From Anaerocaecibacter muris (lineage in GTDB: Bacteria; Bacillota; Clostridia; Christensenellales; Pumilibacteraceae), in assembly GCF_943192945.1 (NCBI RefSeq), contig NZ_CALPCE010000010.1, positions 1 through 45,038 on the forward strand: a stretch of 45,038 nucleotides of DNA, written 5' to 3'. The position numbers and the translations under genes were made by a program. Below the pieces are notes generated by a model. It was given only the letters and a program-made list of their open reading frames with translations, was not told where the DNA came from and searched no databases. Below, piece after piece: positions 1-45,038 of the stretch. How positions within the stretch are numbered: the stretch's first letter is position 1; every line of letters starts with the position of its first letter.

Positions 1-19
1 TAACCTCATAAATATTATT

Positions 20-1570
20 TTAATTGCACGATATGCAAAAAGAGCGCAAGACGCGCCCTTTCAAGCAGATGGTGGAGTTGTCGGGGTGAAATACGCACTT
101 CGATTTTGAAAGGTCTTTCACCGTAATTGTCTTTGTTTTCTTCGGCGTGAGATTATAGGTAATAGTAAATTTGAACGTGCCGGGATCGTCCGTGTCATCC
201 CATACTACAACGGAATTAACAAGCAGGTCTATAATGCGCCGTTGGAATTCGGGATCGTCCACGTTCCCTTTTGTAAACTCGGTAAGGAAAAAAATCACCT
301 GCGGCTTGTCTAACTTTATGACAGCCGCTTTTTCCTTTGCAAGCCGCCGTTCTGCGTTTCTGCGGTCTTTCTCTAACTCATTAAGGCGGTTGGCTAATGT
401 GAGCGATTCTGCGCCGTTCTCGACTAATTTAAGAAGCCTTGCAATGGTTTTTTCTATGTCGGCAATTTCGTTCTCTATGGTGGGAATGGCAGTCTTTTCC
501 GCCTTTTCTTTCTCCGCCGCCTGAATTGCTATATCGGCAATGTGTTCTATCATATCGGGTGTGAGCAACTCTAATGTATCTTGCACTATGGTTTTTTCTA
601 ACCACTCTTTCCGCATAGGTGATTTGGTACATCCGTTGTTACGCTCTCCGCGCCGCCCTGCGCAAGTGTAATAGAAGTATTTACGCCCGGTGTGGCTTGT
701 GCTTGCCGTACCCGTCATAACTTCGTTACAATGACCGCAAATGAGCTTTCCCGACAACATATAATCAACAAGAGCTTTCCCCCGTGCAGGTGCATCTGCG
801 TGGCTATTTAGCCGTTCCTGTACCTTGTTAAAAGTGTCTTCGTCAATGATTGCAGGAACGCCGCCCTCAACCGTTATATCCATAAATTTGTACTGTCCGA
901 TATACTTCTTATTGCGGAACATCGAGGTAAAACTGTTCTTGTTGAATTCTGCGCCTGTTTTCGTCCGATAACCTGCGCCGTTAAGCACTCGGCAAATATC
1001 AGCAACGCTTTGTCCTGCTGCGTACATTGCAAACGCTTTTCGGACGATAGGCGCGGTGCGCTCGTCAATGACTAACTTCTTATTCTCGATTTTATAACCT
1101 AATGAAATGTGTCCGCCGCAGGAATTACATTTCAGAGCCGATTCGTGCATACCTCTTGTAATCTTCTGCGCAAGCTCCCGTGAATAGAATTCAGCCATAC
1201 CCTCTAACACGGATTCAAGAATAATTCCCTCCGGGTTATCGGTGATATTTTCAGTGGCGGAAATCAAGCGCACACCGTTCTTTTTAAGCCTTGCTTTGTA
1301 TGTTGCGCTGTCGAACCTGTTCCGGGCGAAGCGGTCTAACTTATAGACGATAACGGCTTGCCATAGTTTCTTGTCGCTGTCCTTTATCATTCGTTGGAAC
1401 TCAACACGCTTTTCGACATCCTTTGTCGCAGTCAGGGCGCGATCTACATATTCTCCGACAATGGTATATCCGTTGGCTTCACAGAACTTTTCACATTCGC
1501 GCCGTTGCCCCTCAATAGACTGTTCGTTTTGCCTATCGGAACTGTATCTCATATATAATACAACATCCAT
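20..1570 (-). CDS. int: Large serine recombinase (phage integrase)
   Basis: 516 aa, the usual size of a large serine integrase. It would catalyse site-specific attP x attB recombination through a 5' phosphoserine intermediate. The N-terminal resolvase domain has the YxRxS motif with the likely nucleophile Ser10 and the DRFARN segment near residue 80. A recombinase domain follows (about 150-260), then a zinc ribbon (CGHC near 277 and two later Cys), then a long charged coiled coil (about 350-410) as in other members. The start is supported by GGAG about 7 bases upstream. It is the first gene at the left prophage end and is transcribed outward. The last residues may be encoded across the attachment core (see the candidate att site at 69-85). 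Confidence 0.95.
   Translation of the reverse strand: MDVVLYMRYSSDRQNEQSIEGQRRECEKFCEANGYTIVGEYVDRALTATKDVEKRVEFQRMIKDSDKKLWQAVIVYKLDRFARNRFDSATYKARLKKNGVRLISATENITDNPEGIILESVLEGMAEFYSRELAQKITRGMHESALKCNSCGGHISLGYKIENKKLVIDERTAPIVRKAFAMYAAGQSVADICRVLNGAGYRTKTGAEFNKNSFTSMFRNKKYIGQYKFMDITVEGGVPAIIDEDTFNKVQERLNSHADAPARGKALVDYMLSGKLICGHCNEVMTGTASTSHTGRKYFYYTCAGRRGERNNGCTKSPMRKEWLEKTIVQDTLELLTPDMIEHIADIAIQAAEKEKAEKTAIPTIENEIADIEKTIARLLKLVENGAESLTLANRLNELEKDRRNAERRLAKEKAAVIKLDKPQVIFFLTEFTKGNVDDPEFQRRIIDLLVNSVVVWDDTDDPGTFKFTITYNLTPKKTKTITVKDLSKSKCVFHPDNSTICLKGRVLRSFCISCN
69..85 (-). other. Candidate attL core inside the 3' end of the integrase gene
   Basis: Plus-strand bases 69-77 read ATGGTGGAG, identical to 44962-44970 at the 3' end of the tmRNA. 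Over 17 bases the two sites match at 14, in the same orientation, as expected for att direct repeats flanking a prophage. If correct, bases to the left of about 69 are host DNA and the integrase C-terminus and stop codon change on integration. This is inference from one short match; serine-integrase cores are often only a few bases, and an att site inside int is unusual. Confidence 0.35.
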
Positions 1571-1595
1571 AATTTTGCTCCAAAAGTGTGTTTTT

Positions 1596-1703
1596 AAGTG
1601 ATAAAAGTGAATGATTTTAGTGGTTTTCAGTAAAGTGTCTTATAAGAATAAATATATAGAGAGCTTTATAGAAAAAACCGATTATTATTCACTTTTATCA
1701 CTT
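1596..1703. repeat. 108-bp palindromic repeat, copy 1
   Basis: The outer arms are an inverted repeat, AAGTGATAAAAGTGAAT at the left and ATTCACTTTTATCACTT at the right, around an inner imperfect dyad (TAAAGTGTCTTATA and TATAGAGAGCTTTATAG). The same 108-bp element in the same orientation is at 19881-19988 and 24930-25037. This copy lies between the integrase start and the repressor gene and contains the last codons and stop of the repressor. It consists of several AAAGTG-type boxes, forward on the left and reversed on the right. The function is unknown; see the findings. Confidence 0.85.
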
Positions 1704-2299
1704 TTTAATTTTAACAGGTATGTGATAAATTCTGCTTGTTCTTTAATCCCCAAAGAGCGGAATACCGAAACCAACTCTAATTCTTGTTTAGAAAACCCGT
1801 TATTCTCGGCAATCGTCAGCGTGGCATTCGGGCTTTCGTTTATTGCATTGAACAGGTGGTTGGAACGAACGGAGTTATCATTCGTGAAATTTACACGTTC
1901 CCAATTCAGCATAGCAAGTTCAAATCCATCTTCCGATACTTCTTTTATGCGTAAGCTCTCACGCATAAAATCGCCGTAAGCGAAGTTCATTGTTTTGCCG
2001 TTCTTGCTTATGGTGATTGCCGTATCGCTCTCGTTATAGGAATAGTCATTATCTATCAACCATTCCGCAACAAGCCCCATAATTTTACGGGCATAGGCTT
2101 CTTCATCTTCTTCGCCTGTAAGATAACCAACACTTACTCCGAAATACCTTGCTAAAAGTACAAGGTTCTTTTGGCTAATACTCGGTAGGTTAGAAAGGAA
2201 GTTTTTCCCTGCGCCGCTCTCAATAAAAGCGGTGGTTTGGCTCACGCCTTTTTTCTTGCATAATTCCTTGATGCGAAGTTTAAGAAGTTCGGTGTTCAT
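1685..2299 (-). CDS. XRE-family phage repressor (CI-like)
   Basis: 204 aa from the ATG at 2299, which has AGGAG in TTAGGAGAATTATT just upstream; the reading frame is open further upstream but without a ribosome site. The N-terminal 70 residues form a helix-turn-helix domain ending in the familiar YFGVSVGYLTGEEDE linker. The C-terminal 130 residues show no S24 peptidase motif that I recognise, so induction by RecA-stimulated self-cleavage is not evident. The likely role is lysogenic repression through CCTAAATAGG operators at 2309 and 2361. Transcription probably starts from the minus-strand promoter at 2487-2515. The last residues (SDKSE) and the stop are encoded by repeat copy 1. Confidence 0.85.
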   Translation of the reverse strand: MNTELLKLRIKELCKKKGVSQTTAFIESGAGKNFLSNLPSISQKNLVLLARYFGVSVGYLTGEEDEEAYARKIMGLVAEWLIDNDYSYNESDTAITISKNGKTMNFAYGDFMRESLRIKEVSEDGFELAMLNWERVNFTNDNSVRSNHLFNAINESPNATLTIAENNGFSKQELELVSVFRSLGIKEQAEFITYLLKLKSDKSE

Positions 2300-2308
2300 A
2301 ATAATTCT

Positions 2309-2318
2309 CCTAAATAGG
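2309..2318. promoter_or_regulatory. CCTAAATAGG operator over the repressor ribosome site
   Basis: Near-palindrome CCTA-AA-TAGG, part of TCCTAAATAGGGA. On the minus strand the motif contains the AGGAG ribosome site of the repressor gene. The same 12-base form recurs in the rightward promoter at 2361 and at the ribosome site of the gene at 17181. It is the probable binding site of the repressor for autoregulation; the protein-site link is inferred. Confidence 0.6.
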
Positions 2319-2350
2319 GAAAATATTTTCAAAAATTTTCCTAAAAACTC

Positions 2351-2379
2351 TTGACATCTTCCTAAATAGGGATTATAAT
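2351..2379 (+). promoter_or_regulatory. Rightward early promoter (PR-like)
   Basis: Perfect sigma-70 boxes: TTGACA at 2351-2356 and TATAAT at 2374-2379, spacer 17. A CCTAAATAGG operator at 2361-2370 lies in the spacer, so bound repressor should block RNA polymerase. It drives the early genes from 2558 after a leader of roughly 170 bases. It faces the minus-strand promoter at 2487-2515. Confidence 0.85.
2361..2370. promoter_or_regulatory. CCTAAATAGG operator in the PR spacer
   Basis: Second copy of the CCTA-AA-TAGG motif, followed by GAT, centred between the -35 and -10 boxes of the early promoter. This position is classic for repression by steric exclusion of RNA polymerase. Confidence 0.65.
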
Positions 2380-2486
2380 AGGCGTATAAACAACTTTCGT
2401 TGGCAGATTGCATAAGAAAAACACTCTCTGCGTGAGTTGCTTTACGGTCAAGAGTTCTTGAATGGTTTTTGAATTGTGGCAAAAAC

Positions 2487-2515
2487 ATTATACCATTACG
2501 AACACTAAATGTCAA
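2487..2515 (-). promoter_or_regulatory. Leftward promoter for the repressor (and possibly int)
   Basis: On the minus strand TTGACA (2515-2510) and TATAAT (2492-2487) are separated by 17 bases. Transcription would start near 2480 and run through the early promoter into the repressor gene at 2299. The two promoters therefore face each other and their transcripts overlap by about 90 bases. Confidence 0.75.
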
Positions 2516-2557
2516 CGATTGTTGTTTATAAATTTTGAAAATCAAGGAGGTTTTTCT

Positions 2558-2779
2558 ATGAAAGCGGAGCGTGATAAGATACGCATTATGCTTCTGAACA
2601 ACAATCTTTCGCAGGTATGGCTAATCAATCAGCTTGCCGACAAGGGTGTTGCTACGGACAAAGCGGAATTGAGTTCTGCTTTGAGCGGTTCTCGCACGGG
2701 TGCAAAGATAGACAAAATCATATCCGCATCGTTGCAGATTTTGAGCGACTACGAGGATTGGAAAAAGAAGCAGGTATGA
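2558..2779 (+). CDS. Cro-like small helix-turn-helix protein
   Basis: 73 aa, first gene of the early transcript. The ATG at 2558 follows AAGGAGG at a good distance; the upstream in-frame starts lack a ribosome site. The helical N-terminal pattern (a run of basic and hydrophobic residues, then LSQVWLINQLADKGV and a later SSALSG segment) resembles the small Cro/XRE proteins that start early operons of clostridial phages. It probably competes with the repressor at the CCTAAATAGG sites, which is inferred from position. The stop overlaps the next start (ATGA). Confidence 0.65.
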   Translation: MKAERDKIRIMLLNNNLSQVWLINQLADKGVATDKAELSSALSGSRTGAKIDKIISASLQILSDYEDWKKKQV

Positions 2780-2955
2780 GTACGGTTGAAATTCCGAGAG
2801 AAAATCAGACTGTACTCGGCAGATTAGTATGTAGAGCTGCAAGAGCCTATTTTGAGAACGAAGAACATCGCAGAGCGTTTGAGGAGTGGTACTTGCAAAA
2901 CTACGGCAAACCCTATGTATGGAAAGGAGAATCCCATAATGACAGAAGAAGCTAA
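2776..2955 (+). CDS. Small early protein of unknown function
   Basis: 59 aa, translationally coupled to the Cro-like gene by an ATGA overlap and overlapping the next gene at its 3' end. The sequence is mixed-charge and probably helical, with an aromatic-rich C-terminal half (EEWYLQNYGKPYVW). I do not recognise the family. Tight coupling on both sides argues for a real gene. Confidence 0.6.
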   Translation: MSTVEIPRENQTVLGRLVCRAARAYFENEEHRRAFEEWYLQNYGKPYVWKGESHNDRRS

Positions 2956-3301
2956 AAATGCACTTTATCACCGTTGTCGGTGGTGTCGTTATTTCAATAA
3001 CGGCTGTTGCACAAAATTAAGCGAAGAATTCGACAAGCCGCTTGAAACAATCGAAAGCGAAATTGACTACGCTTTGGGTGATGGCGAATTGGTTGAACCG
3101 CTTCGTGAAGTGTTGGAAGATGTTCGTCCTCGTTTTTCCGAAGAATTGCGGAAAAACGACAAGAAATGGCAGGACTTTACGGACGAACTTATCGCAAATA
3201 TCGAAACTGCCGTAAGACACTCTCTCTCATTCGATGAAAGCGTTAATGCGTTTGAGTTCAAAGACAACAATACAGAATTTTACTGTAAATATTTTGAATA
3301 A
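2939..3301 (+). CDS. Early protein with N-terminal cysteine cluster, unknown function
   Basis: 120 aa from the ATG at 2939, which has AAAGGAG upstream; the longer upstream frame has no ribosome site. The first 30 residues contain CRWC and NGCC, a possible small metal-binding motif, followed by an acidic helical region. No known domain is recognised. It is probably an early accessory protein, cotranscribed with its neighbours. Confidence 0.6.
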   Translation: MTEEAKNALYHRCRWCRYFNNGCCTKLSEEFDKPLETIESEIDYALGDGELVEPLREVLEDVRPRFSEELRKNDKKWQDFTDELIANIETAVRHSLSFDESVNAFEFKDNNTEFYCKYFE

Positions 3302-3316
3302 TAAGGAGAATCAAAA

Positions 3317-3596
3317 ATGACCGACCAAAAAAACACTACCGTTTCACATCACTATTAAGCACGGTGAAGACATTATCACCGACATCGACACAGACGGAAT
3401 CCTTGCCGCTGTAAGTACAGAAAGCGAAGATCAAACAGGAGGAACAGCCGTACATTTACTCACCGAATGCAATACTGTTAGACTGTTGGGCTTGATTGAG
3501 GGTGCAGAACGAGCTAAAAAATCAGCGATTAACAGTTTAACAAAAGGTTTGGGAAAATTATTCGGCGCATCAGCAAATGCAAGCAAAGACGAATAA
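3317..3596 (+). pseudogene. Small early gene broken at an A7 run
   Basis: The ATG at 3317 has AAGGAG upstream but its frame ends after 13 codons at 3358. A different frame is open from the A7 run (3327-3333) to the TAA at 3594. Removing one A joins them into one protein of about 92 aa beginning MTDQKTLPFHITIKHGED and ending in a basic amphipathic tail. The required change is +1, so the A-AAA-AAC sequence, which favours -1 slippage, does not explain it. It is a decayed gene, a slippage variant or a sequencing error. Function unknown. Confidence 0.55.
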
Positions 3597-3981
3597 AAAA
3601 TCGGGTAATGAATTTGAAGCCTTTTTTTGCGAGAAATTATTCTCTAATGGTTTTTGGGTTCATAACCTTGCGCAAAACCAAGCAGGGCAACCTGCGGATG
3701 TAATCGCCGTAAGAAACGGTGCGGCATACTTGATAGATTGCAAAGTGTGTTCGGGTAAAGAATTTCCGTATTCACGGGTAGAAGAAAATCAAGACAGTTC
3801 AATGCTCTTGTGGGCGGACTGCGGCAACGAAGTTGGTTGGTTTGCTCTACTATTCGAGGACGAAGTTTATATGCTCTCACACGCACAAATCGCATTCAAT
3901 CGAAATATCCGCTCCGCTCTCCCGGCAAGCGAAATCCGTAAGCTCCCTACGCTTGAAAGGTGGTTGGAAAAATGCAAGTAA
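3577..3981 (+). CDS. RecU/Hjc-like Holliday junction resolvase
   Basis: 134 aa. The pattern GNEFE near the N-terminus, then QPADVIAV and LIDCK in the middle, fits the PD-(D/E)xK nuclease core with DxK as the metal and catalytic pair. The later ENQDSSMLLWADCG and GWFALLFEDEVYML segments resemble the C-terminal half of RecU-type resolvases. It probably cleaves recombination or replication junctions before packaging. It overlaps the broken gene upstream and the helicase gene downstream. Confidence 0.75.
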   Translation: MQAKTNKKSGNEFEAFFCEKLFSNGFWVHNLAQNQAGQPADVIAVRNGAAYLIDCKVCSGKEFPYSRVEENQDSSMLLWADCGNEVGWFALLFEDEVYMLSHAQIAFNRNIRSALPASEIRKLPTLERWLEKCK

Positions 3982-5360
3982 AAATCGGCAGCAAAATCAG
4001 AATAACCGATCCGACAGACGAAGTTATGAGCTGGTGTCGTGATAACTTAATTCTTCCTAACCCCGACTACTCGAAGAAGCTACGAATGCACTTGTGGATA
4101 GGTAACACCCCCTCGCATTTATTCCTGTTCGAGATTGACGGAAACGACCTGCTTATCCCTTTTGGGTGTTTGCGCGATATTCTGCCGCTTATTGAGGGCA
4201 GTCCGATAAGAACGGTGTTCGGAAATACGGCGCGTGTTGATTATCGAGCGAATGTTCCTCTTTACGACTATCAGGAAACAGCGGTTGATGCGCTTGTCGG
4301 AGAATATTACGGCATACTTCAAAGCCCTGCCGGGAGCGGTAAAACGCAAATGGGAATTGCGGTGATTGCAAGAATGGGTGTTAAGACCTTATGGCTCACA
4401 CACACCAAAGACCTGCTCGACCAAAGTAAGGAACGCGCCGAACTGTACATAGATAAATCGCTGTTAGGCACTATCACAGAGGGCAGAGTGAATATCGGCG
4501 CAGGAATAACCTTTGCGACTATTCAAACAATGTGTAATTTAGATTTGGCACAGTACAAATACACTTGGGATTTGATTATCGTTGACGAATGTCATAGGTG
4601 TACGGGAACGCCGACCGCCGTAACGCAGTTCTACAAGGTTTTGAATTCCTTGTCGGCGCGTAACAAATACGGATTGTCTGCGACCGTGCATAGAAGCGAT
4701 GGGCTAATCAAAGCGACCTATGCTTTACTCGGAAATATCGTTTACAGCGTTCCGAGAGAAGCTGTGGAAGACAAGATTATGCAGGTAGGAATAAAGCCCG
4801 TTGGCACTCCCGTTAAGCTCACACACGAATGCTTGAATACGGACGGAACGCTATGCTATACGAAGCTCATCACTCACCTATGCACAAGCCCTGAACGAAA
4901 TCAGCTTATCACCGATTGTATTATCGAAAATGCAGAACACCCTGCGCTTATACTCTCGGATCGCCTTAACCATCTCGAAGCCTTGATGAACTCGCTCCCT
5001 TTAACTTTACGAATTAAGGCTGTAATGGTTGACGGAAAAATGACTACGAAAAAAGGCAAGGAAGAACGGAAACGGGCTATCGAAGATATGCGCACGGGCA
5101 GAAAGAAATACCTATTCGCAACATACTCACTCGCAAAAGAGGGCTTGGATATTCCCTGCTTGGAACGGTTATTTATGGCAACGCCGCAAAAGGATTATGC
5201 TGTAATAACGCAAAGCATCGGGCGTATAGCCCGAATAAGTAACAACAAACAACCGCCTATCTGTTACGACTTCGTGGACGATATTCGCTATCTGTTCAAG
5301 GCGTACAAAAAGCGGTGTACCACCTACAAAAAGAACGGCTGTTATTTTGTAGAGGATTAA
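3972..5360 (+). CDS. SF2 DEAD/DEAH-type helicase
   Basis: 462 aa from the ATG at 3972 (a GTG at 3960 is the alternative). Ordered motifs are visible: a Q-like YDYQETAVDAL, Walker A GSGKT near residue 119, DECH near 204, SAT near 235, and motif VI QSIGRIAR near 413. It is an ATP-dependent helicase or translocase of the phage replication and recombination module, similar in plan to UvsW/XPB-like enzymes. It slightly overlaps the resolvase gene, suggesting coupled synthesis. Confidence 0.9.
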   Translation: MQVKIGSKIRITDPTDEVMSWCRDNLILPNPDYSKKLRMHLWIGNTPSHLFLFEIDGNDLLIPFGCLRDILPLIEGSPIRTVFGNTARVDYRANVPLYDYQETAVDALVGEYYGILQSPAGSGKTQMGIAVIARMGVKTLWLTHTKDLLDQSKERAELYIDKSLLGTITEGRVNIGAGITFATIQTMCNLDLAQYKYTWDLIIVDECHRCTGTPTAVTQFYKVLNSLSARNKYGLSATVHRSDGLIKATYALLGNIVYSVPREAVEDKIMQVGIKPVGTPVKLTHECLNTDGTLCYTKLITHLCTSPERNQLITDCIIENAEHPALILSDRLNHLEALMNSLPLTLRIKAVMVDGKMTTKKGKEERKRAIEDMRTGRKKYLFATYSLAKEGLDIPCLERLFMATPQKDYAVITQSIGRIARISNNKQPPICYDFVDDIRYLFKAYKKRCTTYKKNGCYFVED

Positions 5361-5372
5361 AGGAGTATCGCT

Positions 5373-5483
5373 ATGACAGCATTAGAAGAAATCTTGAAAA
5401 AGATAGAAGCAAAAATCAATCTCGGAATACCGCTCACCGAGAGAGAGGCTGCTATGTGGACTTTATACGAGGATCGGAAATGA
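5373..5483 (+). CDS. 36-aa coupled small protein
   Basis: Short frame starting at ATG 5373 with AAAGGAG upstream and ending at TGA 5481-5483, which overlaps the ATG of the cytosine methyltransferase. It begins MTALEEILKKIEAK and ends TLYEDRK, probably an amphipathic helix. Similar small proteins often precede phage cytosine methyltransferases, but I cannot assign a function. The ribosome site and ATGA coupling are the evidence for it being real. Confidence 0.6.
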   Translation: MTALEEILKKIEAKINLGIPLTEREAAMWTLYEDRK

Positions 5484-7097
5484 CATTAGGCAGCTTATTT
5501 GACGGAGCAGGAACATTCCCCTTTGCAGGTTCGGTATTCGGCATAGTGCCTGTTTGGGCAAGCGAAATCGAAGCGTTCCCGATAAAAGTAACACAAAAGC
5601 GTTTCCCGAAAATGGAACACTTGGGCGATGTTACGAAAATCAAAGGAAACGAAATAACGCCCGTTGACATTATCACATTCGGTTCGCCCTGTCAGGACTT
5701 ATCCGTTGCAGGAAGACGAGCAGGGTTGGACGGAGAGCGGTCAGGCTTGTTTTTGGAAGCCGTGAGAATCATAAAGGAGATGCGTGAAAAGACCGATGGA
5801 AAATATCCAAAATACGCAATATGGGAAAATGTTCCCGGAGCATTCAGCTCCAACAAATGCGAAGACTTCCGAATCGTCCTCGAAGAATTCTGCAAAATCA
5901 AAGACAGTTCAACCGCTATTCCTCGACCTACGGGCGGAAAGTGGCGCACAGCAGGATTTATCTTGGCAGACGGATATTCAATCGCTTGGAGAACACTCGA
6001 TGCACAATTTTGGGGAGTACCCCAACGCCGTAGAAGAATCTTCCTTGTGGCAGATTTTACAGGCGGAAGTGCCGGAGAAATACTATTTGAGCAAAAAGGC
6101 TTGCAAAGGCGTTTTGCGGAGAGCCGTGAAGCGTGGAACGGAATTGCCCCTGCTTCTACTTATCGCCCTTATCCAACAGGGGGAATTGACGGAAGCGGAA
6201 CTGCAAGAGCTACGACTAATCCCCCCCCCTGTAATCTCACTTGACAATCATCCTGCCGACAGCAGAGTAACCGTCAATGCAGATAACATAATTCAAACAT
6301 TAACTTCCCGTATGGGAACGGGCGGCGGAAATACACCGCTCTTGCTTGTCGCAGAGGGTGTTGACACGTTCAATCAGACCTTGACGGGCGATAAAGCTAA
6401 AACCCTGCTTGCAGGACACATCGACAAAGACGGTGTACCCTGCGTGGCGTTAAACATTTTGCAAGATGCCATATCAAGCGAAAATGTCGCGCCGTGCTTA
6501 TCAACCGGCAACCCGAAAACAGGACAGGCGGCATTGGCAGTATGCCTACCGTACATATTGCTTGACGATCAAGGCGGCGGAGTAATCCGCACTAAACTAA
6601 ACGCCGAGAAAAGCCCGACATTACGGGCGCAGGACAAAGGACATCCGCCTTGCTTATGTTATTCGATTGACAGAGCGGCGTTCAATCAGGGCGAAAACGC
6701 ACAATTCAATATCGGCATAGACGATAAAGGAATTGCTCACACGCTTGTTGCGAAAGGTCCGGGCGCAGTTTGTTATCCTGTCGGACTTCACGGCGATAAG
6801 GCAGGAACGCTTGATGCAAGTTATTATAAAGGTTGCGGAGAGCGCAACGGCACGGAAAGAGAAGTTATAGCCTATCTGCTCAACACAAAATGGATTGTCC
6901 GCCGTGTAACGCCTACTGAATGCGCAAGGCTACAAGGAATGCCCGATTGGTGGTGTAAAGGCGTTGTTCATAAGGATGCGCCCGAATACAAAATGTGGGG
7001 CAACGGAATGGCTCTCCCTTGTGTGCTGTTCGTTATGCAGGGTATAGCTCAACAACTGCGAAAGCAGCTACTACGAAAAATCGGAGGTAAAGGCTAA
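5480..7097 (+). CDS. DNA (cytosine-5) methyltransferase, out of frame at a C9 tract (phase-variable candidate)
   Basis: C5-cytosine methyltransferase split over two frames. Frame one (5480-6244, 254 aa) has motif I LFDGAGTFP, motif IV GSPCQ with catalytic Cys71, motif VI WENVPG and motif VIII QRRRRIFL. The second frame continues from the C9 run (6221-6229) to 7097 and holds motif IX RRVTPTECARLQG and motif X YKMWGNGMALP. Eight Cs would give one 538-aa enzyme. As sequenced, the product stops soon after the tract and lacks the target-recognition part, so the gene reads OFF. A sequencing error in the homopolymer is the alternative. The start overlaps the 36-aa gene. Confidence 0.9.
6221..6229 (+). 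repeat. Poly-C (C9) tract in the cytosine methyltransferase gene
   Basis: Nine consecutive Cs in the context AAT-C9-TGTA, encoding a proline run (codons 248-250). The reading frame of the methyltransferase is lost at this point and would be restored by 8 Cs. The same context AAT-C9-TGTA occurs at 16067-16082 in another methyltransferase gene. Confidence 0.85.
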
Positions 7098-9325
7098 TGC
7101 ACATATTCGACTGCGAAGTTTTTAAGTACGATTGGCTATTCGTGTTCAAAGACCTTGAAACGGGCGAATACACCGTTATTCACAATGATAACGATGCCGT
7201 GAAAGGGTTTATGACAGAAGACAAGGTGATTGCCGGATTCAATAACAAATGGTACGACAATCACATTCTGAAAGCTGTCCTGTGCGATGCCGACAACGAA
7301 ACGATAAAGGGTATCAATGACTTTATTATCGGCGGCAGGAATGGTTGGGAACACCCTTTCATTCAAGCGCATAAGTGCTATTTCGACAGCTTCGACCTTA
7401 TGGACGATATGCAACAGGGATTATCTCTGAAAGCCATAGAAGCCCATTTAGGTATCAATATCAAAGAATCCGAAGTGGACTTCAATATTGACAGACCGCT
7501 TACTACGGAAGAACTTGACGAAACAATTCTTTACTGCAAATACGATGTCGATTCTACCGAAAGGCTGTTCAGACTGCGTGAAAACTATCTGCAAAATAAA
7601 CTCACGCTTGGCAGGGCAAAAGGTATTCCCGACACCAAAGCGTTGTATATGACAAACGCAAAATTAACCGCAAGCTATCTTGATGCTCAAAAACCTGTGG
7701 CGGAATACACGGACGAGCGCGATTATGTATATCCCGAAAATTTACTCCGTGAATACATTCCGCAGGAAGTGTTCGACTTCTTCGATAAGTTGCACGACAG
7801 GACTATCCCGGACGATGTGATATTCGCAAGCAAGTATGAATTCAAAATCGGTGAATGCGAATGCACGGTTGCTTACGGCGGAATACACGGAGCTATCCCC
7901 TCCTATCGGGAAAAGGCTACGGAAAGCCGCTCAATCCGCAATCAAGATGTTGCAAGTTACTACCCCCATTTAATGACTTTGGACGGGTATTGTAGCCGAA
8001 ACATCCCCGATCCGAGCATTTATGCGGCAATGCTTGAAAAGCGTATGTTGGCTAAAAAGACGGGTGATAAGGCTACGGCAAATGCCTTGAAGCTCGTTGC
8101 AAATACGACCTACGGCGCAATGCTCAATCAGTACAACGACCTTTACGATCCGCTTATGGGTAGAAGCGTGTGTATTACGGGGCAGCTCCGTTTGCTTGAA
8201 CTCACTTTCAACCTCGTTGCACATTGCCCTACATTAAAGGTTATTCAGCTCAATACGGACGGTATTATGGTTAGCCTTGACAATTCCGACCTCGTTTCAT
8301 TCTCGCAAATCTGCAAGGAATGGCAGGAACGCACGGGATTTGAACTTGAAGAAGACTGTATCAAAGAAATCGTTCAAAAGGATGTAAATAACTATATCGA
8401 AATCGCTATGGACGGTGGAACAAAAATCAAAGGCGGTCAGTTGGTACGGGGAATTGCTCCGGCAGGAGCGTTCAATATCAACAATAACGCTACTATCGTT
8501 GCAAAGGCTATCTTGGAATATTTCGTCCACGATACGCCCGTTGAAAAGACGATAAACGAATGTCAGGACATACTCGCTTTTCAGCTTGTCGCAAAGGTAT
8601 CAAGCAAGTACACCGAAGCGTTTCATATCGTAAACGGCGTGAAAGTGCCTATACAGCGTTGTAACCGTGTGTACGCTTCTCCCGACGTTCTAAATGGAAC
8701 GCTGTACAAAGTACACGCTACGAAAAGCAACGACAACAAAATTGCAGGGCTTCCCGACCATTGCGTGATAGACAACGAAAATCAGCTCTCCGTAAAGGAC
8801 ATCGACAAAGTGTGGTATATCCGCTTGGCGAAGAAGTATATCAAAGACTTTCTCGGCATTGTGGTTAAGAAGCCTAACGGTAACAAAATAAGGGCTATCA
8901 GGCGGAGAATTCTGCAAGCTCTGAATTGCGAAGAACCGCCGCAGAAGCCCGAAAAACCGAAGCCGAAAGAAACCGAACCTGCGGCAGCAATCGACATAAC
9001 GGATTATCGCCCGTACACCTACGAGGAAGAACCTATGCCGAGCTACAAGATTGACGGATTGTTTTTACAACAAACGAGCTATGCTTGCCCTGAACAATAC
9101 GAAGTGTTTGATTGGGAGAGCAAGCAGGTTGGCTATCTTCGTTTGAGGTGGGGAACATTTAGGGTTGACTTCATTCATTCGGACGGTGAAAGAGAAACGA
9201 TCTACCAAACAAGCGATTGCGAGGGCGATGGTGAATTCAGCGATTCCGAAAGAATGCGGTACTTAAATTTAGCTGCTAAAAAAATAAATAATAAAATTTT
9301 GGAGGTTAAAAATGGCAGTAACTAA
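7097..9325 (+). CDS. Family B DNA polymerase with 3'-5' exonuclease domain
   Basis: 742 aa. The N-terminal exonuclease has the DxE of motif ExoI (FDCEVF, residues 4-9) and an ExoIII-like YCKYDVDST. Polymerase motif A is QDVASYYPHLM near residue 283, motif B KLVANTTYGAM near 331, and motif C NTDGIMV near 385, where NTDG replaces the usual DTD. It replicates phage DNA together with the primase and helicases of this operon. About 140 residues after position 600, including a Pro/Lys-rich linker and an aromatic domain, are not part of the polymerase core that I recognise. The start overlaps the previous stop (TAATG). Confidence 0.9.
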   Translation: MHIFDCEVFKYDWLFVFKDLETGEYTVIHNDNDAVKGFMTEDKVIAGFNNKWYDNHILKAVLCDADNETIKGINDFIIGGRNGWEHPFIQAHKCYFDSFDLMDDMQQGLSLKAIEAHLGINIKESEVDFNIDRPLTTEELDETILYCKYDVDSTERLFRLRENYLQNKLTLGRAKGIPDTKALYMTNAKLTASYLDAQKPVAEYTDERDYVYPENLLREYIPQEVFDFFDKLHDRTIPDDVIFASKYEFKIGECECTVAYGGIHGAIPSYREKATESRSIRNQDVASYYPHLMTLDGYCSRNIPDPSIYAAMLEKRMLAKKTGDKATANALKLVANTTYGAMLNQYNDLYDPLMGRSVCITGQLRLLELTFNLVAHCPTLKVIQLNTDGIMVSLDNSDLVSFSQICKEWQERTGFELEEDCIKEIVQKDVNNYIEIAMDGGTKIKGGQLVRGIAPAGAFNINNNATIVAKAILEYFVHDTPVEKTINECQDILAFQLVAKVSSKYTEAFHIVNGVKVPIQRCNRVYASPDVLNGTLYKVHATKSNDNKIAGLPDHCVIDNENQLSVKDIDKVWYIRLAKKYIKDFLGIVVKKPNGNKIRAIRRRILQALNCEEPPQKPEKPKPKETEPAAAIDITDYRPYTYEEEPMPSYKIDGLFLQQTSYACPEQYEVFDWESKQVGYLRLRWGTFRVDFIHSDGERETIYQTSDCEGDGEFSDSERMRYLNLAAKKINNKILEVKNGSN

Positions 9326-10067
9326 CAACAACAGCAAAGGCACATACACGGATTTGAACGTGTACGCAAAACTCCTACTCGCAAGGAAAATGTTCCTTAC
9401 GGCAGGTGTGAAGAAAACGGGCGTAAATAGACACCTTGAATTCAAGTATTTTGAGCTTGAAGACATCGTGCCGGTTGCTACCGAAATCGGAAACGAAATC
9501 GGGCTTCTGTTCTTGACTACTTTCGAGAACGAATACGCGCTTATGACGGTAGTCAATACCGATAATCCTACCGAAACGATTGAATTCAAATCCCCTATGA
9601 AAGAGATTGATTCTATCGAATCGAGCAGGACGGGCGGCAAGCTCACTAACGCCGTTCAGAACTTGGGTTCGGTTGAAACCTACCAACGCCGCTATCTCTA
9701 TATCACCGCGCTCGATATTGTCGAAGCGGACGGATTTGACGGAGATGTTGGCGCACCCGAAGCAAAGGCTACTACGAAGAAACCTGCGCCCAAAAAGGCA
9801 GCTCCCGTTACGCCCGAAAAGCGCAAAGAAATCAAAAACGAAGTGGTTGACAGCGCAGGACAGGCAGACGAACTTCAAATCGAAGCTCTGAAAAATGTTA
9901 TGGAACAGCTTCTCGAACTCGATCCCGAACAGGAATCGCTCGTTCAGCAAATCGTTGTCGAAACGGACAAGCTCACGAATATCAGCAAGGAAGCGTGTGA
10001 AACGCTTATCACCGAACTCGGTCAGCTTGTCGAATCGTACACCGTTGTCAATGGCTCGGAGGAATAA
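9312..10067 (+). CDS. ERF-family single-strand annealing protein
   Basis: 251 aa, ATG preceded by GGAGG. The first 150 residues match the ERF pattern, including NLGSVETYQRRYLY and the alternating beta/helix core. An Ala/Pro/Lys-rich linker and an acidic C-terminal domain follow. ERF proteins anneal complementary single strands in phage recombination, working with an exonuclease; the YqaJ-type nuclease is the next gene, making a Red-like pair. Confidence 0.85.
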   Translation: MAVTNNNSKGTYTDLNVYAKLLLARKMFLTAGVKKTGVNRHLEFKYFELEDIVPVATEIGNEIGLLFLTTFENEYALMTVVNTDNPTETIEFKSPMKEIDSIESSRTGGKLTNAVQNLGSVETYQRRYLYITALDIVEADGFDGDVGAPEAKATTKKPAPKKAAPVTPEKRKEIKNEVVDSAGQADELQIEALKNVMEQLLELDPEQESLVQQIVVETDKLTNISKEACETLITELGQLVESYTVVNGSEE

Positions 10068-10070
10068 GGT

Positions 10071-11120
10071 ATGGAATGGCTTAACTCAAAGCAAATCAAA
10101 GTACAGCCGCCTAAACGCCCGAAGAAGCTCACGGGTACAAGGTTGGCGGCAATCTTCGGGCTTAACAAGTGGACTACCCCTTTCGCCGTTTGGTGTGAAA
10201 TCACGAAGACTTATCAAGAGCCTTTTGAAGATACAATTTACACCAAAGCAGGTAAAGCAATCGAACCGAAGCAGATTGCCTTTATGAAGAAATCCTACTA
10301 TATGACGGACACAAAAACGCCGACAGATATATACGGCGCGGACTACTTCAACAAAACCTACGGCGATTTTTTCAAGAGCGATCCGATATTCGGCGGAATG
10401 TGGGATGCAATCAGGGTGAACAAAAACGGCGATGTGTATTCCGTTCTCGAATTCAAGACTACGAAACGCGCCGAAGATTGGCAGGGTGAAATTCCCGAAT
10501 ATTACGCCCTGCAAGCGGCTCTGTACGCTTATCTGCTCGGCGTTGACAGCGTGGTAATGATTTGTTCGTTCCTCGAAGAATCGGACTACGCCGCACCCGA
10601 AAAATTCGTTCCGAGCGCAAAGAATACGATAACCGTTCCTTTCAAATTGAGTGAACGCTATCCGAACTTTGAAAAAGACTACATACTTCCTGCGCGGCAA
10701 TGGTGGGCGGACTTCGTGGAAACGGGTATATCCCCCTGCTATGACGAAAAGGCGGATGCGGAAATTCTTAAAGTTTTACGCACGAACAATCTCAATCCTG
10801 ACACCGACATAAACGGCATTATTGCGGAAGCGGAAGCCCTGCAAGCGAAGATTGATGCGGCAGAAGCGGAAATGAAAGCCGACACCGACCGTCTGAAAAT
10901 TCTCACCGAACAAATCAAAGAACACGCTATGTCGCAATTCCGTGATGGCGATACGAAAGTAACTATCAGCGGCAGCACCTATGTTTGGCAGTTGGCGAAA
11001 ACGGAATCCACCGAAATCGACAAAACCGCACTCAAAGCGGACGGACTGCTTGACAAGTACAGCAAGCCGAAAATCGGCTATCGTTTAACAAAAAATTCTA
11101 TTAAAAAGGAGAACAAATAA
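10071..11120 (+). CDS. YqaJ-type (lambda-exonuclease-like) recombination nuclease
   Basis: 349 aa. The N-terminal part has the TRLAAIFGLNKW signature, GGMWDAI near residue 108 and EFKTTK near 126, which give the D...ExK catalytic core of the YqaJ/lambda exonuclease fold. The C-terminal third is a long charged helix followed by a conserved-looking TYVWQLAKTESTEID segment. It resects double-stranded ends to make substrate for the ERF protein upstream. Confidence 0.88.
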   Translation: MEWLNSKQIKVQPPKRPKKLTGTRLAAIFGLNKWTTPFAVWCEITKTYQEPFEDTIYTKAGKAIEPKQIAFMKKSYYMTDTKTPTDIYGADYFNKTYGDFFKSDPIFGGMWDAIRVNKNGDVYSVLEFKTTKRAEDWQGEIPEYYALQAALYAYLLGVDSVVMICSFLEESDYAAPEKFVPSAKNTITVPFKLSERYPNFEKDYILPARQWWADFVETGISPCYDEKADAEILKVLRTNNLNPDTDINGIIAEAEALQAKIDAAEAEMKADTDRLKILTEQIKEHAMSQFRDGDTKVTISGSTYVWQLAKTESTEIDKTALKADGLLDKYSKPKIGYRLTKNSIKKENK

Positions 11121-11122
11121 TT

Positions 11123-11656
11123 ATGGCAAAAATCGCACTTTCCGACAGCACTTTCGCTGTCTGCCCGGAGGGAACTCACATTTTCCGTATTGAAGCGGTA
11201 AGCTACAAAGAAGACTTCGGCAAACTCGAAATCACGATGAAGACGAAAGAGGGTTATACGCATATCGAGCGTTTCAATTTCGTCAAATCTAACGGAGAAC
11301 CCAACGAAATTGCAATCGGCATCTTCTCCCTGTTTGCAAAAATCTGTTTGCAGAACTTCGACCTCGAAGAAATCGACCACGAAGATTTGGTTGGTTGCTT
11401 TATCAAATGCGAAGTAACGCACGATGTTCAGCCGAACAAGAACGATCCTAACAAGAATATTACATTCTCTCGCTTGGGAAGTAAGGCGCAGGCGGACGAG
11501 TACGAAGACGGAGAAACCGCCACCGCTCCTGCACCTGCCACACCGAAGAAAGCAGCCCCCGTTACTCCTGCAAAGGCTACCCCTGCCACTACGCCGAAAA
11601 CCGCCGCCGCTCCCGGCAAAAAGGTGGATTTGGCTTCCATTTTAGGTAGGAAATGA
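11123..11656 (+). CDS. DUF669-like ssDNA-binding-type phage protein
   Basis: 177 aa. A compact beta-rich N-terminal domain of about 115 residues is followed by a low-complexity Ala/Pro/Thr/Lys tail ending KKVDLASILGRK. This layout and the position right after ERF and YqaJ fit the DUF669/SSB-like proteins of phage recombination modules. The tail may bind partner proteins, as SSB tails do. The family call rests on context more than on a motif. Confidence 0.6.
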   Translation: MAKIALSDSTFAVCPEGTHIFRIEAVSYKEDFGKLEITMKTKEGYTHIERFNFVKSNGEPNEIAIGIFSLFAKICLQNFDLEEIDHEDLVGCFIKCEVTHDVQPNKNDPNKNITFSRLGSKAQADEYEDGETATAPAPATPKKAAPVTPAKATPATTPKTAAAPGKKVDLASILGRK

Positions 11657-11892
11657 GAGAGAACAGACTACTGCTAAACTGCGTTAAATACTGCAAATCG
11701 GAGGGTATTTTTCATACCGTTGTTAAGGATAGCTTGTTCGTCTGCATAAACGAAAAGTTCATTGCTTTTCGCTTCGGCGCGGCAAGCGTGAAAGACGATA
11801 AACGGCTTGTGAAAAACGGAGGGCGTGTATATCGTCCTCCTACCCTCGAAGATTTTGTGGGAACTATCAGAAAGATACAAGGCGGTGATTGA
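11653..11892 (+). CDS. Small early protein, unknown function
   Basis: 79 aa, coupled to the previous gene by an ATGA overlap. It contains two Cys in CVKYCK, a beta-like FVCINEKFIAFRFG and a C-terminal RPPTLEDFVGTIRK. Family not recognised. It lies between the ssDNA-binding-like gene and the primase. Confidence 0.6.
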   Translation: MRENRLLLNCVKYCKSEGIFHTVVKDSLFVCINEKFIAFRFGAASVKDDKRLVKNGGRVYRPPTLEDFVGTIRKIQGGD

Positions 11893-11893
11893 T

Positions 11894-12691
11894 ATGAGTA
11901 ATCCTTTCGAGAATATCCCAAAAGAATTAACAGACTTGAAACAATGGGTATGTGCTTGGAACAATTCAAAACTTCCGATGAAAGCATACGAAAAAAAAGC
12001 GGCATCATCCATCGATTCGACTACTTGGAGCGACTTTGAAATTGCGAAAGCCGCCGTTGAAAACGGAACTTACGACTATGTGGGATTCGTGTTTAACGAT
12101 AACGGCATTGTCGGAATTGATGTAGATGACGGGTTTGATTCGACAGGTTTTCTTTCGGATTTGAGCATAGACCTTATGAAAGCGTGTAAATCGTTCACGG
12201 AGAAATCTCGGAGCGGACGAGGAATTCATATCTATGTCAAAGGTAAATTGCCGTTTAACGGAAAGAACAATCGGCAGGGCGTTGAAATTTATCAGCAAGG
12301 CAGGTTTTTTATCACAACGGGCAGAATGCTTGTGTATAAAGACCTTATTGAAAATCAGGCGGCTATTGATTATATCGTTGAGAAGTATTTCCCCGAAATC
12401 GACAGAGTGCGTGAAGACGGTACGGTTGAAAAAGCACCTGCATTCTATACCCCCGTTTTTGAGAAACCTGCAAACGGCAAAATTTCCTTAAAACCGACCT
12501 ATCCCAAAATAGCGCAGGGCTTACGAAATCAATCCCTTACTTCCCTTGCAGGGCAACTGCACAGCAGGGGCTACACGAAACAACAAATCTACTACGAACT
12601 GCTCCGTTGCAATCAAGAAGCGTGTACACCGCCACTCCCGGCGCGTGAAATACAGACCATTGTAAACAGCGTAACGAAGTATCAAAGGTGA
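11894..12691 (+). CDS. Prim-Pol type phage primase
   Basis: 265 aa from the ATG at 11894, with AAGGCGGTG upstream. The N-terminal domain begins NIPKELTDLKQWVCAW and has GIDVDDGF near residue 74 and SGRGIHIYVKG near 115, which are the acidic and Arg/His motifs of bifunctional primase-polymerase domains. Residues about 200-262 look like a primase C-terminal helical domain (SLAGQLHSRGYTKQQIYYEL). It would prime replication for the family B polymerase. It is short enough that it probably needs the separate SF3 helicase at 14296. Confidence 0.8.
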   Translation: MSNPFENIPKELTDLKQWVCAWNNSKLPMKAYEKKAASSIDSTTWSDFEIAKAAVENGTYDYVGFVFNDNGIVGIDVDDGFDSTGFLSDLSIDLMKACKSFTEKSRSGRGIHIYVKGKLPFNGKNNRQGVEIYQQGRFFITTGRMLVYKDLIENQAAIDYIVEKYFPEIDRVREDGTVEKAPAFYTPVFEKPANGKISLKPTYPKIAQGLRNQSLTSLAGQLHSRGYTKQQIYYELLRCNQEACTPPLPAREIQTIVNSVTKYQR

Positions 12692-12695
12692 AAAT

Positions 12696-13428
12696 ATGTC
12701 AGTTCAGATCACTCACGGCGATTGCCTGAAAATAATGCCTACGATGGCGGATAACAGCGTTGATTTTACGCTAACCGATATTCCATACGGGGAAGTAAAT
12801 CGGAGCGACAACGGCTTACGGAAGCTCACAAAAGAGCAAGCCGACATATTGACTTTTGGGCTAACGGACTTCCTCTCGGAAGTGTACAGAATAACGAAAA
12901 ACAATATCTGTATATTCTGCGGACGGGAACAATTTAGCGAAATACATAAATTCTTTACCTCGATTGGGGGGGGGGAGTTGCCGACCTATCGTTTGGGAGA
13001 AATCAAATCCCTCCCCTATGAACGGGCAGTACGTTTATTTAAGCGGCGTGGAATTCGCCGTATGGTTCAAAAAGCAAGGCTCGAAAGTGTTTAATGCGCG
13101 GTGCAAAAATGTGGTTTTCAAGTACCCTAATGGCACAAGCAAACTGCATCCGACCGAAAAGAACCACAAATTATTGAGAGAGTTGATTTTGGATAATACC
13201 AACGAGGGAGATATGGTTTTCGATCCTTGTATGGGAAGCGGCAGTCATCTTCTCGTTGCCGCCGAAAACGGCAGAAACGGGAAAGGCGTTGAACTCAACG
13301 AACATTACTTCGGTATTGCAAAGGAACGCCTATCCCCTTATACCTGCTCAAACATTGGCTCAATCATAGACAGAATTAGGAGAATTAAAGATGAACAGCA
13401 AAGTACAGGAAATGCTCAAACTTGTTGA
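12696..13428 (+). CDS. N4/N6 (beta-class) DNA methyltransferase, out of frame at a G10 tract (phase-variable candidate)
   Basis: Two overlapping frames encode one amino-methyltransferase. Frame one (12696-13094) has the start ITHGDCLKIMPTM and motif IV DIPYG. Frame two (from the tract to 13428) has WEKSNP, HPTEKN and motif I FDPCMGSGS. The order IV then I is the beta class. The frames meet at G10 (12966-12975); nine Gs would give one protein of about 243 aa. As sequenced the product ends after 132 aa without motif I, so the gene reads OFF. Its 3' end overlaps the next methyltransferase start. Confidence 0.88.
12966..12975 (+). repeat. Poly-G (G10) tract in the beta-class methyltransferase gene
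   Basis: Ten Gs after ATT encode a glycine run (codons 91-93). The open frame changes exactly here, and nine Gs would restore it. This is the longest homopolymer I saw in the window. Confidence 0.85.
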
Positions 13429-14092
13429 TAAATTCAGCAATCGGCATCATAAACACGAAGTTCTTTCGGATTGCTTTGAGTGTTGGGCTATCTGCCTTTC
13501 AAATATGGTAGATACGCCGCAACGTGATGAGCGTGAAAAGCGATACCTTGAAATCGTCAAAAAGTACGATAAGTGCGACCTTGACATTATGGCGGAGCTG
13601 TTTGCGTTGGTATGGATAACGCTTACGCAAATGCCCGAAAACGGGTTTGCGGATTACTTGGGCGAACTCTATATGGCAAGCGATACAAGCAACAAAAAGG
13701 CAGGACAATTCTTCACGCCGTACAGCGTATCAAAGCTCTCCGCCGAACTCACCTTAAAAGGCAGCGATAGTTTGAAAGAGGATATTATCACTCTCTACGA
13801 ACCTACCTGCGGAAGCGGCGGAATGATACTTGCGGCGATGGATACGCTCCAAAACGACTGCGGTATCAATTACACGGCGCACAGCTTCACCGTTGCAGGT
13901 GATGTTGACAGCAGGTGTGTTCACGCTTGCTACATACAATTATCGCTTGCAGGTGTACCTGCTATCGTTGAACAGCGCGATGCTCTCACGATGGAGCTTA
14001 TCGGCGGTCAATGGAAAACTCCTGCCTATATTTTTCAATATATGCGTTTTAGGCACTTACTCAAAGGCACGGTACACGGAGGCAACAAATGA
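13391..14092 (+). CDS. N6-adenine methyltransferase, HsdM-like phage type
   Basis: 233 aa with AGGAG upstream of the ATG. It contains GQFFTPYSV followed by motif I EPTCGSGGMIL near residue 140, the SAM-binding signature of N6_Mtase/HsdM proteins. A clear NPPF/NPPY motif IV is not visible; the region where it should be reads GDVDSRCVHAC and then WKTPAYIF, as in a phage subfamily I have seen described only as a putative methylase. There is no homopolymer tract, unlike the other three methyltransferase genes. No restriction subunit is adjacent. Confidence 0.8.
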   Translation: MNSKVQEMLKLVDKFSNRHHKHEVLSDCFECWAICLSNMVDTPQRDEREKRYLEIVKKYDKCDLDIMAELFALVWITLTQMPENGFADYLGELYMASDTSNKKAGQFFTPYSVSKLSAELTLKGSDSLKEDIITLYEPTCGSGGMILAAMDTLQNDCGINYTAHSFTVAGDVDSRCVHACYIQLSLAGVPAIVEQRDALTMELIGGQWKTPAYIFQYMRFRHLLKGTVHGGNK

Positions 14093-14292
14093 CAAGAAAG
14101 CAATTTTTCAAAGCGATAGGGTTAGATCAGCGTAGAGATAAACTACCTTTTCTCAACCTAATAAAGCGATATAGCGGCAGACTTTCCTACACTCGGATGT
14201 ATCTACTGGTTTATACTGCGGTAATGTTCGGTAAATCCGGGAGCGAAATCATTTCCTATATCGAAGTGATAATGGATAACGAACGGAGGTAA
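14089..14292 (+). CDS. Small basic early protein, unknown function
   Basis: 67 aa, coupled by ATGA to the methyltransferase before it. It starts MTRKQFFKAIGL and is basic with a hydrophobic centre (MYLLVYTAVMFG). No family recognised. It lies directly before the SF3 helicase gene. Confidence 0.55.
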   Translation: MTRKQFFKAIGLDQRRDKLPFLNLIKRYSGRLSYTRMYLLVYTAVMFGKSGSEIISYIEVIMDNERR

Positions 14293-14295
14293 TCA

Positions 14296-15783
14296 ATGAG
14301 CAACGAAGCTATAACACCCGAACTGTTCCAACTTAAAAACGGACAATACATTATGTCGGAAGACCTTTCGGCAAAAATGTTTTACATAAAGAGCGTTCAG
14401 CCCGAAGCATATCAGGCGAACAACAGCGGCTATTCTTGGGATGAAAGCGGTATGGCGGAACTGTTTTCGGAATGTTACGAAAATGATACGCGCTTCTGCC
14501 CCGAAAACAAATCGTGGTACACCTATGACAACGGGTATTGGAAAAAAGATGTCGGCTCTCTGCTTGTTGCAGAAAAGATAAAGGAATTTACGCGCCTTAT
14601 GGCTCTCTACTGCGGCGAAATCGCAGACGAAAGCAAACGCAAAGACTATTTCAAATTCGTTTCCAAAATGGGTGATAGACGGTTTAGGGATAGGCTTATG
14701 AAAGATGCAACAGGGGTAAAGCCTATTCCTGTTGCTATGTTCGACAGCAATCCGAATCTTATCAACTGCATCAACGGAACTTACGACCTTGAAACAATGA
14801 CTTTCCGTGAACATAATTGGCGCGACTTCTTGACGATGCGTTCCAACATTGAGTACACGGCTACCGAAGATGTCCGTTGCGACCGTTGGGAAAAGTTTAT
14901 AGACGAAGTAACCTGCGGCGATAACGGGAAAGCGGACTACCTACAACGGGCGTTAGGATATTCAATGCTCGGCGTTTGCAAGGAAGAATGTATGTTCATC
15001 CTGCACGGGAAAACTACCCGTAACGGCAAAAGTACGCTTCTCGGAACTATCCACCACCTGTTAGGCGATTATGCGACCGTATCTCCCGTTTCGATTATCT
15101 GCAAATCGGATAGGTCAAAGAACGCAGAAGCAGCAAGCCCGACAATCGCCGCTCTTAAAGGTAAGCGTTTCGTGTCGATGTCGGAAAGCGATCAGTACGG
15201 AAAGTTGGACGAAGAAGTAATCAAGCAGCTTACGGGCGGCGAAGAAATAACCGCCCGGAACCTGTACGAATCGATGATGACATATCTTCCGCAGTTCACA
15301 ATGTGGCTGTCCTGTAATGATTTACCTGCCGTTCAGGACAAATCCTTATTTGCTTCGGATCGTGTGCGTGTGATTGAATTCAATCGGCACTTCTCCGAAA
15401 AAGAACGTGATATCAACCTCAAGGAAGTATTTAGGACGAAAGAAGCCGTTATGGGTATCTTCACTTGGCTTCTTGCAGGATATTTCAAATACAAGCGTTT
15501 CGGACTTGCTATGAATGACGAAATGAAAGCCGTTATTAAGCAGTACGAAAAAGATAACGACCTTGTGTTGCAATTTTTGGAAGAACGCTGTATCAGCTCC
15601 GAAACGGGCAGCAGGGCGAAAACGCTTTACGATGCCTACAAGATATGGTGTAAAAGCAACGGCTATTTCGTTTGCAGCGCAAAGAAGTTTAATGCAGGGA
15701 TGGAACAGCATCCCGAACTGCATAAGGGAAAAGTTATGCGTGATGGCTACCCGTTTTATAAGGGTATTGAGTTGAGAGGTTGA
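14296..15783 (+). CDS. D5/P4-type SF3 helicase (phage replicative helicase)
   Basis: 495 aa with CGGAGG upstream. The N-terminal D5-N-like domain (about 60-200) is followed by the superfamily 3 ATPase with Walker A GKTTRNGKST near residue 237, a Walker B region near MSESDQ and motif C WLSCNDLP. The C-terminal domain resembles the winged-helix region of P4-like primases. It would unwind the origin and replication fork. The priming function seems to be supplied by the separate gene at 11894. Confidence 0.9.
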   Translation: MSNEAITPELFQLKNGQYIMSEDLSAKMFYIKSVQPEAYQANNSGYSWDESGMAELFSECYENDTRFCPENKSWYTYDNGYWKKDVGSLLVAEKIKEFTRLMALYCGEIADESKRKDYFKFVSKMGDRRFRDRLMKDATGVKPIPVAMFDSNPNLINCINGTYDLETMTFREHNWRDFLTMRSNIEYTATEDVRCDRWEKFIDEVTCGDNGKADYLQRALGYSMLGVCKEECMFILHGKTTRNGKSTLLGTIHHLLGDYATVSPVSIICKSDRSKNAEAASPTIAALKGKRFVSMSESDQYGKLDEEVIKQLTGGEEITARNLYESMMTYLPQFTMWLSCNDLPAVQDKSLFASDRVRVIEFNRHFSEKERDINLKEVFRTKEAVMGIFTWLLAGYFKYKRFGLAMNDEMKAVIKQYEKDNDLVLQFLEERCISSETGSRAKTLYDAYKIWCKSNGYFVCSAKKFNAGMEQHPELHKGKVMRDGYPFYKGIELRG

Positions 15784-15784
15784 T

Positions 15785-16393
15785 ATGGCAAAAGATTGGA
15801 AAGGAAACGGCAATTCGATATATAAAGCTCTCGGCGCATCCAACCATACCGAAGCGGAGCGTGAAGACAACGATTATTACGCTACCGATCCGATAGCGAT
15901 TGATAAGCTATTGGCGGCGGAAAAGCCGTACAGGATTATTTGGGAGTGCGCTTGCGGACAAGGACACCTGTCGGACAGGTTGAAGAAAAACGGATTTATG
16001 GTTTTTTCTTCCGACCTTATTGACAGGGGTTATCCGGGAACGCAGGTCAAAGATTTTCTAACGGCGAATCCCCCCCCCTGTACCTGCGACATTCTCACAA
16101 ATCCCCCGTACAAATACGCAAAGGAATTTGTGTTACGGGCGTTAGAGTTGATAAAGCCGGGAAGAAAGGTCTATATGTTTTTGAAGCTCACCTTTTTAGA
16201 GGGCAAAGCTCGATACATAGAACTTTTCAGCAAATATCCCCCGAAAACCGTATATGTTTTCAGCGAACGGGTTTTATGCGCAAAGAACGGCGATTTTCAA
16301 CGGATGAAAGATACGGGCGGCTCTGCCGTTGCCTACGCTTGGTTCGTTTGGGAAAAAGGCAATTACGGCGGTACGGAGATTAAGTGGATATGA
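15785..16393 (+). CDS. N6-adenine methyltransferase with an in-frame C9 tract
   Basis: 202 aa. Start DYYATDP, motif I WECACGQGHLS (about residues 49-59) and motif IV NPPY at residues 106-109 identify a phage-type adenine methyltransferase. A C9 run (16070-16078) encodes three prolines at 96-98, ten residues before NPPY, and here the frame is kept, so the gene reads ON. Loss or gain of one C would truncate the protein before motif IV. The flanking bases are the same as at the cytosine methyltransferase tract. Confidence 0.88.
   Translation: MAKDWKGNGNSIYKALGASNHTEAEREDNDYYATDPIAIDKLLAAEKPYRIIWECACGQGHLSDRLKKNGFMVFSSDLIDRGYPGTQVKDFLTANPPPCTCDILTNPPYKYAKEFVLRALELIKPGRKVYMFLKLTFLEGKARYIELFSKYPPKTVYVFSERVLCAKNGDFQRMKDTGGSAVAYAWFVWEKGNYGGTEIKWI
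16070..16078 (+). repeat. Poly-C (C9) tract in the adenine methyltransferase gene
   Basis: Nine Cs in the context AAT-C9-TGTA, identical to the context at 6218-6233. It is in frame in this sequence. Confidence 0.85.
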
Positions 16394-16584
16394 AGCACGG
16401 CGAAGAATATGTAAGCACAGGGCGGCATAGGATAACGCTCAAAGCATCGGCGGTTTTGGAAGATAGACCATACAAACCGCAAAAGACGATTGACGAAGCA
16501 AATCTCGAAACCTGCCTTAACTGCGATAACCCGAACTGCAAAGGAAATTGCGACAAGATAAAACGGAGAAAAAGTAATGACTAA
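16390..16584 (+). CDS. Small zinc-finger-like early protein
   Basis: 64 aa from the ATG at 16390, which overlaps the previous stop (ATGA); a GTG at 16384 with closer GGAG spacing is the alternative and adds two residues. The C-terminal half has four cysteines in CLNCDNPNCKGNC, a compact metal-binding pattern seen in small phage proteins. Function unknown. Confidence 0.6.
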   Translation: MKHGEEYVSTGRHRITLKASAVLEDRPYKPQKTIDEANLETCLNCDNPNCKGNCDKIKRRKSND

Positions 16585-17062
16585 TCAAACCTATCTTTTA
16601 TATATCAGGAAGTACAGTATCATCGCTGACGATTATGTGCTGTATGTTTACAAAGTAACTACCGATAATGTTTATCGTGTTATCGGTAAAATCGTATGCA
16701 CTTCAATGGAGCATATCAAGCGGATCGATTTTAACGAATGGTCGCAAGAACGGGAAGACTTTTGGAAAGAACGGAAGCAAACAATTCACCTATACAGCGA
16801 ACCGAAATTAAGTAAAGACCTTTATCCACTCGGCTATGTAAATATGTTGGAAAAGGAAACAGAACGGCTATCCGCCGAAAATGCGCTCTTACGGAAGAAT
16901 GCGGCTAACGCATATCAGCAAGGCTTGGACGAAATGCGTGAGCTTGTAAAACCTGAAATTGCGAAAGAAATTTTGGATGAAGTATCTACCCATTACGGTG
17001 GTGCGTGGTTGGTTGAACTTTACAAAAAATACGGCGTAAATGATGCTCCTACAAGCCCGTAA
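16577..17062 (+). CDS. Early protein with C-terminal coiled coil, unknown function
   Basis: 161 aa, overlapping the previous gene, with CGGAG upstream. The N-terminal half is beta-like and aromatic; residues about 95-130 form a Leu/Glu-rich heptad stretch (LEKETERLSAENALLRK). No domain recognised. It is the last gene before a 118-bp intergenic gap that carries a CCTATTTAGG operator. Confidence 0.55.
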   Translation: MTNQTYLLYIRKYSIIADDYVLYVYKVTTDNVYRVIGKIVCTSMEHIKRIDFNEWSQEREDFWKERKQTIHLYSEPKLSKDLYPLGYVNMLEKETERLSAENALLRKNAANAYQQGLDEMRELVKPEIAKEILDEVSTHYGGAWLVELYKKYGVNDAPTSP

Positions 17063-17163
17063 TTTGCCCTGTAACGCCCGAAAGCCCGAATCGGTCAGTT
17101 GCTCGACCGAAAGCGTTTCGCAAGACACGGACAGCAAAGCGTTAGAAATTGCCCTATAAAATC

Positions 17164-17173
17164 CCTATTTAGG
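17164..17173. promoter_or_regulatory. CCTATTTAGG operator at the ribosome site of the gene at 17181
   Basis: The stretch TCCCTATTTAGGAGG includes the ribosome site of the following gene, the same arrangement as at the repressor gene start. It suggests repressor control of a separate transcript starting here. A TATAAA at 17155-17160 could be a -10 box, but I see no good -35 box. Confidence 0.5.
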
Positions 17174-17180
17174 AGGAAGT

Positions 17181-17912
17181 ATGAATTATTACATAGCAAG
17201 TTGTTCCTGCGGCAAAGATAGTTTAGCTATGGTTTTGCGCTTAATCAAGGAAAAGAAACCTTTGGACGAAATCGTTTTTTACGATACGGATATGGAATTC
17301 AAGTGCATCTATGATAATTGGCTATTGCTAAAATGCTATGCAGGAAGACACGGAATAAAGTGTACTCGATTAGAACCTAAATGCTCTTTTCTTTACACAA
17401 TGTTTGAAAAACCCGTCAATGTTGGAAAACCGAACGAACATAAAGGATATTCGTGGTGCGGTGGATGCTGCCGTTGGGGAACTACCGCAAAGTTAAAAGC
17501 TCTTGATGAATACTGTCAAGCGAAAAATGCAAAATGTTATGTAGGCATAGCAGCAGACGAAACCGAACGTCTAATTAAGGAACGGAAGCCTTATAAACTA
17601 TTTCCCCTTGCAGAGTGGAAAATGACAGAGAGAGAGTGCCTTGATTATTGCCGTGATAAAGGTATCAGTTGGAAAGAAAACAGTATTGATTTGTACGATA
17701 TACTCGACCGTGTTTCGTGTTGGTGTTGCGCTAATAAAAATCTATGGGAGCTATACAATATTTGGAAATACTTACCGAAATATTGGGAGAGATTAAAAGA
17801 ACTTCAAGCAAAAACCCATAGACCGTTTAAGAAAGACTGTTCGATTTTTGATTTAGAACAACGATTCATAAACGGTTACATCCCAAAGCACAGGAAACGG
17901 AAAAATGGATAA
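17181..17912 (+). CDS. PAPS-reductase-like PP-loop ATP pyrophosphatase
   Basis: 243 aa. The PP-loop CSCGKDSLAM (residues 8-17) identifies the adenine nucleotide alpha hydrolase superfamily that includes PAPS reductase and DndC. Two cysteine groups, WCGGCCRWG near 95 and CWCCANKNLWE near 175, suggest a metal or Fe-S site. Such proteins are frequent in Clostridia phages; a role in nucleic-acid or nucleotide modification is possible but not shown here. It has its own strong ribosome site inside a repressor-type operator and overlaps the next gene. Confidence 0.8.
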   Translation: MNYYIASCSCGKDSLAMVLRLIKEKKPLDEIVFYDTDMEFKCIYDNWLLLKCYAGRHGIKCTRLEPKCSFLYTMFEKPVNVGKPNEHKGYSWCGGCCRWGTTAKLKALDEYCQAKNAKCYVGIAADETERLIKERKPYKLFPLAEWKMTERECLDYCRDKGISWKENSIDLYDILDRVSCWCCANKNLWELYNIWKYLPKYWERLKELQAKTHRPFKKDCSIFDLEQRFINGYIPKHRKRKNG

Positions 17913-18477
17913 AACTTATAGCCTTTACTGTATCAACGAATGCCCTATCGGGAAGAAGCAATCGGACGAATACTTATCGCAGAACAATAGTGCGTATGAT
18001 GCCGCTATTGATATGCAATTCTTCGTCAATCGGTGTATCTGCACCTGTAAATATGAAAAAGAACGTCGTGCATACGACAAAAAGGAGAATAATTCTATGA
18101 ACTACGAAACAATCAATCACCCCTCTCACTACACGGACGGAAAAATCGAAGTAATTGACTTCATCGAAGACAAACGGCTCGATTTTCACAAAGGTAACGC
18201 CGTAAAGTACATAGCTCGTGCTGGAAAGAAAAACGGCGCGGACGAAGCAACGGATTTAGGTAAAGCCGTATGGTACTTAAACCGTGAAATTCAGCGTATT
18301 ACGGGTAAGCATCCGAATGACAAAGTGCAGGAAACCGTCGCTATTCAATTTGCACAGGCGATTGAAAGCGCATTTGCCTATCAGGATAAGAGCGATACCC
18401 TAACCGTTGAAGAAGTGCTTTCCACCGTAAAAGACATTCTTCAAAGACAATTCAATGTGTACGAGGTGGATAAATGA
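17905..18477 (+). CDS. DUF3310-type protein with an N-terminal Cys-rich extension
   Basis: 190 aa as one open frame. Residues from about 65 begin NHPSHYTDGKIEVIDFI and continue with KYIARAGKK and LGKAVWYLNREI, the DUF3310 (SaV-like) signature of phage nucleotide-metabolism modules. The first 64 residues form a separate small domain with CINEC and CICTCKY. A second ribosome site (AAGGAG) precedes an in-frame ATG at 18097, so both a fused and a DUF3310-only product may be made. The first start overlaps the preceding gene. Confidence 0.75.
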   Translation: MDKTYSLYCINECPIGKKQSDEYLSQNNSAYDAAIDMQFFVNRCICTCKYEKERRAYDKKENNSMNYETINHPSHYTDGKIEVIDFIEDKRLDFHKGNAVKYIARAGKKNGADEATDLGKAVWYLNREIQRITGKHPNDKVQETVAIQFAQAIESAFAYQDKSDTLTVEEVLSTVKDILQRQFNVYEVDK

Positions 18478-18941
18478 TTTATGCAGAACAAACAACGGTA
18501 AGTTCGGAACGCTCACGGGCGGAAATAGAAACCACTCTCGGCAGATATGGCGCAACAAGTTTTGCTTATATGTGGCAGGGCTTAATGGCTGTAATTCTGT
18601 TTGAGTATAACGGCAAACGGATTAAGTTTATGCTTATTCTCCCGGACAGGAACAGCGATCAGTTCAGACTTACTCCCGAACGCCGTACAATCCGAAGTGC
18701 GGATGCACAGATAAAAGCCTACGAACAGGCTGTACGGCAGAAATGGCGCGCTCTCGCTCTCGTTATTAAGGCGAAATTGGAAGCGGTCGAAAGCGGCATT
18801 AGCGTGTTCGAGGAAGAATTTATGGCGAACATTGTCTTACCCAACGGACAGACTGCGGCGGAAAATCTTTTACCGCAGATTGACAAGGCTTATCGTGTCG
18901 GCGGTATGCCGAAAGTAATGTTGTTGGACGGAGGCAAGTAA
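18474..18941 (+). CDS. Conserved-looking phage protein, unknown function
   Basis: 155 aa, ATGA-coupled to the DUF3310 gene. It begins with a polar beta-rich part (YGATSFAYMWQG, IKFMLILPDR) and continues with a long helix (IKAYEQAVRQKWRAL), then IVLPNGQTAAENLLPQID. I recognise the layout from clostridial phages but not a function. Probably a nucleic-acid-associated early protein, inferred from context only. Confidence 0.6.
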   Translation: MIYAEQTTVSSERSRAEIETTLGRYGATSFAYMWQGLMAVILFEYNGKRIKFMLILPDRNSDQFRLTPERRTIRSADAQIKAYEQAVRQKWRALALVIKAKLEAVESGISVFEEEFMANIVLPNGQTAAENLLPQIDKAYRVGGMPKVMLLDGGK

Positions 18942-19138
18942 TGAAACCAAAAATTCTTGACGAACTCTTAAAGGAAATTCGGCGGCGCGGAGCTTACGAA
19001 GTGTCAAGAACTTCGGGCATCCCGAAAACCACAATCGAATCTTGGCTCTACGGCAAGGCTATCCCGTCTTTGGTTAAGGCGGCTCGTGTTGCCGATGCTA
19101 TGGGCTTGGAACTCTTACTTTTTGAAAAGGAGAATTAA
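18941..19138 (+). CDS. Small helix-turn-helix protein
   Basis: 65 aa with GGAGG upstream, overlapping the previous stop by one base. The sequence GAYEVSRTSGIPKTTIES followed by GKAIPSLVKAARVAD fits a minimal Cro/XRE DNA-binding domain. It is near the end of the early operon, so it may be a late or timing regulator; this is inference. Confidence 0.7.
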   Translation: MKPKILDELLKEIRRRGAYEVSRTSGIPKTTIESWLYGKAIPSLVKAARVADAMGLELLLFEKEN

Positions 19139-19142
19139 AAGT

Positions 19143-19361
19143 ATGAAAAATTCAATAGTAAAAATAAAACATACCGCCGCAACGGACGAAACCACCTTTG
19201 CAGAAAAAACTATGAAAGCTGTACAAGAACTGCAAAATAGCGGTTTAGCCGTAGAAATTCAATATCAATCAGCGGTTGTTACCGATGAAATATCTGCTAT
19301 CGTTTATAGCGCGCTAATTATAGGAAGACAGGAGAAAAATTATGGAAACACTCAACTCTAA
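19143..19361 (+). CDS. Small phage protein, unknown function
   Basis: 72 aa from the ATG at 19143 with AAAAGGAG upstream; the longer upstream frame overlaps the previous gene without a ribosome site. A helix (TFAEKTMKAVQELQNSG) is followed by beta strands ending AIVYSALIIGR, resembling small alpha/beta proteins found in Bacillota phages. Function not known. Confidence 0.55.
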   Translation: MKNSIVKIKHTAATDETTFAEKTMKAVQELQNSGLAVEIQYQSAVVTDEISAIVYSALIIGRQEKNYGNTQL

Positions 19362-19899
19362 TACGGAATTCGGCAAATTAAAGGTCAGCGTTGCGTTTCA
19401 GAACCACTTTGCGGACATCCTTTATAATAAGGCAGAACACGCCGCATTTGAATGGCTCAAAAAATACAATATTTCCCCTGCCAACGATTGTTGGAGCGAT
19501 CTTATTCAGGCGATTGATAATGCCCTATACGAAAGCATTAAAGTGTGTATGGATAACAGTGGCACACTCGTTGAATTGTTCTCGGATGTCAGCAAAAGTA
19601 TTTACATTAAACAATATTCACGAAGTTATTTGCAATCGTGGACGAAAGCGCAACTCATAGAACAGATTGAATGCTTACAGCATAATTGCGCTGTCGCAAA
19701 CGAAACAAATTATAATCAGGCGCAATACTTTGAAAAGTGCGTTTCGGACGAAGTGCAGAAACGGCTCAACGGCGTGAAAGAATGCTTGCAGAAAGCCGTC
19801 CCGCCTATCGGTTGTACTGTCGGCGGCGGTCGGTATGGTTGGGATAGAGCGATTGACCGCTGTCTTGAAATTTTCAGCGAAAGTGATAAAAGTGAATAA
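19342..19899 (+). CDS. Last early-operon protein, unknown function
   Basis: 185 aa with AGGAG upstream, overlapping the previous gene. It is mostly helical, and the C-terminal part has GCTVGGGRYGWDRAIDRCL. The final residues SDKSE and the stop are encoded by the left arm of repeat copy 2, exactly as in the repressor gene with copy 1. No family recognised. Confidence 0.6.
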   Translation: METLNSNTEFGKLKVSVAFQNHFADILYNKAEHAAFEWLKKYNISPANDCWSDLIQAIDNALYESIKVCMDNSGTLVELFSDVSKSIYIKQYSRSYLQSWTKAQLIEQIECLQHNCAVANETNYNQAQYFEKCVSDEVQKRLNGVKECLQKAVPPIGCTVGGGRYGWDRAIDRCLEIFSESDKSE

Positions 19900-19988
19900 T
19901 AATAGCTTTTTTCAGTAAAGTGTCTTATATATTACTCTCTTATAGAGGACTTTATAGAAAAACACTAAAATAATTCACTTTTTACACT
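19881..19988. repeat. 108-bp palindromic repeat, copy 2
   Basis: Same length and orientation as copy 1 (1596-1703) and copy 3 (24930-25037). The left arm is AAGTGATAAAAGTGAAT and the right arm ATTCACTTTTTACACT, with the shared inner segment TTCAGTAAAGTGTCTTAT. It lies between the early operon and the small terminase gene. A further ATCACTTTT box follows at about 20004. Confidence 0.85.
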
Positions 19989-20025
19989 CTCTCAAATAAA
20001 ATAAATCACTTTTAGGAGGTAAACT

Positions 20026-20601
20026 ATGGCAAAGAAATCAGGTGAGAATTTACCTGCAATATCCGCAGATACGGCAAAAGAAGTTGTAAAGCGGAAAGGA
20101 AATAATCCTACGGGGATTGGTGGATTCGGAGATGTTAACACTCAACCGGGAGATAACGCCCGTTACTTACGGCATACAATGGGTATGTGGGATTTACCGC
20201 CTATTGATATTGCCGATGCAGAAAAGGTTGAAGAACGCATTAGGTGGTACTTCACTTATTGCATACAGGACGATATGAAGCCCACCGTTAGCGGATTAGC
20301 TATGGCGTTGGGAATTGACAGAAAGACTTTGAATAATTGGAACAGAGGCGAAACGAGAGGTGTTACGCACTTACCCATAGTAAAAAAGGCTATGGCGGCG
20401 TTGGAAATCCTTTGGGAAGATTATATGCAGAACGGCAAAATAAACCCCGTAAGCGGTATTTTTCTCGGTAAAAACCACTTCGGATATACCGACAAACAGG
20501 AAATTGTCGTTGAACCTAAAAATCCGCTCGGAGATGCAGACGATCCCGAAGCTATCAAACAAAAATACCTTGCAGAACATCCCGAAGACGATGACAATTA
20601 G
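20026..20601 (+). CDS. terS: Probable small terminase subunit
   Basis: 191 aa with AGGAGG upstream. The centre has a helix-turn-helix-like SGLAMALGIDRKTLNNW and the C-terminal part reads GIFLGKNHFGYTDKQEIVV, a layout typical of gram-positive phage small terminases that recognise the packaging site. It is unusual that the large subunit is almost 6 kb away (26468), with a leftward cassette between. A strong terminator follows the gene. It could also be another phage HTH protein; the terminase call is moderately sure. Confidence 0.7.
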   Translation: MAKKSGENLPAISADTAKEVVKRKGNNPTGIGGFGDVNTQPGDNARYLRHTMGMWDLPPIDIADAEKVEERIRWYFTYCIQDDMKPTVSGLAMALGIDRKTLNNWNRGETRGVTHLPIVKKAMAALEILWEDYMQNGKINPVSGIFLGKNHFGYTDKQEIVVEPKNPLGDADDPEAIKQKYLAEHPEDDDN

Positions 20602-20620
20602 CCGCTTCCGGGCGCAAAAG

Positions 20621-20657
20621 AAAATCCGCAGTTGCGATTATGCAGCTACGGATTTTT
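20621..20657. terminator. Bidirectional terminator between terS and the FtsK-like gene
   Basis: AAAATCCGCAGTTGC (20621-20635) pairs with GCAGCTACGGATTTT (20642-20656) with one mismatch and one wobble. T runs follow on the plus strand and A runs precede it, so it can end both the rightward terS transcript and the leftward cassette transcript. Confidence 0.8.
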
Positions 20658-20674
20658 ATTATATGGGGTGTATG

Positions 20675-21790
20675 CTATTCAGTTATGCCGTTATTCCGCC
20701 ACCAACCGCAAACGGCGTTGATGTCTTCACGGTCGATAAATGCTATTTGTATGCGCCGTTCTTCAACTTTGTCGGGAGTTTTCAACCACGCATCGCCTCG
20801 CCCGGTCAGGCGTTCCGCCCCTTTATGGTCGAGGATTGTCATACTATCCCGTATGGATGCCGTTTGTAAGGCTATGCGGCACGGGAGATTCGCTTTCAAT
20901 AAACCCGTTACAACATTGACTGTCGGGCGTTGCGTTGCAAGTATCAGGTGAATACCTGCCGCCCTGCCTAATTGCGCTATGCTAACTAATAGCGGCTCTG
21001 CTTCGTCCTTGCACATAAGCATCAGATCGGCTAATTCGTCAATAATCAGGCAGATATGCGGTAACGCCTTGTCGGGCGGTAGTTGCTCGATATTGCTAAC
21101 CGCTTCCGCATTCAGTTTTTCATACCGGGAGCGCATAAGGGTATTCAGATTTTTAACCACTTGCAACGCTTGTTGCCCGTCCTTTGCTATCGGTGCTAAC
21201 AGGTGCGGCAAACCCTCATAGGCGGAAAGTTCAACCCGTTTAGTATCAACCATAAGCAAGCGCAGGCGGTTAGGCGTTGCCCTGAATAGTAAGCTGTTTA
21301 ACAGGGTATTCAAGCAAACGGATTTACCGCCGCCCGTTTCACCTGCAATAAGAATATGCGGAGCTTTGGTTATATCCAAAATAACGGGCTTGCTTGCCGT
21401 ATCATATCCCAAACACGCCGACAAAGGATTTTGAACGTCGTTGTATTCCTTGTTACGGAGTACATCGGAGAAAGGCACAAACTGCCGTTCCTGCCGTGTT
21501 ACCTCAAGCGCAAAATGTGCGTTTTTGTTGCTGTCAACTTCCGCCACCTTGCAACGCAACATCGCAGACACGGGCTTTATATACCGTTTTACGCTGTTAC
21601 GCTGCATAGGATCGGAAAGGTCAAAGTGATAGGTGATAACTTGCGGAGCTGCATCGGCGCAAACAAATTCACAATGCAAACCATAGGCAGAAAGGGCGGC
21701 GGCTATACCCTCGCCCTTGAAAATCCTGCTGCTTGCGCCGGTTGCAGAACCGCTTGAAAGTATTTTGCTTGACGGTAAATTGTAGAACAT
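20675..21790 (-). CDS. FtsK/SpoIIIE-like DNA translocase ATPase
   Basis: 371 aa from the ATG at 21790 with GAGGTG upstream. An FtsK alpha-like domain (about 1-110) precedes the motor, which has Walker A AGETGGGKS near residue 150 and Walker B LIIDELADL near 248, then ATQRPTVNVVTG. It lacks membrane segments and the gamma winged-helix domain of cellular FtsK, so it is a soluble hexameric-type motor. Such proteins occur in plasmids and conjugative elements; in a phage it might move or segregate DNA. It is the last gene of the leftward cassette. Confidence 0.88.
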   Translation of the reverse strand: MFYNLPSSKILSSGSATGASSRIFKGEGIAAALSAYGLHCEFVCADAAPQVITYHFDLSDPMQRNSVKRYIKPVSAMLRCKVAEVDSNKNAHFALEVTRQERQFVPFSDVLRNKEYNDVQNPLSACLGYDTASKPVILDITKAPHILIAGETGGGKSVCLNTLLNSLLFRATPNRLRLLMVDTKRVELSAYEGLPHLLAPIAKDGQQALQVVKNLNTLMRSRYEKLNAEAVSNIEQLPPDKALPHICLIIDELADLMLMCKDEAEPLLVSIAQLGRAAGIHLILATQRPTVNVVTGLLKANLPCRIALQTASIRDSMTILDHKGAERLTGRGDAWLKTPDKVEERRIQIAFIDREDINAVCGWWRNNGITE

Positions 21791-21791
21791 A

Positions 21792-21995
21792 TTACACCTC
21801 AAGGAATTCAAAACACTTTTGCATCGGCTTACCACGTTCAGTTGAAAGCGTGTAAACGGTCAACATTCCGTGCTTGCCTTGCGCTTTGTAGTCGGCTTGC
21901 CGCTCGATTGCAAATCCGACCGCTTCCGCCTTATCGGGCGTTTGGTGCAGAATAACGCTTTTGTCGTTTTCCGTAAAGCTAACAAAGTAGTCCAT
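21792..21995 (-). CDS. Small cassette protein, unknown function
   Basis: 67 aa with a strong AAGGAGG site. It has an alternating beta/helix pattern (MDYFVSFTENDKSVIL, then GFAIERQADYKAQG). The family is not recognised. It sits one base from the FtsK-like start, so the two are probably coupled. Confidence 0.65.
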   Translation of the reverse strand: MDYFVSFTENDKSVILHQTPDKAEAVGFAIERQADYKAQGKHGMLTVYTLSTERGKPMQKCFEFLEV

Positions 21996-22006
21996 ATTTA
22001 CCTCCT

Positions 22007-22213
22007 TTAATTGTTGATAAAGTTTTGGATATGCCTAATATCCTCCGCCGTTTCGTACACGATGCCGCAAGTTACGCTTATATATTCTTTGCGTGTTCGA
22101 TCGTCAATCGTTTGTCCGTTCGGGAGAATGCCTTTAATAAGCAAATCCGCCAACGCAGACGGGGAATCAATCCCCATTTCTTCAAGCTGCTTTAATTTCG
22201 TATGAATGTACAT
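22007..22213 (-). CDS. Small cassette protein, unknown function
   Basis: 68 aa with AAGGAGG upstream. It includes SPSALADLLIKGILPNGQ, which recalls short helical DNA-associated proteins, but no domain is recognised. It is part of the tightly packed leftward operon. Confidence 0.65.
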   Translation of the reverse strand: MYIHTKLKQLEEMGIDSPSALADLLIKGILPNGQTIDDRTRKEYISVTCGIVYETAEDIRHIQNFINN

Positions 22214-22226
22214 ATTTGCCTCCTTT

Positions 22227-22694
22227 TTATGCTACTCGACTGTACCACGTTTCACCGTTTGAGAAACGCGCCGTTATGCCGTATTTGTCAAATCCGTATT
22301 CTTTGAATAACGGTAAAATTTCGTTGTTTATCCGCTTCCGCTCGGCGTTTATCATACGGCGCAGAATATAGCTATTTACGCCATAATCGGCAAACGCATC
22401 CCGGCTATACTGTTCAAAATACCACTCGCCGGGAACTTCGGAATCGTCCACGCCTAATTGTGTACCGGCATAATACCCATCCCATAAACACAGCTTGAAA
22501 AATTTCAAAGTTTTGTTTACTTCGTCAATTTTCTTTTCGGCTTCGTTGCACATATAATTATCGAACAGATAATCAACGGGATCGGCGTTTTCGTCTTCCT
22601 CGCCTGTTTCTTCATTGATAGGGTAAAGCGGAATAGAAAAATCCGCCGCCCAAAGGTCAAAATCTTCCTGATACTTAAAATTTGATGCTGCCAT
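22227..22694 (-). CDS. Acidic cassette protein, unknown function
   Basis: 155 aa, very acidic near residues 25-45 (EETGEEDENADP), followed by helices with aromatic residues (FFKLCLWDGYYAG) and a C-terminal GITARFSNGETWYSRVA. AGGAGG precedes the start. The charge pattern would fit a DNA-mimic or partner protein, but that is speculation. Family not recognised. Confidence 0.65.
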   Translation of the reverse strand: MAASNFKYQEDFDLWAADFSIPLYPINEETGEEDENADPVDYLFDNYMCNEAEKKIDEVNKTLKFFKLCLWDGYYAGTQLGVDDSEVPGEWYFEQYSRDAFADYGVNSYILRRMINAERKRINNEILPLFKEYGFDKYGITARFSNGETWYSRVA

Positions 22695-22717
22695 TATAAC
22701 ATATTCCTCCTATAAAA

Positions 22718-22816
22718 TCAAATAATAGCGTTTTCCCTGAATTCTCGAACCAACCCAAAACGCCGCGCCAACTTTTCAAAGTGTGCAGATGCCGCCGCTA
22801 ATTCTGAATAACTCAC
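22718..22816 (-). CDS. 32-aa coupled small protein
   Basis: A GTG start at 22816 overlaps the stop of the upstream gene (GTGA) and the frame ends at TGA 22720-22718. The peptide begins MSYSELAAASAHFEK and is basic near the end. There is no ribosome site of its own, so it would depend on translational coupling. It fills an otherwise empty gap in a compact operon. Confidence 0.4.
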   Translation of the reverse strand: MSYSELAAASAHFEKLARRFGLVREFRENAII

Positions 22817-23028
22817 GCCGTTTCGCTTGTTTCGTGTTGCCACTCGATGGCGGCTTGCCTTGCAGCTTGCTTGTGCTTTTCGTATGCGGTCGGCGGTGTA
22901 TATCGTACATCGCCGCCGCTGTCTATAACTTTTCCGTCATCGGTCAAATAATAATCGTAAAGGGAGTTTACGCCCGTTACAATTACGCCGTATTTATCCC
23001 GTGCTTCCTGTTTTGAAATTCGTTTCAT
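22813..23028 (-). CDS. Small cassette protein, unknown function
   Basis: 71 aa with CAGGAGG upstream and a TAATG overlap with the previous gene. It starts with a basic helix (MKRISKQEARDKYG) and ends in a charged helix. No domain recognised. Confidence 0.65.
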   Translation of the reverse strand: MKRISKQEARDKYGVIVTGVNSLYDYYLTDDGKVIDSGGDVRYTPPTAYEKHKQAARQAAIEWQHETSETA

Positions 23029-23645
23029 TATTCTGCCCTCCTGTACTGTTGCAAAACTTCATCGGGAGTTATAGCAAGCATTTTATTATATTCCTTTGTG
23101 TATTCCCGTTTAAGTACAGACAATTCCGTTATATACTTTTGCAGGGATTCGGGCGTTTCTCTGTAAGCGTGAGAAAGATTTTCCCCCAACTTCGTTATTT
23201 TTTCCTGAATAGGTGCTAACGCTTTATCGACAAAATGCCAACGAACCACGCCAACGCCCTCAATATTGCTTTTATAGGTTATTTCAAAATGCCGCGCTTC
23301 CCATTTGCAACGGCTAACAGTCGGAGCTTGCAACCCAACAACCGCCGCCGGGATATAAAGCGCATAACGAACGCCGAAAATATGATCGTCATTATCCGCT
23401 ATTTTGATAATAAAGGCAGAATCAAGCGAAAAATCCGCCTTGCGTTTCAAGGTGCAGACGGTCGGCAGCTCTAAACCGCCGCGCCTGAATTCGTTATTTG
23501 TGCTTGCGCCCATACTAAACCATCCGCGCCCCGTTTCGCATATAACGCCGGAGCGGTCAAAAAATAATATATTGCCTATTTCGTAAGGCTTACCATTTAC
23601 ATCCGTAAAAAACGGATTATAACAACTTGAAGTAAATAATTTCAT
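23028..23645 (-). CDS. Cassette protein, unknown function
   Basis: 205 aa with AAAGGAGG upstream. The first 140 residues are beta-rich and aromatic (GNILFFDRSGVICETGRGWF, HIFGVRYALYIPAAVVG); the rest is a helical, probably coiled-coil segment. I do not recognise the family. It is the second largest gene of the cassette. Confidence 0.65.
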   Translation of the reverse strand: MKLFTSSCYNPFFTDVNGKPYEIGNILFFDRSGVICETGRGWFSMGASTNNEFRRGGLELPTVCTLKRKADFSLDSAFIIKIADNDDHIFGVRYALYIPAAVVGLQAPTVSRCKWEARHFEITYKSNIEGVGVVRWHFVDKALAPIQEKITKLGENLSHAYRETPESLQKYITELSVLKREYTKEYNKMLAITPDEVLQQYRRAE

Positions 23646-23657
23646 AATGCGCCTCCT

Positions 23658-23972
23658 TTACCACGCCCAAACCGGGAGGGCTTTGTGGTCGATTCTTGTC
23701 TTGATGCCTTTAATGCGTTTTGCGTTTTCGGCTTTGTCGGCGCATAATACGCATTTTTCGAGGGCTTTATGTATAACCGATTCAAAGTTATACCGTTCCC
23801 AAGTGCGATTCAAATAGCTAATTTTAGCCGTGTTCAGGGTGTAAAAATAGCCCTGTTTTCCGTTGCATACTTGAATTTCGGCTATATGCCTAAACCCGTT
23901 GCGCGTGCTTTCGGAGCGGCAAATTATAACGATTTCCGCGCCCTTGCTTGTTGTGTTAAATACTGTTTGCAT
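23658..23972 (-). CDS. Cassette protein, unknown function
   Basis: 104 aa from the ATG at 23972, which has GGAGG upstream; the frame is open to 24068 without a better start. It contains GFRHIAEIQVCNGKQGYFYT and a Cys pair (CVLC) in the C-terminal half. Family not recognised. Confidence 0.6.
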   Translation of the reverse strand: MQTVFNTTSKGAEIVIICRSESTRNGFRHIAEIQVCNGKQGYFYTLNTAKISYLNRTWERYNFESVIHKALEKCVLCADKAENAKRIKGIKTRIDHKALPVWAW

Positions 23973-24058
23973 AATGTTACCTCCATACAATAAAATTTTT
24001 ATGCAGATCCGCCCGGCGGCGGATTTCGTCTTAATTCTCAAAGACTCATCGGTGCATT

Positions 24059-24340
24059 TTAGGCGCAAAACGCTTTATAAACTGTTTCGTCAGGTGCGCC
24101 CGATTCTATTAGGTCGATAACCTTTTGATATTTAGCCGGGATTTTGTTATATTTGCGGACAGAATAACCGCTTGAATAACAATTCAAATAAACCTCTTTT
24201 ATAATGGTTGTTTTGCATCCCGGCGCGGTTAAAATATAACCGTCTAACAGACTACCGGGAATAAGATAAGACATAAACCCGGCGCGCCTTTCGTAGAGTG
24301 TAAAAAGGTTGTCGATCCTTGCTTGCGATGAAATGTACAT
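24059..24340 (-). CDS. Cassette protein, unknown function
   Basis: 93 aa with GGAGG upstream. It has a mixed sequence with basic aromatic parts (YSSGYSVRKYNKIPAKY) and a helical C-terminus. No known motif. Confidence 0.6.
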   Translation of the reverse strand: MYISSQARIDNLFTLYERRAGFMSYLIPGSLLDGYILTAPGCKTTIIKEVYLNCYSSGYSVRKYNKIPAKYQKVIDLIESGAPDETVYKAFCA

Positions 24341-24353
24341 ATATAAACCTCCA

Positions 24354-24665
24354 TTAAATAAAATCTATTTCCGCATCGGTAACGGCAAAATAAATTGATT
24401 CTTGATTCAGGGCTGTTTTTATATCCCTTGCAATTTTTAACGCCGTTTCGGTGTCGATTCCGCTTAACTCCGCTTTAATGCTGTTTTCGTAAACCGTTGC
24501 GCCGTTGTCGTTGTGGGTGTAAATGCCCTTGCAGCGTGTGAGCGTTGCGCCCCCTGTATATAATAGGATTATCCCGGCGATCCGCTTTTCCGCTTGCGTG
24601 GTGCTTATTATTTGGCGTTTGGTGTCCTTGTCATTAAGCCCCGTTATAATTGTAAAATTTTTCAT
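24354..24665 (-). CDS. First protein of the leftward cassette, unknown function
   Basis: 103 aa with GCGGAGG upstream, the first gene after the regulated leftward promoter. It begins MKNFTIITGLNDKDTKRQII, a start I associate with small proteins on clostridial plasmids and conjugative elements, but the function is unknown. The C-terminal half is a helix (TALKIARDIKTALNQ) followed by beta strands. Confidence 0.65.
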   Translation of the reverse strand: MKNFTIITGLNDKDTKRQIISTTQAEKRIAGIILLYTGGATLTRCKGIYTHNDNGATVYENSIKAELSGIDTETALKIARDIKTALNQESIYFAVTDAEIDFI

Positions 24666-24680
24666 ACTTGCCTCCGCTAT

Positions 24681-24696
24681 TACGATTATTTTCGTA
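24681..24696. promoter_or_regulatory. TACGA-type operator, cassette promoter downstream site
   Basis: TACGATTATTTTCGTA, a 16-bp palindrome-like site with arms TACGA and TCGTA. It lies just downstream of the -10 box of the leftward promoter and before the first gene's ribosome site. Confidence 0.65.
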
Positions 24697-24703
24697 TATG
24701 CTT

Positions 24704-24732
24704 ATTATATACGATTATATTCGTATTGTCAA
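24704..24732 (-). promoter_or_regulatory. Leftward promoter of the FtsK-like cassette
   Basis: On the minus strand TTGACA (24732-24727) and TATAAT (24709-24704) are separated by 17 bases. The spacer is almost entirely filled by a TACGA-type operator (24710-24725), so the promoter should be tightly repressible. It drives genes 24665 down to 20675. Confidence 0.85.
24710..24725. promoter_or_regulatory. TACGA-type operator in the cassette promoter spacer
   Basis: TACGATTATATTCGTA, placed exactly between -35 and -10. The same motif is found at 24681, 24751 and 25091. The small regulator encoded at 25134 is the likely ligand (inferred). Confidence 0.75.
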
Positions 24733-24750
24733 CAGTTTTTATAAACTTTT

Positions 24751-24766
24751 TACGATTTTTTTCGTA
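24751..24766. promoter_or_regulatory. TACGA-type operator, upstream site
   Basis: TACGATTTTTTTCGTA, about 20 bases upstream of the -35 box of the leftward promoter. With the other two sites it forms a three-site array. Confidence 0.6.
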
Positions 24767-24789
24767 AATTTTTTTTGCGTTTCATTTTT

Positions 24790-24890
24790 GCACATTTTCG
24801 GAGCGTTTGCGGAGCTGTCAACCCGGCAGCGATCCGCCGGGCGTGGGGGAATTTTGGCGGAGCAGGTGGGTGGGTGAACCCCGTATGCAC
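24790..24890. other. GC-rich noncoding island in the divergent control region
   Basis: The gap 24666-25133 has no gene. Most of it is AT-rich control sequence, but 24797-24890 is GC-rich and contains the inverted pair CCCGGC and GCCGGG followed by GGCGTGGGGG and GGTGGGTGGGTG. It could be a structured RNA, an oriT-like or replication signal, or a G-quadruplex; nothing here decides. Confidence 0.35.
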
Positions 24891-24895
24891 TCGCA

Positions 24896-24929
24896 AAAAA
24901 TAAAAAGACACCCTATTTAGGATGCCTTT
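24896..24929 (-). terminator. Minus-strand terminator whose loop contains a CCTAAATAGG motif
   Basis: On the minus strand GGCATCCT pairs with AGGGTGTC (two wobbles) around an AAAT loop and is followed by TTTTTATTTTTT. The centre of the hairpin is a copy of the repressor operator motif (24912-24921), which may be coincidence. It stops leftward transcripts from the right of the cassette promoter. Confidence 0.65.
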
Positions 24930-25037
24930 AAGTGTAAAAAGTGAATAATATTTAGTTTTTCCCTAAAAGTGTCTATAAGGAAGTAATATATAAAAGAGTT
25001 TATGGAAAATCGCTAAAATCATTCACTTTTATCACTT
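24930..25037. repeat. 108-bp palindromic repeat, copy 3
   Basis: Left arm AAGTGTAAAAAGTGAAT, right arm ATTCACTTTTATCACTT, same length and orientation as copies 1 and 2. It lies between the terminator at 24929 and the rightward promoter of the regulator/resolvase operon. Further CACTTT and ATCACTC boxes follow to 25050. Confidence 0.85.
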
Positions 25038-25083
25038 TGATTATCACTCTTAAAATTTTTTCGGAAAAATTTACGAAAAACTC

Positions 25084-25113
25084 TTGACATTACGAATATA
25101 ATCGTGCTATATT
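25084..25113 (+). promoter_or_regulatory. Rightward promoter of the regulator/resolvase/lipoprotein operon
   Basis: TTGACA at 25084-25089 and TATATT at 25108-25113 (spacer 18; CTATAT with spacer 17 is the alternative). A TACGA-type operator fills the spacer, as in the leftward promoter, so the two divergent promoters share one control logic. Confidence 0.75.
25091..25106. promoter_or_regulatory. TACGA-type operator in the regulator promoter
   Basis: TACGAATATAATCGTG, located in the promoter spacer of the operon that begins with a small DNA-binding protein. This suggests negative autoregulation. Confidence 0.7.
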
Positions 25114-25133
25114 ATACGAACAGGAGAAATACT

Positions 25134-25373
25134 ATGAAAGCTAACGAAATTATGCGTGATATTATGAAAAACCAAAATGTAGGCTTATCCAAACTTGCCG
25201 ACAGAATGCAAAAATCAGTTCGCTTGGTGAGCGATAGATTAAGAATGGAAAATATCAGTACGGATAAGTTGATTGAAATACTCCGCTATCTCGATTACGA
25301 CCTTGTTATTATGCCTCGTGGCAAAGCAGGGCGTATTGACGGTGCGTATATTGTTGACGGTGAAGAAAAATGA
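25134..25373 (+). CDS. Small XRE-like regulator of the cassette
   Basis: 79 aa from the ATG at 25134 with CAGGAG upstream; a GTG at 25104 lies inside the promoter and is unlikely. The helices VGLSKLADRMQKSVRLVSDRL fit a Cro-type helix-turn-helix, followed by IEILRYLDYDLVIMPRG, a common ending of small plasmid and phage HTH proteins. It is the first gene of the rightward operon and the best candidate for binding the four TACGA-type operators. The stop overlaps the resolvase start (ATGA). Confidence 0.75.
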   Translation: MKANEIMRDIMKNQNVGLSKLADRMQKSVRLVSDRLRMENISTDKLIEILRYLDYDLVIMPRGKAGRIDGAYIVDGEEK

Positions 25374-25939
25374 TTTACGGATATGTACGCATATCGACAA
25401 CGAAGCAGGAACAAGGAAATTCAAAAGAAGATCAATCCAACGCTATAAAAGAGCGTTACCCGTCCGCTTCCGTGATAGAAGAAACTTACAGCGGCGCAAA
25501 GGAACGCCCGAAATTTTTGAAACTTCTCGAAAGCTGCTCCGCAGGTGATACGGTGGTGGTTACGAAGCTCGATAGGTTTTGTCGTTCCACCAAAGAGGGT
25601 TTAGAATATATCGACTACCTAAAAAGCAAAGGCGTGAAAATCCATATTCTTAATATGGGATTGATAGAAGATACCCCTATCGGCAATCTTATGGTAACTA
25701 TGCTCCTTGCCTTTGCAGAATTTGAACGTGCAATAATCAAAGAGCGCACGGATGCAGGAAAAGCTATCGCAAAGCAGAAGCCCGGCTACAAGGACGGTCG
25801 GCGGAAAATCGAAGTGCCGCTTTTTGCAGAGTATTTAGGTAAAGTGCAGAACGGCGAACTTATGGCGGTAGAAGCTATGCAAGCTCTCAACATTTCAAAA
25901 AGCAAATGGTACAGACTATGCAGCGAGGTGAATATATGA
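25370..25939 (+). CDS. Small serine recombinase (resolvase/invertase type)
   Basis: 189 aa, the normal size for Tn3-type resolvases and DNA invertases. YVRIS at residues 5-9 gives the nucleophile Ser9; VVTKLDRFCRS and AFAEFERAIIKERT complete the catalytic domain. The C-terminal 45 residues form the helix-turn-helix DNA-binding domain. It is distinct from the large integrase at 20-1570. The three 108-bp palindromic elements are possible recombination sites, since res sites are of similar length; that link is inferred. Confidence 0.9.
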   Translation: MIYGYVRISTTKQEQGNSKEDQSNAIKERYPSASVIEETYSGAKERPKFLKLLESCSAGDTVVVTKLDRFCRSTKEGLEYIDYLKSKGVKIHILNMGLIEDTPIGNLMVTMLLAFAEFERAIIKERTDAGKAIAKQKPGYKDGRRKIEVPLFAEYLGKVQNGELMAVEAMQALNISKSKWYRLCSEVNI

Positions 25940-26376
25940 AAAAAGCGTTTTTAATTTGTCTGTTAGCGGCGGTGCTTATGCTCTTTGTTGGGTGTACGGA
26001 CGAACCGAAGCCGCGCACTTGGAAAGATGACTTCACCGTGTCGCATATTACGCACGAAGAAATGAAATTCAAAACCGAAGAAGAACGGCTCGAAGCAATA
26101 CTTAACGGCACGGCGGTTATGAAACACGACTATTATGTGATAAAAAGTAATGCAAGTGCGGATGCCATTTCGGTTTATCTCATTTTCGGGATAACCGCCG
26201 CCGAACAAATGGTAGAATATAAATTTCAGATTGTTGGCGGCATCGGGCAAGGTAAAACCGTTACGGAGAATATATTTTACTCCGAATACGAAGCCGAAAT
26301 GGAAAAGAGCGGCATTGACTATTCAGGCGGTTATGTGGTAGAATTGAACCGTATCGAATATGAATTAAAAGATTAA
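25936..26376 (+). CDS. Putative lipoprotein (moron-like)
   Basis: 146 aa from the ATG at 25936, overlapping the resolvase stop. A basic start (MKK), a hydrophobic stretch and Cys20 (FVGC) form a lipoprotein signal peptide, so the mature protein should be anchored to the outer face of the membrane. The rest is a beta-rich soluble domain with no known motif. A surface lipoprotein made by a prophage may exclude superinfecting phages or alter the host surface; this is inference. Confidence 0.7.
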   Translation: MKKAFLICLLAAVLMLFVGCTDEPKPRTWKDDFTVSHITHEEMKFKTEEERLEAILNGTAVMKHDYYVIKSNASADAISVYLIFGITAAEQMVEYKFQIVGGIGQGKTVTENIFYSEYEAEMEKSGIDYSGGYVVELNRIEYELKD

Positions 26377-26388
26377 ATTTAATATACT

Positions 26389-26456
26389 TCACGCAAAAAG
26401 GCGTGATTAAAAGCTAACAAGGGCTATGAGCAAAATGCTTATAGCCTTTTCTTTTT
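26389..26456 (+). terminator. Tandem hairpins with terminator directly before the terL ribosome site
   Basis: A 6-bp hairpin (TCACGC/GCGTGA, 26389-26406) is followed by a 13-bp hairpin (AAGGGCTATGAGC and GCTTATAGCCTTT, 26419-26449) and TCTTTTT. The GGAG of the large terminase begins one base after the T run. A related pair of hairpins is at 29784-29853. It probably ends the lipoprotein transcript, and its place against the terL ribosome site hints at attenuation or antitermination. Confidence 0.7.
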
Positions 26457-26467
26457 GGAGAAAAGAT

Positions 26468-28135
26468 ATGGATAAATTGTTGATTGCAAAAATTCTCGCA
26501 AAAATCAAAAAGACACCTACGGACTATCAGGCATACGAAGACCTGTTTTCTCTTTGTCGTGCGGCAATTTCCGATGAGCGAAAAGAAGCTCTCTCATACA
26601 GCACAATGCTTCGCTCGATATGTGAAAAAAGTATTCGTCAGTTAAGCGGCGGTATTATCCCGAAACTTGTAAAATTGTCAAACCGAACTTTACTTTTTGA
26701 AGCTCCGTACCTGTTTGATAGTTATATGCAGTATCTTGAAATCAACCGTAAACCGCAGGAACGATTTTATCTTCCGCGCCGCAAACGGTTAAAAGAAGTG
26801 GTTGATGCTATTCAAGAGCTTGTCGATGATGAGTTGGACGAACTGTTTATCTCTATGCCTCCCCGTGTCGGTAAAACAACTTTGATAATGTTCGCTCTTA
26901 CTTGGATTGTCGGGCGCAATTCGGAATTATCAAATCTTTACTCCGCATACTCGGATGTTATCACCGCCGCTATGTATTCAGGTGCGCTTGAGGTAATCAA
27001 CGACAGCTACACTTATACTTGGCACGAAATATTCCCGGATTGTAAAATCGCTAACACTAATGCAAAAGATGAAATTCTTAATATAGACAGAAAAAAGCGT
27101 TATCCCTCACTTACCTGCCGTTCTCTTTACGGAACGCTGAACGGTGCTTGCGACTGTAACGGGTTTTTGGTAAGCGATGACCTTATCGGCGGTATTGAAG
27201 AAGCTCTGAACAAAGACCGTCTTGCAAGTGCGTGGTTCAAAGTCGATAATAACCTTATTCCCCGTGCAAAGGAAAATGCAAAAAGGTTATGGGTTGGTAC
27301 AAGATGGTCGATGGTCGATCCTGCCGGTGTAAGAATGGATTTGCTCATAAACGATCCTACATACGCAACTGTCCGTTACAAAATAATCAATATTCCTGCT
27401 CTTGATCCCGAAACGGACGAATCTAACTTTGATTATCAATATGGAGTTGGATTTTCTACGGAATATTATCGTCAACGCCGCGCATCCTTTGAACGAAACA
27501 ACGATATTGCTTCGTGGAACGCTCAATATATGGGAGAACCCATTGAACGTGATGGAACTTTGTTCGCTCCCGAAGACCTGCGGTATTATAATGGCATACT
27601 CCCGGACGGAGAACCCGACCGTATTTTTATGGCTTGCGATCCTGCGTTCGGTGGTGGGGATTTTGTTTCCGCTCCCGTTGCGTTTCAGTATGATAACGAT
27701 GTGTTCATTCACGATTTAGTCTTTAATGCAGGTGATAAAAAAATCACCCGTCCTATGGTAGTTGAGCTTGTACTGCGAAACAAAGTTCAGGCGGCTCAAT
27801 TTGAAGCTAATAACGGCGGCGAAGAATATCAAGAATGGGTTGAAGCTCGATTAAAAGAAAAGGGTTATCGGTTGAATATTACCTCGAAACGAGCGCAAAC
27901 CACGAAGAAAAAGGAACTTCGTATTTTCGATAAAGCTCCCGAAATAAGGGAATTCTACTTTTTGGAGCAAGGGAAACGCTCAAAGGAGTATAGTCAATTT
28001 ATGATGAACCTGTTTTCTTTCAAAATTACAGGCAAAAACAAAAACGATGATGCCCCCGATTCGTTGGCGATGCTTGTTGAAATGAGAGATGGAACTTTCG
28101 GTGGAAAACCCGAAATTTTCCGCCGTCCTTTTTAA
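26468..28135 (+). CDS. terL: Large terminase subunit
   Basis: 555 aa from the ATG at 26468 with TTGGAG upstream. The ATPase has Walker A PPRVGKTT near residue 131; the RNase H-like nuclease domain shows CDPAFGGGD near 390 and DAPDSLAML near 527. It pumps DNA into the prohead and cuts the concatemer with the small subunit. The leader carries an intrinsic terminator immediately upstream. The 3' gap holds the promoter for the portal gene. Confidence 0.93.
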   Translation: MDKLLIAKILAKIKKTPTDYQAYEDLFSLCRAAISDERKEALSYSTMLRSICEKSIRQLSGGIIPKLVKLSNRTLLFEAPYLFDSYMQYLEINRKPQERFYLPRRKRLKEVVDAIQELVDDELDELFISMPPRVGKTTLIMFALTWIVGRNSELSNLYSAYSDVITAAMYSGALEVINDSYTYTWHEIFPDCKIANTNAKDEILNIDRKKRYPSLTCRSLYGTLNGACDCNGFLVSDDLIGGIEEALNKDRLASAWFKVDNNLIPRAKENAKRLWVGTRWSMVDPAGVRMDLLINDPTYATVRYKIINIPALDPETDESNFDYQYGVGFSTEYYRQRRASFERNNDIASWNAQYMGEPIERDGTLFAPEDLRYYNGILPDGEPDRIFMACDPAFGGGDFVSAPVAFQYDNDVFIHDLVFNAGDKKITRPMVVELVLRNKVQAAQFEANNGGEEYQEWVEARLKEKGYRLNITSKRAQTTKKKELRIFDKAPEIREFYFLEQGKRSKEYSQFMMNLFSFKITGKNKNDDAPDSLAMLVEMRDGTFGGKPEIFRRPF

Positions 28136-28183
28136 TAAAATATTCTCTAATGGTTCTTTTCGTACCAAAATTAAAGTAAACCA

Positions 28184-28213
28184 TTGACAACTATAATATT
28201 TTTGTGCTATAAT
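28184..28213 (+). promoter_or_regulatory. Promoter of the portal/capsid genes
   Basis: TTGACA at 28184-28189 and TATAAT at 28208-28213, spacer 18, about 30 bases before the portal start. It means the structural genes do not rely only on read-through from terL. No operator motif of either family is seen in it. Confidence 0.75.
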
Positions 28214-28245
28214 GCGCTCGAAAAAATTTTAAGGAGGTAAGTGCC

Positions 28246-29670
28246 GTGTCTGTCGAACCGAGAACCGATTTAGTCGGTCGTAAAGTGATTTTTACCGATG
28301 TCGATGTCATCACAAAAAAGAATATTGTATCGGTATTGAAAGCGGCTCTTACTACCCATAACATAAATCAAAGTTGCATCGATTATCTTTATCAGTACAA
28401 TAACGGTGTTCAACCTATTCTAAACCGTGTGAAAGATACTCGCCCCGAAATTAACAACAAAATCGTTGTGAACAGGGCGAACGAAATCACTTCCTTTAAG
28501 GTCGGTTATCTTCTTGGAGAACCTTTGCAATATGTTAGCAGAAGTTCTAATGATAAGACGGCTACTGAAAAAATCACGCAACTTAATGAGTTTATGTATT
28601 CGGAAGATAAAGCATCAAAGGATAAAGAGCTTGCCGATTGGTTTACCATTTGCGGAACTTCCTATCGGATGATTCTACCGAATAAAGATGGAGGTACGGA
28701 CGATTCTCCTTTCCATATTTACACGCTTGATCCCCGACAAACATTTGTCGTATATCATAACGGGCTTGGAAACAAGCCTGTTATGGGGGTTAAGTTTGTG
28801 AAACGCTCGGATGAAACGGTCGTTTATAGTGTTTATACTGAAACGGATTATTACGAAATAGTCAATGACAGTATAGTAAAAAACGAACCGCATATTTTAC
28901 ATACTATCCCAATCGTTGAATACCCTGCAAACTCGGCTCGGCTCGGCGCATTTGAAATTGTTATTCCTCTACTCGATGCCTACAATTTGACCGTATCGGA
29001 TAGATTGAACGGATTGGAGCAATTCATTCAAGCACTTATTAAATTTGTCAATGTTGATATATCACCCGAACAATTTAAGGAATTGAAAGATTTGGGTGGT
29101 ATTAAGTTCAAGTCCACTTCTGATAATCCTGCGGATGTCGATTACATTACGCCTGAACTCAATCAGACAAACACCCAAACAATTCTCAACGATATGTACC
29201 AAACGATACTTACTATTTGCGGAATGCCTAACCGTAATGGCGGCAGCTCTACTTCCGACACGGGTTCTGCGGTAATTATGCGTGATGGTTGGGAAGTTGC
29301 GGAAGCAAAAGCAAAAGACACGGAGCTTATGTTCAAACGATCGGAAAAAGCATTTTTACGAATTGCTTTGGATATAGCTAAAACAATAAGTGGTTTAGAT
29401 TTGAAAGTATCGCAAGTTGATGTTAGGTTTACGCGCCGCAACTATGAGAATATTTCCAACAAATCTACCGTTTTAACCACGATGCTCAATAACGGGAAAA
29501 TTCATCCGCTTTTAGCGTTCCAACATTGTGGAATGTTCCCCGATGCGGAGCTTGCCTATAAAATGAGTGCCGAATACGCCGAAATGCAGGAGAAAAAAGC
29601 TCTTGAACGGGAAGAAGCTATGGCAAAAGAGCAGAAAAAGGACGGTAAAAACGATGGAAATTCCGAATAA
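28246..29670 (+). CDS. Portal protein (SPP1 gp6-like)
   Basis: 474 aa with a GTG start after AAGGAGG. The sequence NNGVQPILNRVKDTRPEINN, VNRANEITSFKVGYLLGEP and the C-terminal acidic/Lys-rich tail are typical of the SPP1-type portal family, which forms the dodecameric DNA channel at one capsid vertex. It follows terL, in the usual order. It overlaps the next small gene. Confidence 0.9.
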   Translation: MSVEPRTDLVGRKVIFTDVDVITKKNIVSVLKAALTTHNINQSCIDYLYQYNNGVQPILNRVKDTRPEINNKIVVNRANEITSFKVGYLLGEPLQYVSRSSNDKTATEKITQLNEFMYSEDKASKDKELADWFTICGTSYRMILPNKDGGTDDSPFHIYTLDPRQTFVVYHNGLGNKPVMGVKFVKRSDETVVYSVYTETDYYEIVNDSIVKNEPHILHTIPIVEYPANSARLGAFEIVIPLLDAYNLTVSDRLNGLEQFIQALIKFVNVDISPEQFKELKDLGGIKFKSTSDNPADVDYITPELNQTNTQTILNDMYQTILTICGMPNRNGGSSTSDTGSAVIMRDGWEVAEAKAKDTELMFKRSEKAFLRIALDIAKTISGLDLKVSQVDVRFTRRNYENISNKSTVLTTMLNNGKIHPLLAFQHCGMFPDAELAYKMSAEYAEMQEKKALEREEAMAKEQKKDGKNDGNSE

Positions 29671-29800
29671 TGAATGGGTTAAAATCGCTCTCGATATAAT
29701 TAAGCGAGGTAATACCGCAGAGGTCAAACGAGAAAAAAACAATATTGTCGTTATCGAAATTAAGCGGCAGGTAAAAATAAAGACTGCTATAAACGGTTAG
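29654..29800 (+). CDS. 48-aa small structural-module protein
   Basis: Starts at ATG 29654 inside the 3' end of the portal gene with AAAAGGACGG upstream. The peptide begins MEIPNNEWVKIALDIIKRG and continues with KNNIVVIEIKRQVKIK. Small proteins of this type are common behind phage portal genes; function unknown. It ends just before the tandem hairpins. Confidence 0.6.
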   Translation: MEIPNNEWVKIALDIIKRGNTAEVKREKNNIVVIEIKRQVKIKTAING

Positions 29801-29853
29801 CAGGAAACAACCAACAAGGGTTATGAGCGTTTTGCTTGTAACCTTTTATTTTT
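29784..29853 (+). terminator. Tandem hairpins with terminator before the scaffold gene
   Basis: A 6-bp hairpin (CTGCTA/TAGCAG, 29784-29803) is followed by AAGGGTTATGAGC pairing with GCTTGTAACCTTT (29816-29846) and a T-rich run. It is clearly related in sequence to the pair at 26389-26456. It may reduce transcription into the capsid genes. Confidence 0.65.
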
Positions 29854-29878
29854 AGAAATTAAACTCGACAGAGTTGAT

Positions 29879-29902
29879 TAGTCAGGGAAGACTTTAATCG
29901 CA
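29879..29902 (+). repeat. 24-bp direct repeat, first copy
   Basis: The stretch TAGTCAGGGAAGACTTTAAT plus CGCA, repeated identically at 29934-29957 (offset 55). It is in the leader of the scaffold gene, after the terminator-like hairpin. Confidence 0.85.
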
Positions 29903-29933
29903 AGGTCAAGAAAAGACGGTAAAACGGAAAAAA

Positions 29934-29957
29934 TAGTCAGGGAAGACTTTAATCGCA
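29934..29957 (+). repeat. 24-bp direct repeat, second copy
   Basis: Identical second copy, directly abutting the ribosome site (AGGAGG) of the scaffold gene. It may be a duplicated leader segment or a regulator binding site. Confidence 0.85.
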
Positions 29958-29967
29958 GGAGGTATTT

Positions 29968-30552
29968 ATGGCACTTTCACTCAAACAACTTCTCGGTGAT
30001 TCCTATAAGGACGGAATGACTACGGCGGAAATCGAAGCGGCTCTTGCAAAAGCAGAACTTCCGGCGGATGAAGAATCCAAAAAGGAAATCGAAAGGTTGA
30101 CAACGGCTCTTTCAAAAAGCAACACCGAAGCGGCTGATTATAAGCGTAAATTGCGCGAAAAGCAGACCGAAGAAGAAAAGCAAAAGGAAGAACAAGCACA
30201 GCAACTTGCGGCTATGCAGACGGAACTCGAAACACTCCGCAAAGAAAAAACATTAGCTGCAAACAAAGGACAGCTCATAGCGTTGGGTTACGATGAGGCA
30301 CTTGCTACCGAAACCGCACAGGCTATGGTGGATGGAGATACGGCGAAGCTGTTTGCAAATCAGAAGAAATTCATCGAGGCGCAACGTTCGCAAATTAAAG
30401 CCGAACTTATGAAAGGCACTCCCAATCCCCCTCCCGGCGGCGGAACGGACGGCATAACGAAAGAAGCCTATCGTGCTATGCCGCTCGACCAAAAACAGAA
30501 ATTGGCAACGGAAAATCCCACCTTATACAAAAAACTTAATTCGGAGGAATAA
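29968..30552 (+). CDS. Capsid scaffold protein
   Basis: 194 aa with CAGGAGG upstream. Residues about 35-90 are a highly charged coiled coil (Lys/Glu/Gln-rich), with a Pro/Gly linker near 155 and a helical C-terminus. This layout and the position directly before the major capsid gene identify the gp20/DUF4355-type scaffold that guides prohead assembly. Confidence 0.85.
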   Translation: MALSLKQLLGDSYKDGMTTAEIEAALAKAELPADEESKKEIERLTTALSKSNTEAADYKRKLREKQTEEEKQKEEQAQQLAAMQTELETLRKEKTLAANKGQLIALGYDEALATETAQAMVDGDTAKLFANQKKFIEAQRSQIKAELMKGTPNPPPGGGTDGITKEAYRAMPLDQKQKLATENPTLYKKLNSEE

Positions 30553-30557
30553 ACATT

Positions 30558-31646
30558 ATGGCACTTAATCACAATCACATTATCTACGATAACGAGGTGC
30601 TTGCTAACGAGATTGAAGATCAGTATAACTCCAAACTCGACCTGCTCCGTTTCGTTACGGTAGATAAAACTTTGGAGGGCGTTGCCGGCGATATTAAGAA
30701 GATTCGCAGATACAGAGCAACGGACGGAACGGAACGCCTTGAAATGGGCGAGGGCAACTCCAAAAACATCGAAGTAAACTATGCGGAAGAACAGTATAAA
30801 GTTTTGCTTTTGCAGAACCGTTTTCCGTATTACGATGAGGAACAGATGCGCGATCCTATGGTCGTACCTACGGGTATCGGTCATATGACTACGGATATGT
30901 TCAATAATTCGCAGAAGCGCGTTATGACGGAATTTTGCAAAGCAACTCTTTCCGTTGCTACCGCAAACTTCGATTTTGCGGCATTCGTGGATGCGGCGGC
31001 GAAACTTGATTTGCCCGAAGACGAAAATGCAAGAAAGGCTATCGAAGTGTTTGGCTTCGTCAATGCGGCGCATACCGCAGAGCTTCGTAAGCAACTCAAA
31101 GACGATTTGAAGTATGTGGAAGCGTTTGTAAGGACGGGTTATATCGGCACGGTCGCAGGTATTAACCTTTACACCAAAAAAGATGCACCCAACGGATATA
31201 TCGTAATCGGCACGAGAAAAGCCGTTACTTATTTCGTTAAGAAAGGTACGGAAGTTGAACAGGAAAGAGATCCCAATGTTCGTTTGAACAAGGTTTATTC
31301 CCGTAAATACTTCCTTCCTGCTCTTACGGACGAAACGCAGGTTGTCAGAATCGTCAAGGGCGCAAGCAATACGGGCGCAGGTATAACCGAAGCCGCAGGT
31401 GCGCTTACCGCAGGTACGAAAGGCACGGCTTACACCAAACAGCTTACCTTGACGGGTACGGCAACGGTTAAAGCCGAAATCGAAAGAGGCACTCTGCCGC
31501 CCGGATTGTCTATGAGCGATAAGGGTAAAATTACGGGTACGCCTACCACCATTGGTGAGTATGTGTTCTCCGTCATCGCATCCAACGATTACGGCGTGGT
31601 AAGCAAGGAATTTACGCTTACTATCGGCGAAGCGGCAGGAAACTAA
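30558..31646 (+). CDS. Major capsid protein with C-terminal Ig-like domain
   Basis: 362 aa with CGGAGG upstream. The first 270 residues fit an HK97-fold major capsid protein of the group that follows scaffold genes (start NHNHIIYDNEVLANEIEDQY). Residues about 290-360 are an added putative Ig domain (GTLPPGLSMSDKGKITGTPT, EYVFSVIASN), probably exposed on the capsid outside. Such domains are thought to help phages stick to mucus or surfaces (known from other phages; inferred here). Confidence 0.85.
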   Translation: MALNHNHIIYDNEVLANEIEDQYNSKLDLLRFVTVDKTLEGVAGDIKKIRRYRATDGTERLEMGEGNSKNIEVNYAEEQYKVLLLQNRFPYYDEEQMRDPMVVPTGIGHMTTDMFNNSQKRVMTEFCKATLSVATANFDFAAFVDAAAKLDLPEDENARKAIEVFGFVNAAHTAELRKQLKDDLKYVEAFVRTGYIGTVAGINLYTKKDAPNGYIVIGTRKAVTYFVKKGTEVEQERDPNVRLNKVYSRKYFLPALTDETQVVRIVKGASNTGAGITEAAGALTAGTKGTAYTKQLTLTGTATVKAEIERGTLPPGLSMSDKGKITGTPTTIGEYVFSVIASNDYGVVSKEFTLTIGEAAGN

Positions 31647-31665
31647 TTAACGGGAGGTGGGTAAT

Positions 31666-31980
31666 ATGACCGACAATGAAAAACTCGAATTACTGAAAAA
31701 TATGTATGACGGGGATGAAAGCGATGCCGTGTTATCCACCTATCTTGCCCTTGCCGCCGATAAAATTCTCAACCGCCTCTACCCGTTTGATACAAGTAAA
31801 ACGGAAATTCCCGACAGGTATATACGCACTCAAATTTCGATTGCGTGTTACCTGCTTGGGAAGCGCGGAGCAGAGGGCGAAACGGCACATAAGGAAAACG
31901 GCATAGACCGTACCTATGCAAGTGCGGATGTTCCCGAAGATATGTTAAAGGATATTATTCCGTTTTGTGGGGTGATGTAA
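31666..31980 (+). CDS. Head-tail connector protein
   Basis: 104 aa from the ATG at 31666 with GGGAGGTGG upstream. An all-helical protein with LALAADKILNRLYPF and IACYLLGKRGAEGE, typical of gp6/gp15-like head completion proteins that sit under the portal. The gene order supports this. Confidence 0.75.
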   Translation: MTDNEKLELLKNMYDGDESDAVLSTYLALAADKILNRLYPFDTSKTEIPDRYIRTQISIACYLLGKRGAEGETAHKENGIDRTYASADVPEDMLKDIIPFCGVM

Positions 31981-32370
31981 ATGCGTTGCTTAAAGAAAAA
32001 CAAGCAGACGTTCTTCTACTATCTCTACGGCGGAAAACAACCTGTAACGGACGATGACGGGAACTATACGGGCGAAAATGCCGTTACATACCTTGAACCC
32101 GTTGAGTGTAAAGCGAATATCTCGGCAGGGAGCGGAGATGCACAGGTCGAACTTTTTGGCACGAATATTATCTACGATAAGGTAATCGTGCTTGATGACA
32201 TAACTTGTCCTATCGACACGAACTCCCTCCTCTGCCTCGATATAATCGCACAGCCCCCTACGGTTGGTGAAACTCCCGACCACGACTACATCGTTAAAGC
32301 GGTCGCAAAATCCTTGAACAGCGTATCAATCGCCATAAGCAAGGTGAACGCAAATGAAAATAAAGGTTAG
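31981..32370 (+). CDS. Head closure / head-tail adaptor protein
   Basis: 129 aa starting right after the previous stop. Beta-rich sequence with a Cys-containing N-terminus (MRCLKKNKQTFFYYLYGGK) and a C-terminal DYIVKAVAKSLNSVSIAI. The position is that of SPP1 gp16-type stoppers. The assignment rests mainly on order and size. Confidence 0.65.
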   Translation: MRCLKKNKQTFFYYLYGGKQPVTDDDGNYTGENAVTYLEPVECKANISAGSGDAQVELFGTNIIYDKVIVLDDITCPIDTNSLLCLDIIAQPPTVGETPDHDYIVKAVAKSLNSVSIAISKVNANENKG

Positions 32371-32878
32371 TATCGGGAACATATCCGAAGCGTTAAAGCA
32401 GGTTGAAGAATACCAAAAATCGCTTGAAAAAAAGCAAAAGGAATTCTTACGCCGTATTGCGGAAACAGGCACAGCGGAAGCGACAATTCAGTTTGAGCAA
32501 GCGCAGTATGACGGTGAAAATGATGTGGTCGTTCACGAACCCGAATGGGTAAATGATAATACCATTATTGTTAAAGCAAGCGGCAGCTCTATTCTGTTTA
32601 TTGAATTTGGCACGGGCGTTCATTACGGAACACCGCAGCACGAGAAAGCCGAAGAATTTGGGTATGAACGTGGCGGCTACGGGCATCACAGGGGTAAGAA
32701 CGATTTTTGGTTTTATCAAGGCGAACCGGGAACAAACGGTGAAGAACCGCACGATCCTAATATGGCAGCACGGGGTTTGGTTTTTACACACGGTAATCCT
32801 GCAAACCGCTGTATGTGGGAAGCAAGTAAAAAAATGCGGTCTGAATTATTAAAGATTGCAAAGGAGGTATTCGGGTGA
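32354..32878 (+). CDS. HK97 gp10-like neck protein
   Basis: 174 aa overlapping the previous gene. After an N-terminal helix it has ILFIEFGTGVHYG and FTHGNPANRCMWEASKKM, the signature of the HK97 gp10/tail-completion family. It connects head and tail. The stop overlaps the next start (GTGA). Confidence 0.8.
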   Translation: MKIKVSIGNISEALKQVEEYQKSLEKKQKEFLRRIAETGTAEATIQFEQAQYDGENDVVVHEPEWVNDNTIIVKASGSSILFIEFGTGVHYGTPQHEKAEEFGYERGGYGHHRGKNDFWFYQGEPGTNGEEPHDPNMAARGLVFTHGNPANRCMWEASKKMRSELLKIAKEVFG

Positions 32879-33276
32879 TAGACATAGAAAACGCCGTTTA
32901 TACGAAAGTTTATAATGCACTAAAAGCTGAATTCCCCTCTCTTACGGTTACGGGCGATCCCGTTGCCGCCCCGTCTGAATTTCCTTGCGCAAGCATTTAC
33001 GAAGCGGATAACTATTCTTATGAGAAAACACAAGACAGCGGCGGTAATGAAAACCACGCAAGGGTTATGTACGAAGTATATGTTTTCTCGAACAAAAAAA
33101 GCGGTCATAAGACCGAATGCAAAAACATTTTTAAGGTGGCGGATGATGTACTTCTCTCTTTGGGATTTACTCGCAAAAGCCGAACACCTGTAAACGATGT
33201 AGGTAGCGGCGTTTATTGTCTTATCGGGCGGTATGCCGCTGTTGTATCAACAGAAAAAAAACTTTATCGGAGGTAA
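32875..33276 (+). CDS. Tail terminator / minor neck protein
   Basis: 133 aa with a GTG start overlapping the previous stop and AAAGGAGG upstream. The start DIENAVYTKVYNALKAEFP and central alpha/beta pattern fit gram-positive phage tail terminator proteins that cap the tail tube. Assigned from order and general pattern. Confidence 0.7.
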   Translation: MIDIENAVYTKVYNALKAEFPSLTVTGDPVAAPSEFPCASIYEADNYSYEKTQDSGGNENHARVMYEVYVFSNKKSGHKTECKNIFKVADDVLLSLGFTRKSRTPVNDVGSGVYCLIGRYAAVVSTEKKLYRR

Positions 33277-33279
33277 AAT

Positions 33280-33729
33280 ATGAACAGTTACAAATCCTTT
33301 CTGATGAAAGGCACGGTGGGAACCGGAAATGCCGTTACTTGGGAAAAGCTCATTAATATTAAGGACTTTCCCGATTTATTCCCCGTTCCCGAAGCGTTGG
33401 AAAAAACTACGCTGTCGGATCGCGCCCGTACTTATGAGGAGGGCATCGAGGAAAGCGATTCAATGGAATTCACCGCAAATTATACGCTTACCGACTTTAC
33501 CGCTTTAAGGGCGTTGAAAGGACAAGAAACTCAATTTGCGGTTTGGTTCGGCGGAACGGAAGATGCGAACGGCGTTCCTACCCCTACGGGCGTGGACGGA
33601 AAGTTCAAATTCGCAGGTTATTTGAGCGCAGGCATTGTCGGCAAAGGCGTGAACGAGATACAGGAAATCAAAATCACTATCGCGCCTACAAAACCCATCG
33701 CCGTAGATGAAACGGCATCGGGAAGCTAA
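33280..33729 (+). CDS. Major tail tube protein
   Basis: 149 aa with CGGAGG upstream. Beta-rich sequence with LINIKDFPDLFPVPEALEKT, ANYTLTDFTALRALKG and a C-terminal NEIQEIKITIAPT, typical of short gram-positive siphovirus major tail proteins. It stacks as hexamer rings around the tape measure. Confidence 0.85.
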   Translation: MNSYKSFLMKGTVGTGNAVTWEKLINIKDFPDLFPVPEALEKTTLSDRARTYEEGIEESDSMEFTANYTLTDFTALRALKGQETQFAVWFGGTEDANGVPTPTGVDGKFKFAGYLSAGIVGKGVNEIQEIKITIAPTKPIAVDETASGS

Positions 33730-33742
33730 AACGAGGTGAATT

Positions 33743-34069
33743 ATGGCAAAGACTATTCAATTTTCTTTCGAGGGAAACGAATACACCCTTGAATTCACAC
33801 GCAACACTATCAAGACGATGGAAAATCAGGGATTTACTCTTTCGCAGGTCGCAGACAAGCCGATAAGTATTCTCCCTGCACTTTTCAGAGGCGCGTTCCT
33901 TGCGCATCACAAGTTTATCAAGCAGGAAGTAATCGACAGAATATTTGCAAGGATGACGGACAGGGAAAAGCTGTTTGAAACCCTTGCGGATATGTATAAC
34001 GAACCCATCGTTGCCCTTATGGACGAACCCGAATCCAACGAGGGAAACATATCGTGGACAACGAATTAG
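33743..34069 (+). CDS. Tail assembly chaperone, short form (gpG-like)
   Basis: 108 aa. It begins AKTIQFSFEGNEYTLEFTRN, as in DUF5055-like chaperones that bind the tape measure protein. Near its 3' end the heptamer GGGAAAC (34042-34048) is in the exact phase for -1 slippage, which would fuse it to the next frame as in lambda G/GT. The short form ends at the TAG at 34067-34069. Confidence 0.85.
   Translation: MAKTIQFSFEGNEYTLEFTRNTIKTMENQGFTLSQVADKPISILPALFRGAFLAHHKFIKQEVIDRIFARMTDREKLFETLADMYNEPIVALMDEPESNEGNISWTTN
34042..34048 (+). other. Programmed -1 frameshift site GGGAAAC
   Basis: Codons GGA AAC of the short chaperone are preceded by G, giving the X-XXY-YYZ pattern G-GGA-AAC. After slippage the ribosome reads CAT ATC GTG and enters the overlapping frame at 34054. 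The fused protein would have about 254 residues. Confidence 0.8.
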
Positions 34070-34506
34070 TAAGTTGTTCGTTGCCCGTAAAAGAAATCAA
34101 GGGGGGTGGGAGTGCTGCTCCTGCTCCCCTTAAAACTTACACACAACAGTTTGACGAAATCTTTCCCTTTTACCTTTCTATCGGTATGACAGCGGAACAG
34201 TTTTGGGATAGCGATTGTACACTTGTTAAAGCCTATCGCGAAGCTAACGAATTGCAGAAAAAACGGAAAAACGAGGAATTATGGTTACAGGGATTGTATG
34301 TATATCAGGCACTTATTGATGCCGCTCCTGTTCTTCACGCTTTCGCCAAACCGGGTACTAAACCTATCCCGTATCTTGATAAGCCTATACCTTTGACGGA
34401 GCAGGAAGCTAAACAGCGTGAAGAAGCTGAAAGGATAGCTCGATATGAAAAAATGAGAGCAATAATGCTCTCGAAAGCGCAACAAGCGTTACAGAAAAAA
34501 CAATAA
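34054..34506 (+). CDS. Tail assembly chaperone extension (gpT-like, made by -1 frameshift)
   Basis: The frame is open upstream of the nominal GTG at 34054 and has no ribosome site, so it is best read as the extension produced from the GGGAAAC site at 34042. It contains a Gly/Ala/Pro linker, then FPFYLSIGMTAEQFWDSDC, a typical start of gpT-like domains, and a basic helical C-terminus. It helps load the tape measure during tail assembly. Confidence 0.8.
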   Translation: MDNELVSCSLPVKEIKGGGSAAPAPLKTYTQQFDEIFPFYLSIGMTAEQFWDSDCTLVKAYREANELQKKRKNEELWLQGLYVYQALIDAAPVLHAFAKPGTKPIPYLDKPIPLTEQEAKQREEAERIARYEKMRAIMLSKAQQALQKKQ

Positions 34507-34519
34507 GGAGGTACAAACT

Positions 34520-37468
34520 ATGCCGGGCGAAGAAAATATAGATTCGTTGCAAATTGAAATAACATCGTCCGCCACCGATGCGGCTAAAAACCTAAACGGG
34601 TTAGTATCTTCGTTGAAAAAACTCGATAAAATCGGGAAATCCGCCAACCTTGTAGCTGTTAAAAAGCAGTTACAAGGTATAGCGCGCATTCAATTTGATA
34701 ATCTTTCCGTACAGCTTGCTGCTGTTACGGCATACATAAGAGAATTACAAAGAAGCGGCAAAAAGATAAGCGAAATTGTTATTCCTGCGCCTACTATCGA
34801 AACGCAAAATGTAACAGCTCCGCTCGGTGAAACGGTTGAAGAAGTACAGCGTGCAAGCGAAGAAGTGCGTGAAGCCGTTGAAAATTTCGGGCAACCGACA
34901 GAAATCACTCGCCCGGATTGGCTTGACGGTATGCAGAGCGAATGTGAATCCATCTCGGATAGTTTTGAACAGTCTGTCGGCTCTTTGAATGCAGCACGGG
35001 ATAGGCTTAAAACCGCATTAGGCGAGAAATCAACTTTCTACTCGGATGACAAAACTTTTATTGCAGGAAACAATCTCGCAGATACATTAGACGATAAATT
35101 TGAGCGTTTGCGTTTACAGGCGGAAATACTTAAAGAAAAGTTCAATAGTATGGTCGAAAACGGCAATATAGATTTATCTGCTTGGGATAATCTTCAAAAA
35201 CAGTTGCTCTCCGTGCGTTTACAGTATCAGTCGTTAGAACAGCAGATAAATAAAAATACAAATGCGGTTTCCGAACTTGGAAATGAATCTACCAAATCCG
35301 CAGGTAAATTCAAAAAGCTATTCGCACAATTCAAAAGAGTTGCGTTTTATAGAATAGTTCGTTTCTTGTTATCTAAAATTTCACAGGCGGCAACGGATGG
35401 AATTCAAAATATCGCAAAGTTTAGTGAACAGGCAAATTCCGTAATGTCGGGATATAAGACTGAATTCCTGTATATGAAAAATGCGGTCGGCTCTGCATTA
35501 CTTCCTGCTTTACAGGCATTGTTACCGACAATGATAAATATCGGCGATATACTCGTTGACATTACTAATAGTGTTGGCTATCTCGGAGCAGCTCTTAACG
35601 GGCAAAGTACGTTCATTAAAGCAAAGAAATATGCGCAGGACTACGCAGGTGCGCTCAACGAAGTAAAGAGAGCGACTACGGGTTTCGATGAATTAAATAT
35701 TTTAGGACAGCAGGACACTTCCGCCGTTGATGCTTCTCAAATGTTTGAAGAAGTTGATATTAGCGGTTGGGATATTGCGGCTTCTATCGGAAAAATTGCC
35801 GCTCTCACTACGGGCGTGGTTTTACTTATTTCCGCTATAAAAGGCGTGAATGTATTGGGATTCTTCAAGAAGCTCGGCGGCGGTATTAAAAACCTTTGGA
35901 AGTATCTTAAAAACGCAAAAACTTGGCAAAAAGCAGGTATCTCTATTGCGGCGGTAGCGGTTGAGGCGTTTGTTTGTTATGATGCGCTTTATTCAATGGT
36001 TAAAGGTACAAAATCAGTCGGACAGGGCTTACTCGAATTGATACCCGTGTTAGCTATTGTCGGTGCTGCTATGTATGCGATGTGGGGACCGGTCGGATTG
36101 ATTATAGCGGCGGTTGTTGCCGTTATTTCAGGAGTTGTTGCCGGGATAAAAGCTGTAAGCGAAGCGGCAAAAGACCGTGAAATGGAAAAGTTTTGGAAAG
36201 TATCAGGCGTAGCTATTGACGAAGTAACCACCGCTCTTTACGGCTATTTCAATGCTCTCGGTATCGACAAGCAACAGGAATGGAACGAAACTCTCGCAGA
36301 TACAATTTCAGAATTGAACACAGCGGCTATCAACTATAACACCCTGTGGGCTGCGGTGCAAAACGGTGAAATGAGTGCAAAAACCATTGAGAATTTAAGT
36401 AATGCTTTTAACGATTTAGCAGAAGCGGCGAATGCAGTCAATGAAGCTGCCATCGGTTCTCTAATGGCAAGCATCGCTACGGGCATCAATATGAATATCA
36501 CACCCGAACTCACCGCCCGTTTAGGAGAATTGGTAAACTCGCTTGAGGTGGCGCAGGATTTATTAAGCGCAAAAATCACGGGTATTAACGCCGAATATCA
36601 AAGTTTGTTGAACGAAATAAGCAATAATGGCGGAAATTATACCCCCGAACAGTATGACCGCCTAAAAGAACTGCGTGCAGAATTAGATACCTATACTCTT
36701 ACGGATCAGAGTGCCGCTGTCGGTTGGCAAATGACTTTGGATGAGATGCTCAAAAAAGGTACGGTTGCAGGGTTCAACAAGGAAGATGTTGAATCAGTAT
36801 TAAAGGAATTAACCGAAGAACGCAACAAGTACATAGCAACAATGAAAGAAAGCTACGCATCGAATGTAAGCACTCTTACACAGCTTATTGCGCTTTATCC
36901 CGACCTGTTCAGTCAAGATGATTTAGCCGCCCTTGCAGAAAGCTACAACGCTTCCTTAAACGAAGTAAATAATCAAGTGAATGCCGTTATCAACTCTATC
37001 TATTCTGCCTTAAATGCTAACGCTATGGAAGACGAAAGAGCTTGGTATAAAACAGGTTTTGCGTGGTTATACGATTGGGGTTATTACGGAAGAAAGGAAG
37101 CCTACGAAGAACAGCAAGCAATTCTCGAAATGATAAAATCCTATTTAGGGAGCGTTTCCGAATTTGAAGTTGATGTTCCTGCACACGCTAATGGCGGTAT
37201 GGTTGAAGATGGGCTGTTTATGGCTAACCATACGGAGCTTGTCGGAGAATTCTCCAACGGTAAAACTGCCGTTGCTAACAATATGCAGATTATCGGAGGC
37301 ATTAAACAAGGCGTTAAAGAAGCTATGGAAGAAAGCGGCGGGCAAGGCGGCGATTGGACTATTCAGATTGTCGATCCTAACGGAAAGATTAAAGGCGAAA
37401 CCATTATTACTGCGGCAGAGCGTAAAAACCGCCGTGATGGTAAAACCGTTATTAGTGTGGGGGTGTAA
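34520..37468 (+). CDS. Tape measure protein
   Basis: 982 aa with AAGGAGG upstream. It has a helical N-terminus (NLNGLVSSLKKLDKIGK), hydrophobic segments near residues 425-450 and 505-550, and a long helical C-terminal half with TMP-type repeats. It sets tail length, roughly 0.15 nm per residue, suggesting a tail near 150 nm (inferred). A CCTATTTAGG sequence at 37140-37149 lies inside the gene, probably by chance. Confidence 0.9.
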   Translation: MPGEENIDSLQIEITSSATDAAKNLNGLVSSLKKLDKIGKSANLVAVKKQLQGIARIQFDNLSVQLAAVTAYIRELQRSGKKISEIVIPAPTIETQNVTAPLGETVEEVQRASEEVREAVENFGQPTEITRPDWLDGMQSECESISDSFEQSVGSLNAARDRLKTALGEKSTFYSDDKTFIAGNNLADTLDDKFERLRLQAEILKEKFNSMVENGNIDLSAWDNLQKQLLSVRLQYQSLEQQINKNTNAVSELGNESTKSAGKFKKLFAQFKRVAFYRIVRFLLSKISQAATDGIQNIAKFSEQANSVMSGYKTEFLYMKNAVGSALLPALQALLPTMINIGDILVDITNSVGYLGAALNGQSTFIKAKKYAQDYAGALNEVKRATTGFDELNILGQQDTSAVDASQMFEEVDISGWDIAASIGKIAALTTGVVLLISAIKGVNVLGFFKKLGGGIKNLWKYLKNAKTWQKAGISIAAVAVEAFVCYDALYSMVKGTKSVGQGLLELIPVLAIVGAAMYAMWGPVGLIIAAVVAVISGVVAGIKAVSEAAKDREMEKFWKVSGVAIDEVTTALYGYFNALGIDKQQEWNETLADTISELNTAAINYNTLWAAVQNGEMSAKTIENLSNAFNDLAEAANAVNEAAIGSLMASIATGINMNITPELTARLGELVNSLEVAQDLLSAKITGINAEYQSLLNEISNNGGNYTPEQYDRLKELRAELDTYTLTDQSAAVGWQMTLDEMLKKGTVAGFNKEDVESVLKELTEERNKYIATMKESYASNVSTLTQLIALYPDLFSQDDLAALAESYNASLNEVNNQVNAVINSIYSALNANAMEDERAWYKTGFAWLYDWGYYGRKEAYEEQQAILEMIKSYLGSVSEFEVDVPAHANGGMVEDGLFMANHTELVGEFSNGKTAVANNMQIIGGIKQGVKEAMEESGGQGGDWTIQIVDPNGKIKGETIITAAERKNRRDGKTVISVGV

Positions 37469-37471
37469 GGT

Positions 37472-37855
37472 ATGGACGAAAGAGATGAATTCAATCCTAT
37501 TCAATCTGTTGACGGACACGCTATACCTTGCCCCTCCGCCTATCAATGGAAGCTCGAAGACATTTCCGCTTCCGATGCAGGACGAACCGAAGATACCGTT
37601 ATGGATAAGAAGCGCATCGGGCAAGTGGTAGGTATAGAGCTTTCGTGGCAAAATGTTTCAATAGCGGATGCCGCTAAAATTTTGCAAGCGTTCAATCCCG
37701 AATATATAAAAGTTACATACCTCGATGCTATGCAGGGAAAATTCGTTACTTCAAAATTTTATGTCGGCAACCGTACTTCTCCCCTTTATAATGCCGCACT
37801 CGGAGTGTGGTCGAAAATATCTTTCAACCTTATCGAGCGCGATGGGAGGAAATAA
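37472..37855 (+). CDS. DUF6711-like tail protein
   Basis: 127 aa directly after the tape measure gene. It contains PSAYQWKLEDISASDAGRTE and MDKKRIGQVVGIELSW, the pattern of small proteins between tape measure and baseplate genes in clostridial phages. A structural role at the tail tip is likely. Overlaps the next gene (TAATG). Confidence 0.7.
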   Translation: MDERDEFNPIQSVDGHAIPCPSAYQWKLEDISASDAGRTEDTVMDKKRIGQVVGIELSWQNVSIADAAKILQAFNPEYIKVTYLDAMQGKFVTSKFYVGNRTSPLYNAALGVWSKISFNLIERDGRK

Positions 37856-39984
37856 TGTACCCTATTTCCGAATATGTAAAAAAACTTTATAAAGAAAATT
37901 ACAGGCAGGTCGTGGAAATTATTTTTCACGGCAAAAACCGCACGTTCACTTTAACGGAATCGGACATTCGTCAAGGTGGATTATCCATTGATAGATATTG
38001 CGTATCTAATACTAAACTTGAACTCGGTTCTGCGGTGGCGGCGGAACTTTCGCTTACGCTCGAAAATACTGATGACCGCTTCGCAGACGAAGTATTTGAA
38101 GATGCCGAATTAGAAGTAAAAATCGGCGTTAAAAAATGGGATGCAGGTAAATGGGAAAACGCAAAAATTGAGTGGATTCCGTGCGGTTTTTTTACCATTG
38201 ACGATCCGCCGCGCAAACTTACAAGCATTACGCTTTCCGCGCTCGATAGGATGGTGAAGTTTGATACCGTTGTTACGGGAAATATTTTCCCGGCATCGGT
38301 GAAAACCTTAATCGAAACCTGCTGTACGACCTGCGGTGTTCCTTTGCATACCGATTTAACGCAGTTACCTAACTACGATTATATGATAACCTATGTACCC
38401 GAAGTGGACGAAGAATTGACATATAGGCAGCTCATACAATGGGCGGCACAACTTACGGGTACTTGCGCCTACATTGATTGGAACGGCGAATTGCGCTTGG
38501 AATGGTATTCAAGCACGGATATAAATATTACACCGTCCGACAGATATTCTTCTGATCTGTACGAAAACGATGTTACCATAACGGGTATTCAGATAACCGA
38601 TGAAAACGATAGTGTCTATCTAAAAGGCACGGATGACTATGCGTTCAACATTATGGGTAATAAACTCATTACTCACGATTTTGAAAGCGTTGTCGAAAAA
38701 CTGTATGCGGTTGTCGGAGGATTTACCTACCGCCCTTATTCCTGCTCAATTAAGCCTATGCCTTTCCTTTATCCGTTAGACTGCATTTCCTATACAGATA
38801 AAAATAAGGTAGCACATAACACAATTATTACGAATACGACGTTCAAAATGAATATGTCGAACGAAATTGCAGGTAAAGGTGAAACCGTTAAGAAAAATTC
38901 TTATAGCAATCAAAATCCTTTGAATACACAACAAGCCGTTGTTGTACAAAAAGTTAAAAAGCAAATTGCGACAGGTATGGCAGAAGTACGGCAGGAGTTT
39001 ACGGCGGCAGATGGTTTATTGCAAAGTGCAATAACCGCCGAAGTAACCCGTGCAACAGGTGCGGAAGAAGTTTTATCTTCCACCATCCAGCAGACTTCGG
39101 AAGCTATCACGCTTGAGGTAACACGGGCTACGGAAGCGGAAGAAGCTCTCGGTTCACGCATTAGCGCAACGGCGGATGCAATAACCGCCGAAGTAACCCG
39201 TGCAACAGGTGCGGAACAGGCGTTAAGCTCTCAACTGTCATTAACTGCCGATGCAATAGCCGCAAAGGTAAGCGCAACAGGCGGAAACGATCAGTCTTTT
39301 TCGTGGAGCTTAACGGCGGATGGGTTTACGCTCAAATCCAACAACGAAACCGTTATGCAGGTAACGGCGGACGGCTTGACGGTAAAAGGTTCTATTGAAG
39401 CAGTATCGGGTACTATCGGTGGATTTACTTTACGGGACGGTGCATTATACGCTTCATCGGGCGGAACGGAGCTTCAACCTAATGATGGCGTGTTTATATC
39501 CCCCTCGTTTACAGAGTATTATCATTGGATTACTAACACCATTAAATTCGGTAGCGAAAATCAACTAAATAACAAAGAAGATATATCCCACGCCGGTTGG
39601 GTTGAATTCAGTCAAGCAAGGTGTATTCTCCACGATAATTGGGTTATCGAAACAAAAATCAAAGAAACATCGGGTGCGACAATATTAAACCGCCCTTATT
39701 ATCACAATAAGTATTATCCGCTTTTTGAAATTCAAGATACAGACAATCGAATGCCGGCAAGTTCATCAGGTGCATTCACAGTAGTAATCTTCTTTGGATT
39801 TGAAAACTACGAACACTATGCCGCCGTGTCGCAGGGAACATCTGTTCCTATATTTGAAATTCGCATAATTGAGGGAAGCATAAATGATTTACGGACGAAT
39901 GCAGGTAGCGGAAATGTAGTACCGTTAGTTTGGAAAAATTCGTCAGGTGGCTCATCGGGTGGCGGTGGCACGATCGTAGTTTAA
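37855..39984 (+). CDS. Tail tip / tail-associated protein with internal repeats
   Basis: 709 aa from the ATG at 37855 with GGGAGGA upstream; the longer frame starts inside the previous gene. The first 350 residues resemble baseplate hub proteins (FFTIDDPPRKLTSITLSALD, TYRQLIQWAAQLTG). Residues about 380-480 hold three copies of a 25-30 residue coiled-coil repeat containing EVTRATGAEE, then a carbohydrate-module-like C-terminus ending in a Gly/Ser tail. A peptidoglycan hydrolase motif is not seen. It probably connects the tail tip to receptor-binding proteins. Confidence 0.8.
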   Translation: MYPISEYVKKLYKENYRQVVEIIFHGKNRTFTLTESDIRQGGLSIDRYCVSNTKLELGSAVAAELSLTLENTDDRFADEVFEDAELEVKIGVKKWDAGKWENAKIEWIPCGFFTIDDPPRKLTSITLSALDRMVKFDTVVTGNIFPASVKTLIETCCTTCGVPLHTDLTQLPNYDYMITYVPEVDEELTYRQLIQWAAQLTGTCAYIDWNGELRLEWYSSTDINITPSDRYSSDLYENDVTITGIQITDENDSVYLKGTDDYAFNIMGNKLITHDFESVVEKLYAVVGGFTYRPYSCSIKPMPFLYPLDCISYTDKNKVAHNTIITNTTFKMNMSNEIAGKGETVKKNSYSNQNPLNTQQAVVVQKVKKQIATGMAEVRQEFTAADGLLQSAITAEVTRATGAEEVLSSTIQQTSEAITLEVTRATEAEEALGSRISATADAITAEVTRATGAEQALSSQLSLTADAIAAKVSATGGNDQSFSWSLTADGFTLKSNNETVMQVTADGLTVKGSIEAVSGTIGGFTLRDGALYASSGGTELQPNDGVFISPSFTEYYHWITNTIKFGSENQLNNKEDISHAGWVEFSQARCILHDNWVIETKIKETSGATILNRPYYHNKYYPLFEIQDTDNRMPASSSGAFTVVIFFGFENYEHYAAVSQGTSVPIFEIRIIEGSINDLRTNAGSGNVVPLVWKNSSGGSSGGGGTIVV

Positions 39985-39996
39985 TAGGAGGTAAAT

Positions 39997-40377
39997 ATGA
40001 AAATCGGACAATTACTAAAAATCAAAGGCGTATTCACTCCCTTTATTCGGATGCGCTTACCGCCCCGTCTATCGTACAAGCTCTTGAAGTTTATCAAAGC
40101 GATAGAATTTGAAGAAGAATTTTTCAACACAAAATTCCGTGAGCTACTTCAAGACTGCGGTAAAAAGGACGAAAACGGGAAATTCGTTCTCGATAATAAT
40201 GGGAATATCGTCCTTGAAAAAAGCGATGAGTTCAAAAAGGCAATCGAAGAACTGAACAATATTGAAGTTACCGTACCGGATATATCGTTCACTTTGGACG
40301 AATTGCAAAATTTAACTTTATCCGTTCTCGATATTGCCATAATCGAAGATTTTATTAAGGAGGATGCAAATGGCTAA
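39997..40377 (+). CDS. DUF1617-like phage protein
   Basis: 126 aa with AGGAGG upstream. It starts MKIGQLLKIKGVFTPF and has a charged helical centre and TLDELQNLTLSVLDIAII near the end. Similar short proteins are frequent in the tail region of gram-positive phages; function unknown. Overlaps the next gene slightly. Confidence 0.6.
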   Translation: MKIGQLLKIKGVFTPFIRMRLPPRLSYKLLKFIKAIEFEEEFFNTKFRELLQDCGKKDENGKFVLDNNGNIVLEKSDEFKKAIEELNNIEVTVPDISFTLDELQNLTLSVLDIAIIEDFIKEDANG

Positions 40378-41059
40378 CGAAATTGTAAGAGAGCTTGAAA
40401 TAGATGTTGCACGGGAAAATATCTTTGCGGCTATCTTGGCTAAACAGTACGACAAAGCAACCCGTTACATTTTAGCAACTATCACGAATCTCGGCAAAGC
40501 TATGACGGTTGATGCGAATTCTGCAATAACCATTAACTTTGAACGACCGCACAATGACGGAGAAGCTACAAGCGATTATCAGGCGGCATTCAGCGGTTCT
40601 GTCATTGACGGTAAAGTTAAAGTACCGTTGCCCTATTGGGCGTTAGAAAGAGATGGTGAAGTTCGAGCGGATATATCTATGATTACGGGCGATAACCGTT
40701 TGACTACGCTTGAATTCATCATACGGGTACAACCTGCCGCCTATGACGGGAACGCTGTTACGGAAGATGAAAATTACGATGTGCTTACAGGGCTTATCCT
40801 GCAAGTGCAAACGCTTAATACCAATATGTCTGCCGCAGAAGCTGGGCGTGTAACTGCCGAAAATTCCCGTGTTACGGCGGAAACGCAACGGCAACAGACT
40901 TTCAACTCCTTGAAATCGGCTATGGAAACAGCTACCGATGCCGCTAATGAAGTGGTTGAAAACGCCGCAAACATAGAAGCAATAGCCGCTACTATGCAAA
41001 TAACTTTCTTCTACGATGACGAGGGTTATCCCTGTTATCAAGATAAATCAACAAATTAA
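40370..41059 (+). CDS. BppU-like baseplate upper protein
   Basis: 229 aa from the ATG at 40370, which has AAGGAGG at correct spacing; the in-frame ATG at 40364 is too close to it. Residues 1-130 match the BppU N-terminal beta domain (DIAR-like start, KATRYILATITN, YDGEAT-type strands, ADISMITGDNRLTT). A coiled coil with AEAGRVTAENSRVTAE follows and ends in a short tip domain. It probably carries the variable receptor-binding protein encoded next. Confidence 0.8.
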   Translation: MANEIVRELEIDVARENIFAAILAKQYDKATRYILATITNLGKAMTVDANSAITINFERPHNDGEATSDYQAAFSGSVIDGKVKVPLPYWALERDGEVRADISMITGDNRLTTLEFIIRVQPAAYDGNAVTEDENYDVLTGLILQVQTLNTNMSAAEAGRVTAENSRVTAETQRQQTFNSLKSAMETATDAANEVVENAANIEAIAATMQITFFYDDEGYPCYQDKSTN

Positions 41060-41074
41060 AAGGAGCAAAAAATT

Positions 41075-42286
41075 ATGTCAACATCAACCGAAAAACATAG
41101 AATTATGACGGACGAAACGGGGCAAGACATTGTAGCTGCACTTCAAGGATTAGGTGCGGCGATCCGTAACGATTCAATCGAATACGGAGTGCGTTTTACT
41201 ATCGGTGCAAGCAATTCCGCAGGTGAGCGTGTTATTAGGCAAAATGGGGTTATTTCCGCTTGGAATATCACCTTTACAAGAAACATTAACAACGGAAATG
41301 CAAACTGTCCGTTTGCGGCTTATGACCTGTTTAATCCTGCACTTTGGACGGATGCCGCAGGAAATGTTTTCAGGCGTTTCAGTAGGTTCTACTATCTCAA
41401 AGAAACCATAGGAAACTATGAGTATATTTGGGTATGCAGAAAACAGGTTCAACCGGGTTACAGACTTCCGAAAGCGTTCCTACCTAATTGGAAATATGTC
41501 GATATTGCCGTTTACGAGGGCGGTACGGAAACGATTGACGGCGTAACCTATCTTAACTCGAAAAGCGGCTCTACGCTTGCAAGAAGCCTTACAAGGACGG
41601 CGGCGTTTGACAGGGCAAAGGCGTGGCACTCCAAACTCGGTATAACCGATTTAACCCGTGAATTCTATTGCATTACCACCGCAAGCGAAATTACGGAAAT
41701 TTGGCAACCGTTAATTTACATACAGCTTGCATCCAAAAACAGCGATGCAGGATATTACGGACATACGGACAATTCGTGGGATGAATCCAACCTTATTATG
41801 CCCGGACAAACGGATGTGATCAATGGTTTACACGGCACGGTAGCGAACGATAAACTTCATTCGTTCAAAATGCTCGGAATCGAAAATTTATGGGGAAATC
41901 AATGGAAGCACGTTCTTGATATTACTATTCTTGATTATGTTCCCTATGTATGTGATGACCTGCAAAAATGGACGGAAACAAGCACTCCGAACACAAACGA
42001 AGCGTTCAGTGCGGTAAATTATTCTGTAACTACGGAAAACGGATATGTCAAGACTATGGGATATGATGCACAACATCCCGAAGTTATTCTCCCGACCGCT
42101 GTCGGCGGTTCTGATGCTACCTATTATGCAGATTATGTATGGGTAGCAAGTGGGGCAAGAACCGTTTTCTTTGGCGGTTATCTGTATAACGGTCGTGACT
42201 GCGGTCTGTCGTTTTGGTATCTGTATAGTACGGTCGGCTACTCGTATTGGTTTATCGGTGCGCGCCTTTCTCATAGGTCTTTGTAG
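41075..42286 (+). CDS. Variable receptor-binding protein, DGR target (C-type-lectin-like)
   Basis: 403 aa with AAGGAG upstream. The last third has the layout of DGR target proteins of the C-type-lectin/FGE-like fold, ending in GGYLYNGRDCGLSFW and IGARL. Residues about 366-399 are the variable region, whose codons differ from the template at 42361-42461 only at template adenines. Eight of nine template Asn codons are changed (six to Tyr, one Ser, one Phe). It most likely makes the tail fibre tip that binds the host surface, so its diversification changes host range. Confidence 0.9.
   Translation: MSTSTEKHRIMTDETGQDIVAALQGLGAAIRNDSIEYGVRFTIGASNSAGERVIRQNGVISAWNITFTRNINNGNANCPFAAYDLFNPALWTDAAGNVFRRFSRFYYLKETIGNYEYIWVCRKQVQPGYRLPKAFLPNWKYVDIAVYEGGTETIDGVTYLNSKSGSTLARSLTRTAAFDRAKAWHSKLGITDLTREFYCITTASEITEIWQPLIYIQLASKNSDAGYYGHTDNSWDESNLIMPGQTDVINGLHGTVANDKLHSFKMLGIENLWGNQWKHVLDITILDYVPYVCDDLQKWTETSTPNTNEAFSAVNYSVTTENGYVKTMGYDAQHPEVILPTAVGGSDATYYADYVWVASGARTVFFGGYLYNGRDCGLSFWYLYSTVGYSYWFIGARLSHRSL
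42172..42272 (+). repeat. DGR variable region (VR)
   Basis: 101 bp at the 3' end of the target gene, aligned without gaps to the template repeat 189 bp downstream. Eleven positions differ and all eleven are adenine in the template (ten A-to-T, one A-to-G). The invariant tail ATCGGTGCGCGCC is the likely initiation-of-mutagenic-homing end. Confidence 0.95.
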
Positions 42287-42296
42287 GGGGGATTTT

Positions 42297-42314
42297 AAGG
42301 GGGTTCTCCCCCTT
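42297..42314. promoter_or_regulatory. Hairpin downstream of VR (homing signal)
   Basis: AAGGGGG (42297-42303), loop TTCT, CCCCCTT (42308-42314). A GC-rich hairpin or cruciform with a 4-base loop just behind VR is required for efficient target recognition in the Bordetella phage system (known). The target stop codon is at 42284-42286. It may also act as a terminator. Confidence 0.75.
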
Positions 42315-42360
42315 TGTGCTGCGTAAATAACATATTTAATATACACGGGGTTTGTGAGTG

Positions 42361-42461
42361 TGGCGGTAATCTGAATAACGGTCGTGACTGCGGTCTGTCG
42401 TATTGGAATCTGAATAATACGGTCGGCAACTCGAATTGGAATATCGGTGCGCGCCTATCTC
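42361..42461 (+). repeat. DGR template region (TR)
   Basis: 101-bp template with 23 adenines, most in nine AAY codons, in the same orientation as VR and between VR and the reverse transcriptase gene. It is transcribed and copied by the error-prone reverse transcriptase, with mutation at adenines. The open frame across it is not a gene. Confidence 0.95.
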
Positions 42462-42596
42462 TTTTCTATGAAACTTGGTTATACCTCACAATCCCCGTCC
42501 CTCTTGGGAGAAATATCGTCAAAGCAAAGGTGTGTTAGTAGGTCGAAAGATGCGAAAGCGCATTAGGCGAAAAGAGAAAGTAATTTCTCTCATCTT
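42462..42596 (+). ncRNA. TR downstream region with hairpins, probable DGR RNA
   Basis: The 135-150 bases between TR and the reverse transcriptase carry no supported gene. They contain the hairpins ATGCG-AAAG-CGCAT (about 42550-42565) and GAGAAA-GTAA-TTTCTC (about 42575-42592). In the known system the RNA 3' of TR primes and organises cDNA synthesis, so this is a likely functional RNA segment. Confidence 0.55.
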
Positions 42597-42611
42597 GTGA
42601 ACAACGGTTAT

Positions 42612-43727
42612 ATGAATAGAGCAAAAATAACATTAGAACAAATTGCTGACATTGAGAATTGCAAACGTGCAATCTTAAATGCAAGCAAGAAAAAGCGCAG
42701 ACGAAAAAGCGTTGCGTGGTATGTGGAGCATTTAGACGAGGCGGCAGAACGCTTACAGGAATTTCTTCTCGATCCCGATGCAGAATTTCACGATGGTGAA
42801 CGTGGAATTACCTACGAGGGAACAAAAGGCAAAAAGCGTGAATTAGACAAACCTCAATTCTTTCCCGACCACTGCGCCCATTGGGCGGTTATGCAAATCG
42901 TAGGCGAAGTTTTAATGAAATCGTACTATGAGTATTCTTGTGCATCTATCAAAGGGCGTGGAACTCACTATGCGAAACGCGCAGTTGAAAGAATGCTTAA
43001 AGATGAAAAGGGTACGAAATATTGCCTACAAGTGGATGTTAAATCCTATTATGCGAGCATAGATAAAGAAAAATTAGTTGAAATGCTCGAACGGAAAATT
43101 AAAGATAAACGGATTATTGCGATACTTGCGAAAATAATTTATGCTTTCAAAGGCGCAGGACTTCCGATAGGTTTTTATACTTCCGCTCCGCTTGCTAATT
43201 TTTATCTTACTCCTAACGACCGTTATGTCAAAGAAACTTTGCATATTACACATTCTGTTCGGTATATGGACGATATGGTTATGTATTGCGGCAACAAAAG
43301 AGAGCTTCACGAAGATCGTAAGAAAATGGCAGAATTTCTAAATGTAAAACTTGGGTTACGATTGAAATATAATTGGCAGGTTTACAAAATGCCGTACCTC
43401 AAGGATAAGAAAGAGCGACCAAAACGGTCGAGAGAACACAGGGCAACCGATTTTGTTGGGTTCAAGTTCTTTCGATATAAAACTACTATACGCAAAACAA
43501 TCTTTCTACGCCTGTTACGAAATATCCGTAGCTTGCAAAAAGGTCATTATACGCCGAAGAATTGTCAAGCGTTTATGTCTTACAACGGCTATTTGAAACA
43601 CACCGATAGCGAAAATGTAAGGCGCAACCACATTAACGGTAAAATAAATTTATCAAAAATAAAGGAGATTATCAGAAATGAAAGCAGGAAATATTACACG
43701 GGCGGTAAACTCGCCGCAGCAGTTTGA
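42612..43727 (+). CDS. DGR reverse transcriptase
   Basis: 371 aa from the ATG at 42612; the frame also has an in-frame GTG at 42597, and neither has a good ribosome site. Motif A is QVDVKSYYASID near residue 139, the catalytic YMDD is near 218, and motif 4 reads LPIGFYTSAPLANFYL, where IGxxxS is typical of DGR enzymes although the usual following Gln is Ala. It lacks the extra domains of group II intron enzymes. It copies TR RNA with adenine misincorporation. No avd gene is adjacent. Confidence 0.93.
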   Translation: MNRAKITLEQIADIENCKRAILNASKKKRRRKSVAWYVEHLDEAAERLQEFLLDPDAEFHDGERGITYEGTKGKKRELDKPQFFPDHCAHWAVMQIVGEVLMKSYYEYSCASIKGRGTHYAKRAVERMLKDEKGTKYCLQVDVKSYYASIDKEKLVEMLERKIKDKRIIAILAKIIYAFKGAGLPIGFYTSAPLANFYLTPNDRYVKETLHITHSVRYMDDMVMYCGNKRELHEDRKKMAEFLNVKLGLRLKYNWQVYKMPYLKDKKERPKRSREHRATDFVGFKFFRYKTTIRKTIFLRLLRNIRSLQKGHYTPKNCQAFMSYNGYLKHTDSENVRRNHINGKINLSKIKEIIRNESRKYYTGGKLAAAV

Positions 43728-44052
43728 CATCAACCACCTTTTCGGAAATGTGTATGAACTTACCCATACCGACAACACACAAAAGGTAACTGTAACGGAT
43801 CGTGAAAGCAATAAAAAGCACACGGAATATGAATACCGTCTTTACCTTGAAACCGTAAGCGTTGACAACTACGATGATATGGTTTCGGCGTTAGTGGCGT
43901 TGAAATACACTCCCGGCGATGAAATATCGCTTATGCGTAAAGGTATCACCGACAGCGAGAATGAAGAATACGCCGTATATCTCGCTTATGTAACGGCGTG
44001 TAAAACATTCGCAAGAGAATATTACGGGGTGCAAAATGTTACTCACGATTGA
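43678..44052 (+). CDS. Phage protein, unknown function
   Basis: 124 aa with AAGGAG upstream, overlapping the 3' end of the reverse transcriptase gene. It is mostly beta and acidic in the second half (YTPGDEISLMRKGITDSENE), ending in a helix. Similar small proteins are found before holin genes in clostridial phages; function unknown. Confidence 0.65.
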   Translation: MKAGNITRAVNSPQQFDINHLFGNVYELTHTDNTQKVTVTDRESNKKHTEYEYRLYLETVSVDNYDDMVSALVALKYTPGDEISLMRKGITDSENEEYAVYLAYVTACKTFAREYYGVQNVTHD

Positions 44053-44206
44053 GAATATCTGTAAAGCCTGTGAAAGCAAAAACAAACCGTGTTCTACGCC
44101 CTGCGAATTGTGGTACAGGTGTTTAGAGCGCGGCAAAATAAACTCGGACGAATTCTTTAAGGAGGTACTTCATAATGAACGAACAGCAGATTGCACTCAA
44201 ACTTAA
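44036..44206 (+). CDS. 56-aa cysteine-rich small protein
   Basis: ATG at 44036 after GGGGTG; it overlaps the previous gene by 17 bases and the XhlA gene by 32. It begins MLLTIENICKACESKNK and contains five cysteines in the first 32 residues (CKAC, CSTPC and one more), suggesting a metal-binding knuckle. Codon pattern and coupling support it, but the long overlaps weaken the case. Confidence 0.45.
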   Translation: MLLTIENICKACESKNKPCSTPCELWYRCLERGKINSDEFFKEVLHNERTADCTQT

Positions 44207-44480
44207 CGACCACGACCACGAAATCAAGTCGTTAAAGCATCGTGTTGAGGAAGTCGAACAGAAACAATCTGAAATCGGAGAACTCACACAATCCGTCAAT
44301 AAACTTGCCATCAATATGGGCTATATGTTTGACGAACAGAAAGAGCAAGGCGAAAGGTTGAAAAAACTCGAAACCGAACCTGCCGATAACGCAAAGTATT
44401 ATAAGCGCACAATTATCAGTTGCATTATTACAACGGTTATCGGCGGCATACTTGGCGCACTTATCGCGCTTTTAATATAA
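44175..44480 (+). CDS. XhlA-type hemolysin/holin-associated protein
   Basis: 101 aa with AAGGAGG upstream. A charged coiled coil (about 5-75, DHDHEIKSLKHRVEEVEQK) is followed by one C-terminal membrane segment (IISCIITTVIGGILGALIAL). This is the XhlA layout; XhlA acts with a holin to permeabilise the membrane at lysis. The holin gene is next. Confidence 0.85.
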   Translation: MNEQQIALKLNDHDHEIKSLKHRVEEVEQKQSEIGELTQSVNKLAINMGYMFDEQKEQGERLKKLETEPADNAKYYKRTIISCIITTVIGGILGALIALLI

Positions 44481-44498
44481 AAACAAGGAGGTATCAGT

Positions 44499-44873
44499 AT
44501 GACTTGGCAATCTATTATCATTAGTGTCGTAAGCGTTATTCTCACGGGCTTGGCATCGTGGGCGGTAAGCGTTTTGGTGGCGTGGCTCAATACGAAGATT
44601 AAGAATGATAAGCTCCGTGCTATTCTCAATCAAGCGATAAGCTCCGTTACAAGCGTTGTACAGGCTACATATCAAACATTCGTGGAAACTCTCAAAGCAA
44701 AAGGTGAATTCACACCCGAAGCGCAAAGAGAAGCCCTAAATCAAGCCCGTACAGCCGCAAGAGCGCAGCTCTCTACCGAATTCACTAACTATATGACAGA
44801 GAGTGGCACAGACATTGAAGAATGGCTCACAACGCAGATTGAAAGTTCTATCTATCAGTTAAAGAATAAATAA
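44499..44873 (+). CDS. LL-H-type holin
   Basis: 124 aa with AAGGAGG upstream. One N-terminal membrane segment (IIISVVSVILTGLASWAVSV) and a long charged helical cytoplasmic part (LNQAISSVTSVVQATYQTFV, then QAREAL-type repeats) fit phage_holin_6/LL-H holins. No endolysin gene follows; the next element is the terminator and then the tmRNA. Confidence 0.85.
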   Translation: MTWQSIIISVVSVILTGLASWAVSVLVAWLNTKIKNDKLRAILNQAISSVTSVVQATYQTFVETLKAKGEFTPEAQREALNQARTAARAQLSTEFTNYMTESGTDIEEWLTTQIESSIYQLKNK

Positions 44874-44877
44874 CGAC

Positions 44878-44907
44878 AAAACACCGCCTCACTCGAAGCG
44901 GTGTTTT
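44878..44907. terminator. Bidirectional terminator between the holin gene and ssrA
   Basis: AAAACACCGC pairs with GCGGTGTTTT (10 bp) around a 10-base loop. It ends the late transcript on the plus strand and can serve as the terminator of the tmRNA on the minus strand, which would then be supplied by phage DNA. Confidence 0.85.
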
Positions 44908-44961
44908 ACATTGATTGCGAACACTTGCCCTAACAAAATATAGGGTGCGTATTTGCTTGTT

Positions 44962-44978
44962 ATGGTGGAGATGACCGG
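44962..44978 (-). other. Candidate attR core at the tmRNA 3' end
   Basis: ATGGTGGAG plus eight further bases, matching 69-85 at 14 of 17 positions. Placing the core at the tmRNA CCA end would regenerate a complete tmRNA after integration. See the left site for caveats. Confidence 0.4.
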
Positions 44979-45038
44979 AATCGAACCGGTTTCCGACGCG
45001 GGTTTGCGGGGACTTCTACAAGTTTAGTTTATCGCTCG
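44963..45038 (-). ncRNA. ssrA: tmRNA (ssrA), 3' part, cut by the window edge
   Basis: The minus strand ends in CTCCACCA and contains the T-arm GGTTCGATTCCGG, preceded by AACTTGTAGAAG of the last pseudoknot region, which are hallmarks of bacterial tmRNA. tmRNA rescues stalled ribosomes. It is a common integration site for phages and islands, and it marks the chromosome side of the right prophage end. Confidence 0.88.

What the first reader, a model, noticed from the sequence alone, without database searches (positions are those of the whole stretch)
6221..16078. Three DNA methyltransferase genes each carry a 9-10 base poly-C/G tract
The window has four methyltransferase genes. Three contain the only very long homopolymers I saw: C9 at 6221-6229, G10 at 12966-12975 and C9 at 16070-16078. 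Two genes lose their frame exactly at the tract (8 C or 9 G would restore it) and one is in frame. The two C9 tracts share the context AAT-C9-TGTA. This is the pattern of contingency loci that switch by slipped-strand mispairing. A prophage switching several methylation specificities could vary its anti-restriction state or reprogramme host gene expression (phasevarion). Homopolymer sequencing error is the main alternative, but it does not explain why long tracts occur only in methyltransferase genes.
Basis: partly seen in the sequence, partly recalled or inferred. Interest (0 to 1): 0.92.

Follow-up and report, generated by a model that had tools for sequence, protein, structure and literature searches.

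The report
Phage methylation genes with slippery switches
A virus integrated in a bacterial genome carries three DNA-methylating enzyme genes with runs of 9-10 identical bases, and in related viruses such runs differ in length and thereby open or break the gene, which suggests that phages randomly switch their chemical DNA marks on and off.

Summary
C9 (6221-6229), G10 (12966-12975) and C9 (16070-16078) are the only C/G runs of 7 or more in 45,038 bp; all lie in methyltransferase (MTase) genes; two change frame at the tract, one is open. The nearest relatives (71-78% protein identity) carry tracts at these sites, with differing lengths or frame states for M1 and M2. There, phages 90-99% alike differ in tract length and frame; one 99% pair has the tract as its only gap in 10,036 bp. 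Slipped-strand phase variation is best supported; its use (restriction bet-hedging or phasevarion) is inferred. A repeat-bearing prophage MTase was already known, so this is a new variant of a known kind.

The parts
5480..6244 (+). M1, 5' part: C5-cytosine DNA methylase, upstream frame, ends at a stop just after the tract
   Evidence: PF00145 E 6e-35 for the ORF 5315-6244; PHROG_116 DNA methyltransferase E 1e-60
6221..6229 (+). C9 tract in M1, in the variable region between the catalytic part and the C-terminal conserved block; frame changes here
   Evidence: alignment A2 of open relatives; low-confidence region 206-422 in the model of the open homologue L279
6230..7097 (+). M1, 3' part in another frame, with the C-terminal C5-MTase block
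   Evidence: PF00145 C-terminal match E 5e-6
12696..13094 (+). M2, 5' part with the DIPY motif
   Evidence: PHROG_67 DNA methyltransferase E 3e-16 for 12696-12965
12966..12975 (+). G10 tract in M2, between the DIPY block and the rest; frame changes here
12964..13428 (+). M2, 3' part in another frame: N6_N4_Mtase domain with DPCMGSGSH
   Evidence: PF01555 E 2e-18; PHROG_67 E 1.5e-31
15785..16393 (+). M3: 202-aa N6-adenine-type MTase (NPPY), open across its tract
   Evidence: PHROG_799 DNA methyltransferase E 2e-64; no Pfam match; AlphaFold pLDDT 84 with M.TaqI as best PDB match, E 3.8e-8
16070..16078 (+). C9 tract in M3, coding Pro-Pro-Pro (residues 96-98) in a loop before the strand that leads to NPPY (106-109)
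13391..14092 (+). Fourth MTase-like gene (N6_Mtase), no tract
   Evidence: PF02384 E 3e-9
69..80 (.). Left attachment core (12 bp, 1 mismatch to the right core); bases 1-80 match the host site on contig C6 with 1 mismatch
44962..44973 (.). Right attachment core; 44962-45038 is identical to C6 at the 3' end of the tmRNA gene

Best explanation
The three tracts are slipped-strand contingency loci in MTase genes of a temperate phage integrated at the tmRNA gene of an unnamed host. Gain or loss of a base during replication moves the reading frame: M1 and M2 are broken in this assembly and M3 is open. Shown here: tract positions and frame states; the same M1 and M2 sites with other lengths or frame states in diverged relatives; length and frame variation between closely related phages for another MTase class, which includes a gene of the second prophage of this genome. 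Inferred: that the three window tracts switch reversibly at a high rate, and that the benefit is bet-hedging of the phage's own methylation. A marked genome would escape classical restriction; an unmarked one would escape enzymes that cut methylated DNA; several independent switches give many combinations. The MTases lie among helicase and primase genes, which fits marking of replicating phage DNA better than a purely lysogenic role.
For: Only C/G runs of 7 or more, all in MTases. M1 site: C10 with broken frame in L091/L092, C9 with open frame in L094 and L279. M2 site: G10 broken in L171, G8 open in L172, no tract and open in L173-L177. M3 site: C9 open in L179. Homology-fetched M1 loci: 10 tracts of 9 or more in 137,266 bp of gene, 0 in 331,346 bp of flank (77 loci). 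Second prophage on C6: C5-MTase with G10, G12 and G11; ParB_N plus N6_N4_Mtase with G15 at the domain junction. G008 (same genus) has the same junction with G10, frames also different. Related groups: L519/L580 G9 broken, L509/L549/L559 G10 open, L545 G11 broken (DNA about 90-92% alike across states); L513 G10 open, L568 G11 broken (99%); L557 G10 open (only 51 upstream codons held), L515 G11 broken, own C6 G15 broken. L513/L568: 10,036 bp, 96 mismatches, the tract the only gap; L515 and L557 against own C6: the tract the only gap in 4,196 and 3,341 aligned bp. Helicase and primase neighbours.
Against: No near-identical copy of the window phage was found (the tools say such records may be left out), so variation of its own tracts is seen only between relatives of 71-78% protein identity, and the M3 site shows C9 both times. 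No reads were available. Most relatives lack tracts: 79 of 80 M1 relatives in named genomes have no run of 8 or more in the held gene (8 loci are short); 74 of 80 C6-MTase relatives have a longest G run of only 2-4 before the motif; four stretches of three named phage records have none; of 20 loci returned for each protein in 74 family genomes only the own genome and G008 have one. For M3 loci the gene is hardly enriched: 1 tract in 45 kb against 4 in 402 kb of flank (one of the 4 is the M2 tract). Some frame breaks or stops lie in genes without tracts (L101, L120, L311, L348, L357, L178, L190). In the more diverged pairs other gaps exist too: 27 in L515/L557, 25 in L551/L515, 3 each in L509/L519 and L509/L545. 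The host genome is rich in tracts, so mutational bias contributes. A MutS gene is present.
Confidence: 0.8

Rival explanations
1. Homopolymer length errors of sequencing or assembly make intact genes look broken.
For: Two of three window genes are out of frame; long G/C runs are error-prone; 10 of 70 same-genus stretches come from contigs that end within 200 bp of the tract.
Against: The tracts recur at the same sites in independent assemblies. In the closest pairs the tract is the only gap over 3-10 kb, and in L513/L568 the A6, G6 and T7 runs agree. Enrichment before DPPYN over the controls is not explained by error.
Confidence: 0.07
2. Mutational by-product: this host lineage expands G/C runs, and the prophage MTases are decaying or tolerant passengers, not selected switches.
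For: 32 tracts of 8 or more in the genome; 58 of 74 family genomes, own included, have runs of 10 or more; no clear gene enrichment for M3; prophages decay.
Against: M1 genes carry 10 tracts and their flanks none; tracts lie at different sites of the same gene in different phages, and L097/L098 have two (GA/AG)10 arrays plus a G8; the 82 loci with a G tract before DPPYN fall into 65 groups; 71 of 80 M1 and 79 of 80 M3 relatives run from the first to the second half without frame change or stop.
Confidence: 0.15
3. RNA-level slippage or programmed frameshifting at the tract gives both products from one DNA sequence.
For: Polymerase or ribosome slippage on long runs is known in general (recalled).
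Against: DNA length varies between closely related phages and moves between frames, open ones included.
Confidence: 0.08
4. The switch serves the lysogen: random methylation changes host gene expression (prophage-borne phasevarion) rather than protecting phage DNA. This rival accepts the DNA switch and differs in function only.
For: A prophage MTase (PamA) changes host expression in S. aureus (PMC13076061 passages); the host itself has promoter-borne tracts.
Against: MTases sit in the replication module beside helicase and primase genes.
Confidence: 0.3

Closest known systems
Phase-variable modA/modM/modS-type MTases and phasevarions (Haemophilus, Neisseria, Moraxella, Streptococcus suis)
   Same: Simple repeat in an MTase reading frame; length change switches the frame
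   Different: Those are host Type III or Type I systems (search listing, and recalled); here phage MTases of several classes with poly-G/C, several per phage
M.Btr192IV / M.Btr189ORF5700P of Bibersteinia trehalosi prophages (PMC4996451)
   Same: Prophage-borne MTase with an intragenic repeat (12 copies of CAAG)
   Different: Tetranucleotide near the start in a Gram-negative host, not expressed there, significance called unclear (passages); no length variation in those passages
Campylobacter poly-G/C contingency loci, including Cj0031
   Same: G/C runs of 8 or more in or near reading frames, including restriction-modification genes (passages of PMC4687069, PMC539331, PMC6321876)
   Different: Host genes of Campylobacter in those passages; here prophage and phage MTase genes in another lineage
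Neisseria meningitidis phase-variable candidates (PMC5084427)
   Same: Repeat-borne candidates include 'prophage related functions' (one passage)
   Different: The passage names no phage MTase
Prophage MTase PamA of Staphylococcus aureus
   Same: Prophage-encoded MTase affecting the host (passages of PMC13076061)
   Different: No repeat tract mentioned in those passages

Membership tests
Simple-repeat contingency locus (phase variation) | Unusually long simple repeat inside a coding frame or promoter | tested here: met
Simple-repeat contingency locus (phase variation) | Repeat length decides the reading frame | tested here: met
   Frame change at the tract in M1 and M2, open relatives exist
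Simple-repeat contingency locus (phase variation) | Length varies among near-identical genomes | tested here: inconclusive
   For M1 and M2 only relatives of 71-78% protein identity differ, for M3 none; met for the DPPYN-type class, e.g. a 99% pair
Simple-repeat contingency locus (phase variation) | Reversible high-rate switching in a clonal population | not testable with these tools
   No reads or cultures
C5-cytosine DNA MTase | PF00145 catalytic and C-terminal blocks | tested here: met
   Met in two pieces, in two frames
N6/N4 MTase (PF01555) | Pfam match above cut-off | tested here: met
   M2 3' part 67.9 bits against a cut-off of 26.7
N6-adenine MTase of TaqI-like fold (M3) | NPPY motif and MTase fold | tested here: met
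   NPPY invariant in the 28 aligned sequences; M.TaqI top match, TM 0.56 by query; no PDB sequence match; activity and target not tested
Phasevarion | Switching MTase alters methylome and a set of genes | not testable with these tools
   Needs methylome and RNA data
Orphan anti-restriction phage MTase | No partner endonuclease, and methylation of phage DNA | not tested
   No systematic endonuclease search was run

The most novel reading that the evidence does not exclude
Phages of many lineages keep hypermutable runs in one or several of their own MTase genes as a combinatorial, heritable bet-hedge of DNA marking: each burst holds genomes with different methylation sets, so some survive classical restriction and others survive enzymes that cut methylated DNA. 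In multi-tract C5-MTases (own C6, L159) slippage may also swap stretches of the variable region, changing specificity rather than only ON/OFF.
Probability: 0.35. Interest if true: 0.92.

Novelty: new variant of a known kind. Interest (0 to 1): 0.82.

Why it matters
Phase variation is described mainly for surface and restriction genes of bacteria; a 2025 review says that extending its map to phage phylogenies could inform why it evolves (PMC11868660 passage). Here runs of the same kind appear in phage MTases of four types; for one type, open and broken states occur in phages up to 99% alike. If so, phage DNA marking is a population trait, which gives a direct test of why some phages carry several MTases. 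The host lineage also appears to have many poly-G promoters.

Tried and rejected
Tried: exact AAT-C9-TGTA context in IMG/VR, 0 hits (near records may be left out). PDB sequence search for M3, no match. Terminal overlap that would make the contig circular, none; the ends instead match a host tmRNA site. Host naming: not achieved; the closest named M1 relative is an uncultured Clostridia MAG labelled Lapin (rabbit, inferred from the label). Loss of mismatch repair as the cause: MutS_III is present; MutL was not searched. M3 second-site C8 runs in L188, L233, L234, L237 and L246 lie at a YPP stretch common in the family, so I do not count them as switches. The L279 model is poor over 206-422 and is used only to say that the tract region is modelled without confidence.

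Rejected or down-weighted: sequencing error; 'tracts only in MTases'; the shared context of the two C9 tracts as meaningful. Frame breaks without tracts are listed in the Against line.

Counting caveats: one search dropped 3 duplicates each of 80 M1 and 80 M3 loci, took the span of tblastn matches as the gene, and still counts L091 and L092, which are nearly the same phage (8 mismatches in 5,972); L159 gives 4 of the 10 tracts. In 'same frame' did not exclude stops; one search corrected this (M1 71 of 80, M3 79 of 80, M2 6 of 8 run through). A ParB domain was tested only in own C6 and by tblastn in G008, not in the IMG/VR stretches. My promoter rule flags 8 of 29 own tracts (L044 is weak) and 17 of 74 same-genus tracts (L380 and L415 are weak; some tracts lie by N runs or in odd contig ends). 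The same-genus stretches are 70 regions chosen from 82 tracts counted; I left out those near contig starts and neighbours in one region.

Full report
OBSERVATION. The window is the whole contig C10 of a 1.97 Mb, 12-contig genome, 95.7% complete. The C/G run lengths break off at 6 and resume at 9-10; Markov simulations expect about 0.05-0.1 runs of 9 or more and never gave 3 (200 per order). The genes are a C5-cytosine MTase (M1), an N6/N4 MTase (M2) and a small N6-adenine-type MTase (M3); a fourth MTase-like gene has no tract. M1 and M2 change frame at the tract; M3 is open.

SETTING. The contig looks like a temperate phage: terminase, helicase, primase and reverse transcriptase matches and a recombinase-like ORF at 20-1570 (by eye). 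Its two ends match one uninterrupted stretch of contig C6 at the 3' end of the tmRNA gene, meeting in a 12-bp core with one mismatch. C6 therefore carries the empty site and C10 the occupied form; both were probably present in the sample (inference). Helicase lies directly before M1 and primase directly before M3.

RELATIVES OF THE THREE GENES. For M1, both halves lie in one frame in 74 of 80 IMG/VR relatives, in different frames in 5, and 1 lacks the second half; 71 of the 74 have no stop in between, the others being L101, L107 and L159. The C tract at the window's site is C10 with a broken frame in L091/L092 and C9 with an open frame in L094; the MAG locus L279 has C9 and is open. Other tracts lie further upstream in the gene: G8-G9 near one site in L091-L093 and L096, G10 in L107. 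L097/L098 carry two (GA/AG)10 arrays plus a G8 and change frame; L159 carries four G tracts of 9-10 and two of 7 with many stops between the halves. M2: of 8 relatives, L171 has G10 and is broken, L172 has G8 and is open, L173-L177 have no tract and are open, L178 has no tract but 8 in-frame stops. M3: L179 has C9 at the site and is open; 79 of 80 run through, L190 has one stop. In homology-fetched loci, tracts of 9 or more are: M1, 10 in 137 kb of gene and 0 in 331 kb of flank; M2, 1 in 5 kb and 1 in 42 kb (the latter the M3 tract of the same phage); M3, 1 in 45 kb and 4 in 402 kb (one of them the M2 tract). In named genomes 1 of 80 M1 relatives, the nearest, has a run of 8 or more in the gene. 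So the tract is a local feature of a small part of the family.

THE REST OF THE GENOME. There are 32 C/G tracts of 8 or more. Three are in the window. Four lie in two MTase genes of a second prophage on C6: a C5-MTase with G10, G12 and G11, and a ParB_N plus N6_N4_Mtase gene with G15 at the domain junction. Of the other 25, seven lie convincingly between a TTGACA and a TATAAT-like hexamer; the genes behind them include an LRR_5/Listeria-repeat protein, a weaker Listeria-repeat match, a lipoprotein-like protein (by eye), an ABC transporter ATPase and three without a Pfam match. Others touch LacI, AraC and histidine kinase genes. In the same genus 17 of 74 tracts are flagged as promoter spacers; 58 of 74 family genomes, own included, have runs of 10 or more. 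MTase matches on C4:130-142 kb have no tract of 8 or more near them.

ANOTHER CLASS GIVES THE DIRECT EVIDENCE. Part of the excess comes from a Gly-Gly before the motif (by eye), but in 80 relatives fetched by homology 74 have G runs of only 2-4 there and 6 have 8 or more, three of these from the lineage of the own C6 gene. The 82 loci examined (80 listed plus L260 and L364) fall into 65 groups; counted per group, length and state, 43 are open, 24 broken and 5 undecided. Within groups length and state differ: G9 broken, G10 open, G11 broken (90-92% alike across states); G10 open, G11 broken (99%); and in the lineage of the own C6 prophage G10 open, G11 broken, G15 broken. L513 and L568 align over 10,036 bp with 96 mismatches and one gap, the tract. 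L515 and L557 against own C6 (97-98%) have the tract as the only gap in 4,196 and 3,341 aligned bp, with larger unaligned differences outside. The more diverged pairs have further gaps (27 in L515/L557). Other homopolymers of 6 or more are mostly unchanged. In the same genus, G008 has a 91% identical MTase part with G10 and the two halves in different frames.

MECHANISM. Slippage at replication changes tract length and thus frame. In M1 the break removes the C-terminal block; in M2 it removes the part with DPCMGSGSH; in M3 the tract codes Pro-Pro-Pro in a loop before the NPPY strand, so slippage would end or garble the protein before the active site. The biochemical result is inferred and motif roles are recalled. 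Function is open: bet-hedging of phage DNA marking (my preference, about 0.5) or a prophage-borne phasevarion (about 0.3).

COMPARISON. The nearest precedent found is a repeat-bearing prophage MTase in Bibersteinia (12 CAAG copies; PMC4996451 passages). Searches in the held open-access library showed, among the listed papers (several lists were cut, e.g. 20 of 122 and 15 of 166), none whose title, abstract start or passages read describe poly-G/C switching of phage MTases; preprints and most subscription papers are not held. Hence: new variant of a known kind.

Noticed in passing
Host contigs, e.g. C2:43363-43395, C2:196886-196915, C2:206805-206833; also L259, L261, L263, L266: G12-G14 tracts fill the spacer of sigma70-like promoters (TTGACA...TATAAT-like), spacers of 17-21 nt, some upstream of surface-type proteins: probable phase-variable promoters, also seen in same-genus genomes.
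   Followed up: partly
window 41075-42538 and 42597-43727: Probable diversity-generating retroelement: reverse transcriptase (PHROG_1423), a variable-region-like C-terminus and a template-like copy downstream (by eye).
   Followed up: no
L637 13716-16301 (C6 prophage): The second prophage also has a reverse-transcriptase-like gene behind a tail-type protein, possibly another diversity-generating retroelement (by eye).
   Followed up: no
window 1-80 and 44962-45038; C6:37710-37854: Prophage integrated at the tmRNA 3' end; the assembly holds both the occupied and the empty site.
   Followed up: yes
L382, L384, L393, L406, L408, L413 (same-genus genomes): G10-G11 tracts at the junction of two consecutive ORFs (the next starts 10-13 nt after the tract; the first ends just after it or, in L406, overlaps); possibly switches of read-through or coupling.
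   Followed up: no
L159 3480-4670: One C5-MTase gene with six G runs (7, 9, 7, 9, 10, 9) and several frame changes in its variable region.
   Followed up: partly
L097/L098 3713-3732 and 3983-4002: Two (GA/AG)10 arrays inside a phage C5-MTase gene, a different repeat type in the same gene family.
   Followed up: no
L361, L371, L375, L376, L401, L404, L414, L416, L417, L424: Ten of 70 same-genus stretches come from contigs that end within 200 bp of a G/C tract, as if assemblies break there.
   Followed up: no
L178: An M2 relative with 8 in-frame stops under table 11 in an otherwise conserved MTase; possibly a recoded stop.
   Followed up: no
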